The notes beneath the pieces are model-generated. The model was not told where the DNA came from and made no database searches. It was given only the letters and a program-made list of their open reading frames with translations. A stretch of 64,000 bases of DNA, from positions 14,190,469 to 14,254,468 of the forward strand of contig NC_088112.1 of NCBI RefSeq assembly GCF_036370855.1, in the 5' to 3' direction. Made by a program: the position numbers and the translations under genes. This document shows, piece after piece, positions 1-64,000 of the stretch (position 1 is the first letter of the stretch; each line of letters starts with the position of its first letter). This DNA is from Dromaius novaehollandiae (lineage: Eukaryota > Chordata > Aves > Casuariiformes > Dromaiidae).

Positions 1-2919
1 AAATAGGGAGCAAGAACTCCTAGGAGCGTCTCCAGGAGACGCACCGGCAGGTAAGCAGAGCAAATCACATGGTTGGCGGCTAGCGCCAAGAGCTGAGTGC
101 CGAGAGGCTCTGCCACCGGCTCCCTGCGCGCCTCCGAGAGCATCCTTAAGCACGAGTCAAACCCCTGCGCTCAGGAGAGTGCAAAGCAGAAGCTTTGCTG
201 AAAGCCAGATGCTGCATCCAAGCCAAACTTTCCCGAGTTACAGTCAGAGATTCGAAGGTAGGAGTGTGAGCCAGCCAACAGCCCTGATGTCATGGCTATA
301 AAACAGCCCTCCCCTGACAGCTAGGCTTTAAAGAGCTAACAACCAAAAGGGAGCTAATTAATTTGCAACATCACTCCTTTAAAGAAAACCTCAGAGCAGT
401 GACAAGGTTTTAACCACCCAGTAGCTCATCATGGCGATGACCAGTTGGATTCAGGTCTGTCCTGTCCCAACCCGCAACCCCGCTCGCTCCAGGCTCCTCT
501 CAAGGCCAGTTTGCTGGGTCTCAGTTCCTCATGCCGAGTCCAGACACCCAGGAACAGCGATGAGCCACATCAGCCTCAAGGCTTCCTCTGGGGCACTGCA
601 GAGTCCCTCGGGGAAACCGCCTCGTTGCTCCCTTTGCCATCACTGTCAACAGCACACAGCCAACCGCTTCTGACCCCCGGAGCAGGGGACATGCTGGGGA
701 CAGGAAAGGGGCACAGCCGGTCACGCTGCAGACCTCTGACGGGGTCAGACCCGTGTGCTTAGACAGGCAGCCTGGGAGGGGACAGACACGACTGAATCAG
801 CAGCCCAGCCATGCACGATCACCCCACAGGGCCTGCTCTGCCTCTGGTGCAAGACCTGGGGACCGGAGGGGTGAGGAGGAAAGTGGCGCTCTGCACTTTG
901 AGCTTGCCATCGGTTGCAGGCTGAGGCAGCCCCACGCATTCAGGAGGCTGCCAGAGCATGGCCCAAGCCCAGGCAAAGCGCAAGCAGCGAGGCCCCAGCT
1001 GCAGGCAGAGGCCACAAATGATGGATATGTGTGCAGACACTCCCTCCCGACCCACGCCAGCATCACCAGCTCCCCCACTGCCAGCAGCTATCGATGTCCT
1101 CAGGACGGCAGTGGGAGAAGCAATCAATGAAGCATGGCTCTCCGGTGAGGTGCTGCTCGCGCTGCCTGCCCGGCGAGGCTGGATGGTTCCTGTGGCAGCG
1201 CCAGGTCCAGTTGTGCTGAATGCGGCACCACATGCAGCCGCAGTGGCCAGGCCATGCCTTCCCAGCCAGCTCCTACAAGGATGGGGCACTGCACGTCCAG
1301 CTGCAGCATGGGAGCATGTGGAAGCAGCTCAGCCAACACCTGCCCCACGCTGTCTCCAGGAATCCAGACAACACCAACACATCACACTGCCCCGGGTCCA
1401 AGAGCTCTGCCACTGCGCAGAGGCTGGCTGCTGATGACCGGCAGTGTGACAGCATTTCCACATGGCGTACACCTGGAAGAGGCAGGCGAGGAGCCCGAGC
1501 AACGCCCCTCCAATGCTACAGCATGGCCAGCCGCTGGTAGTAGCTTTGGTCAGTGCTTTTGGGCCAGGTCAAGGGATGTGGAGTCTGTCTAATCGCCCTC
1601 CTCCAGCGAGCCTGACTCTCACCCTGGCCAACAAGACCTGTGACATCTCAAGCAAGCTGGGCCCTCCACACTACACAGCAGCCTTAGGTAGCTCCCTGCC
1701 TGCAGGGGCTGCACATACCCAGCTCTCATCCCAGAGGACTCCGCAGGCTGAACTCGGCTGCTTCGCGGTGAACAGGCGGCCCACCCTCTCCCTCGCTAAA
1801 GCCAGAGGTCAGCAGAATTCAAGCCTCCACGAGCCCAGGCTCTTTAAGACACCATCTGCCGCTGCAGACATGTGCTGCCTCCCTTGCCCCATATATAGGT
1901 CAGGTCTGTCACAGGATTAGCTGGGGTGATTTGAGTGGTGTGAGCACATCTCCCCCTTGAGATATGCTCCCCCCCCCATCCTCTCCCCCAGCATGCCAAC
2001 AACTTGCATCCACACTCTCTGGCCTCTCCCTCAAGTTCAGGGGGAGGGAGAGGTCCCAGATCCTCCTCCACCCTCCCCAAGGCCTGGCAAACAAGTGGGA
2101 AGAGGCTGGCATCCAGAAGTTCCCAGGCTGCAGAGGGGCCAGGAGGAGTGTCCCCATCCGACCCAAAGGTCTGTCACAAATGCCACAGGGTCAAGTGCTT
2201 CTCCTCTGGGGAGAGGAGAAGGTGAGGAGCTCCCTCCCTGCGCCACGCAACTCGGCGAAGTTAACTTCGCTGGCAAGGGAGGCAGGACGCCTCTGCTGCG
2301 ATCACACGCCACCCACTCACACCCCCAGAATGACAGCACTCCCGTCAAACGCCTCCAGCCACACACACGTGGAAGATGCTGACATGAGGAACAAGTAGCT
2401 GCACAGGCAGCGGAACTGATAAAGCCTGGTTTCCTGTCGATCTCTCCCACGTGGATTCTCTGATGTCTAATAGCAAGACTGAGCTGCACTGCAGAGGGAG
2501 CGCTAAGAGCATCTTTCTTCCCATGAGCCAGAACCTATAGCAAGCTAATACCTCTGAGACAGCTACCACACTGTCAGTCTTGACTGAAACGATTCAGCAG
2601 GTTCAAAGTGGAGGAGAGAAGGCTTGCAAATAGACAGCAAGCTTGCACATGTCTTCATTTTCTCAGGACAGGGTAGATAATCCACAGAGATATCCCCACC
2701 TTTCTTCGTTTGCTCCCAAAACACCTGCGTGACCTGGATATCGCGTCCAGAATGTTGCTGGTGCAGCAGCTGGATCCAGCTTGGGTACCTCTGCAGCTCA
2801 GCAGCATCAAGCAACGGGAAGTGTCCTCTATTGCCCTTCCCTCCCTGCAGCAGGCTAGAAAGCAGGCATCCTGGGTCAGCTTTCAACAGCTGTTGCCACA
2901 GATACAGGTCCTCACAGTC

Positions 2920-3290
2920 TAGGGGACCTCCCACGATGGGTACTGTGCAGCCCTTGGTGGGCTCTCCTCCCATGGACACAAGCACTTTGAACCCATGCAC
3001 ACCTCTGTCTTTTCTGGTGTCCTGCAGCAGCGAGTTCCACAGCTCGGTTACACACGGGTGGGGAAAAAAAAAGCTAATGCTGCCACATTCGTCTCCGACC
3101 CACTGCCTGGACAGTCCCCCCCAGGCCCTCTCCTACTGCAAGACCCAGCAGTTGAGGACTGATTACTGCTTTTCCCCTCACCTTTTTGTTCTCCTTTCAG
3201 ATAGCTCTTTTCTAAAACGAAGAGACCCAACCTCTCCTTTGGCAGAGCCACCCCAAGGAGCAGGGATCCAACCCCATGCCTATCCCCATA
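2920..3290 (-). mobile_element. CR1-like LINE 3' remnant
   Basis: The stretch resembles the untranslated 3' part of CR1-type LINEs as usually seen in antisense. It has a segment ending in 'TTTGAACCCATGCA', then 'GAGTTCCACAGCTCGGTTA', then an A-rich tract, and later 'CTCTTTTCTAAAACGAAGAG'. The order and spacing of these blocks are those of the CR1/L3 tail read on the opposite strand, so the element would lie on the minus strand. No reverse-transcriptase frame is seen. It is an old 5'-truncated copy; its boundaries are approximate. Confidence 0.5.
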
Positions 3291-6200
3291 CGAGGTCTCT
3301 GGGAGTTCCCAGCTCACCTGCCACCTCTCCACATGCATCCTTCTACTCCAGCCCGCTCTCTACACGCTGTGGACAGTATTAATAGCATCTGCCAAGCAAA
3401 CGGCCAAGGGCAGAAGGAGCTGGGCTCCAGACACCTTCCCTGCTGCTCCGCCGGCTGGGCGCAGACTGGACCCCTCCGCCTCCCCTCCCGTGCTCGCGGT
3501 GGCCCTTCTGCCGTCGCACAGGAAGCAGCACAGAGTGGTAGTGTCTGGTTTCGCGGCTCCAGCAAAAGGATGCAGGCAGAGCCAGAAGCTGGCGGATAGC
3601 AAAGAGCAATTTCGTTACCATTCAGCAAAACGAAGCGTCTCTCGAAAACGCTACTGACAATCAGGAAGTTGGGTTGGGTGTTTTGTTTTGTGTTTTAAGA
3701 AGCCCACAGGGACACTGACAACCTGCAATAATCATCTTCAGAAAGGAGCTCACAGAAATTTATGATTTTCAGCAATGATTTACTCTGTTTTGTCCTTGGT
3801 TTAAAAATTGCCAAGAGGACGCTTACAAGATGCACTGAAACAGGCACTGACCACTGCCTTAAGTGTGAAAGAAGCTTGCTACAATGTCTCCCCACTACAA
3901 CCACTCACAGAGAACCCCTCCCCAGTGCCTGGGTATGGTTTTAAGAGAAAAAGCATGATTTCCAAGCTAACAGCCCCTGTGCACAAAGCGCGACTGTGCA
4001 GTGACAACAGAGCAGCCTGGGGCACAGGAGCTGGCTGACCCCTGCTACAGCTTTTGCCGGTGGATTTTTATTGTTCACCACTTTCCCAAAGTGCAGGCAC
4101 GGAGAAAAAAGCAACTAAGACACTTGGATCAAAGAGCAAACACAGCCAGCGAGCCCCACCAGAACAGCAGGGAAAAGACGACCTGCCGGAGAGCATTGTG
4201 GCTCAGGGCTGCCTGGGCAGGGGAAGGAAGGATCAGAGCATCGACCCTCCCTTTCTGTAGGTGACAGGGAGAGGTGCTGGAGCCCTTGGTCACCGCGATG
4301 CAGGGTCACCCAAGAGAAAGCTGCTGCTAGCACACAGCATTGCAGGCCAGACCTCTGCTCTGCACAGTCGCGCTGAAAACCCTTGTCCTGCCTTCCTGGG
4401 TAGCCAAGGAAAGCCCAGAGCTACAGCTTCACAGCCGGTGAGGCCAAATCTCCAGAGACCAGGATGCAGCTGGAAAATAAGATTCCCCAGACCCAAGGCC
4501 CATCAGGAGCACTGCTTGCTGGGGACACTGCTCATCTCGGCCTCTGCCACGCACACAGCAAAGCGGGGAGTCCTCCCAAACTACCCCCACTCTGGAAAAC
4601 CCAGAAAACCGCACACCTGCCCCTGCGAAGAGGAAGATGGCACAAACACAGCAGCTATCAGCCAAGCGCTGAGATGGCATCAGCGGGGGCACAAGAGCGG
4701 ATGAAACCCTCCTGTCTGGCAGTCCTGGCCCCGCCTCACCCCCCATGCACACGGTCTTGCAGTCTCTTCTCCTCCGCTGCGTGCTGACAGAGAGCAGCAT
4801 CCCCCTGCCAGGAAATGACACCCACCCCGGCCATGGGAGACTGAGGACCTGTGGGTGCAAGGACGAAGGAAAAGAAAAACACCTGGGGTGACGTTGCCCA
4901 AGAAATTTGCAGGCTGGCTCCTCCCAAAACCTTTGTGAGCACACGACACAGATCCGCACTGCTCCCCTCTAAAACCAGCTTGTGCTGGGGAGCCACGGCA
5001 TGTCCCCACTCAGCTCAGTGGGTGCACAGCTCAGGGCCTGGCACTGCTGAGCTCCTGCCAGGCCAATGTCACAGGGCCTTCAGGAGGGCTCCCCAGCATC
5101 AGCTCATTTCCAGGACATTTTAGCAGCCTCTGAAAGCTTCACACATCAAACAGGCACCCTAACCATTGAGCCTGCCTGCTGGAGCACCTCCTGGGGTATG
5201 CAAATGCCTTGGCCAGCCATCCACCTCGCACAGGACAGGTGGCAAACCACGTTGCTCTGGCTCGCTCTGAGCAGGGAGCCAAGAGATGCGAGGGAAGATG
5301 CTGTGCATCAGCTTTTCAATTCAGAGATGAGAAATCAAAACCATCAAAAAGCTCCCTGCTTTTCTGCCAAAAACTAGTGCTGCACTGCTTACCGCTGGCT
5401 GCCCAGCTACCACCTCCCCAGCCATGCCCCGCGGCCAAGCTCACGTGACCGTGAAGTGGATGCACACAGTAGGAGTGGCTGTAGTGACAGTATTACAGCT
5501 TGTGTCGGACACACATCTAAGCCCAGCAAATCCCAGCGCTCTGCAGCTCTCATTTACAAACCCCACACGCTTTGCACAGGTAGACAGGCTTCAACGGGAG
5601 CTCGGCATCCACAGCGCTGGGAAACCACCCAGGTAGGGCCGCACCTGAGGAGCTGACAACACAGCAAGCTCAGAGCTCCCACACTTGCTGACGTCCACCA
5701 ACGCAAGGAAGAGTCTGTGCCAACCCACAGGGACAGGGAGAGCTGTTCTTCACCAGCCCTCATTCAGGCTGGGGGTCTGTGCTGGGCCAACTCAGCCCAC
5801 CACGCTACAACGTGTCTCCAGCCCCAGCCCCTGTGCCATCTCAGCGTGCTTCTCCCCTTGCGGATATTCCCACCCCAGGCCAGCGATGGGCACCCTGGGG
5901 AAGCAGGGACTTTTGACAGGACAAACAGGACTTTGCCACATCCTACTCCACTCCAAGCCACTTCACTTCTGTCCACGCCACTGCCCCAGGGTGGCAGGAC
6001 TTCACTGGCTCTTCGCACACCTGGAAGAAGTGCTGCAAGCCAAAGCCCTACCTGCTGGCTGTTATTTCATTCCTCTAACAGGTCCATAAAACAGGGATAA
6101 TTAAATCTCCCCTAAACTCTCTTCCATTTAAAATAAAAATCTATAGTCCCTATTTCATTAGCTGGCTCTGGGTTTTACAGCTTGATCAATTCCTCTGCAC

Positions 6201-7854
6201 AGAGCTCTGGTCCCAGGCAGGCAGACACAAAACACACAGCGAGCAGCTTCCACTGTGCAAATCAATGGGGATTTGCAAAGTCTCCTTTCCCCGTTCTTTG
6301 TTCTGCGCTCACTAAACGGGAGCCATACAGTGTGTCAGGTAGGGGCGGCATGTTTCACTGCTCAAGGGAACGTCACTTCCATGCGCTGCTTCAGAAGTCA
6401 GATTTAGTGCCTGGCAAGAGCAGAGGCAGTGGCAACGCTCCTCCAGCACCGGGGTGGAGGGAGAGCCCAGCACAGTGCCCCTGGAACGCAGCACAACCCG
6501 AAGGGCATGGCAGCCCAGCACCGCAGGTCAGGTGCATGGCGGGGTAACGCCTCTCTGCTCACTTCTAGGCAAGGGTTGACCAGGCCCAGCTCTCACGACC
6601 CACCTCTGGAGCCAGAGCCCTTCGCAAGCACCAACCAGGAGCCAAAAGGAGCAGCCTGGGGCTGCAAGAGGGGAGCACCAGCCAGAGCTGGCTGCTGCTG
6701 CGACCTCCCTGCGCACAAAGCGGAAGAGGCTCAGCTCCGAGACCTGAGCACACAGGCTCACCACTTCCTGCCCTTCCCAGCCCTCTGCTTCTGCCCTGCC
6801 ACGCACTGCCTTCCCCGTGCGAGTGTGCCAGGCCGGTCGCTGGAGCAGCCGGGGCTCCAGATGGCTCTCACCACCCCTGCAAACCTCTCCCTTCGTTGCA
6901 GCGGGGAGCTACCGGCTCCTGGCAGCAGATGGAGGGACCACAGCAGCAGCGAGAGCTGCACAGATACCAGACGGCAGGGCGCCTGCCTGCCCACGGAGCG
7001 GAGATCAGCACCCGGCTCCTGCTCTGCACCCCACGCTGGCACTGGCGGCTGCAGCCAGCCTGTGCCTGGTGGAGGGCACCGTCCCTTCCTCATCCCCGCA
7101 GGGTGCCCAGGCCGCAGGACCAGGATGACATGTACCAGAGGTGGCTTCAAGCAGACCACAGCTGTGTCACCCCAGGCAGCTCTGGCCCAAGGCCGGTGCC
7201 TAAATGCCACCCACCACACCACTTCACTCCAAACACACATTGCTCCCTTAGACCTTTGGTCAGACATAAAGCAGCGAGAGGCCCAGTAGTTCCTGTCCTG
7301 CTAGTGCCAGGACAGACCACAGGGAGCGCGCCGAAGGGACGGCCCAGCAGCCACAGCCATGAGGTGCTCTGACCTGGCTGCACGAGGCTGGTGGTGGACA
7401 GACCGCACTGCATGGGCCCTAACCCTGACCTCTGCCAGTCTGCCCGAGGGCAGGCTAGCATGGCTGTGGTCATATCTCCGCGAGGGGATGTCAGGGTAGG
7501 TCCCTGGGACGCAGGAACAGCCACCAGTCAGAGTGCCCCAGCTCCAAGCAAGGCTGGGGGGGGACAAAGCCCCACAGCCTGGCTGTGACTCCTGGTGCAG
7601 CATGGCTCTGTGCAGAGAGGAGTTGCACCTGAGCCTCCCGAATCCACCCAGGCAGCTCCCACCTCCCGTGCCAACACCCGCCCTGGCCCTGCCGACGCTG
7701 CCACCCGAGCAGAGGGAGGGAGATGGGCCGCAGGGCACCCGCCAAACCAAATCCCACAGCCCGAGAGACTTGCCGACGCAGAGCACAGCTCCTGCAGCCT
7801 GGCCAGCTTCAAAGCAAACACCCAAAGGTGACAAACAAAGGCACCCAGCAGGCA

Positions 7855-7950
7855 CTCCGCATTAGCAGTATTTTTAGACACCGCTATGGAGCCGGCCTTA
7901 TTATTTTCATTGCAACGTGCATAATTACCCACCATGCACTGCAGTGACAT
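7855..7950. promoter_or_regulatory. AT-rich island, candidate conserved noncoding element
   Basis: A compact block of about 95 bp with low GC sits abruptly inside very GC-rich sequence. It has several homeodomain- and POU-type AT motifs (for example TTATTATTTTCATTG and GTGCATAATTA). There is no coding signal and no repeat-family resemblance that I can name. The contrast with its flanks is what makes it look selected rather than drifting. Function is inferred only. Confidence 0.25.
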
Positions 7951-9167
7951 CAGACGGCAGCCTGCTCCCATCCGACAGCCGGCAAGGCCAGGCCCGCGCC
8001 TGCTCCTCTGCCCGCCACCCCAGCTACCGGGACAGATCCGGCCTCCGCAGCCTCCATCCTGCGCATCTCCCCGGGGCACGGTGTCACTGCTCCACGCAGG
8101 AGCTGCGCATCCCAGGGGATCAGGTCCTCGGGAAGCAGCGAAGGAGCCGAAACAGGTGCAGGTGGCCCAGGGGAGGTGAGAAGAGAGGCTGGACGAGGCA
8201 AGGACACAGCGCAGCGAGGAGCAAGGTGAAGCTCTGGAGCCACAGACGCGCAGGCAAGACCCGCTCAGCTGGCTGCCCGAGAGGCAAGGGGCCGGGCTCG
8301 CGGCGCGCGGGCTGCGCCCAAGACGCCACAGCGAGACCGGGACGCGCTCGTAGGAAGATGTGTTGGCCCGACAGCAGAGAGACGGCATCCGCCTTGGCAC
8401 AGGCTGCTGACAGAGTTCAACCGGCCGAACTTCTGCCTGAGAAAGCGAACCCCGGCGTGTAGCCCCAAACCCGGGGCTCCTTCAGCCCTGTGGAGCCTGG
8501 GCTGTAGGTTTAGCACATCCCAAGGTATTGACACCCCCATTCCCGCACAACCTCTGCTCGCGAGCCCGGCCTGCCACACGCGTGCTGCCTGCGACCGTGC
8601 CAGGGGGTCTGCAGCAAAACGTGCCTCCCATTCCCCGCCGGGTCCAGGAGCCATCGCCACTGCCTGGGGTTTATTTATTTCCAAGCAGCTTCCCCATTTA
8701 CGACTTTCTCAAGAGTTTCGCCACTTCCCCTTCCGCCCCTCCATCCCTCCCGAGCGGGGCGGGAGGCGGCAGATTTCAGGTCAGGCAGCACCGCGCCAGG
8801 AACGGCGGCGGCAGCTGGAGCAGTGTTATGTTGTCCTATAAAAAGTGCCCTTCGAGCCAGCAGCACCGAACTCAGCCTCGACGCAAGCCGCCGACTCGTG
8901 CGCAGCCGGAGACGCGCCGGTGCAGAAACAGGGCGGCCCTGGGAGAGAGGACAAGACCACGGCCCGGTGGCAGGGGGGTGACCTCGGGGCAGCCCCCGCT
9001 CTGCCAGCCAAGCCCCAAAGGGACGCGAGTGCCCAGCGCAGCCCACCCCGATGCCCCAAGCAACCTGAGGCACCCGGCACGGCCCTGCTCTCCCTGGGGG
9101 GCTCCCGCAGAGCCGGGTGGCTTTTTCTGCCCGTCCCTGGCGGCAGCCACCCCAGCACACCCACTCC

Positions 9168-9672
9168 CGGGGCACCGGGCCCTGCTCGCCCACCCCCCAC
9201 GTCCAGCCCCGGTGCACGGGGTCCTGCTGCCCCCCACGACCGGCTCTCCCGTGCGCTGGGCCCCGGTGCACCGGGCCCTGCTTGCTCCCTTTCCGCTTGC
9301 ATCAGGCCCTGCCCGTGCATCCGCCACCATGCACCGGTGCACCGGGCCTGCCCGCCCCCTTTCCCCGGGGCACCAGCCCTGCCTCCTTCCGCGGTGCACC
9401 GGGCCCTGCCAGCCTTTTTCCCAGTGCACCGGGCCCTGCCAGCCTTTTTCCCGGTGCACCGACCCTGCCTGTCCCCTTTTCTCGGTGGACCAGGTCCTGA
9501 CCCCTTCTCGGTGCACCGGCTCTGCCTGCCCCGGTGTACCGGGCCCTGCCCGCCCCCCTTCCCCGGTGCATCGGGTTTTACCACCGTGCACCGGGCCCTG
9601 CCCGCCCCCCTCTCCGGTACACCGGGCCCTGCCCGCCCCCTTCCCCCGGTGCACCGGGCCCTGCCCGCCCCG
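9168..9672. repeat. GC-rich minisatellite, ~30 bp unit
   Basis: About 16-18 imperfect tandem copies of a unit built around CGGTGCACCGGGCCCTGCC followed by a C-rich spacer (CGCCCCCTTCCC or AGCCTTTTTCC). The core GGTGCACC is self-complementary. Units vary from about 22 to 35 bp through changes in the spacer. The array sits inside the CpG island and ends next to the GGGCTC hexamer run. Confidence 0.85.
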
Positions 9673-9690
9673 TGCAACCACCCCCTTGCC

Positions 9691-9737
<47 letters not shown>

Positions 9738-9738
9738 C
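9691..9738. repeat. (GGGCTC)n simple repeat
   Basis: Roughly eight uninterrupted GGGCTC hexamers. They read as Arg-Ala or Gly-Leu dipeptides in overlapping frames, which explains the artificial repeat tracts in conceptual translations of this island. Confidence 0.95.
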
Positions 9739-10864
9739 CGGGCGCCGCCGCTCCCGCACCTACCGGAGGCGCCGCCCCCGCTGCTCGCCCGCTCTGCCCG
9801 GCGCACGAAGGCCGCTCGGTGCCTGCCCCGGCCCTGCCCGCGGCTCAGCCCGCTCGCATGGCGCGGCCGCCGGGCCCGCCGGGCTCGGTGTCCGTCCCGA
9901 TGCCGCTCCCGCTCCGGCCTCGGCCCGGCCTCAGCCCCGCCTCATGGTGCCCCCGCGCCCGCCGCGCCGATGGAACCGGCCGCGCCGCGCCGCCAGCCCC
10001 CCCCGCCGCCCGAATGGGCGCGCCCGCCCTCCCACCGCCCTACTGCGCCTAAGAGCGGCGCCGCCGAAACCGCGAGGCGCTGCGCCGAGCCGCGGGGCGC
10101 TCTGCGCCGTAATGCTCCGAGCGGCAGCGCACTTGCCAGCTCGGCGGGTAGGGCTGGGGGCGTCCCGGGGCAGCCCCGGGGGGCCTGGCTGGGGGTGTCC
10201 CGGGGCAGCCCTGGGCGATTTTGGGGGTATTCTGGGTCAGCCCTGCTTCCCCTCCCCCCAGTATGGGGGGCAGGGATCTCTGGAGCTGGATGTCCTGGGG
10301 GAACCCCGGTGCCCTCCCGCCATCCCTGCTGCAGAGCTGCCCGGCGCCCTGACCTCCACCCCCTGCCAGTCAGTGGGGGCGAAGGGGCCAGGGAAACCCG
10401 GGCCAGGGTGCCGCAGGCCCTCGGGGGCTGGGGCTGACAAGGCCCGCGCCCCCGCCTCCCAGCCCTCTTCTGCCTGAGCGGAGCCACACAATCCGCCCTT
10501 GTCCCCGGCCGGCCCCAAGTAGGTCAGGGAGGCTGGGCTGAGCCCCCCGCCGCCCCGGGGAACCGCCGGGTGGGGCCACAGAGACCCAGGCTGCTGCCGG
10601 CTGTCCCCGACCCGGGGGACGGGGGGCCATCCCCAGCACCCTCAGCCCTTTTCGGAGGGCAGCCCCCTCTGTCCCGGGCGGTTTGGGGTTCCTCTGCCTG
10701 GCTCTGGGCCCTGCCGCGCTCCTGGCACCCGTGGGAGCTGCGGGGACGGCACCCAGTGCGGAGATCCAGGGGACTGCAGCTGGGGAGCGAGCACAGGGCC
10801 AGGCCAGACTGGGGGGGGTGAGCTCAAGGAAGGAGGAAGGTGACAGAAGGATTTCTCACCCCCT

Positions 10865-10978
10865 AATTCCAGTTAATGATTGATGAACCTGTTTACTGCA
10901 GGAGGCAAAGGTCCCCTGCAGCATCGGGGTGTGGGCGCGGGCGGCCGCCCGGCAGCATCCTCGCGGAGCCGGCCGCAG
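10865..10978 (+). promoter_or_regulatory. CDHR2: Probable CDHR2 promoter and noncoding exon 1
   Basis: Three motifs of epithelial (gut, liver, kidney) regulators lie within 45 bp: an HNF1-like site GTTAATGATTGAT at 10872-10884, a forkhead site TGTTTAC at 10890-10896, and an HNF4-like GGCAAAGGTCC at 10904-10914. They are followed by GC-rich sequence ending in a strong donor, GGCCGCAG|GTAAGG, with the exon end at 10978. The next plausible acceptor, GTGCCCGCAG, opens an exon at 11762, 14 bp before the CDHR2 start codon. This fits a noncoding first exon spliced to the signal-peptide exon. The start of transcription is not visible; no clear TATA box is present. Confidence 0.55.
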
Positions 10979-11775
10979 GTAAGGGATGCCGGCCCCGGCC
11001 CCAGCCCCGTGGGCCAGCAGCGATGGGAGGCGGTGGGTGTCCGGGTGCAGGGAAGACCTCTGGCCGTGGCCTGAGGAGGGGGGCAGCCGCGGCGGCATTA
11101 CAGCTTACGCCTGGGCTCCAAGCACTGCCCTGGACAGCCCCATTGAGCTGGGGGCGATGGAGCCCCCAGTCATGCCCAGGGGAGGGTCCCGCGGGTCCCA
11201 AACACCTGCCTGGTCTGCTGTGCCCTGGTGCCAGCCCTGTCCCCGCCATGCTGCGGCCCCGAGGAGCCCGTGTCCAGGCTCCCATGGGATCTGGCACTGC
11301 AGGAGAGCAGCAATCCCATCCTGGGCTCTCCCAAATGTGTGCTGCAGCTCAGGGGCGCAGGCGGCTCCGGCACGCCAGCGCTGTGGGGCTGGCAGTGCCT
11401 GGGGGACGCCCCTGTGGGCTCTCCCCTGGCAGCTCCCCGGTGGATCAGCTGGGCCCCCAGCAAACCAAGCCCTCCGGGCTTGCAGGATGGGCTGTCCCCG
11501 TGCCTGGAGGCTGCCAGTGGCCCAGGGCCCATGGTGGGCTGCGAAGAGGCGCAGCTTGCCCCATACACTGCTTCGGGGACAGGGCAGAGCCCAGCGTCTT
11601 GCTCCCCAGCACACTCAGCCCCACTCGGCTCAGCGGAGGGGATCGTCCTGAACTGAACCCCTGCTGCCTGGGGGGCTGCTCCCGGGGAAGGGGCCAGGAC
11701 ACCCAGCGGGAGAGGCCGGCTGCTGACCCCGAGGCGTAGGGTCTCCGGTGCTGTGCCCGCAGGCTCCCCGGCAGG

Positions 11776-14700
11776 ATGGCATGGCGCGTGCTGGTGCTGT
11801 TTCCCTTCCTCCTGGCGGCAGGTGAGGACTTTGCTCCGCAGCCGGCAAGGGTGGGTGGGAAGCACCGGAGGTGCTTAAGGCCCCGGCTCTCATTCTCGTT
11901 TCCTTGAGGGCAGCAGGGACGCCAAAACAGGTGCCCACCCCCTTGGCACCAGTGTTGGGGACCCAGTGGCTGTCCTGCCCCAGGGAGCAGAGATGGCCTG
12001 GACCTGAGAAGTGGGTGATGACACAAGGAGGGAGGGTGAGAAACAGCAGCCTGGGGAGTTGTCCACCTGCCCAGCACTCAAAGCACCTCCAGGAGCTGAG
12101 TGCTGGAGCTGGGCAGGCTCTGCTGGGCTCTGGGGTGCAGGGCCCGGGGCAGAGGCCAGCTCGGGACTGGGCTCAGCACATGTCCTCGCTGCAGTTTCAG
12201 GCAACACAGTCCCCTACTTCAACATGAGCATCGTGTATGTGCCAGAGGACCTGGAGATCGGTGAGTGGGGCAGTCTCAGACCTGCCTGGGTGAGGAGAGG
12301 CCCTGGGGGGCAAGAGGAGCACCTGGCTGTCCCCCCACACCCAGGGGCCCCGGGTGGGTGCTGACGCTGCCCTTGTCCCCAGGCCAGGAGGCCTTCCAGT
12401 TGCAGGCTTTCGATGTGGACGGAGACCCGCTCACCTACAGCATCAGCGGGTCAGAAGCCTTCTACTTCTCTGTCGTTGCTGATACAGGCCAAGTGCTGCT
12501 CAAGAACCCGCTGGACCGTGAGGTGAGGGCAGAGACCCTGGCCCCGAGCTGTGAGCTGGTGTCTTGGACGCTGGTGGGCTCCGGGAGTCCCGCGGGAGAG
12601 CTGTGGGTCACTGTCATGGGGCAAGGCCATGGGCAGCTCTGGGCTCTGCACAGGGAACCGCCGTGGGCTGGACGTCATGGGCAGAGGTGCACGTCGGGGA
12701 ACCCAGGGCTGGGGCAGGGGGCAAGGGAAGTTTTCCACCAACTCCCTGGCCCCAAACCCCAGCTCGGGGAGGGATAGCCGGCCAGGGGGAGCAGCACACC
12801 CAGGGGTGGCGGGAAGAAGGGTCAAGGCCTGCCTGGCTCTGGCTGAGCACTCCTGTGTGTCTCCCCACAGTCCCTGGCCAGGCTCACGCTCACCATCACA
12901 GTGTCTGACGGGCAGAACGACGCAGTGAGTGCCAGGGTCACAGCGCGGTGGGGCGCAGGGAGGCTGCGGCAGGAGTTGGGGGCAAGTGGGATCTCGGTGT
13001 GGACAAGGATCAGCGGTGAAGGGTGCTGGGGCCACACTGTGTTGCGGGGCGGGTGCGGAGCCGTGGGGACGTGGGGCGCCGGAGCAGCACCCAGCTCTCC
13101 TGGGCACCCCATCTTCCTGCTCCTGCCCTTCACTGTCACTGATGCCCACTGCTCCTGATAGATCTCCAGAAAACTCACGGTCATCGTGGAGGACCGTAAC
13201 GACAACGCCCCTGTCTTCCAGAACCTGCCGTATGCAACCACCGTCAATGAGGTAGCTCTCCATGGGGAGCAGGGCAGCTGTGAGGGGCTGGCCCCGGTGC
13301 CATGGGTGTGCCGGGAGCAGGGTGACAGCGTGTTGGAAGCAGGGTGATCACATGCCTGGGAGTGGGGTGACTGCGCACCAGCGAAGGCTCGACCTTGGAA
13401 CAGCACGTGCCAGGACTGTTCCCGGACGGGTGCCTCCGTGTCTGTCCTAGGCACTGGCAGAGGGCTGGGACTCTGCCCTTGCAACGAGTTAGCGATCAGG
13501 GAGTGCCTGAACCACTTCTCCGCTCAGGCCGGGGTGAGGCCGGTTCGGGGTGCAGATGGCCTGTGGGTCTGAGCCTGACCCTCCCAGATGGCCCATGGGC
13601 TAGGTCGCAGCCCCTGCTCCTGGGGAGCCCCATGGAGGGCAGTGGGGCGACCTGGATCTGGCCTCCCATCCCACGTGAGCAAGGACAGCAGCTCAGCCCT
13701 GCACAGCCCGCAGCCCCAGGCAGCCCCCCAGCCCTGCAAGGCCGGGGCACCCCAGGCCAGGGCTAGTGGGGTCAGGCTCAGCACCACCTCCCCTGCCCTC
13801 CTGGGCAATGCTACCACCACTTGCCCCGTGTCTCCAGAACGTGACAGCTGGCAGCATCATCTACATTGTGTCAGCCAACGACAGTGACACCGGGAACGCC
13901 GCCAAAGTCAGCTATAGCATCGAGGAGGTGAGTCCTGGGGAGCCCTGGCTATGGGCTCCGGTGTGCTGGGGTTTAGGGGGCTGGGAAGAGGCTTGGGGCC
14001 CCAGGGAGCCACTGGACCCCTACCCAGCAAGCTTTCTGCCCCAATGCGAAGAACTTGGCTTGTCTTGATCGTGTGGGCCATGGCAAGCCCTGGCATCTTC
14101 CCTCATTGAGCCTGCCTGCTCCCAGGCACCGAGAGGGTCCATGCCCACTAGAGAGCAGCAGTGCATCACGCAGCTGGGCACACCATATCCGAAACCCACC
14201 TGTGAGCCACCACCATGGTGCAAATGCAGGGGGGGGACCTGGCCAGGGGCAGCCCCACAGCCCTGGGGGAGCAGGGGTGCATGTTGGGTCAGGAAGGCTC
14301 TGTGCCCCCTGAGCAATGGGTGCAACATGCTAGCTCCTGCCAAACAGCGTTGCAAGCTGGAAACAACCCAGGCAGTGAGTACCCCACAGCTGGTGGGCTC
14401 TCTGTGGGCCGAGCCTGGCAGAAGGGTGGGGGTTGTGCTCCCATCTCTGCTGGGCACCTCTGCTCCATGCCTTGGTGACACAGGATGCTGTCCCATGCCC
14501 AGGTGATCCCGGACAACACGAAGAATCTTTGGCTCTTCTACATCCTGCCCAATGGGAGCGTGGTGCTCAATGGCTCACTGGACTATACCCTGAACACCTT
14601 CTACCAGATCAAGATCCTCGCCAAGGTGGGAGCCGGCTGGGCCAGGGGCGTGAGGCTGGCAAGGAAAGGTGCTGCAGGGCTGACGGGCACTCTGCTCCCC

Positions 14701-17700
14701 AGGATGGCGGGGGGCTGCTGCACGGGGTGCTGACCTTCCAGCAGAGCGTGACCTACTTGTCTGTGACCGTCCGTGACCTGCCCAACCTCGACCCACGGTT
14801 CCTCAATGAGCCCTACTCTGGCTCTGTGCCGGAGAACTGCCCTCTGGTAAGGAGCCTGCCCGCCCCAGTGGCCTGCCCCTGCCATGGCCCGTCCCTGGGG
14901 GCTCTAACGCACGGGGGTGTCTGAGCCGCCAGGCATGGGGTGAGGTGGAGGCATCCTAGGTTCTGTCCTCATGGCTGTGTCCCTGCAGGGCACCACCGTG
15001 CTGACTGTCACCGCCATTGACAGAGACACAGGGGTGAATGATGAAATCTACTACAGCATCACCAGTGAGTGAGGGGTGGGACAGTGGGTTCCCAGGTGGG
15101 ATGGGCACGGGTGGGTGGCCAAGCAGTAAGGGGTACTGTGGGGACTGGTGGCTCACGGAAGCCACCGGCCTGCCCCGCTGGTGGAGAGAAGGCCAGGCCT
15201 GTGTTTCCCAATGGCTGCAGCTGCTTCCCACTGTCCCCTTGCCCTAGCTGCCGACATCCCCTTTGCTATCGATGCCATGACGGGCACCATCAATGTGACT
15301 GGCCCCCTGGACCGGGAGCAGCTGCCAAATGAAGTGCTGCTGCTGGAAGTCACGGTGAGTAGGAGGTAGCCAGGGGAGTCCTGTCCTCTTCCTCCTCCCG
15401 GACCCATCTCACCCTCTCTCCCCTCTTGCACAGGCGCGGGAGAAGAACCTGGACATCTATGGCAATGTGGCCAAGATCAGCACCCAGGTGACAGTCACGG
15501 TGGCCGACATCAATGACAACAAGCCCCAGTTCTATCTCTGTTCCCTCTCCAGCTGCGACTTCTCTGCCGATGCCCAGAGCAACTTCACAGGCAGCGTTGT
15601 GGAGCACTCCTCCTCCAACCTGGCTGTGTCCGGCCTCAGCATCGTCGCACATGACCCTGACAAGGTTGGGAGCCCGTCCTCAGGGCTGGGCTGGGGACAG
15701 GGAGTCTGGGGTGCTTGGCTGGCTGCCCTCACTCCTGCATGTCTTTTTCCGGCAGGGCGTCAACAGCAGTTTTGAGCTGTACCTGCAAGGTCCGAATGCC
15801 AGCGCCTTCTTTGTCTCCCCTAAGACGATTGTGGGCACGGGGGAAGTCCAGATCCTAGTGCAAGACCCACTGTCTGTGGACTACGAAATAAGCCATGTCA
15901 TGGTGGTGCAGGTGAGACTTGCAGGACTGGCTCACCATAGGGGACAGCTTCCCTCTCCCTGCACATGCTGGAGTGCATGGGGGACATGACTCTTCCCTTG
16001 CAGGGCACAGAAGCAAAGGCAGAATGTGACTCTGTGCCTGGAAGCTTGTTTGGTTCAGGGGAGCTGGATCAGAGTGTAATGGGTCTGTTTTCTGTCCTTG
16101 GAGACCTGTACGTAACACTGTCTCTTCTCCATGCTGCAGATTGTTGCTAATGACACGGGGAACCCCACAGACTGCTGCTCCACGGCCACTGTGACCATCA
16201 ACCTCATTGACAGCAATGACCACAGCCCCGAGTTCCCCCAGAGTGTCTACAGCCTGAGTGTGGTGGAAAACAGCGTCGCCGGCACCGTCGTCTCCCCAGG
16301 CATCACGGTTAGGTGCTGGGCAGGGAATGGGCGCAGTTCACATCCCCCAAGTTGTGTCTGCTGGTGCAGCTCACTGGCATGGGCACAGCTGGGTTGGCAC
16401 AGGAGCACCAGTTTCCTTGTGCACATATGAAGGATATGGTGCTAGTGGGTTCACAGAGTGCGGGTCCCAGTGTCTGTTTTTGGGGTGCCAGCTCCCAGCA
16501 GCAGATCCCCTCTGGTGCCCTGGATTCATCACTGCCCTGGGGGCTGAAGCAGATTCATCTGATATTTCCCTTTCTCTATTTTAGGCCTATGATCCGGATA
16601 GTGGTATCCTGGGCCAGATCACCTACCAGCTCTTCCCAGAGAGCATGTACGTAGGGGCACAGCCAGCCACAACTGGGCATCAGCCCTCTTTGAGGGCTGC
16701 AGGGCAGTGGCTGCTTCCAGCCCTGAGCCCCAGTAACAGGCCTGTGTGTGCTGCAGCCGGGAAGTCTTCACGGTGAACAGCACGAGTGGGGCTGTGTTGG
16801 TGCACAACGGGAGCTGGCTGGACCGTGAGACTCGCTCCATCTATTATGCCAACCTCCAGGCCAAGGATGGGGGCAACCTGACGGGCTCCACGCTACTGGA
16901 GATCACTGTGCTGGATGCCAATGACAACCACCCCATCATCACTGGCTCCTACTTTATCTCCGTGGACGAGGGGCAGAATGTCAGCGTGCAGATCCAGGTA
17001 TGTGCGGCCTGAGGTGGAGGAGATGACCTGGTGACTGTCAGGAGATATGGCCTGTCCCGGAGGTGCCAGACAGCTCTGTTCCTGCCCACTGACCTTCCTG
17101 GTTGTCTCTTTTCAGGCCATGGACAATGATGAGCCTGGCACTCCCAACAGCGAGTTGCGCTTCGAGATCTTGCCAGGGTCATTCAGTGCCAACTTCACCA
17201 TTGATGCAGTTACGGGAGAGATGCACAACAAGGGGCCATTGGACCGTGAGGCCTTGGATGATGACCGTGGGCAGATGGTGGTGACGGTGGAGGTGCACGA
17301 CCTGGGCACGCCACAGCTCAGCACCTCTGTCAACGTCACCATCACTGTGGGGGTGAGTTCTGAGCACTGGCAGGGAGGCACTGAGGCAGGTGTGGGCTGG
17401 TGGCTGTGACCAGACTGATGCACAGACAAGGGAAGGCACATGAGGTCCCTGGCCATGGCAAGGGCACCATGTCCCCAAGCTCTCTGTGGGGGCAGAGGGA
17501 ATGGTTGAGGCAGGAAGACAGGAAAGGGCTTTTGTGCCTCCTGCCTGAGGGAGGCAGGGATCTGCACTCCTGTCCTCCAGCCTGCTGTGGGACTGCCTGT
17601 CTCCAAGAGCAGCTGTGCCCATGGCGTTTATCTCCCACAGGACGTGAATGACAATGCACCCGTGTTCCTCAACCAGTCCTATGAGTTCTCAGTCTTTGAA

Positions 17701-20700
17701 GGATCTGCAGGTAAGAGCCACGTGGCCAGGCCCACGGGACATACGGGGGCCTGGGGCTGGTGCCTGCTGGTCACTGAGTGAGTGTCTGTCTCTATCTGCA
17801 GGGTCCTTTGTGGGCAACGTGGAGGCCACAGATGCTGACCAGACAGACATCAATTCCCGCATTTCCTTCCTGCTTCAGAGCGGCAGCGGCTCCAGCAACT
17901 TCCTAATCCGCTCGTCCCGCCTGGGGCCAGGGTACTACAGTGGGCGGCTGTCCCTGGATCCCGATGTGTCCCTGGACTATGACAGCTTGCAGCAGAAGTT
18001 CTTCTCCCTGGTGGTGCTGGCAGAGAACACAGCAGCGGAGAGTGTGGGGGACACTGCCAATGCCTCAGTGATGGTCTACGTCCTAGACGTCAATGATGAG
18101 CCTCCCACCATCCTGTCAACCTCTGTGTACAATGTGAGCGAGAACGGCACGCAGGAGGGCCTGGTCTGCACTGTGGTCGGCTCTGACCCGGACACCAACC
18201 ACTCGTTGGTCTTTGAAGAGCTGTCAGTCACCTGCTTGAAGGGGACGAGCAGTGCCGGGGAGGTGTGCTGGGACTGGTTTGTGCTGGCACCCAACGGCTC
18301 AGTGCTGGTGAACAGCTCAGACATTGACTACGAGCTGTGCGATGTGGTGGTGCTCATGCTGCGGGCTGAAGACGTGTACACCGAGAAGGGCAACCGCTAC
18401 AGCCAGAATGGTACAACGTCCGCACCCCTTTCCTCCCATGATGGCTGGGGCACACAGGGAGGTGGGAGTTGCCTCTCCAGCCCCCCAGGAGGAGCTGTGA
18501 GGAGCAGGGTGGGAGCTGACCAGTTTGGGGATGGAGGGAGGGCATCCTTGGCTGTTTTGGTCCCTGTGGCAGGGGCCTGAGCCTGCCAGGAGGAAGGGGC
18601 TCCTGTCTGTGGAGGGAGGTGTGGAGGAGATCACTGCAGGAATGCTGTCAGTGACCAGAGCTCTGCTTCTGGGGCCTCTGCAGAAACCCTGAGGATCCTC
18701 ATCACTGATGTGAATGACAACGCACCGATTTTCCTGCCCTCCTCCGAGACATTCGGTGAGCAGCCGAGCCCCATGGGTGCTGTGTGCCCTGTGCTCCTGT
18801 CTACATGTGCATGTGTGCACTCACCTGTGCATGTCAGGACAAGGCACTCTGCCTTGCTCTCTGGCAGCAGGGTCCTCTCCCCAAAGCTGTTCCACTCCTG
18901 TGCACTTCCAGCCACTGCTAGAAGTGGGGGGCCAGGGCAGGGCTAGGATATATGCGGGCTCTAGTGTGGGATTAGTTAATGCTTTTTGTGAGGGCCTTGT
19001 CTGTCTCCCTGGGTCCAAAGGCAGCACTGGGATGCTCGGAGCTCTCTGCCTGCCATCTCTGAGCCCTGGGGTGCATGGGGCAAGGGGTCTGCAGCAAGCC
19101 TGGCTGCACACCAGCCTGGTCTCACTGTCTGTCCCTGGCAGTGGTCGTCCCTGACATCTCTCCTGTGGACCTACAAGTGGCTGAAGTGAAGGTGAGGAGC
19201 TGTGTGTGTGCATCTGTCCATCTGTGGATTTGGGCTCATCCATCCCTGCCCTGGGCAGGCAGTGGACCATTCCCACCTGTGCTCCTACCATGCTCTGCGC
19301 CCACAGGCCACGGATGCTGACTCGGGGCCCGGAGGAACTATCACCTTCTCCATCCTTAGTGTGGTGTTTGTGCAAGACAATGGCATCAGCCAGTCCTTCG
19401 AGAACCTCTTCAAGATGGTGACCACAACCGAGCAGGACACCTACATCGGGAGCATCCGGTAATGCTGTGGCTCTGGGCCGGGGCGGAGACGGAGAGCATG
19501 GGGCTGGCTCTGTCTCTGTGCAGCTCGACTCCTGCCTGCTGCCAAGCCAGGGGTGCAAGCAAGGCTAGTGTGGGCTGGCCAAGGGCCAAAGGGGTCCTGT
19601 CCCGGGCACAGTGGCAGGGTGGAGCTCAGGAGACAGCAGTGTCTGGGGATGTCCCATGCAGCCTGGTGGGATCGCTGATGTCCCTGTACTCCCAGGGTGG
19701 CCAGCAACCTTGACAGGTCACTGAAGGGGCAGTACCAGGTGACGGTGGAGGCCAAGGATGGTGAGGCACCGGTGCACACAACGCAGACTGTGCTGAATGT
19801 GAGTGTCACCTCCATCCCCCTGCCTGGGGATGCCCTGCACCCTGACCAGCCTTGCTTACCCCTGCTCTCCCCATGCAGATCTTCACGGTGGATAATAGCT
19901 ACCTAGTTCGCCTCCAGTTCGTGGTCCCAGTGGATGAAGTCCAGAATAACTTGGACGAGATCACACTGTAAGGGGCACCTGGCCGGCAGTGGGGAGGGTG
20001 TGCTGTGCACGGCGGGGATGTCAGGTACCCCATGCAGCGGGGGAGACATAGGCACATGGGTGCCCCTTGCCCTGCAGGGCAGCTGCCTCCTCATCCAGCC
20101 CCCTGAAGGCACTGCGGGCTGTGCTATGGGGCTGGGACCCACAGCCCTGGTCTCTTCCAGCCTCACTGGGAGCAAAGGAGATGGGGCAGGTGGTGTTCTG
20201 GGGAGGGGATCCCTGCTGGAGCTGGGGGCTGCAGGGGGTCTGGCTGCTCCCTGTGCCTGCAAGCAGAGCAGCACGACACCCATCCCAGGCTCCCTGCGTT
20301 TCCACTGCTTCTAGGGCGCTGACCGTGGTGACCAAGGCACGGGTCTATGTAGTGGCCATCCAGACCCTGGAGGATGCCCGTGCCTCCCGGTAAGTCGGCC
20401 TGGGGGGGGTCACCTGGGTCTGCAGGTGTGGAGGGAGGGGGTGGTGAAGAGGGGACACAGCAGTGGCACCTCAGGGTGGGGGGTGGCCTCCTGGCACCCC
20501 ACTCACCCCATGCCCCTTGCTACTGCAGGGCTCAAGCCAAGTCCGTGATGGAGGCGTACTTTGTCTACAGCAACGGCACTGCGTTGGAGGTCAATCAGCT
20601 GAGCGTGTGAGTGCCCGGGGAGGTGGCCCCGTGGGCAACACCTGCTAACCCAGCCTAGCCCCGCCACCTCACCTCTCTGCTTGTCCTTGGCAGGCTCATA

Positions 20701-22041
20701 CAGAGCGACCTGCAGATCTTGACACAGCTGGTGAACCTTGGCCTGGCTGTCATCGTGAGTGGGGCAGGGCAGGGAGTATGGGGAGAGGATGCCAGCCCCG
20801 TGCTGGGCCACAGGGCCTGCTGCCCAGGGCTGCGCCCTCACCTCTGGTCTGTGCCAGGGCCCCGCCGAGGTGACAACGGCTGACAAGGAGAAGGAGCTGA
20901 TTGGCGTTATTGCAGGGCTGGCAGCATTCATGCTCCTCTTCATCCTCATCATGACTCTGGCCTTGGTTCTCACCACCAGGAGGTAGCACACAGCCTGCAC
21001 CCTGTCCTGCTTCCCCTAGCATCACCACTGCCCTTGTCCTTGCTGGCCACCCCTACAGATCCCAGCCCAGCCCTCACCCTGCTCCTGCCCATGCACATCC
21101 CAGTGCTCTGGCTCCAACCTCGTCTTTCTCACCCCCCCTCCCCCCCCCCCCCGCCCCGCCCCGGTCTTTGGGCTTTGCAGCTTCAAGAGGAAGCTGAATG
21201 CAATGAAGGCTCTGAAGGCGGCCACAACACTTACACCTGCCATGGTGCAGCAGGGTCCAGGCATCCCTGGGACCAACCTCTACAATGCTGAGGGGTGAGT
21301 GTGGACTCCCTGCAGCAGGAGAGGAGATCCCGGGTGCATCCCCTCAGCCAGGGGCTGCAGGCAGCAACAGCTGCAAGCAGCGCTTGCTGTCACAACCCCT
21401 GCCTGGGGGACATGGCTGCCCTGGGCTGACCCAAAGTGCTGCGGAGGCTGTCACTCACCTGCCACCCATCCTTCACTAGGGCAAACCCTGTGCTCAACCT
21501 CTCCTTGGATCCGTCCCATGACCTGGGCTTCCATGAAGACTCCTGCTCTATGGCCAGGTGAGCTCTCTGGGCAGGTCCCAAAGGCCATGGGGCCATCACC
21601 CTGTGTCTTGGCTCTGCCCAGGCCCTCTTTTAACCCATGCCCTCCACTCTCCCCAGCATGAATTCACTGGATGAAAACACAGTAAATGCACCTGGGGATG
21701 AAACCCCCAAGGCCAAGGTGAGTGTGTAAAGAGCTGCTGGTATCTGGCTGGGAGTCCTGCCCCCCCCAAGCACTCTGCCCAGCCCTGCTCCTTTCTGCTG
21801 TGGCACAGGGGCTTCCAGACCCCTTGTGTCCTCTTCTCTCCATCCCCTTCACAACCCCCAGCTCCTGGGGGGAAGTGTCCGTGTCCCTGTCCCCTCCTCC
21901 AGCTGCACTCTCCTGCTGCAGAACGGCAAAGCGAGGCACCTGGACCTGGCCAGGGACGAGGCACTGGTGGCTGCCCTGCACCTGAAGGAGCCCAGCAAAG
22001 TAGCATTCATCAACAATGCCTTCACCACCACAGACTTGTGA
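11776..22041 (+). CDS. CDHR2: Cadherin-related family member 2 (protocadherin-24), complete
   Basis: Single-pass adhesion receptor of epithelial microvilli; the family pairs with CDHR5 to link microvillus tips and binds harmonin (USH1C) through its tail. Exons: 11776-11821, 12195-12260, 12383-12522, 12871-12924, 13162-13251, 13838-13927, 14503-14625, 14703-14846, 14989-15064, 15248-15354, 15434-15664, 15756-15911, 16140-16307, 16585-16646, 16757-16997, 17116-17352, 17641-17710, 17802-18410, 18684-18755, 19142-19191, 19307-19458, 19696-19798, 19879-19967, 20315-20389, 20529-20606, 20694-20754, 20858-20982, 21181-21294, 21480-21557, 21657-21717, 21922-22041. All junctions are GT-AG and phase-consistent, giving 1295 aa (human about 1310). 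A signal peptide (MAWRVLVLFPFLLAA) precedes nine cadherin repeats. Calcium linkers include DRNDNAP (~115), DINDNKP (~337), DSNDHSP (~465), DANDNHP (~571), DVNDNAP (~678), DVNDEPP (~796) and DVNDNAP (~912). The EC2-EC3 linker (DLPNLDP) is degenerate. A transmembrane helix lies at about 1144-1166 (exon 27), followed by a ~125-aa tail ending TTDL, a class I PDZ ligand. Confidence 0.95.
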
Positions 22042-22117
22042 GCAGGCACATGGGTGGCAGCTGGGCCAGAGCGGGACTCGGGCAGCTGCTTTGGCGACAG
22101 TGTCCTCAGATGCCAAT

Positions 22118-22123
22118 AATAAA
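22118..22123 (+). terminator. CDHR2: CDHR2 polyadenylation signal
   Basis: AATAAA lies 77 bp after the CDHR2 stop codon, followed by GT-rich sequence. This would give a very short 3' UTR of about 100 bp. Confidence 0.7.
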
Positions 22124-22179
22124 CCTGTCCCACCTGAGTCACAGCCCACTGCGGTGGCTGTCAGCCCAGTGGTGCCTGC

Positions 22180-22371
22180 GGGGGGGGGGGGGAGGGCAGC
22201 TGGTGCGGGGCCCAGCCAGCACCCCACAGGGCGGCCTTGGGGCAGGCGACAAGCTCTGCCATCTCTTCTGATGCTTCCCCTGGGTTGGGGGGGGGGGGGG
22301 GGGTTTGCTGGTTTCAGGCCATAATGGAGCAGGAGGGGAGGTTTGCTGCCACCGCCCCCCCCCCCCCCCCC
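22180..22371. repeat. Homopolymer G and C runs
   Basis: Three long runs: 13 G at 22180-22192, 17 G at 22287-22303 and 17 C at 22355-22371. They lie in the gap between the convergent 3' ends of CDHR2 and GPRIN1. Run lengths in assemblies are often unreliable. Confidence 0.95.
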
Positions 22372-22493
22372 GGGCTCAACACTGCTCCCTGCCCCCCAGG
22401 CCCCTTGCAAGGGCTGCCCCGCTCTCCCATCGCCCCAGTCGGCCCTGGGTGATGGAGGTGCAGGCAGCCCCGGGCAGAGATTTTGTGCAAGGT

Positions 22494-24835
22494 TTTATTA
22501 CCCAACATCCAAACTGACAAGTTTAGCCATCCCACCATCACCCTCCCCCCCCCCAACCAGAAAAAAGAAAAGAAGAGGAAAAAGAAGAAAGTAGGTGATG
22601 AATTCATCGTGCCTGTGTGCCGTGGCTTGGCACCACACCAGCCAGCGCAGGGCCCGGAGGGAGAGGACAGGCCAGCACGGGGCAGCGGGGGGACAGCCCC
22701 AGCCCCTTGGGCCAGGGCACCGTGTTCCTGGCCTTTCCCCTGCGGGTGCAGCACCCACAGCCGCAAGGCACGGGGATGGGCTGGCTCCTGCGGGGCACGG
22801 CAGCACGGCCACAGCGGCCCTGGCTGCTGCTTAAGGGAGCCTCATAGCCCTCCCCAGGGCGAGACATGGCCCGCGCTGGCTCCTCCAGCCCAACACCAGC
22901 CCGAGATGTACGCTGTGAGTTTGGGGACCAACCCCACCCAGGGGAAGTGGCTGCCCCAGGCCCTCCTGCACCGCTCTGCCTGCAGTAGGTGGGGCAGCCC
23001 CCAGCACCTCCCTCTGCAGCCTCCTGCAGCCCTGGGGTTGCATCCTGCCAGGGCGTGCTGGGAGCCGCGCACCGCGTACGGCACTCCCCGCAGGTACAGC
23101 CAACCCCACACCACATCGGCAGCCCCCCGATCCTGCACGCCCCGCTGGAGCTGGCAGCTCCCGGTGCTGGGTCACCCTTTGGTGAGGGGACAAGGGGCTC
23201 CCTCCTGGGCCCGCACACGTACTCCGGCTCCCTGGGGCCATCCTCCACGCAGGCCAGGCTGCAGGAAGGAAGGAGGGGGCTGGGTCGTGCTCCGGGCAGG
23301 AACGCCAGGGCGGCGCTGGAAGCGGGGACGCTCGCCCGCCTGTCCGCCCCATGGCCAGCCCTGTGCTCCCTGTGCTGTGCCAACCTGGCAGGGCACAGGG
23401 AACAGAGGAAAAGCGTTTCCAGAGAGGTGCCAAGGGAGGAGGTGGCTCTGGGCAAGACACGCACAGCTGAAAGTGTCTCTTAAAAAGCTCCAAAAATGCA
23501 AACACGGTTCAATAAAAGCCCACCCCCGACCCCCCTTCCCTGTAAAACCCCAGCTGTAAAAATTGGCAGCATTTTGCAGCCAACGCGGCCCAGCTCCCAT
23601 CCCGGGAGAGCAGTGAGCTGGGCAGGACGGACTTGCAGAGGGACACGCGGTCACAGCACGGTGCTGCCTCTCCAGGCGCGCAGGGCGGCTTGGGCGATGG
23701 GGCTCCCGGCCGTGACACCTGGGCCCAGGAGGCAGGACAGGCATGTGCCTCCACGCAGGGCCTCTGGCACACGGCCGGCAGCGCAGGCTCCATCCCCACC
23801 GCCAGCCACAACGAGGACCTGCCCTGGGCGCTGCATGCAGCCGGGACACACGGACAGGTCCCCAGGCAGGGGGCCGTGGGGACAGCCCCAGCATGCTCCC
23901 ATGTGAGCTCTCACTGCAGTCACGGGTGGCCCCACGATCCCTCCAGCAAACCTGGCTCAGAGGGCTGCCCGGGCTGCCCCATGCCTCGCCTGGTGCTGCA
24001 GGGCCACGTCCTCCAGCCCTGGGCACCCGCAGCTCAGGGATGGCATGACAGCAAGGTGCAATGTCCAGGCAGAGTGCATGGGGCTGCAATGGGGCTGGAT
24101 GAGATGGCAGCGCCCCGGGGACCTGCGTGTGTGCAGCCGCAGGCCCGAGAGGGCTGGAGCACCCGGAGGAAGCCAGGGCGCTCGGCAGAGCACAGCTGAG
24201 CCATGCGCGGGTGCAGCAGAGCTGGCAGTGCCCACCGGCCCCCGCAGTACCATGAGGCGCCAGCATCCCTCCAGACCGGGGAGCAAAGCTCCTGCCCAGG
24301 GTGTGAGCAAAGTCAAAGCTGCAGGGAGACAGCAGCGACCTGCCCCTTCCCCACCCTAAGCCATTGCTGGACCTGTGCTGGAGGCAGGAGACATGTCCCA
24401 GGAGCAGCCCTCCCCTGGCTGGAAGGAGCCGGGTGCTTCCTTGTGCACTGAGGAACGCCGCCCGGCTCCGTCCCCTGCGCAGTGCCGGGGAGAGAGCAGG
24501 TTTGGCTCCCAGGGTGCCTCCAGTCCCATGCCCCAGGCAGCCGGATCCCCCTGTGGAGCCAGGCCGAGGGGCACCCCAGGCTGCTCCCCTCTCGCGGTGG
24601 CGGAGACGCCTCGTCCCAGCGGGCAGCGCTCCGGCACCCCAGGAGGTGCGCACGCTGGCCGCAGGCATCTCGGGATGGCAAAGCCCGGTGAGCGGATGCC
24701 GGGGGCTGCCAGCCCGGTGGCGGGTGACCCAGGCAGCGCAGCAGCCCCCGGTCAGGGAGCCCCCTGCGTCTCTGGACGCCCCACGTTGCCCGAGAAACCC
24801 TGCGGCACCCTTCTCCCGGCAGCGCGGGAGCCGGC
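22494..24835 (-). other. GPRIN1: Probable GPRIN1 3' UTR
   Basis: From the GPRIN1 stop codon to the first good minus-strand AATAAA (22499-22494, TTTATT on the plus strand) is 2.3 kb with no gene of its own. A long minus-strand open frame of 635 codons through 23172-25079 overlaps the GPRIN1 end in another frame; its composition is that of GC-rich noncoding sequence. The transcript would end about 370 bp from the CDHR2 poly(A) signal, so the two genes converge tail to tail. Confidence 0.5.
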
Positions 24836-26077
24836 TCACTCCGTGGCGGGGCCAGCGCGGGAGCAGCACCGAGGCCGCCGGACGTTCTGCAGCAGGGCCC
24901 GAAAGACACTGGGCTGCCTCTTCGCCTCGCCTTTGCGGGGGGCCCCCTTGACGGAGCTGGCCCGGGTGCTCTGCGGTGTCACCAGCTGCCGCCCGTGCTC
25001 CTCGATCTGCTTCTCCAGGTGCTTCTGGATGGCCATGCCCAGCACCTCCACCTCCATGGAGGCCCCGTACACCTCCCACGTCATCCCCTTCTCGTCCCAG
25101 CTCACCTCCCGGATGGGCTCTGGAGCCTCCTCCACGGCCCCCTTCACGTGCACCTCGGGGTACGAGGTCTGCGGGGACTTAGCCACTGGCGTCATGGGCC
25201 CCGTGGCCACCGAGCGGGTCTCCACAGGCATGGACACCTGCATCTCCGCGTCCTTCTTGGGGGGCACCGGCTGCGGGGCAGAGGAGCCTGGCTCTCTCTT
25301 GGGGAAGGTGAACGCGCCAGCCCCGTCTGGGGGGCTCATGGGGCTCAAGGCCACCGACACCAGGGACACTCGGCTGTCCACTTGCGTCCCCATGTCCTGT
25401 GTCCCGGCGTCCTCAGGGGGGGTCACCTCGAATGAGTAGCTCTCGCACAGCAGCTTCGCTGTCCGGGGCTGCTGGCCGTTCTCCGCGCCGGGCCCCTGGG
25501 CCGGGCTCCCCTCCGCTCTGCCCTGGGCCAGGGCTCCTGCCTTGCTCCCCGTGGTGCCAGGGGGGTCCGGCGAGGTGGTCGGGGACATGCTGCCTGGTGG
25601 GGGGCCCTCGCTGTGGGACTGCTCCTGGCCATGCATCAGGGCACAGGTGGGCGGCTCAGCTCCTCCATCGGGCTCCCGAAATGCCACGTGCTTGGTGGGA
25701 GCCGGCGTGCTGCCCACGTCCTTGCCGGGCGCCTTGAGGCAGGGCTCGGGGGCCGCTTTCTCTGCCTGGCCGCCGGCCCCGCCGTGCTGCGCCCCGCAGC
25801 TCCCCGCAGCAGCCAGGTTCTGTGCCTGCATCTCCATGCCGGTGTCTGGGAGGAGCGCGCCAGGAGCCATTCCCGCCGGCGCCTTCTCCCCGGGGCCCTG
25901 GGCCTCCAGCTCGGCAGCGCAGCAGTTCCTCATGGCACGGCCCCCCGCGGTGCAGCGGGCGTCGGGCACGCAGTCACCTGCCGGCGGGCAGCCCGGGGCG
26001 CCGGCCTGGCAGCCCTCCTCGGCGGTGGCCGCACGGCCCAGCAGCTGCAGGCTCCGCGGCTCCTTAGCGCTGCCCAT
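24836..26077 (-). CDS. GPRIN1: G protein-regulated inducer of neurite outgrowth 1
   Basis: Neuronal growth-cone protein of the GPRIN family, which binds activated Gi/o/z alpha subunits at the plasma membrane and promotes neurite outgrowth. One coding exon gives 413 aa. The start was placed at [14 protein letters not shown] because it aligns with the family N terminus (MDTAEDPAWLQLLQ in human), not at an in-frame ATG 29 codons upstream that would require unspliced sequence. A minus-strand acceptor (CTCTCTTGCAG) opens this exon at 26127. The conserved C-terminal domain covers about 325-413, with [34 protein letters not shown] and a basic tail [11 protein letters not shown] whose CysCys (404-405) is the palmitoylation site known in the family. 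[10 protein letters not shown] and SVATGPMTP are also conserved. The middle is low-complexity and lacks the long SGK-x-DP repeat array of mammals, so the protein is less than half the human length (about 1008 aa). Confidence 0.93.
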
Positions 26078-26127
26078 GCCCGGGGAAGGCCTCTCCCATG
26101 CTAGTCCTGCTGTGGGGCCTGGAGGGG

Positions 26128-27921
26128 CTGCAAGAGAGAGACGGGAAGGTGAGGGGGGCCGCACGTGGGCAGGCGCTGCAGGGCACCCCAGCTCCCTCGA
26201 GCGGGGTGCGAGCAGCCATCAGCTCTTTCTCTGGAGCTCTTTTTCTCCCCCTACCGCAAAAGCCAGCCTTCCTCCAAGCTCGGGCGAACGGGCAGCGAGA
26301 TTCAGGCGGTGCTGCGGCTTCTCCAGCCGTGAGGACGTGGCGCTGGCACCCCTGCGGAGAGATCAGCAACTCGGGACCGTTTCCCCACACTGCGCGCACG
26401 GAGAGCACTGGGCACCCCAGGCAGTTGGCCCGTAGCCCTGCATGTCAGCAGGGTGCCCCGGTGCAGCCCGGGGAGGGAGAGGTCTCTGCCGGGCCAGGCG
26501 GGCACACGGCCTACTGCACATCCCCGCGCTGCCCTCGCTGGGTACCGGCCAGTGCCACCTCCTCTCCCAGCTCGGCACAACCCCACTCCACTGAAGGCGA
26601 TTCATCAGGGCGGTTCCCCTCCGGGGCCAGCCACGCTCCCTTTCCACCTGCTCCCACTGCGCTGCCAGAGCCCAGCACCTCGAGGGACACTCCCCGCCAG
26701 GCCATGGGAACCCCCCAGCTCCCAGGCCTGCAGCTGGCCCCGCGCGGACGCGGTTTGCGTATCTCCAGATGCACACAGGCACCCCAGCCTGGGGCACCTC
26801 CAGCCAGCTCCTGCCCAGCACAAGTCCAAGCAGAGCGAGATGACTGCTCCCAAAACCCGGCCCCACGGCGTGGCTCGGGCACCGCGGGCAGGATCACCTG
26901 GCAGGGCCCTGCAGCGCTGGGGTAGCACTGAAAGGAGCTACGAAGGCACCGCTTGCCAACCTCCACCGGCAGCAAACGGGGCTTGGGGAGGGGAAGGGGC
27001 ACCCACAGGCACAGCTTTCCTCCGTGCCCTGCCCCAGGGCTGTGCCTGCACAGCGCGGGGGTGACGCTGCTTTGCTTGGGGTGTCCGAGACACGCTTACA
27101 TGGCTGTGCACGGGCTGATCCCTGTGCCCCGCTCACTGTGCCTGTGCCGACACCAAGCCGCATGGCACGGGCCGTGCGCTGCGGGGACAGGGCCGGTGTC
27201 TTGCAACCAGCCCCAAACTCCCTCCAGCCCCCTAACGCAAGGGTCTCTGGGGAGACCACGAACTCCCCGAGACCACGAGCCCAGCCAGCGCCAGCGAGTC
27301 CCCCGGAGCCCACAACCTCGCAGCCCATAGCCCACGAGCACCCGACGCCTCTGGGCACGGGCGCCGCCAGCTGCTTCCCGCCCCGGGCGGTCGCTGGCCT
27401 GGAGCCGCTCGGCGCCCGGAGGAGGCACAGCCAAGCAAAACAGGCTGGGGAGCAGCGCAGAGCAAGTCCCCGAGGGCTGCGGGATCAGGGCCAGCTCTCC
27501 CAGCCCTCCCCGGAGCAGGCAGGCACGGACACCCCCCCCCGTCGCCCCCGGCCGTACCGAGGGGCCCCAAAGGCCGCTGCCCCGCACCCTGCCGCCGGCA
27601 GCCCGCCCGGCTCGGCGCCGGGCACACACGCGTGTGCACACGCAGGCGGGCACGGACACGCGGGCAGGCACCGGCACGCGGGCACGCGCGTGTGCATGCC
27701 CCGCTCCGCGGCCGCGCGCGCCCGAACAAAGCCCCCCGGGTGCCCGCGCGGCGACGCCCCGGGAGCCCCCCGGACGGAGCGGGGGGCCGGGGCCGTCCCC
27801 GGGGGCCGCCGCCCCCTCCGGCCTGGGAGGCGCCGGGCAGAGGGGCGGCAGCTGGGCCCCGACGGCAGCGGGCAGCGCGGCCCCCGGCCCGGCCCGGCAG
27901 CGGCCCCGGGGCCGCGGTTAC
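26128..27921 (-). other. GPRIN1: GPRIN1 intron 1 (inferred)
   Basis: Bounded by a minus-strand donor GCAG|GTAACC at 27922/27921 and the acceptor before 26127. GPRIN1 has a noncoding first exon in mammals, which matches. No other gene is seen inside. Confidence 0.5.
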
Positions 27922-28310
27922 CTGCGGCGGTGGCGCGTCCCGTCCCGTGCCGTCCCGTCCCGCTCCGCTCCGCTCCGGCGCGGCGGGCTGGGCGGCGGCG
28001 AGCATGCGTGGGGCGGCGGCGGCGGTGGGGGCGGTGCCGCGCCCCGGGCCGCTCCCCCGGCTCCCGCCCGCAGCGGCACCGCGGCCGGCAGCCCGGTACC
28101 CCGGCACGGCACCGCGGCACCCCGGCTGGCACCCCGGCACGGCGGCCGTGGGGAGCGCGGGGTGCCGCCGCCGCGGCGCCGGGCACACCCCCCCCCCGGC
28201 AAGCACCCAGGCACCCACCGCAGCCACGGGCAGGCACCCCCGGTCTGACCCCCGGCACCCCCGGAGGGATCCTGGCACTGTCCCCCAGCACCCTGGGCAG
28301 GCACCCTGTC
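27350..28310 (-). promoter_or_regulatory. GPRIN1: CpG island with GPRIN1 noncoding exon 1
   Basis: Very CpG-dense sequence upstream of GPRIN1 on the minus strand. The probable noncoding exon ends at 27922. An ATG at 28005-28003, if transcribed, would start an upstream frame of 36 codons (28 in this exon, 8 after the splice) that stops at a TAG about 18 bp before the GPRIN1 ATG. TG/CG-rich alternating stretches near 27617-27700 lie at its intronic side. Confidence 0.5.
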
Positions 28311-30860
28311 ACTGACTCCCCATCACCCCGGCACCCCCCACGGGCACCCCGGCCAGCCCCTGTCACTGACATCCCATCAACCCACCGTGAGACCACCCAA
28401 CTCACCCCAAGCAGCCACCCCGTTGACACGGTCGGGGCCACGTGTGCCCCAGCACAGCCACCCTGTCACCCTTGGGGACGTGCCCCCCCAGTACACCCTA
28501 GTGCAGTGGGACACAGGGCCCGGCTGGCGGGTCCCTGGCCGATGGGCACCACAGCAGCCCGGGGCACCATCCCCTGGCTGGGGGAGACGAGGAGCGCGAG
28601 GCCCATTTCCCTCCTACCTTGCAACAGAGATGGTCGTTTTCCGCCTTGCACCCTCCTCCCGGGCATCACCGCGGGGGCTGCCCACACAGCCCTGCTCCCG
28701 GCTCCCCCAGCCCCTTGGCGGGGGTCTGTGCCCCACGGCCTGCCGGGCCCTGGGGAAGGGGGTGTCAGGGCTCCCCTCTGCAGCACCAGCGGCCGCAGGG
28801 GGGAGGAAGGAGAGCTCCTTCGCACCCCTCGCCCTCGGGGGAGGACAGGTAGGAGAGAACTCCCCCCCGAAGCTTCCCCGTCTCCATCCCTGGCAGCGCT
28901 GCCTCTGCTCCCGGGCTCAGGCTTTGTCTAACTCCTTCCCACGCACTCCTGCTCGCGCTGCGGGGGGAAGGTGGCCCGCTCGCCTCGGCTCCGCTTGCCT
29001 CGGCGCCAGCTCCGCACTCCCCCTGCTCCCAGGGATTCCCCCAGCCGCCCCCCGGCACCTTGCTCTAGGGCCGGCAGGGTCACATGGCCGCCGCGGTGCC
29101 CCCTGCCCTGGGGAGCGCAGAGGGTGCCCGGCACCGTGCCGCACACGGTGCATCTCCGGCGTCCCTGGCGCTGTCCCCCGCGGGGCTGGGCGCTGGAGAG
29201 CTGCGGAGGGCAGGGAGCTCTTCCCATCGCCCCGTCAGCCACGGGCACGGAGGGGCGCGTGGGGCCCTGCTGTTTGCTCCCTGCCACCTGCACCCGTGAC
29301 TCACGCCTGATTCACCCTCCCCTTGCTGCTGCGCACCATCTTTTATCTGCCAAACGCGGCACAGGAGCAGGGTCCCTCGCTGCGGCATGGCCGAGCACGG
29401 GCCTCCTGCCCGGGGACGGCTCTCGCTGCTGTGCCGGCGGGGACTGAGGAAGGGACAGCCGCAGCCCCGCGCCGGGCACGGTGCAACAGGGATGGTGGCA
29501 TGACTCCTGCAGGTGGAGGCGAGCGGGCCGGCAGCCCCCCTCCCTCCGGGCACCCAGGGGTGCTGCGGGGCTGCTTTGGGGGCCTCCCGCTGCAGCCACT
29601 TCGGGGATCCCGCTCGTGCTGCTGAGTTTGCCTGCAGCTCTGCAGAGCCCCAGGGAGAGGGCTGCTCCCCAGCGCACCTCGGGCAGGAGCCTGGCGCCAC
29701 AGGGGTTCATGCTAACCCTGAGATGGGTCCCTCCACCCCGCGCTCGTGCCAGGCCCTATAGATCTATAGGGCAGCATGCCGGCAGCGTGGCGCCAGAGCC
29801 GATCGGCAGGCCTGGCACACCTGGTTGCCTGGAAACGGGGGAGGTTGGCGGTGGAAATGCTCCTTCCAGTAAACAGCGAGGCTGGAACAAAACCCCGAAT
29901 GCTAAAAATAGGGAGGAAGGATATCAAAATAAATAGTGGAGTGACGCCTCCCTGGGACAGAGCGGGGCAGGCCCCCGCCCCACCGCTGGGCCCCCAAGGG
30001 CCGCGACGGGCACGGGGCCACTCCAGTGCCGGCCCGGGCACTGCGGGCACTGGGGCAGGGTGCACGCACATGCGTGTGCAGGTGTGCTGGGGTGGGACAC
30101 GCATGGCCGTGTGCTGCCTGCGGGGCAGCAGCAGGTAGAGGTGGGTGCTGGGACGGGCCGCCGACATCCCCCTGCTGCAGACTCCCCACGCAAGGACATC
30201 CCGCCCCTTGGCGAGACCCCAGAGCAGCCAGCACCATGCTCCGGCTGCCATGCTGGCAGCCCCTTCTTGCACAGGGTGCAAAACCACCGTACTCACAACC
30301 AGCCCGGCACCTCCCTGGCACGTGTGGGGTGCTTGCCCCGGCTGCAGCCACGGCCACCCACTGCCCCCACCCCCTTCTCCTGTCCCTGGGGACGTGCCCC
30401 AGTGCTCCCTCCAGCACCTCCTGGGCCCAGCTGGCCTCACTGTGGGGCTGGGAGTCCAAGCAAGGGGGCAGCGCCTGTGGGGCATGGTGTGGGGCACAGT
30501 GCAGGGTGCCCAGCCCAGCCTGGCGAGGGGTTCGTGTTGTGTGCAGCCCTGGGCGGGGACAGACCCAGGCCTGGACACTGACCCCCGGGAGGAGCAGGAA
30601 GAATGGACACCCCTGTCACCCTGCCCATGGAGTTGCAATGGGGTGGGGGCCCCCATCCCATCTTGCTGGCCCTCGCCTCCACTCTCAGCCCTGCCAGGAG
30701 CTGCTCTTCCCCACAGCGGCCCCGCGCTCCTCTCCCCCTTCGGCACCTTGCAGCCAAGCATCTTTCTATCCCCTCCCCAGTTGGCGGCCCTGCTGGCCGC
30801 GGGAGGCCCCTTCCCCTCTCGCCCGGCAGCCTTCCTCCCTGGCTGGCTCCCTCCTCCTCC
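28311..30860. other. Noncoding intergenic sequence
   Basis: GC-rich sequence with no supported gene. Open frames here are long only because stop codons are scarce in GC-rich DNA. The one standout is the low-GC block at 29750-29950, listed separately. Confidence 0.6.
29750..29950. promoter_or_regulatory. Candidate enhancer: palindrome, X-box-like and MEF2 sites
   Basis: Within 160 bp there is a perfect 18-bp palindrome CCCTATAGATCTATAGGG (29754-29771), an X-box-like (RFX) motif GTTGCCTGGAAAC (29824-29836) and an exact MEF2 consensus CTAAAAATAG (29902-29911), followed by AT-rich sequence. The block contrasts with GC-rich flanks. MEF2 and RFX are active in neurons, which would suit the nearby neuronal genes, but the function is inference. 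Confidence 0.35.
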
Positions 30861-30934
30861 TCCGCTCCCCACCCGGGCACCTCACGGGCTGGCAGGATAA
30901 CAATAGCGAGGAGGATGAGTAAGATGGTCCCCAT
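30437..30934 (-). CDS. Unrecognised small ORF with hydrophobic N terminus
   Basis: A minus-strand ATG at 30934 opens a frame beginning MGTILLILLAIVILPARE, a strongly hydrophobic run like a signal anchor or small membrane peptide. After about 18 codons the frame becomes Gly/Pro/Arg-rich and looks like ordinary GC-rich sequence up to 165 codons, so if real it would be an exon or a micropeptide rather than the whole frame. There is no consensus donor right after the hydrophobic part (GAG|GTGCCC is weak). I do not recognise a family. Chance is quite possible. Confidence 0.15.
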   Translation of the reverse strand: MGTILLILLAIVILPAREVPGWGAEEEEGASQGGRLPGERGRGLPRPAGPPTGEGIERCLAARCRRGRGARGRCGEEQLLAGLRVEARASKMGWGPPPHCNSMGRVTGVSILPAPPGGQCPGLGLSPPRAAHNTNPSPGWAGHPALCPTPCPTGAAPLLGLPAPQ

Positions 30935-30989
30935 CGCCTTGGCAACGCACTCCCGCGCACGGTGCTGGAGGAGTCAGCCGCCTGAAAAG

Positions 30990-33900
30990 CTCATTCCCCC
31001 TCCCTGGAGGGGGCTGCTGGCGCAGGTAGCGTGGCAGCCCCCTCCCTCCGCGCTGTGTCCCCACCTCCCACATGCGCACGGGCAGAGCCACGTGAACGCG
31101 CCTGGCTGCACCCACACCAGCAGGCATGCAGCACACCGCCATCGGGGCCGCACACGCATGTGCACGCATGTGCACGCAGGAGCACTCATGTGCATGCATG
31201 CACACACAGCCTGGCGGTGGCATCCTGCCCCTCGCTGGGGTGGCCGGGGTGCCCATCGCCTGCTACGGACCCGCTAACCCACCCCCAGGGGTGCAACAGC
31301 TCAGCTCTCCGCGGCCACAGGCACCCTGGCATGCACGGCCCCTCCACAAATGGGCAAAGTGTTTGGGGCTTTTTGGCTCCCAGAAGCAGCTCCTGGGACG
31401 GCTCGTGGGTCTGTGGGTGCTGACCTCGGTCTGGTGCTGGGGGGACAGGGCCCCTCACAAGGGTTTTCCTGGGAATACTCTGCCCCGTGGCTCACCTGCT
31501 CCTGGCTTCCGCAGCAGCTGTGGGGCTGGGAAGCAACAGCACGGTTTGCAGGGCAGCGCAGCGGGGAGTGTGCGGGGGCCACGGCTGAGGCTGGCCCCGC
31601 TCCCGCACCTGGCTGAGAAAGGTGAGGGGCTTGCAGCGGCTGCTCCATGGCCACGCTGCATTCACACGTGGCCTCCCGTGTGATCTGCAGGAGCGCACCG
31701 CAGGCGCCTGCGGCAGCTGAGCAGAAAGGCCAGGCTCCAGAGTGGATGTGGTGCTGGCAAACGGAAAGCAAAGGTGTAACCCTGAGAAGAGAGGAGTCCC
31801 CCATGGCTGGGCCCTGAGCATCCCCATGCTCCCTGGTCTGGCAGCACGTGGGTCCCTGCCTGCGCCCCGCCAGCCTTGGGGACACATTCCCTAGATGCAC
31901 CCAGCAGCAGGACATGGGTGCAGCTGGCTAGCCTTGGGTGCAGCCTGGCTGGTCCAGCTTCCAGTGGAGCACAAGAGCAGTGTGGCTAGTGGCCATCCCT
32001 GTGGGCATTGTAAACACCATACACTCACTGTGGGTATAACATACCCAAAACACACCTCAAAGCGGTTAATGTTGTTATGAGCCTGAGAGGGTTTGGCTCC
32101 CCTTCTCCTCACTGCCAGCCACAGACTTTAACCGTGCCATGGCTGGGCTATTCAAAGGTGCCCTCCAAAGCAAAGGCCTGCCCTGTAGGATGGCTGGTTT
32201 TTAGAAAATTGTGGTTACCCAGAGGAGCAGGTCTAGCTGAATGATTTTTGATCACCTATTGCAACTAGATGCTGCTGTTTCAGAAGAAGCAAAGCCCTTC
32301 CTACCTTTCCTCTGTGCCATTTGTGGCAACAAGGCAGGTACTCTTCATTTCTTCTTTCTCTTTTCCCAATGGTTTGTTTCAGCAGCTCAGTTGGTGCTGA
32401 TGAAGTAAAAGCCCTGGCTGCATTAATGACATACAAATGTGCTGTAGTGAGGTAAGTGGGAGAGGAATGTAAAGCGGTTGGTGACTTGGGCTTGGGATGG
32501 AGCCGTGATACAGTGAGTCAGAGGAGCTTGTTAGAGGCTTTGAAAACCAGAAGCGCTGTGGAAGTGCAGAGTGTTCCTTCGGGCACAGATGTGCGAGGGC
32601 CAGGCTCACGGTGGCTGCAGTGCACACCGCTGGGAGCCCGGGCGGTTCGTGTTAATCAGGGAGTGTCAAGCATCATGCTTCTTAAATAGTCTCTGTTCCT
32701 GGGTTGTCATGGATTCAGCTCTGGCTGGTGGTGTTTGCAACAGGCTCAGGGGCCGTATCTTGTCTTGGCTTAGGCGCTGCTCTTCACAGGCCACTTATCA
32801 TGTGGAAGGAGCCATGTGTGGCCAGGCAACCTGTGCCAGGGGCCTGGCTGCCAGTCCCTTGCCTTCCCAGGGCATCAGCTGCCCCTTTGCCTGGGTTTGC
32901 CAGCAGATTCATGACTGGGGTGGTCACCTTCTTGCCCTCGCAAGCAGGTGAGCTGGTGGAGGATGTCTGGCTGGGCTGCCAGGTCTCTTTCAGATGTTTC
33001 TTTTGGTGGTGCCATGGAGAGTGTGAAGACTGATCCGAGGAAACGCGCAGTGAGCTCCTTCAGCTCCTTCCCCGCTGCAGGCCTGCAGCTCACGCTCCAT
33101 TTGCACAGCCCTTCCCCTCTGCGTGTGTCATGGTGATGCGCTCCAACAAGCAGGGAGAAGACGTTTGTAATGAGTAACACTCACCCAGCGCCTGCGAAAA
33201 GCAGCTCCGGGGGAGAGAGGGGTGGTGAGCTCTGATTTACGGTTCAGTGCACCCAGCCAGACGCACGCTGAACGCATCTGGCGGGGCCACACTCCTGCCA
33301 CCGCCGGCAGTGCTGGCGCAGGGGTTGGTGGGGGTGAGCAAAGGGACTGAGAGCTCACATGGCTCCCTTTGCAATGCAGCAAGGATCCTCAGCTGCTGGG
33401 ATTAATGCCCTGGGTGCATCGGGCCATATTACAGCCTCAGAGACAATAACGTGGGCTGTGCCTGCAGAAGGGCAGGGCAGCTGCCAGGGGCCTTACCGTG
33501 GCTCTGAGTTTATTCTTGGGGGCCTGCAATAACAACTGCATTTTGATGTTCTTGCACAGGCACATGAGCAAGAGACAATAATAAGGCATTTTATCATAAA
33601 GATGACCAAGAAGGGATTTATAGGTGAGAGCGGTTTCATCCCTGTTCTGTAAGAGGTGGGTGGTTTACAGGCAGGGGAGCAGAGAGCAGCTGCCCGGCTG
33701 GGCAGGGCATGACACTGCCTCTTGCATGCTGCCTGTCAGCATGGGTCACTGCCCTGCTGTACTGCTGTCAGCTCACCACTTATCTGTCTCATGGTAGGGT
33801 TGGAAATGGGAGCAGGGAAAGCCCGGTGAGCTCGGGCAGCACCAAGCATGGGGGGGCTGGCCCAGGTTGGGTAATGGGTGCTGCTGATCATTAGCAACAG

Positions 33901-36800
33901 GTTCTGACCTGGGCATTGCCCCTGGATTCCCGCTATCTGGCACAGGCATGGGGAGGAGTGAAGCTTCTTCCTGCCTCAGCCTGTGGCAGAGAACTCAGAG
34001 GATGCTAGTCACGGGGCAAGGGCTTCTGCATTTGTTGCTGGCTTGAAAGGCTGGGAAGGGACATCACAAAGACCCTGCAAGAACCAAAGGTGTTAATGCC
34101 TGAAGGAAGCTGAGGAGACCTTGGTTCATGGTCAGCACCAGGCTTCAGACAGGAGAGTTGGTGTGTCCTGGAACATGATCAGCCTGTGGAAATCACCTGG
34201 CCCAAAATGTCTCATCAGTTTGAGCAAAGCAATTGAATTGCAAGGACAGGTTCTGGTGGGTTTTCCACCTCCACAAGGCGTGGGATTGATGGACTGGCCC
34301 CAGATGTCAGTACTGGGGACTGGGTGATGTGCTGGATAGCTGATGCCTCCACCCCATGCTGGGGTACTGGGTAAGCTCAGGCACCTTGTACCATGTGAGA
34401 CTTCAACTTTCACTCTTCCTTGCCTGATCCTGCAGGGTATCAATGCCCAGGTCTGTGTGACAGGAAAGCCCGTTAGCCGTGGGGGGTTCCATGGGCGCCC
34501 CACCACTGGGCACGGGGTTCTGCATGGCACTGAAGACTACATCACCAGCACGCACTGCATGGACACATCGGCCTGAGCCCAGGCTCCCCGGCAAGACCTT
34601 TGTGGTGCAGGTAAGTGCCCAGCCCGGCTGCAGCTCTGGGGATGGTGCTTTCTTGGGATCTTTCTGCCTCTACTTTCCAGGAGACCTTTCACAGTCAGCC
34701 TATCTCCAGGTAACATCCAGTGTTTGTACAAATCCGGTCTCTGTGGGTTTTGGTGCAGAGGGATGCATAGCGCCAGCTAGCACTCCTTAGGGCAGTTTTT
34801 CAGACCTGCTGCACACAGAGGTTAGGCTGCAGGATTGCTCACACTGCACAGGCATTTCCAGGATTTCTCTCTAGCCATTGAGTCTAAAAATGCTTGTAAC
34901 ACAGAAGCTGCTGCTGGCCCTTGTCTGCAGTAGGACTGAGTGAAGAGGTGGCAGGATGCGGGGAGCTCTGCCAGGCTGGGTGGAATGAGCTGACACCAGT
35001 GACAACTTTGTATTTCTATCATCTCCCAACTCAGCCACAGGCGAGCTCTGATGTTACCTGCTGTGAAGATCCTACCTGAGAGTGCAGCCCCCATCTCCTC
35101 TGGGTGCCTTGTGGGTCCTGTCTCACTCCGGTTGGCTGAAGCGAGTCAGGTCCCTGCCTCAGCCTGAGGGCTGGGAGCTCAGGGGGACACCCAGGGTGCT
35201 GGCCCTGCCTTTCCCTTCTTCTCCTGGGCAGGGCTTTCCTTCCTGCAGCCTGGGGCCTGTTCCCAAACTGTGGTAAGGTGCTTCCCCCTGCTGTATTTCC
35301 AAGAGCTCCTGCTCTCCGCCAGGCACTGCTGCCCTGATAACTGCTGAGCCACCATGGGTATTGCCACAAATGGCTGTCAGCGTTTCCTGCATTTCCCTCT
35401 CTTTGGAGGAACAAATAAGCTGGGATCTGGGTGGCTGACATCTGCTCCTGGCACTCTGCAGCTGGGCTACCTGGTGGTGCGATGCTTTCCTCCAGTCGCT
35501 TGCTCCCCAGCACAGCTCTCTGCAATGGAGAAGGAGGCTTTGCACTGAGCTTGCACCCAGAGCTGGTGCCTCCAGGAATTGCCCTGCCTTTGCTCATCCT
35601 TTCCCTTTCCCAAGGTCCCTCTGCTTTGCTGATGTTGCAGAGAATGAGAAGGATGAAGGCCTTGGCTACTTATGTTTATAATTTTGCTTTGTTTGGGAGA
35701 TGTTTTTGCAGTGTCAGGAACCAGCTTTGCTTTTAGGACCTGTAGCAAGCCAGCAAACGCTTCGGGGCATACACTGCAAAACAGCTGTTCCTATGTGAAA
35801 AGCCAAGCTACCTGCATAGCCCTTCCTTCTGCTCGTACCTCTGCAGCTGGCTGCACACACGTGAGGTGCGGGAGGGCTGCCCGGGTTGTACCTGGATGCT
35901 GCATGGTGCCCACCAAGGGACTGTGTTTCTCACTGGGTCTGTTTGCTAACTGAGAACAGCTCTTAGACCCTGAACAACATGAGGATTTGGGGCATCACAT
36001 CCAGCTTCTCTGGAGGTGGTAGAGAAGGGCAGAGCTGGGAGACTTTGTCCCATGGGGCCTGCTTTTCACAGTGCTGTAACTGGCTAAGAAGGTCTCAGTC
36101 CTGCCAGATCCGAGCCGCCATCCAGCCAAAACATTTGCCAGGGACTAGATAGGGGGGTTTCTGCTTCTGTTTCTCAGCTCAGGCTCCTGTATCGGGACCT
36201 GTTTTCAGAGCAGTGGGCAGTTTACAGTATCTGTCCCCATGACCTCCCTCTCCTGCTTGGAGGGAGCCCTGTGCTCTGCATTGTTGTAGGGTTTTGGTGC
36301 AGTGGGGCACTACAGCATGGGGTACCTGCACCAGCATGGACGCCACTGCCTCTGAGCTAGGGAGACCAACAAGGCTATTTGCAGTCTCAGCAGGACTAAC
36401 CCCAAGGAGATGGAAGATCACAAGCAGGTGAGGTGAGACCAGCCCATGCACCTAGCAGGTGAGGGTGGGTGCTTGTCTCCAAAACATTCATAAAGGGGGG
36501 CTGCGCCCATCTCCTGCAGAGCCCAGCTCCGAGGGCAGTGCTGAATGATGCCAGGCAAGCCCAACACATGGCTGTCCTTCTCACTCCAGGGCCATGGCAC
36601 AAGAGCTGGATTCCCAAAAGCAGAGCACTGTCCTGGAGCGGTCCTGTGACATCCTGATCCCCGCTGCTACTGAGAAACAGCTAATGAGGGAGAATGCACA
36701 ATAGATGCAAGCGAAGGTACAGCCGACACCATGCCATTCATACCCTGTTGGTCATTCAATGCGCAAGGACCTGCACTGAAGTGCACAAGGGACAGGAGGC
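30990..36800. other. Noncoding intergenic sequence left of the satellite
   Basis: No supported gene or RNA. GC content falls after about 32 kb compared with the gene-rich part. Frames are short and unremarkable. Small symmetric motifs occur, for example GCAATTGAATTGC near 34230-34242, without further support. Confidence 0.6.
31150..31212. repeat. Alternating purine-pyrimidine CA/TG-type repeat
   Basis: Imperfect tandem GCATGTGCAC units followed by TGCATGCATGCACACACA. Alternating purine-pyrimidine sequence of this kind favours Z-DNA in vitro. Confidence 0.8.
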
Positions 36801-36807
36801 CAGCTTT

Positions 36808-39800
36808 ACCTGGGCCTCTGCGCTTTCTCTCTCTCCTAACCCTAACCCTTACCCTAAACCTAAATCTTGCCTCAGGCGGGGCCCAAACCGCGGCCCAGCA
36901 GCCGCAATCGTGGCCCTGACCAGAAGACTGCCCTGCCATCAGTCTTGCTGCAGCCCCACCTTTTCTTTGGCATGCATTTGCAGCCCCCACTCCACCTTGG
37001 CCTCTAGGTTTTCTCTATCTTCTAATCCTAAACGTAACCCTTACCCTAAAGCTACCTAACCCTAACCCTAACCCTGAATCTCGCCTCAGGCGGGGCCCAA
37101 ACCGCAGCCTGACAGCCCCATTGGTGGCCCTGACAAAATAATTGCCCTGCACTCAGCCTTGCTGCAGCCCCACCTTTCCTTTGGCATGCCCTTTGCAGCC
37201 CCACTCCACCTGGGCCTCTGCACTTTCTCTCTCTCCTAACCCTAACCCTAACCCTAACCCTGACCCTAACGCTAAATCTCGTCTCAGGCGGGGCCCAAAA
37301 CGCAGCCCAGCAGCCCCATTGGTGGCCCTGACAAAAAAGTTGTCCTGCACTCAGCCTTGCTGCAGCCCCACCTTTCCTTTGGCATGCCCTTTGCAGCCCC
37401 ACTCCACCTGGGCCTCTGCGCTTTCTCTCTCTCCTAACCCTAACCCTAATCCTAAGCCTAGATCTCGCGTCAGGCTGGCCCAAAACGCAGACTAGCAGCA
37501 CCATTCGTGGCCCTGACAAAAAAGTTGCCCTGCACTCAGCCTTGCTGCAGCCCCACCTTTCCTTTGGCATGCCCTTTGCAGCCCCACTCCACCTGGGCCT
37601 CTGCGCTTTCTCTCTCTCCTAACCCTAACCCTAACCCTAAATCTCGCCTCAGGCGGGGCCCAAACCGCAGCCCAGCAGCCCCATTCGAGGCCCTGACAAA
37701 AGAGTTGTCCTGCACTCAGCCTTGCTGCAGCCCCACCTTTCCTTTGGCATGCCCTTTGCAGCCCCACTCCACCTGGGCCTCTGCGCTTTCTCTCTCTTCT
37801 AACCCTAACCCTAACCCTAACCCTAAATCTCGCCTCAGGCGGGGCCCAAACCGCAGACCAGCAGCCCCATTGGTGGCCCTGACAAAAGAGTTGCCCTGCA
37901 CTCAGCCTTGCTGCAGCCCCACCTTTCCTTTGGCATGCCCTTTGCAGCCCCACTCCACCTGGGCCTCTGCGCTTTCTCTCTCTTCTAACCCTAACCCTAA
38001 CCCTAACCCTAAATCTCGCCTCAGGCGGGGCCCAAACCGCAGATCAGCAGCCCCATTGGTGGCCCTGACAAAAAAGGTGCCCTGCCATCAGTCTTGCTGC
38101 AGCCCCACCTTTCCTTTGGCATGCCCTTTGCAGCCCCACTCCACCTGGGCCTCTGCGCTTTCTCTCTCTCCTAACCCTAACCCTACACCTAACCGTAACC
38201 CTAGAGCTCGCCTCAGGCGGGGCCCGAACCGCAGACTAGCAGCACCTTTCGTGGGCCTGACAAAAAAGTTGTCCTGCACTCAGCCTTGCTGCAGCCCCAC
38301 CTTTCCTTTGGCATGCCCTTTGCAGCCCCACTCCACCTGGGCCTCTGCGCTTTCTCTCTCTCCTAACCCTAACCCTACACCTAACCGTAACCCTAGAGCT
38401 CGCCTCAGGCGGGGCCCGAACCGCAGACTAGCAGCACCATTGGTGGCCCTGACAAAAAAGGTGCCCTGCACTCAGCCTTGCTGCAGCCCCACCTTTCCTT
38501 TGGCATGCCCTTTGCAGCCCCACTCCACCTGGGCCTCTGCGCTTTCTCTCTCTCCTAACCGTAACCGTAACCGTAACCCTAACCCTAACCGTAACCCTAA
38601 CCCTAACCCTAAGCCTAACCCTAAATCTCGCCTCAGGCGGGGCCCAAACCGCAGCCCGACAGCCCCATTGGTGGCCCTGACAAAAAAGTTGCCCTGCCAT
38701 CAGTCTTGCTGCAGCCCCACCTTTCCTTTGGCATGCCCTTTGCAGCCCCACTCCACCTGGGCCTCTGCGCTTTCTCTCTCTCCTAACCCTAACCCTAACC
38801 CTAAATCTCGCCTCAGGCAGGGCCCGAACTGCAGCCCAGCAGCCCCATTCGAGGCCCTGACAAAATAATTGCCCTGCACTCAGCCTTGCTGCAGCCCCAC
38901 CTTTCCTTTGGCATGCCCTTTGCAGCCCCACTGCACCTGGGCCTCTGCGCTTTCTCTCTCTCCTAACCCTAACCCTGACCCTAACCCTAAATCTCGCCTC
39001 AGGCGGGGCCCGAACCGCAGCCCAGCAGCACCATTGGTGGCCCTGACAAAAAAGTTGTCCTGCACTCAGCCTTGCTGCAGCCCCACCTTTCCTTTGGCAT
39101 GCCCTTTGCAGCCCCACTCCACCTGGGCCTCTGCGCTTTCTCTCTCTCCTAACCCTAACCCTAACCCTAACCCTGACCCTAACCCTAAATCTCGCCTCAG
39201 GCGGGGCCCGAACCGCAGCCCAGCAGCACCATTGGTGGCCCTGACAAAAATGTTGTCCTGCACTCAGCCTTGCTGCAGCCCCACCTTTCCTCTGGCATGC
39301 CCTTTGCAGCCCCACTCCACCTGGGCCTCTGCGCTTTCTCTCTCTCCTAACCGTAACCGTAACCCTAACCCTAACCCTAACCGTAACCCTAACCCTAACC
39401 CTAACCCTAACCCTAAATCTCACCTCAGGCGGGACCCGCGCCGCAGCCCGGTAGCCCCACTCGAGGCCCTGACAAAAAAGTTGCCCTGCCATCAGTCTTG
39501 CTGCAGCCCCACCTTTCCTTTGGCATGCCCTTTGCAGCCCCACTGCACCTGGGCCTCTGCGCTTTCTCTCTCTCCTAACCCTAACCCTAACCCTAACCCT
39601 AAATCTCGCCTCAGGCGGGGCCCAAACCGCAGCCCGACAGCCCCATTGGAGGCCCTGACAAAAAAGTTGCCCTGCCATCAGTCTTGCTGCAGCCCCACCT
39701 TTCCTTTGGCATGCCCTTTGCAGCCCCACTCCACCTGGGACCCTGCGCTTTCTCTCTCTCCTAACCCTAACCCTAACCCTAAATCTCACCTCAGGCAGGG

Positions 39801-42800
39801 CCCGAACCGCAGCCCATCAGCCCCATTCGAGGCCCTGACAAAATAATTGCCCTGCACTCAGCCTTGCTGCAGCCCCACCTTTCCTTTGGCATGCCCTTTG
39901 CAGCCCCACTCCACCTGGGCCTCTGCGCTTTCTCTCTCTCCTAACCCTAGCCCTAACCCTGACCCTAACCCTAAATCTCGTCTCAGGCGGGGCCCGAACC
40001 GCAGCCCGGCAGCACCATTGGTGGCCCTGACAAAAGAGTTGCCCTGCACTCAGCCTTGCTGCAGCCCCACCTTTCCTTTGGCATGCCCTTTGCAGCCCCA
40101 CTCCACCTGGGCCTCTGCGCTTTCTCTCTCTCCTAACCCTAGCCCTAACCCTGACCCTAACCCTAAATCTCGTCTCAGGCGGGGCCCGAACCGCAGCCCA
40201 GCAGCCCCATTGGTGGCCCTGACAAAAAAGGTGCCCTGCACTCAGCCTTGCTGCAGCCCCACCTTTCCTTTGGCATGCCCTTTGCAGCCCCACTCCACCT
40301 GGGCCTCTGCGCTTTCTCTCTCTTCTAACCCTAACCCTAACCCTAACCCTAAATCTCGCCTCAGGCGGGGCCCAAACCGCAGATCAGCAGCCCCATTGGT
40401 GGCCCTGACAAAAAAGGTGCCCTGCACTCAGTCTTGCTGCAGCCCCACCTTTCCTTTGGCATGCCCTTTGCAGCCCCACTCCACCTGGGCCTCTGCGCTT
40501 TCTCTCTCTCCTAACCCTAACCCTAACCCTAACCCTGACCCTAACCCTAAATCTCATCTCAGGCGGGGCCCGAACCGCAGCCCAGCAGCACCATTGGTGG
40601 CCCTGACAAAAAAGGTGCCCTGCACTCAGCCTTGCTGCAGCCCCACCTTTCCTCTGGCATGCCCTTTGCAGCCCCACTCCACCTGGGCCTCTGCGCTTTC
40701 TCTCTCTCCTAACCGTAACCGTAACCGTAACCCTAACCCTAACCGTAACCCTAACCCTAACCCTAAGCCTAACCCTAAATCTCGCCTCAGGCGGGACCCG
40801 AGCCGCAGCCCGGTAGCCCCACTCGAGGCCCTGACAAAAAAGTTGCCCTGCCATCAGTCTTGCTGCAGCCCCACCTTTCCTTTGGCATGCCCTTTGCAGC
40901 CCCACTCCACCTGGGCCTCTGCGCTTTCTCTCTCTCCTAACCCTAACCCTAACCCTAACCCTAAATCTCGCCTCAGGCGGGGCCCAAACCGCAGCCCGAC
41001 AGCCCCATTGGTGGCCCTGACAAAAAAGTTGCCCTGCCATCAGTCTTGCTGCAGCCCCACCTTTCCTCTGGCATGCCCTTTGCAGCCCCACTCCACCTGG
41101 GACCCTGCGCTTTCTCTCTCTCCTAACCCTAACCCTAACCCTAAATCTCGCCTCAGGCAGGGCCCGAACTGCAGCCCAGCAGCCCCATTCGAGGCCCTGA
41201 CAAAAAAGGTGCCCTGCACTCAGCCTTGCTGCAGCCCCACCTTTCCTTTGGCATGCCCTTTGCAGCCCCACTCCACCTGGGCCTCTGCGCTTTCTCTCTC
41301 TCCTAACCCTAACCCTAACCCTAACCCTGACCCTAACCCTAAATCTCGTCTCAGGCGGGGCCCGAACCGCAGCCCAGCAGCCCCATTGGTGGCCCTGACA
41401 AAAAAGTTGCCCTGCACTCAGCCTTGCTGCAGCCCCACCTTTCCTCTGGCATGCCCTTTGCAGCCCCACTCCACCTGGGCCTCTGCGCTTTCTCTCTCTC
41501 CTAACCGTAACCGTAACCCTAACCCTAACCCTAACCCTAACCCTAAATCTCGCCTCAGGCGGGACCCGAGCCGCAGCCCGGTAGCCCCACTCGAGGCCCT
41601 GACAAAAGAGTTGCCCTGCCATCAGTCTTGCTGCAGCCCCACCTTTCCTTTGGCATGCCCTTTGCAGCCCCACTGCACCTGGGCCTCTGCGCTTTCTCTC
41701 TCTCCTAACCCTAACCCTAAGCCTAAATCTCACCTCAGGCAGGGCCCGAACCGCAGCCCATCAGCCCCATTCGAGGCCCTGACAAAATAATTGCCCTGCA
41801 CTCAGCCTTGCTGCAGCCCCACCTTTCCTTTGGCATGCCCTTTGCAGCCCCACTCCACCTGGGCCTCTGCGCTTTCTCTCTCTCCTAACCCTAGCCCTAA
41901 CCCTGACCCTAACCCTAAATCTCGTCTCAGGCGGGGCCCGAACCGCAGCCCAGCAGCCCCATTCGAGGCCCTGACAAAAGAGTTGCCCTGCACTCAGCCT
42001 TGCTGCAGCCCCACCTTTCCTTTGGCATGCCCTTTGCAGCCCCACTCCACCTGGGCCTCTGCGCTTTCTCTCTCTCCTAACCCTAACCCTAACCCTAAAT
42101 CTCGCGTCAGGCTGGCCCAAAACGCAGCCCGGCAGCCCCATGCGTGGCCCTGGCAAAAAAGTTGCCCTGCACTCAGCCTTGCTGCAGCCCCACCTTTCCT
42201 TTGGCATGCCCTTTGCAGCCCCACTCCACCTGGGCCTCTGCGCTTTCTCTCTCTCCTAACCCTAACCCTAACCCTAAATCTCGCCTCAGGCGGGGCCCAA
42301 ACCGCAGCCCAGCAGCCCCATTGGTGGTCCTGACAAAAAAGTTGTCCTGCACTCAGCCTTGCTGCAGCCCCACCTTTCCTTTGGCATGCCCTTTGCAGCC
42401 CCACTCCACCTGGGCCTCTGCGCTTTCTCTCTCTCCTAACCCTAACCCTAAAGCCTAGGCCTAGATCTCGCATCAGGCAGGCCCAAAACGCAGCCCAGCA
42501 GCCCCATTGGTGGCCCTGACAAAAGAGTTGCCCTGCACTCAGCCTTGCTGCAGCCCCACCTTTCCTCTGGCATGCCCTTTGCAGCCCCACTCCACCTGGG
42601 CCTCTGCGCTTTCTCTCTCTCCTAACCCTAACCCTAACCCTAACCCTAAATCTCGCCTCAGGCGGGGCCCGAACCGCAGCCCAGCAGCACCATTGGTGGC
42701 CCTGACAAAAAAGTTGTCCTGCACTCAGCCTTGCTGCAGCCCCACCTTTCCTTTGGCATGCCCTTTGCAGCCCCACTCCACCTGGGCCTCTGCGCTTTCT

Positions 42801-45800
42801 CTCTCTCCTAACCCTAACCCTAACCCTAACCCTAAATCTCGCCTCAGGCGGGGCCCAAACCGCAGCCCAGCAGCCCCATTGGTGGCCCTGACAAAAAAGT
42901 TGCCCTGCACTCAGCCTTGCTGCAGCCCCACCTTTCCTCTGGCATGCCCTTTGCAGCCCCACTCCACCTGGGCCTCTGCGCTTTCTCTCTCTCCTAACTC
43001 TAACCCTAAATCTCGCCTCAGGCGGGGCCCGAACCGCAGCCCAGCAGCCCCATTGGTGGCCCTGACAAAAAAGTTGCCCTGCCATCAGCCTTGCTGCAGC
43101 CCCACCTTTCCTTTGGCATGCCCTTTGTAGCCCCACTCCACCTGGGCCTCTGCGCTTTCTCTCTCTCCTAAACCTAACCCTAAATCTCGCCTCAGGCGGG
43201 GCCCGAACCGCAGCCCAGCAGCACCATTGGTGGCCCTGACAAAAAAGGTGCCCTGCACTCAGCCTTGCTGCAGCCCCACCTTTCCTTTGGCATGCCTTTT
43301 GCAGCCCCACTCCACCTGGGCCTCTGCGCTTTCTCTCTCTCCTAACCCTAACCCTAACCGTAACCCTGACCCTAACCCTAAATCTCGTCTCAGGCGGGGC
43401 CCAAACCGCAGCCCAGCAGCCCCACTGGTGGCCCTGACAAAAAAGTTGCCCTGCACTCAGTCTTGCTGCAGCCCCACCTTTCCTTTGGCATGCCCTTTGC
43501 AGCCCCACTCCACCTGGGCCTCTGCACTTTCTCTCTCTCCTAACCCTAACCCTAACCCTAAATCTCACCTCAGGCAGGGCTCGAACCGCAGCCCAGCAGC
43601 CGCATTCGTGGCCCCGACAAAATCATTGCCCTGCACTCAGCCTTGCTGCAGCCCCACCTTTCCTTTAGCATGCCCTTTGCAGCCCGACTCCACCTGGGCC
43701 TCTGCGCTTTCTCTCTCTCCTAACCCTAACCCTAACCCTAACCCTAACCCTAACCCTAACCCTAACCCTAAATCTCGCCTCAGGCGGGACCCGAGCCGCA
43801 GCCTGGTAGCCCCATTCGATGCCCTGACAATAAAGGTGCCCTGCACTCAGCCTTGCTGCAGCCCCACCTTTCCTTTGGCATGCCCTTTGCAGCCCCACTC
43901 CACCTGGGCCTCTGCGCTTTCTCTCTCTCCTAACCGTAACCGTAACCGTAACCCTAACCCTAACCGTAACCCTAACCCTAACCCTAACCCTAACCCTAAA
44001 TCTCGCCTCAGGCGGGACCCGAGCCGCAGCCCGGCAGCCCCATTCGTGGCCCTGAAGAAAAAGGTGCCCTGCACTCAGTCTTGCTGCAGCCCCACCTTTC
44101 CTCTGGCATGCCCTTTGCAGCCCCACTCCACCTGGGCCTCTGCGCTTTCTCTCTCTCCTAACCCTAACCCTAACCCTAAATCTAGCCTCAGGCGGGGCTC
44201 AAACCGCAGCCCAGCAGCCCCATTGGTGGCCCTGACAAAAGAGTTGCCCTGCACTCAGCCTTGCTGCAGCCCCACCTTTCCTCTGGCATGCCCTTTGCAG
44301 CCCCACTCCACCTGGGCCTCTGCGCTTTCTCTCTCTCCTAAACCTAACCCTAACTCTAACCCTAAATCTCGCGTCAGGAGGGCCCAAAACGCAGCCTGGC
44401 AGCCCCATGCGTGGCCCTGGCAAAAAAGTTGCCCTGCACTCAGCCTTGCTGCAGCCCCACCTTTCCTTTGGCATGCCCTTTGCAGCCCCACTCCACCTGG
44501 GCCTCTGCGCTTTCTCTCTCTCCTAACCCTAACCCTAACCCTAACCCTAAATCTCGCCTCAGGCTGGCCCAAAACGCAGCCCGGCAGCCCAATTCGTGGC
44601 CCTGGCAAAAAAGTTGTCCTGCACTCAGCCTTGCTGCAGCCCCACCTTTCCTTTGGCATGCCCTTTGCAGCCCCACTGCACCTGGGCCTCTGCGCTTTCT
44701 CTCTCTCCTAACCCTAACCCTAACCCTAACCCTAACCCTAACCCTAAATCTCGTCTCAGGCGGGACCCAAACCGCAGCCCAGCAGCCCCACTGGTGGCCC
44801 TGACAAAAAAGATGCCCTGCACTCAGTCTTGCTGCAGCACCACCTTTCCTTTGGCATGCCCTTTGCAGCCCCACTCCACCTGGGCCTCTGCACTTTCTCT
44901 CTCTCCTAACCCTGACCCTAACCCTAAATCTCACCTCAGGCAGGGCTCGAACCGCAGCCCAGCAGCCGCATTCGTGGCCCCGACAAAAGAGTTGCCCTGC
45001 ACTCAGCCTTGCTGCAGCCCCACCTTTCCTTTGGCATGCCTTTTGCAGCCCCACTCCACCTGGGCCTCTGCGCTTTCTCTCTCTCCTAACCGTAACCCTA
45101 AAGCCTAGGCCTAGATCTCGCATCAGGCAGGCCCAAACCGCAGCCCAGCAGCCCCATTGGTGGCCCTGACAAAAAAGTTGTCCTGCACTCAGTCTTGCTG
45201 CAGCCCCACCTTTCCTTTGGCATGCCCTTTGCAGCCCCACTCCACCTGGGCCTCTGCGCTTTCTCTCTCTCCTAACCCTAACCCTAAAGCCTAAGCCTAT
45301 ATCTCGCGTCAGGCAGGCCCAAAACGCAGCCCAGCAGCCCCATTGGTGGCCCTGACAAAAGAGTTGCCCTGCACTCAGTCTTGCTGCAGCCCCACCTTTC
45401 CTTTGGCATGCCCTTTGCAGCCCCACTCCACCTGGGCCTCTGCGCTTTCTCTCTCTCCTAAACCTAACCCTAACGCTAACCCTAAATCTCGCCTCAGGCG
45501 GGGCCCAAACCGCAGCCCAGCAGCCCCATTGGTGGCCCTGGCAAAAGAGTTGCCCTGCACTCAGCCTTGCTGCAGCCCCACCTTTCCTTTAGCATGCCCT
45601 TTGCAGCCCCACTCCACCTGGGCCTCTGCGCTTTCTCTCTCTCCTAACCCTAACCCTAACCCTAACCCTAACCGTAACCGTAACCCTAACCCTAACCCTA
45701 AATCTCGCCTCAGGCGGGACCCGAGCCGCAGCCTGGTAGCCCCATTCGGTGCCCTGACAATAAAGGTGCCCTGCACTCAGCCTTGCTGCAGCCCCACCTT

Positions 45801-48800
45801 TCCTTTGGCATGCCTTTTGCAGCCCCACTGCACCTGGGCCTCTGCGCTTTCTCTCTCTCCTAACCCTAACCCTAACCCTAACCCTAACCCTAACCCTAAC
45901 CCTAACCCTAACCCTAAATCTCGCCTCAGGCTGGCCCGAACCGCAGCCCGACAGCCCCATTCGTGGCCCTGACAAAAGAGTTGCCCTGCACTCAGCCTTG
46001 CTGCAGCCCCACCTTTCCTTTGGCATGCCCTTTGCAGCCCCACTCCACCTGGGCCTCTGCGCTTTCTCTCTCTCCTAACCCTAACCCTAACCCTAAATCT
46101 CGTCTCAGGCGGGGCCCAAACCGCAGCCCAGCAGCCCCATTGGTGGCCCTGACAAAAGAGTTGTCCTGCACTCAGCCTTGCTGCAGCCCCACCTTTCCTT
46201 TGGCATGCCCTTTGCAGCCCCACTCCACCTGGGCCTCTGCGCTTTCTCTCTCTCCTAACCCTAACCCTAACCCTAACCCTGACCCTAATCCTAAATCTCG
46301 TCTCAGGCGGGGCCCGAACCGCAACCCGGCAGCACCATTGGTGGCCCTGACAAAAAAGGTGCCCTGCACTCAGCCTTGCTGCAGCCCCACCTTTCCTTTG
46401 GCATGCCCTTTGTAGCCCCACTCCACCTGGGCCTCTGCGCTTTCTCTCTCTCCTAACCCTAACCCTAAGCCTAACCCTGACCCTAACCCTAAATCTCGTC
46501 TCAGGCGGGGCCCAAACCGCAGACCAGCAGCCCCATTGGTGGCCCTGACAAAAAAGGTGCCCTGCACTCAGTCTTGCTGCAGCCCCACCTTTCCTTTGGC
46601 ATGCCCTTTGCAGCCCCACTCCACCTGGGCCTCTGCGCTTTCTCTCTCTCCTAACCCTAACCCTAACCCTAACCCTGACCCTAACCCTAAATCTCGCCTC
46701 AGGCGGGGCCCGAACCGCAGCCCAGCAGCACCATTGGTGGCCCTGACAAAAAAGTTGTCCTGCACTCAGCCTTGCTGCAGCCCCACCTTTCCTTTGGCAT
46801 GCCCTTTGCAGCCCCACTCCACCTGGGCCTCTGCGCTTTCTCTCTCTCCTAACCCTAACCCTAACCCTAACCCTAACCCTAACCCTAACCCTGACCCTAA
46901 CCCTAAATCTCGTCTCAGGTGGGGCCCGAACCGCTGCCCGGCAGCCCCATTCGTGGCCCTGAAGAAAAAGGTGCCCTGCCATCAGTCTTGCTGCAGCCCC
47001 ACCTTTCCTCTGGCATGCCCTTTGCAGCCCCACTCCACCTGGGCCTCTGCGCTTTCTCTCTCTCCTAACCCTAACCCTAACCCTAAATCTAGCCTCAGGC
47101 GGGGCCCAAACCGCAGCCCAGCAGCCCCATTGGTGGTCCTGACAAAAAAGTTGTCCTGCACTCAGCCTTGCTGCAGCCCCACCTTTCCTTTGGCATGCCC
47201 TTTGCAGCCCCACTCCACCTGGGCCTCTGCGCTTTCTCTCTCTCCTAACCCTAACCCTAAAGCCTAGGCCTAGATCTCGCATCAGGCAGGCCCAAAACGC
47301 AGCCCAGCAGCCCCATTGGTGGCCCTGACAAAAGAGTTGCCCTGCACTCAGCCTTGCTGCAGCCCCACCTTTCCTCTGGCATGCCCTTTGCAGCCCCACT
47401 CCACCTGGGCCTCTGCGCTTTCTCTCTCTCCTAAACCTAACCCTAACTCTAACCCTAAATCTCGCGTCAGGAGGGCCCAAAACGCAGCCCGGCAGCCCCA
47501 TGCGTGGCCCTGGCAAAAAAGTTGCCCTGCACTCAGCCTTGCTGCAGCCCCACCTTTCCTTTGGCATGCCCTTTGCAGCCCCACTCCACCTGGGCCTCTG
47601 CGCTTTCTCTCTCTCCTAACCCTAACCCTAACCCTAACCCTAAATCTCGCCTCAGGCGGGGCCCGAACCGCAGCCCAGCAGCACCATTGGTGGCCCTGAC
47701 AAAAAAGTTGTCCTGCACTCAGCCTTGCTGCAGCCCCACCTTTCCTTTGGCATGCCCTTTGCAGCCCCACTCCACCTGGGCCTCTGCGCTTTCTCTCTCT
47801 CCTAAACCTAACCCTAACCCTAACCCTAACCGTAACTCTAACCCTAAATCTCGCCTCAGGCGGGGCCCGAACCGCAGCCCAGCAGCACCATTGGTGGCCC
47901 TGACAAAAAAGGTGCCCTGCACTCAGCCTTGCTGCAGCCCCACCTTTCCTTTGGCATGCCTTTTGCAGCCCCACTCCACCTGGGCCTCTGCGCTTTCTCT
48001 CTCTCCTAACCCTAACCCTAACCCTAACCCTAAATCTCGCCTCAGGCTGGCCCAAAACGCAGCCCGGCAGCCCAATTCGTGGCCCTGGCAAAAAAGTTGT
48101 CCTGCACTCAGCCTTGCTGCAGCCCCACCTTTCCTTTGGCATGCCCTTTGCAGCCCCACTGCACCTGGGCCTCTGCGCTTTCTCTCTCTCCTAACCCTAA
48201 CCCTAAGCCTAACCCTGACCCTAACCCTAAATCTCGTCTCAGGCGGGACCCAAACCGCAGCCCAGCAGCCCCACTGGTGGCCCTGACAAAAAAGATGCCC
48301 TGCACTCAGTCTTGCTGCAGCACCACCTTTCCTTTGGCATGCCCTTTGCAGCCCCACTCCACCTGGGCCTCTGCACTTTCTCTCTCTCCTAACCCTGACC
48401 CTAACCCTAAATCTCACCTCAGGCAGGGCTCGAACCGCAGCCCAGCAGCCGCATTCGTGGCCCCGACAAAATCATTGCCCTGCACTCAGCCTTGCTGCAG
48501 CCCCACCTTTCCTTTGGCATGCCTTTTGCAGCCCCACTCCACCTGGGCCTCTGCGCTTTCTCTCTCTCCTAACCCTAACCCTAAAGCCTAGGCCTAGATC
48601 TCGCATCAGGCAGGCCCAAACCGCAGCCCAGCAGCCCCATTGGTGGCCCTGACAATAAAGGTGCCCTGCACTCAGTCTTGCTGCAGCCCCACCTTTCCTT
48701 TGGCATGCCCTTTGCAGCCCCACTCCACCTGGGCCTCTGCGCTTTCTCTCTCTCCTAAACCTAACCCTAACCCTAACCCTAAATCTCGCCTCAGGCGGGG

Positions 48801-50030
48801 CCCAAACCGCAGCCCAGCAGCCCCATTGGTGGCCCTGGCAAAAGAGTTGCCCTGCACTCAGCCTTGCTGCAGCCCCACCTTTCCTTTAGCATGCCCTTTG
48901 CAGCCCCACTCCACCTGGGCCTCTGCGCTTTCTCTCTCTCCTAACCCTAACCCTAACCCTAACCCTAACCGTAACCGTAACCCTAACCCTAACCCTAAAT
49001 CTCGCGTCAGGAGGGCCCAAAACGCAGCCCAGCAGCCCCATTCGGTGCCCTGACAATAAAGGTGCCCTGCACTCAGCCTTGCTGCAGCCCCACCTTTCCT
49101 TTGGCATGCCCTTTGCAGCCCCACTCCACCTGGGCCTCTGCACTTTCTCTCTCTCCTAACCCTAACCCTAACCCTAACCCTAACCCTAACCCTAACCCTA
49201 ACCCTAAATCTCGTCTCAGGCGGGGCCCGAACCGCAGCCCAGCAGCCCCATTCGTGGCCCTGACAAAAAAGTTGTCCTGCACTCAGCCTTGCTGCAGCCC
49301 CACCTTTCCTTTGGCATGCCCTTTGCAGCCCCACTCCACCTGGGCCTCTGCACTTTCTCTCTCTCCTAACCCTAACCCTAACCCTAACCCTAACCCTAAC
49401 CCTAACCCTAACCCTAAATCTCGCCTCAGGCTGGCCCGAACCGCAGCCCGACAGCCCCATTCGTGGCCCTGACAAAAGAGTTGCCCTGCACTCAGCCTTG
49501 CTGCAGCCCCACCTTTCCTTTGGCATGCCCTTTGCAGCCCCACTCCACCTGGGCCTCTGCGTTTTCTCTCTCTCCTAACCCTAACCCTAACCCTAAATCT
49601 CGTCTCAGGCGGGGCCCAAACCGCAGACCAGCAGCCCCATTGGTGGCCCTGACAAAAGAGTTGTCCTGCACTCAGCCTTGCTGCAGCCCCACCTTTCCTT
49701 TGGCATGCCCTTTGCAGCCCCACTCCACCTGGGCCTCTGCGCTTTCTCTCTCTCCTAACCCTAACCCTAACCCTAACCCTGACCCTAATCCTAAATCTCG
49801 TCTCAGGCGGGGCCCGAACCGCAACCCGGCAGCACCATTGGTGGCCCTGACAAAAAAGGTGCCCTGCACTCAGCCTTGCTGCAGCCCCACCTTTCCTTTG
49901 GCATGCCCTTTGCAGCCCCACTCCACCTGGGCCTCTGCGCTTTCTCTCTCTCCTAACCCTTACCTTAATCCTAGCTCTTTACTTAACCCTCGCCCATATC
50001 TTATCGGCCCATAACCTAGCCCTCTCTTAA
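36808..50030. repeat. 13-kb satellite of ~193-bp monomers with embedded telomeric repeats
   Basis: About 68 head-to-tail monomers, counted by the recurring CTTGCTGCAGC core (first near 36945, last near 49878), with a mean spacing of 192.7 bp. Each monomer has about 160 bp of shared sequence (CTGCAGCCCCACCTTTCC, GGCATGCCCTTTGCAGCC, CCACCTGGGCCTCTG, then CTTTCTCTCTCTCC), a run of roughly 2 to 9 CCCTAA hexamers, a CTCAGGCGGGGCC block and CCATTGGTGGCCCTGAC. Spacing varies mainly in steps of 6 (174-228 bp), mostly because hexamer number changes. Variant hexamers (CCGTAA, CCTGAC, CCTAAG) recur in particular monomers. At least three diverged monomer types exist; one carries CCTAGGCCTAGATCTCGC and another GCGTCAGG with AAAACGC. 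The first two monomers and the last ~60 bp are degraded. Open frames of up to 647 codons run through it on both strands only because the monomer length is a multiple of 3. Confidence 0.97.
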
Positions 50031-53000
50031 GAGGTAGTTATAATCTTTTTATTTAGCTCTTTTGCCTCCTCTGGTATCCTCAATCTTCATTCCTCTGTCA
50101 GACACTCACCTGGGGACAATGTTGCTGATGTCTCTAAAGGTACCGGCTGTCACACTTTCAACCCTCTGCAGATCATAGGTAGATCCAAGTGAGCTGAGCA
50201 GGGGCCTGCTGCAGACATCAGCTTCCTCCCTTGAGCATGAGGTCTATGTACCAAAGGGACAGGTCATGCTGACACCTGAGACTCTGTCACAGCCAAGGGC
50301 TTTTGCAGCAGTAACTTTTAACGGTCCTGTGCAGAAAAGGTCCTCTGAGTGTTTGCTAATGCTGAACTTGAACAGCTCTGGTTGGGAGGCGAGAGCTCAG
50401 GCCCTTCCACTAGAAATGGCCTGGTGTGGGGAATCCCAGCAGCAGGGAAAGCTGCCTGTCACTGGCTTTCTTTCTTTTTTTTTTTGTCTCATGTCAGCTC
50501 TGCTCTACTTGTTCTCTCAGATCACTGCAGAAGCTGACAATGGCCCCAGTACACCAGTAGCACATGAGATATTCCTGCAAAGAAACATCCTTGTCATCCT
50601 GGTATGTTCATCCCCATTTGCAAAGGGAGATGGCAGGTTTGTGGGCCATTAGGGCCAAATGCTGTTCTCAGCTGCATTGTTGAAGATCCAGCCTCGCTCC
50701 ACGGGGATCTGCAGTGTTAATGCTGCTGTCTCGGCTGACCTCTTTCCCTGCCTTGCCCCCAGGCCCTAAGCACATATCGGGAGTCCAGCTTGCTGTTTTT
50801 CCTCCTGTACCCACCTGCTGGGCTGGGCTGGCTGCAGCAATGGTAGATTATGGGGCTCCTGGCCAGCACCAGGCTGTTGCGTGGATGCTGGTGGGCCAAC
50901 AGCAAACGTTGCTGCCTCGTTTGGACTGTCAGAGCAGCTGGCATCTCTGCTCAGAGACAGTAGAGAGCCACCACGGTGCTAGGATTCACACCAGGACCCT
51001 CAGGACTGTGCCTGAGAGGAGAGCCATAGGGTATGGGGAGGGAGGCAAGTCAGATGGGGAGAGACCCCCACATCAGTCATGGGGCTCAGATCACCCTAAG
51101 CAGCAAGTCTGAAGCATGCACTTGCCCTTGGCAGGACATGTATGTGAACGCAGGTGGCATGATCATATTCTTCCTCCAGTAGTTGAAGAGCCTGAACCAC
51201 GTTCACTATGGCCGCCTCAGCTTCAGGCATGAGCAGGAGTCCAGCTGCCACCACCTGCTCCACCTGAGCAGTGCTTGAGCAAGGCCAGGGAGAGATCTGC
51301 ATTGTTCCGACCCCATCTCCAGGCCCACGTCGTGCAAGTGCCTACCAAGGGCTGTCCTAGCTCACTTGTTTCATGCTCCCAGGTGCTCCCTTCTGCTGCC
51401 TGATGCTGAGGGCTGAGCCAGCAGCACATGCGGAGCCCCCCGTGCTGTCATCCCGCTGGGGAAGGGATGCCCAGTGAGGTGGTGCAGCCCCACTGTCCCA
51501 GTGGGCTGCTCTCTGTGGGGCACTGGGCACTGTGGGGAGTCCCCAGGGCTTGGGCCAGCTGCAGAGATGCCCAGAGGTGGCAGGCCAGGCTCTGTGCTTA
51601 TGCAAACCCCGAGAGCCCTGGGGATGTGACAGATGGGGTCTGGCAGGTGGAGATGGTCAGCCATGCAGGTAGGGCAGGAGCCCCTGCACTGTGCATGCTC
51701 CTGCCTTAGTCCCAGCAAGGGGCAGCAAGTTTGGGGGAAGGTTGTGGAGGGGCTTGGGTATGCACAGTGTCAGGTTGCTGTGGGTAAGTCGCATGCCTTC
51801 CCATCAGTGCAGAGCCAGGGCAGTGCCGGCTGTGGGTGGAAATGCAGGAACGGAAGGTCCTCAGAGAGGGCCATCATGCGTTCAGGACTGGCCTACACCA
51901 TGGAGCAGTGGGCCAAGGGACCTCTCAGGGCTCCCCGCCTCACCCCATCTCTGCTGTGGGGCCCCTTACCATGCTGCAGCAGCTCTGTGCTGTATTTGAG
52001 GGGTGCCCACCCCATCATCACTCCCTGCGGGTGAACCCAAGGCCTAGATTCGTGTCCTTCATGGTGGTAGTGTCTGCCCTCGGATTAAAGCCGCTTGCTA
52101 AGCCAGTGTCCCTTGTTGCTCCTGGCAAGGAGGAACACGTGGGTCTCTGTCGTTCCATCTGCCTGAACGTGCACGTCCCATTGCCAGGGTTGCTCAGCTG
52201 AGCCCAGGCACATCAGGTGGTGCTGCCACTGCCAGTGTGGAGTGTCCAAGCCACCTTGGAGGAGCAGTGTGAGCAGTGTGCGTGGGGCCCAGCCGTGAGG
52301 GCAGGCCAGGTCCCCAGCAGACTAGCATGGGGCAGCAGCAGGACAATGCATTCAAACTCACCCGCACACAGCTCCAGGTCTTCCCAAACAGTCCCCTTGT
52401 TCATTTATAGCGAAAGTGGCCTTTTACCCTCTGGGTGCTCAGGGACCTGGTGCGGTGCCTGCGTGCATGGCAAGGCGTGCACCCTCCTCTCCGGTTCCTC
52501 AGATCCCCCTTTCTTCCTACACATGCTGACTTCACAGCTCCTCTGCTTCTCTAGCAAACTATGGACATGGCTGCAAAGCACAGCCTGAGCCTGGGCCTGA
52601 GACCTGCTGTCTGGCCGTGTGCTCTGGAGAGGGTGTTCACTGTGTAGGACAAGGCCAGCCTCTCCTGCTGAGCAAGCGTCCGTCAGGGCTTCTGTCCCAG
52701 GCATTGCTGTCAGCCGCATGGTGAGGGTCACCATCCTGCTGCGCAGAGCCAGGTGGCTCAGGGTGCCCAGGACATCACATGCTGCACAGAGGGGACACCG
52801 TGGTCTCTATAAATGGTTTATCTGAGCATGTCCTCTCCCTGGCCCCTGGCTCTCAGCTGCCCTGGGCGGCAGGCTGTTTTCCTCTGCACCCCCTCTGCCC
52901 CAGCCCCCTTGCAGCCTCCTGAGCTCTGAAGGAAGCTGTGCTGGTGGTGGTGTGGGTCTGCTTGTCCACCTCCTTCATGGCTGGGGGCACCCAGGTGGCA

Positions 53001-54107
53001 CAGTTGGACAAGGGGATAAAAAAGCAGAATTTGCTCTTGGATAGGGACCAGGCCATGCATGCTGCAAGGGCTGTAGGAGGCTGTTCCTGGAGAACTGCAG
53101 CAGGGGTGTCTCAGCCTGGCTCTGGGGACACAGCACAGTGAGGTCAGCAGATGGCAACCCGGCTCCCGGTGCCAACCTGCAGAGTCCGTCACACCATCAG
53201 CCACTGCCCACACCTTTCATGCAGGCTCTCAAAGCTGTCCCTAGCACTGCTCCCTCCTAGCCTGCTACCATTTGAGGGAGCCCAGCTTAGCCCATTTAAC
53301 ACAGGGCCCAGGGGCGCATGGTGGGCACTGCAGGCACTGCTGCGACTGGCACTGGTACAGACAGCAGAGCCACAGCCGGGATTTGCAGGTGTCAGCAAGC
53401 CCGTTTTGTGTCCATGCTGACTGCTGCAGTTTCACTCTTTGCCAACAAGGCTGGCAAGCCAGTGCGGGTGGGGGATTTAATCTGATGTGCGTGGGGGGAG
53501 GCTCAGCCCTGTCCCTCATCCCCGCCTGTGCCACAGCCGTGGGCTGGAGGCTGGCCGGGTACCCAGGCTGGGCTGGTGGCCCCATTCTCTGGGCACTGGA
53601 AGGATCATGCTCTGGGGTGGACGCAGGGCCCTTGCAGTGGTGGGCAGGTGCCCAGCACCTGTACGCCATTTGCTAGCACAGCCTGTAGCGCCAGGGATGA
53701 GAGCAGGAAGGGAACCAGTGCTGGGGTCCAGGACCATGTCCAGCCTCCCTCAGGCTCAGGATCCTAAGCCCCAAAGGGTGCCTCTGCCTTCACCCAGAGA
53801 CACAAAGCATTGCAGCCCACAGAGCAGGCAGGTGGCATGGGGACACCATCTGCACTCTGGGCCTCAGCCAGTGCCTGCCACCTGCAACCAGGCCCTGGAG
53901 CACCGTGCAGCTCCCAGGAGGGAGCCAGGAGCATCCAGGAGAACATGTTGTCTCCACAAGGGCCAGAACTGCCCAGTCCCCCATCTGCCTGAGGGGGAGT
54001 GGGTCTCCTGCCCCAGCCTGTTTCCTCTCCCCCATCCCCAGGCCACAGCTCCCCCTGCCCCGAGGGGCCCCACAACCAGGACCAGGGGGCTACAGACAAG
54101 AGTTGGC
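50031..54107. other. Noncoding intergenic sequence right of the satellite
   Basis: Between the satellite and the SNCB 3' end. I see no coding exon, RNA gene or well-preserved repeat. A stretch near 50650-50730 (GGGCCAAATGCTGTTCTCAG) faintly resembles an old amniote interspersed repeat, too diverged to call. Confidence 0.55.
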
Positions 54108-54833
54108 TTTATTCACGGACAGGGGAGCAGCCATGTCACTGGTGGCTGCGCTCCTATTGCACATCGAGCGACGGGGTGGGGGATATCCATGCCACGTCAC
54201 AACACAGCGTCGGCACTATGGGACCCAGGAGGGGGGGCGCGGGCACCACCACTGCCCAGCAGGCTGGGGGAGTGGGCCCAGGTGCCAAGGGCTCACAAAG
54301 GCAAAAGACCCGTCCACCCATAGATAGATAGATAGATATATAAAAAAAAAGAAAAGAAAAAAAAAAAAAAAAGAAGTTCCACGATTACTGGAGCAGAACC
54401 ACAGGGACGCGTGTGCAAGCAAAATGTACAGCAGCCCGCGAGCGGGTGAACATGCTTTGTACAGACACGGACGCACCAGGACACAGCCGGGGCTTATGGC
54501 GCTGGGAGGGACACAGGGCGATAAACCCAGGCTTCACGGACTCACGCACCCACGCACGCACACACACTAGCCCCTGCGGGCAGCGCCATGGCTCGGGCAC
54601 ACGCTGGGGCTCTGGGGCTCGGACACAACAGGTTTCTCATGGCTAGACATGACACGGAGACACAGACACGGTCCCTTGGAACGGAACTGCAGGAAGAACT
54701 CGTGAGCGAACGGGGCAGGGGCACCGCTGACCCTCCCCCGCACATGGGCACCGGCCAGGGCCGGCTGGGGAGGAGCAGGGGGCCACTGGTGGTTCGTTGT
54801 GCTGCTGGTGGAAGAGGCGAGGATGGGGGTCCA
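54108..54833 (-). other. SNCB: SNCB 3' UTR with polyadenylation signal
   Basis: Minus-strand AATAAA at 54113-54108 lies about 720 bp after the SNCB stop codon, giving a 3' UTR of ordinary length. It contains a (TAGA)n and A-rich (plus strand) simple repeat at 54320-54376. Confidence 0.7.
54320..54376. repeat. (TAGA)n plus A-rich simple repeat
   Basis: TAGATAGATAGATAGATATA followed by a ~38-bp tract of A broken by single G bases. On the SNCB transcript it would be a U-rich, CU-dotted tract followed by a tetranucleotide run. Confidence 0.9.
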
Positions 54834-58860
<4,027 letters not shown>

Positions 58861-58904
58861 GCTGCTTCCCACGGCACTGCTCTGCCCTGGCCCCCCCACC
58901 CGGC

Positions 58905-59815
58905 CTGTCGCCATCCCCTCGGATCCCATCCTGATCCCACCCCCTCCCCATATCCCATCTCTTCCCCATCGCATCTGTCCTGATCCTATCCCTGTCCCCA
59001 TCCCATCCCATCCTGTCCTGATCCCATCCCATCCTGATCCCATCCCGTCCTGATCCCATCCCCTCCCCATTATATCCCCTCCCCATCACGTCTTGTCCCC
59101 ATCCCTTCCCATCCTGTCCTGATCCCAGCTCATCCTGATCCCATCCCCTCCCCTCCCCATTATATCCCCTCCCCATCACGTCTTGTCCCCATCCCTTCCC
59201 ATCCTGTCCTGGTCCCATCCCATCCCCTCCCCATTATATCCCCTCCCCATCACATCTTGTCTCCATCCCTTCCTGATCCCATCCCATCCTGATCCTCCAT
59301 CCCCGTCACTCCTGGTCCCATTCCACCTTATCCCCAACCCATCCATCCATATCTCATTCCCTTCCCTCCCTGTCCTAATCCCATCCCCATCCCTTCCCAA
59401 TCCCATCCCACCCAGATCCTCCATCCCCATCAATCCTGGTCTCTTCTCACCTTGTTCCCAACCTATCCATCTGTATTACATTGCCATCCCACCCTGTCCT
59501 ATTCCCATCCCTTCCCATCACATTTTGTTTCCATCCCATCCCATCCTGTCCTGTCCTCATCCTGTTATGGTCCCATTCCTTCTGCATTCCATCCCATCCT
59601 GATCTGGTCCCATTCTGTCCTGATCCCATCCTCCACATCCCACCCTGTCCCCATCCCATCCCATCCTAATGCTATCCCATCCTGTCTCCATACCATCCCA
59701 CCCTGCCCCATTCCTCACCATCATCTCTCAACCCCATCCCACACTGTCCCCATCTCATCCCATCTTGTCCCCCCCTGACCCCATGCCCTGACCCCATCCT
59801 TGCCTTGCCCCCATC
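58905..59815. repeat. Pyrimidine-rich minisatellite (CATCC/TGATCCCATCC)
   Basis: About 900 bp of imperfect tandem CATCCC, TGATCCCATCC and related units, almost pure C/T on the plus strand. A longer ~60-bp block starting TCCCCATTATATCCCCTCC recurs near 59064, 59154 and 59230, so there is a nested level of duplication. It separates the SNCB CpG island from the EIF4E1B start. Confidence 0.9.
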
Positions 59816-59904
59816 ACTGGAGGAGCAGGCCCTGTGCCCCTTCCCAGCATGCTGCCCTCCCACCCGGCCGGGCCTGGCCAGGTGCAGTGGGGCTGGCTGC
59901 TCAT

Positions 59905-59960
59905 CCCGCCCAGCTGAGGACCCTTAAGAGCTGGAGGCAGCTGAGGGCCCTGTGCTGGGC
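59905..59960 (+). promoter_or_regulatory. EIF4E1B: Possible EIF4E1B core promoter
   Basis: Two CAGCTG E-boxes (59911-59916, 59938-59943) flank a weak TATA-like TTAAGA (59924-59929) just before the start codon. Germline E-box factors such as FIGLA act at CANNTG sites, and EIF4E1B is oocyte-expressed in vertebrates. With the TATA-like motif this close, the 5' UTR would be only a few bases, so transcription may begin further upstream. Confidence 0.2.
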
Positions 59961-61812
59961 ATGATGGCTACAGGGGAACAGGTGGGTTCCTGCCATGTGG
60001 GTTGCATCCCTGGGGCTCCTGGCTCCAGGGCCTGTTTGGGGGAGGCTGGCAGGCCCCTGGGGGGTCCCAGCATCCATGCACCCTAGCTGCTGATGCTGGG
60101 GGTGGCCCTGGTGGAGTGGCCATGGGGCTCCTAGGAGCTGTCTCTCCTTCCCCAGAGGAGGCAAATGGAGCAGAGGCGGCGGCGGGCTCAGCAGCAGGAG
60201 CTGCTCCTGGCAGAAAGCCTGGGCAAGCACCCCCTGCAGAACAGGTATGGGATCCTGGGGTGAGTGGCTGAGGCTTAGCCACAGGGAGCATCCCCTGGCA
60301 TGAGGAGGGGAGCCCTGGGGTGCTAGGGCTGGTGAGGGGCTCTGGCATTGCTGATCCCCCCCCCTCCCTCCCCAGGTGGGCGCTGTGGTTCTTCAAGAAT
60401 GACAAGAGCAAGATGTGGCAGGCAAACCTGCGCCTTGTCACCAAGTTCAGCACCGTGGAGGACTTCTGGGCGTGAGTGCCCTGCTGGGTGGCTGATGTGC
60501 CCCCTCAGGGTGGCAAGAAGGGATGCTGGGGTCTCTGTGCCATGCAGCATGCTGCTGTGATATGGGGAGAGCCTGGTGCTGGGGGTTTGGGCTGCAGCAG
60601 GGATGCTGGGGTCTCAAAGATGCCTGTTCTCACCTACTCTTGTGTCTTGTCTCTGACCCGGTGCAGCCTGTACAGTCACATCCAGCTTGCCAGCAAGCTC
60701 ACGTCGGGCTGTGACTACTCCCTCTTCAAGGTGGGACACCTTGCATGCTGCAGTCCTTCCTCTCCCTGGAGCAACTCATGGCAACCTGGGTGCAATCCCT
60801 GCCTGCCTCATGGTCCCCATCCCTCACCATTCCTCTCCCCATGTTGCCCCTCTGTCTGGGGATATGTTCCCAGTCCCTGCAGAGGTGGCACGGGCTCACT
60901 GGTACACTCCAGCCATAACATGGGAGGGGAAGCCTGGCTGAGTGCAGCAGGGCCATGCTCGCGGCTCCCCACACCCTGAGCCAGCTCTGGCCATGCACTC
61001 AGCAGGCCTGACTACCGTCTTGCCTGTGCCCAGGATGGGATTGAGCCCATGTGGGAGGACAGCCAGAACAAGCGTGGCGGGCGCTGGCTCATCACACTGG
61101 CCAAGCAGCAGAGGCACACAGAGCTGGACCGCTTCTGGCTGGAGACGGTGAGTGTGCACCCTGTGCTGGCCCCACTCCAGTCTCCGTGGAGTCAAGGCGG
61201 TGGTGTTTTCCCCCTGTGGTAGCCCTCCAAGCCCTGGCCCCACGGTTAGCAGGGACTGTCCTGAGCTCCCCTTCTTCTCTGCGCAGCTGCTGTGCCTCAT
61301 TGGGGAGATGTTTGATGAGTACAGTGATGAGGTCTGCGGGGCTGTCATCAACATCCGTGCCAAGGGGGACAAGATCGCCATCTGGACCAGGGAGGCAGAG
61401 AACCGTGAAGGGGTCACCCACATTGGGTAATGTGGCCCTTGCAGCTCCCTCTCTGTAAAGGTTGCTCAGCTCCTTGTTGGGCTTGGAGGGGAATGAGCTC
61501 CTAGCATGAGCTGTCCCCCCTGAGGGATGGGCCCTGTAACAGTGGGGTCATTTCTTCACCTTTTGCCCTGAGCTGGTTTTCCTCCATTGTCCCCAGCGGC
61601 TGATCAGGGTTGGTAGTTTGGGTGTCCCATTTCCCAGCAGGGAGCTGGTGGGGGGAAGTGCCCCTGCCCAGCCCCTGCAACCCCCTCTCTCCTCCAGGCG
61701 TGTCTACAAGGAGCACCTGGGCCTGTCACAGAAGGTGGCTATTGGGTACCAGGCCCACGCGGACACGGCCACCAAGAGCGGCTCCCTCACCAAGAACAAG
61801 TTTGTGGTGTGA
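59961..61812 (+). CDS. EIF4E1B: Eukaryotic translation initiation factor 4E family member 1B
   Basis: Germline paralogue of the mRNA cap-binding protein eIF4E; in vertebrate oocytes it binds caps weakly and acts in repression or storage of maternal mRNA. Exons: 59961-59981, 60156-60244, 60376-60471, 60667-60730, 61034-61147, 61287-61426, 61698-61812; all GT-AG and in phase, giving 212 aa. The eIF4E core starts at HPLQNRWALWFFKND (residue 32). Cap-sandwich tryptophans are W51 (KMWQANL) and W97 (PMWED, with E98), and W68 (DFWALY) is the eIF4G/4E-BP contact. The end TATKSGSLTKNKFVV matches the family. The identity as 1B rather than eIF4E1 rests on position beside SNCB. The start is the first of two consecutive ATGs; the first exon (MMATGEQ) is the least certain part. 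The N-terminal arm is short and Arg/Gln-rich. Confidence 0.93.
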
Positions 61813-63820
61813 CTGTGGGCGGAGCTGGGGGCCCTGCCCCCTGCGAGGGGGAACCTGTGAAACCCCACAATGAAATTGCTGCAGCTGAATGCAGTTGCTG
61901 TGTCCTGGGCTGTGCCAGGGCCCTGGGTGTGCTGGTGCGTGGGGGGGGGGGGGGGGGCTGGTTCTTGCTTTGGGGGAGGTGGGGGGGAAGTCTTGTAAGA
62001 GGGTGACCGTGAGCTGCCATACCCTGTACCTGCCCGGCTGTGTGAGCAGGGCTGGGAGTGCAGCTTCAGCTTGGGTGACTGCCTGCCCTGGTGCTGAGCA
62101 TCTGCTGCAGCACAGCTGCCTGCAACCCTAGCACCTGGGACCTGGTGGGGTCCCCTCTTCCTGGGACTGCAGGGGTACCTCTGTGGTCTGGGGGAGCCTC
62201 GGGATAGTCCCTGGGAGGATGCTGGCTCTGTCCTCCCTGGCCCAGGCATGGTTACGGCCTGGTGCCCTGCAAGCTGAGGCGTGAGATGGGGGTACTTGGA
62301 GTCCGGCTCCCTCAACTGGCTCAGCCCAGGTGGCCCTGGGAGCTGGTCCTCCACCCCTGCCAGGCCCCAGAACACCTTTGCAGCAGTGGGACACAGGCCT
62401 CCGGCTGGAAGACCAGCTCCCTGCTGAGGGGTGCCCCATCAGGGCCCATCCTGGGGATGCTGTGTGCATCCTCACAAGTGCCCAGGCCTGGTGGGAGCCC
62501 TGCATGCTGCCGAGTTCAGGCTGCCTTCACCTGCACCCCTATCTCCTCCCTCAGTGCATGTGATGAGGTGGCACTGCCAGGGCTTATAGTCTGGCAGCAG
62601 TAAACTGTGCAATGGCTTACTGGTGACAGGGATCTCTCTCACTGCAAGTCCAGCCCTGTGACATTTGATTGTCATCCCCCCACCTCCACCTGCCCCCCCT
62701 TAGCTGCAGCCACTTTTGCCCCCTCCCTTCCACGGCCCTCCCCCTTGCTGTTCTGTGTCCTTTGCTGTCCATCCTGGTGGCCCTTGCTCTGGGGTGCCCC
62801 AGGCTGCCTGTCCCCTCTGTGACCCCCAGCCTTAGCACAATGGCTTTTGCCCTGTCTTGGGGCAGCATGTCTAGCAGATCTGCACCTCTTGAACCCAGAG
62901 CCCCCTCTGTGCATGCGGGGCCCTGCAGCGCAGGGGGCGGGGGGCAAATGCCCCTTTGCTCCCTACTGCTCTGCATGGCCCATGCTCTTAGTGCTGTTCC
63001 TGCTTGCAGCTGGGGCTGCTGGCATGTGAGGTGTGCAGGGAGCTGGCTCCATGCTGGGGCCCTCCTGCAAAGGGACAAAGTCACAACTATGTCTCTGCTA
63101 TTAAAATTGCTGGAGGTGGGCCCAGCCCGTGCAGCCTCTGCGCCAAGAAGCTGCAGACGCAGTGCCCTGTGGCCTTGGCAGGCCACCTTTGCGCTGGGCA
63201 ATGCTCCGTGCTTCCATGAGCTGGGGTGTGCTGAGCTCTGGCCTGGGGGGCTGCCCCATGTGGAGATGAGCTGTGCCCCAGCCCCATGGCTCCTTCTGGG
63301 CAGCTGCAGTGGGGCTCTGCACCTGCCCCTGCCTGGCGTGCCCCACACCGCCTTCCCTGGGGTGAGGGGCACATGGTTGGTGTGAGATGCGGGCAGACAG
63401 GGGAGGTGGGAGCAGGATCCCGCAAAGAGCGTACCAGCTCGTGTCCCCATGTCCCCTCAGCACAGGCTGGCCCTGCGCTTCACTGCTGCATACACCACAT
63501 GCTGGCACCCTTTTCCCTTCTGCTGTATGGCCGCCAGGGAGCCCAGCTGCATGAGCACCCATGGCATGGCCCAAAAATACCAGCCCTGGGACGGTCAGCA
63601 CCCCAAAGCGTGGGGTCTCTGTGCTGGGGACGGCTGGCCAGCTGGGGGGCACTAACCAGGGGAGTGGGTCCGGCTGCCCCCCCTTTGGGGGTTGGGGCTG
63701 CAGAGCCTCCCCCGCCCAGGGCTCCAGGAGGGGCAGGGGATGGCACTGGGTGGGCAGGGGTCTGCCAGGGCTGGCATTAGGCAGACAGGGGGTGTCACTG
63801 CGTGGACAGGGCTCTGTCAG
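61813..63820. other. EIF4E1B 3' flank, noncoding
   Basis: No coding exon recognised. There is no AATAAA close to the EIF4E1B stop codon; an ATTAAA at 63100-63105 is the nearest usable signal I see and would imply a ~1.3-kb 3' UTR. A 17-G run lies at 61941-61957. Confidence 0.5.
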
Positions 63821-64000
63821 GGGCTCCTCGGGCCGGGCAGCGGGCGCAGCCCGGGCGCTCGCCTGCACTGGCAGCCGCTCGCCACGCGATGGAGCCGCTC
63901 GCCCGGCCTTGGCCACCTCCGGCACGGCGGGGCCCGGCAGCCGGCCCTGCCTGCCCTGCCTGCCCTGCCTGCCTGCACCAGGGTACCAGCCCTGCCCTGC
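63821..64000. promoter_or_regulatory. Start of a CpG-rich block at the window edge
   Basis: CpG density rises sharply at about 63825-63940, followed by a (CCTGC)n-type repeat at 63943-63975. TSPAN17 is the next gene in the human order, so this may be its promoter region; no TSPAN17 protein sequence is present. Confidence 0.25.

Follow-up and report, generated by a model that had tools for sequence, protein, structure and literature searches.

A dispersed satellite with a built-in telomeric tract in an intron of a decayed GLUD1 duplicate of the emu

Results

The array lies within a dead GLUD1-like gene

We analyzed a stretch of 64,000 nucleotides of emu DNA, here called the window, located on contig C15. 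The genes at its two sides fit GPRIN1 and SNCB, as an earlier note on this DNA had stated, with a GPRIN1-type coding ORF containing a Pfam GRIN_C domain (24836..26215, minus strand, E 5.2e-44) and the first coding exon of SNCB, matching Pfam Synuclein (58305..58430, minus strand). The dead GLUD1-like gene surrounding the satellite array between them was absent from that note. Its nine relic exons, all on the plus strand, were found at 32372..32455 (a, residues about 93–120), 33563..33646 (b, about 139–166), 34436..34561 (c, about 191–233), 36281..36427 (d, about 248–296, with an in-frame stop), 36621..36716 (e, CDILIPAATEKQL..., with an in-frame stop), 50521..50598 (f, AEADNGPSTP...), 51132..51284 (g, with in-frame stops), 51846..51929 (h) and 52540..52662 (i, with in-frame stops). 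All nine GLUD query peptides were recovered in order (9/9), with 42–75% identity and stops in exons d, e, g and i, whereas the same peptides in the intact GLUD1 on C6 showed 81–100% identity and no stops. The host of the array is a decayed duplicate of GLUD1 (glutamate dehydrogenase).

The relic intron between exons e and f (36717..50520, plus strand; donor AAG/GTACAG, acceptor TCTCAG/ATC) consists to 95% of the array, as opposed to about 130 bp for the corresponding intron of intact GLUD1. The position of this intron, the one compared in detail, matches that in GLUD1 of C6. A genome search with Pfam PF00208 matched only C6 and did not recover the relic. On C6, GLUD1 lies tail-to-tail with a synuclein gene that its position marks as SNCG, 36 kb separating the matched exons, and SNCB and the GLUD relic are likewise tail-to-tail on C15. 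An ancestral gene block SNC-GLUD-SHLD-GPRIN has been described (PMC10451939), and judging from sequence and gene order the relic is recognisable as the copy of GLUD1 that the synuclein paralogon would place next to SNCB.

Structure of the array in the window

The satellite array (36808..49970, CCCTAA on the plus strand throughout) contained, as assembled and as determined using two anchors, 68 full head-to-tail units (36,835–49,951), which was the number first estimated. Each unit was composed of a core of 157 bp (54/68 units) or 156 bp (the 14 cores carrying a 1-bp deletion) together with a CCCTAA run, in a single orientation in 68/68 units, giving a mean unit length of 192.9 bp (range 174–228 bp). 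The run, present in every unit, was 17–71 bp long with 1–9 perfect hexamers, and 62 of the 68 run lengths fitted a single 6-bp ladder; the initial description of some 160 bp of non-telomeric sequence and roughly 2–9 hexamers per monomer was thus close. Each unit has three parts, namely a conserved half of about 77 bp, with GGCATGCC flanked on both sides by GCAGCCCCAC, the (CCCTAA)n run and a variable half of about 80 bp. The earlier view was right that the satellite is composite, as distinct from an ordinary block of interstitial telomere repeats. The array held 261 of the 270 CCCTAA motifs in the window and all 164 occurrences of CCCTAACCCTAA, for which base composition predicts 0.004 in the whole window. 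A fusion-type interstitial telomere was rejected, as no head-to-head TTAGGG/CCCTAA junction was present, the 68 runs share one orientation and TTAGGGTTAGGG was not found within the window.

At its left edge the array begins, by eye, with the final 27 bp of a core (36808..36834, plus strand; ACCTGGGCC...TCTCTCT). Beyond the last unit, which stops at 49,951, a degenerate telomeric tail extends over 49962..50023 (plus strand), with a score of 17 that none of 1000 shuffles reached (maximum 16), but that 2 of 2,248 other 90-bp stretches in the window did reach. Inspection by eye gave no sign of a target-site duplication. The suggested G-quadruplex potential of the G-rich strand was seen as an enrichment of motifs on the minus strand of the array (37, or 2.8/kb, versus 0.69/kb elsewhere). 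Taken singly, however, just 32 of the 68 runs contained four C3 tracts.

Rfam at gathering thresholds gave no matches in the whole window. A CR1-type terminal repeat pattern gave 0 matches. Derivation of the core from other window sequence was dropped, with nothing above chance in blastn against the rest of the window (best E 0.02). Open frames of up to 647 aa cross the array; since many units measure 162+6n bp and are divisible by three, some frames can stay open over many units, and we did not take the array as a gene.

Variation among the 68 units

Units 13–16 recur as 20–23, and units 41–44 (44522..45270, plus strand) recur as 59–62 (48,005–48,753) with 0–4 edits, a segmental duplication within the array. 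Of 68 units 65 were distinct, five alignment columns were singletons and all four allele combinations were found at 358 of 780 site pairs. The run co-varied with the adjacent variable half (Mantel 0.33, 0/500) and not across the conserved half (Mantel −0.004, 250/500). We considered the telomeric run as a favoured exchange breakpoint, which this linkage at first seemed to favour, and dropped that idea, because in the variable half itself linkage is likewise lost over a similar distance of about 60 bp (bins 1 and 4: 0.016, 187/500), so that the exchange tracts are not attributable to the run.

Occurrence of the monomer across the genome

With no more than one mismatch allowed, a 26-base pattern from the conserved half matched the genome at 6,288 places, and the reversed-pattern control at none. 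Reverse-strand matches numbered 3,169, the placed ones among these being a few units on C7. The monomer occurred on at least seven contigs, ruling out that it is confined to a single locus as had been thought possible. Because other contigs bear larger arrays of like units, that on C15 is a member of a dispersed satellite family and not a one-off. Head-to-tail arrays of this one monomer family were found on C15 (68 units), C8 and C6. That on C8 exceeds 190 kb around 19.7 of 43.5 Mb, parts being N or outside the sequence covered (12,500 of the 160,000 bases examined around it were N). That on C6, sampled by position, was estimated at 0.5–0.6 Mb (8/8 samples positive at 25.92–26.40 Mb, negative at 26.50). 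Smaller or degenerate clusters were seen on C2, C3, C6, C7 and C33, with C6 carrying six or more separate ones over 25.9–39.0 Mb. The conserved-half pattern had no exact match in viral or prokaryote collections.

The CCCTAA tract was present in 639/639 measurable C8 intervals and 36/36 C6 intervals, with a mean unit of 192–197 bp, and in old C2 copies the hexamers were degenerate. C8 units were 91–95% identical to a 186-base C15 query over nearly full length, and the whole-core consensus sequences of C15 and C8 were 93% identical, other contigs being more diverged. The three best-scoring C8 units are spaced 11,582 bp apart. A higher-order repeat on C8 was rejected, as the share of identical units did not exceed 15% at any lag up to 79 units. 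Origin as a transposable element was also dropped, since copies on C2 and the array edges, read by eye, had no common ends; copies at C6 25.9 and C2 132.5 start at the conserved-half start, and those at C15, C8, C2 140.7, C2 104 and C2 146.5 start elsewhere.

An old subtelomeric satellite moved inside a chromosome, one of the origins first suggested, found no support among the placed arrays but may still be the source. The placed arrays are internal to their contigs (C15 14.23 of 23.8 Mb, C8 19.7 of 43.5 Mb, C6 25.9–26.5 of 50 Mb), reverse-strand matches being mostly unplaced. Among 20 contig starts, four had telomere repeats, four were N and 12 had neither, so contig ends are incomplete; telomere repeats were also found at C33.

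Relations between the loci

The conserved half exists in locus-specific forms. The exact C15 form gave 62 matches, all in the C15 array among the matches listed; the C8 form gave 608, all forward and on C8 in the best 100 of 608; and the C6 form gave 2,243, all forward and on C6 in the best 100 of 2,243. In a tree of 196 units, with C8 represented by 60 sampled units, the C15 units (support 0.455) and the C8 units (0.839) formed sister clades (0.867), and as C15 is sister to C8, not nested within it, C8 is not established as the source of the C15 array. C15 minor alleles were found at a frequency of at least 1% of C8 units more often than null alleles (15/39 versus 8/66, p=0.003), but when any presence on C8 was counted there was no difference (18/39 versus 27/66), so this signal of shared polymorphism depends on the cut-off.

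Within the C15 and C6 arrays the conserved half varied less than the variable half (split without the anchor). The contrast was weak on C8 (0.032 versus 0.012 without anchor columns, 0.032 versus 0.028 with all columns), where columns 40–79 were as quiet as the conserved half. Between loci, the conserved half was the more similar in 9 of 10 pairs with anchor columns excluded, and both halves were equal at 0.93 for C15–C8. In a larger comparison it was higher in 102 of 105 pairs, a set that includes one misplaced unit (C2 104) and two loci with the variable half absent or truncated, and whose loci were retrieved by queries containing the conserved half; we therefore prefer the within-array and 10-pair comparisons. 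When the variable half alone served as query and 40 of 442 candidates were scored, the 49 matches obtained all fell on C15 or C8.

Discussion

We consider it probable, at roughly 70%, that an old, dispersed satellite whose monomer incorporates a telomeric tract was seeded into the intron of the GLUD1 duplicate and then grew and was shuffled locally. The C15 array would accordingly be a small, separately evolving member of an old dispersed family. A unit or block akin to the C8 subfamily may have entered the intron between GPRIN1 and SNCB, where, under little or no selection, unequal exchange and segmental duplication would have enlarged it to 68 units, with short-tract exchange shuffling variants among units and slippage altering the runs in 6-bp steps. 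By analogy with the behaviour of interstitial telomeric repeats, the tract most likely renders the family liable to break, recombine and expand, and a host function would be unnecessary at this locus.

The reading that competes most with local seeding and growth, although we regard it as doubtful, is that the family is a centromeric satellite or a derivative of one, in which the conserved half would bind a centromere or chromatin protein and the tract TRF-type proteins, C15 being a small ectopic or relic copy. The long one-orientation arrays within contigs (over 190 kb on C8, 25.92–26.40 Mb on C6) would suit a putative centromeric role, as would the mean unit of 192–197 bp, which is close to the nucleosome repeat length. 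The locus-specific forms at C15, C8 and C6 (among the matches listed) point the same way. So does the conserved half, which varied less in the C15 and C6 arrays and differed less from one locus to another. Chicken centromere cores are reported often to contain (TTAGGG)n (PMC9974502). Unlike a single centromere, however, C6 by itself carries six or more clusters spread over 25.9–39.0 Mb, and the array on C15 measures 13 kb in gene-rich DNA. Less likely still, we think, is that the monomer joins a conserved, probably protein-bound module to a telomere tract that has been kept because it is useful; by recruiting telomere-binding proteins or provoking breaks and recombination, the tract would let the satellite seed new interstitial sites and build chromosome-specific, perhaps centromeric arrays, and the dead GLUD intron would house a colony of it caught in the act.

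Explanations confined to the C15 locus fared worse. Avian sequence stuttering, in which intron sequence expands locally in tandem, as known from chicken dot chromosomes, would account for one exon-bounded intron being 95% imperfect tandem repeats in a GC-rich, gene-rich region, but C15 at 23.8 Mb is large for a dot chromosome. Moreover, stuttering repeats are described as arising locally in the available text of PMC12954441, whereas the present monomer has 6,288 matches, and as monomers are common to other contigs a purely local origin is contradicted; we judge it improbable. About as improbable is insertion of telomeric repeats at break repair, followed by amplification of run and native intron at C15 alone. 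The degenerate tail at the right end of the array would fit, and short telomeric insertions at breaks are documented, 31% of human ones being intronic (PMC7215372, as far as available). The whole core is, however, also found on C8, where the consensus is 93% identical, and in more diverged form on other contigs, and is therefore not private to the C15 intron unless this locus founded the family; each run comes with a shared core, instead of hexamers alone added to a native single-copy site. The earlier suggestion of a repair insertion later amplified is accordingly unneeded at this locus, as the run arrived with the monomer, but it may explain the founding monomer. We give the least credence to an assembly artefact, with the array misplaced from another chromosome or its length invented: repeats assemble poorly, as the Ns around the C8 array (12,500 of 160,000 bases) illustrate, but the 62 exact conserved-half matches are all in the C15 array (among the matches listed), 65 of its 68 units are distinct, its units cluster in the tree (support 0.455) and relic-gene sequence adjoins both of its sides.

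Interstitial telomeric repeats are often interpreted as traces left by chromosome fusion or break repair. Since the tract is here built into a monomer found on at least seven contigs, telomere signals in FISH on such a genome need not mean fusions. The many locus-specific arrays offer material for testing whether telomeric tracts drive satellite spread, with the dead-intron colony as a reference array under little selection, and the GPRIN1–SNCB interval also preserves remains of the GLUD1 copy predicted by the synuclein paralogon.

Satellites with telomeric motifs in each monomer are already known; the comparisons here refer to the available parts of the cited papers. In the literature covered on satellites and telomeric repeats, with subscription papers largely outside its scope, we found no bird satellite of this form. 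Among the closest likenesses is PaB6 of the plant Prospero autumnale, a pericentromeric 249-bp monomer with seven TTAGGG motifs, whose copy number (10^4–10^6 per 1C) differs between cytotypes (PMC4273535). PaB6 too has telomeric motifs inside every monomer, although these are dispersed, with dimers in two instances, whereas the emu unit of about 193 bp, for which this bird genome gives some 6,300 pattern matches or more, has one contiguous run of variable length at a fixed place. A Sparidae satellite (Garrido-Ramos 1998, via PMC4273535), likened here by citation alone, is a vertebrate case associated with telomeric sequence. Short or heterochromatic ITSs (PMC6410037, PMC7215372) resemble the C15 runs as internal CCCTAA prone to length change and recombination, but are described as hexamer runs only, whereas the C15 runs sit in a larger tandem monomer. 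Chicken CNM arrays at centromere cores likewise combine telomeric repeats with bird tandem arrays, although as blocks within 41-bp CNM arrays that the available text does not describe as part of each monomer (PMC9974502). The frog satellite PcP190, compared by description only, shares the division of the monomer into conserved and variable domains, and a telomeric run goes unmentioned in the available text (PMC4201667). In avian stuttering an exon-bounded intron is filled with imperfect tandem repeats as on C15, but these are given a local origin (PMC12954441), whereas the emu family is genome-wide.

Structure of the array

With Tandem Repeats Finder, and by scanning for two anchors, we counted 68 full units from 36,835 to 49,951. 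All lie on the same strand, which upheld the earlier note's figure of about 68 monomers in one orientation. Each unit joins a core of near-constant length (157 bp in 54 units, 156 bp in 14) to a telomeric run of 17–71 bp, and a ladder of 6-bp steps fits 62 of the 68 runs; the roughly 2–9 hexamers claimed per monomer became 1–9 perfect CCCTAA per run when counted. Together the runs make up 2,455 of the 13,117 array bases, and the last unit, at the right edge, is followed by some 60 bp of degenerate telomeric sequence. Chance is ruled out for CCCTAACCCTAA, since it occurs 164 times in the array and nowhere else in the window, against an expectation of 0.004. A motif scan with YTAGGGTTR, which we take to be the TRF-type double-strand site, gave 244 sites in the array, with at least one per unit, and a single site in the remaining window. 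As for the G-quadruplex-capable tracts that had also been proposed, four tracts of three C, which a G-quadruplex inside a single run requires, were found in 32 of the 68 runs, so that the proposal holds in part.

Genome-wide distribution of the satellite

The monomer is multi-locus. A pattern of 26 bases taken within the core's conserved half (about 77 bp, the other, variable half being about 80 bp), when allowed at most one mismatch, gave 3,119 forward and 3,169 reverse matches in the 1.468-Gb assembly, with 0 matches for the reversed-pattern control in the same genome search; these matches, and the arrays found on other contigs, removed the possibility of a single locus. If each match stands for 193 bp, the satellite totals about 1.2 Mb. 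On contig C8 an array extends from 19.6836 to at least 19.8758 Mb, with 19.820–19.868 Mb bridged by search matches, and is absent at 19.890 Mb; within 19.66–19.82 Mb (stretches L015–L030), 12,500 of 160,000 bases are N, around and inside the array, and could represent gaps or withheld sequence. A large array on contig C6 starts at 25.899 Mb, with eight of eight samples positive at 25.92–26.40 Mb and a negative one at 26.50 Mb, and smaller clusters lie on that contig near 27.16–27.18, 27.86, 34.26–34.32, 35.60 and 39.01–39.03 Mb. Contigs C7, C3 and C33 carry a few units each, and C2 has degenerate copies, single or few, at 104.1, 132.5, 140.7, 146.5, 147.9 and 151.2 Mb. At C2:147.94 Mb (L080) two old units stand head-to-head, joined by telomeric sequence that is itself inverted (TTAGGGTTAGG...CCTAACTCTAACCC); no other inverted arrangement was seen among the stretches read.

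Exact matches numbered 2,243 for the C6 form and 608 for the C8 form, while the mismatch-sorted list of matches held 62 exact matches to the 26-base pattern, all in the array of the window (contig C15:14,190,469–14,254,468). The C6, C8 and C15 forms together with the small clusters roughly explain the forward matches. The 3,169 reverse-strand matches about equal all the forward ones and have so far been placed only as the few units on C7, and a further large array therefore probably exists. CCCTAA was present in all 639 measurable C8 intervals and in all 36 C6 intervals of a 10-kb fetch. The three best-scoring C8 units (C8:19754710, 19766292 and 19777874) are spaced by exactly 11,582 bp, which suggests segmental duplication within that array; no general higher-order period was found there up to 79 units.

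Variation and relationships of the units

With unit 1 left out, the first 80 core columns of the C15 array held 387 of the 427 variant cells and the last 77 held 40, and columns with at least two variants numbered 43/80 against 9/77 (p=1e-8). The same contrast was seen in 36 C6 units split without the conserved anchor (22/65 against 6/77, p=1e-4), and was weak at best on C8 (0.032 against 0.012 once the anchor columns are excluded, and 0.032 against 0.028 when every column counts). Between loci, the conserved half was the closer one in nine of ten pairs and equal in the tenth, a comparison to be read knowing that the queries used to find the loci contained this half. Because it is less variable within C15 and C6 and closer between loci, the conserved half may either bind something, or mutate less, or homogenise better. 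It contains GGCATGCC flanked by two GCAGCCCCAC direct repeats.

Shuffling of variants within the C15 array is almost free, with all four combinations in 358 of 780 site pairs; linkage is near nil past about 60 bp, and two four-unit blocks recur 7 units away (2–6 edits) and 18 units away (0–4 edits). A pattern of this kind is what recurrent unequal exchange and conversion over short tracts leave behind.

A tree was built from 196 units of 13 loci, with C8 sampled as 60 of its 236 distinct units. In it the 68 C15 units formed one clade with low support (0.455), the C8 units formed another (0.839), and the two were sisters (0.867); units of C6 25.9, C6 27.86 and C3 did not form clades. Consensus identity between C15 and C8 was 0.93 in both halves, and that between C15 and C6 was 0.71 in the variable and 0.89 in the conserved half (anchor columns excluded). 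Among C15 minor alleles, 15/39 reached at least 1% of C8 units, against 8/66 alleles unseen in C15 (p=0.003). This hints weakly that part of the variation may be older than the C15/C8 split, since the excess vanishes when mere presence on C8 is counted (18/39 against 27/66).

A decayed glutamate dehydrogenase gene around the array

Comparing frames adjoining the array with PDB sequences revealed decayed glutamate dehydrogenase exons on both sides; one further flanking frame gave no such match. Pfam scores for this relic were under the family cut-offs (PF02812, E 0.0004; PF00208, E 0.01), and a Pfam genome search found the intact gene alone. Nine exon remnants (a–i) lie in collinear order on the + strand at 32,372–52,662, and the array separates exon e, the fifth (CDILIPAATEKQL...), from exon f (AEADNGPSTP...). 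The donor (AAG|GTACAG, 36,716/36,717, + strand) and acceptor (TCTCAG|ATC, 50,520/50,521, + strand) of this intron are still recognisable and enclose 13,804 bp, 95% of which is array. In-frame stops occur in exons d, e, g and i, and exon e seems to start in a different frame when read against the GLUD1 sequence.

Intact GLUD1 lies on the - strand of contig C6 at 16.38–16.40 Mb. All nine query peptides matched both copies, with 81–100% identity and no stops in the intact gene against 42–75% in the relic; the intact intron at the array-bearing position is about 130 bp. A synuclein gene, by position SNCG, lies tail-to-tail with GLUD1 at 36 kb (matched exons), the same arrangement as that of SNCB and the relic on C15. 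The relic is apparently a dead whole-genome-duplication copy of GLUD1, as the ancestral gene block SNC-GLUD-SHLD-GPRIN (PMC10451939) predicts a dead GLUD between GPRIN1 and SNCB.

Elsewhere in the window, + strand cadherin-domain exons adjoin GPRIN1 at 12265–18577 (Pfam Cadherin, one of two matches under the cut-off), presumably CDHR2 by position. There is also a GC-rich minisatellite at 9334–9671 with units around CCGGTGCACCGG, and a degenerate ATCCC/CCCATCC-type one of about 0.8 kb at 58983–59797, upstream of the first coding exon of SNCB.

Origin and comparison with known satellites

In the arrays examined, every monomer of this multi-locus satellite includes a telomeric run. One member, of 68 units, occupies the intron of the dead gene; its variants are shuffled locally and one half of the unit is conserved. 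Transfer of a C8-related unit or block would have brought the satellite into this intron, where the array could have grown as little selection opposes it. The telomeric run would be the unstable part of the monomer, as instability is expected of interstitial telomeric repeats (PMC6410037). No function has to be invoked for the array in this intron. Of the other arrays, the large ones on C6 and C8 could be centromeric.

Satellites whose monomers each contain telomeric motifs are already known. PMC4273535 describes PaB6 of Prospero, with seven TTAGGG within a 249 bp monomer and in this respect like the C15 satellite, and also refers to a satellite from fish that is associated with telomeric sequence. 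(TTAGGG)n can likewise occur among the CNM repeats of chicken centromere cores (PMC9974502), and a division of satellite monomers into conserved and variable domains has been described (PMC4201667). No bird satellite of the present form appeared in the literature searched on satellites and telomeric repeats, mostly without subscription papers. What seems new is that several features are combined: the telomeric run is contiguous, varies in length and keeps a fixed position within a monomer of nucleosome size, and this monomer occurs on several contigs of a bird-like genome. The filling of an intron resembles avian intron 'stuttering', but those repeats originate locally (PMC12954441), whereas the C15 monomer is found at many loci.
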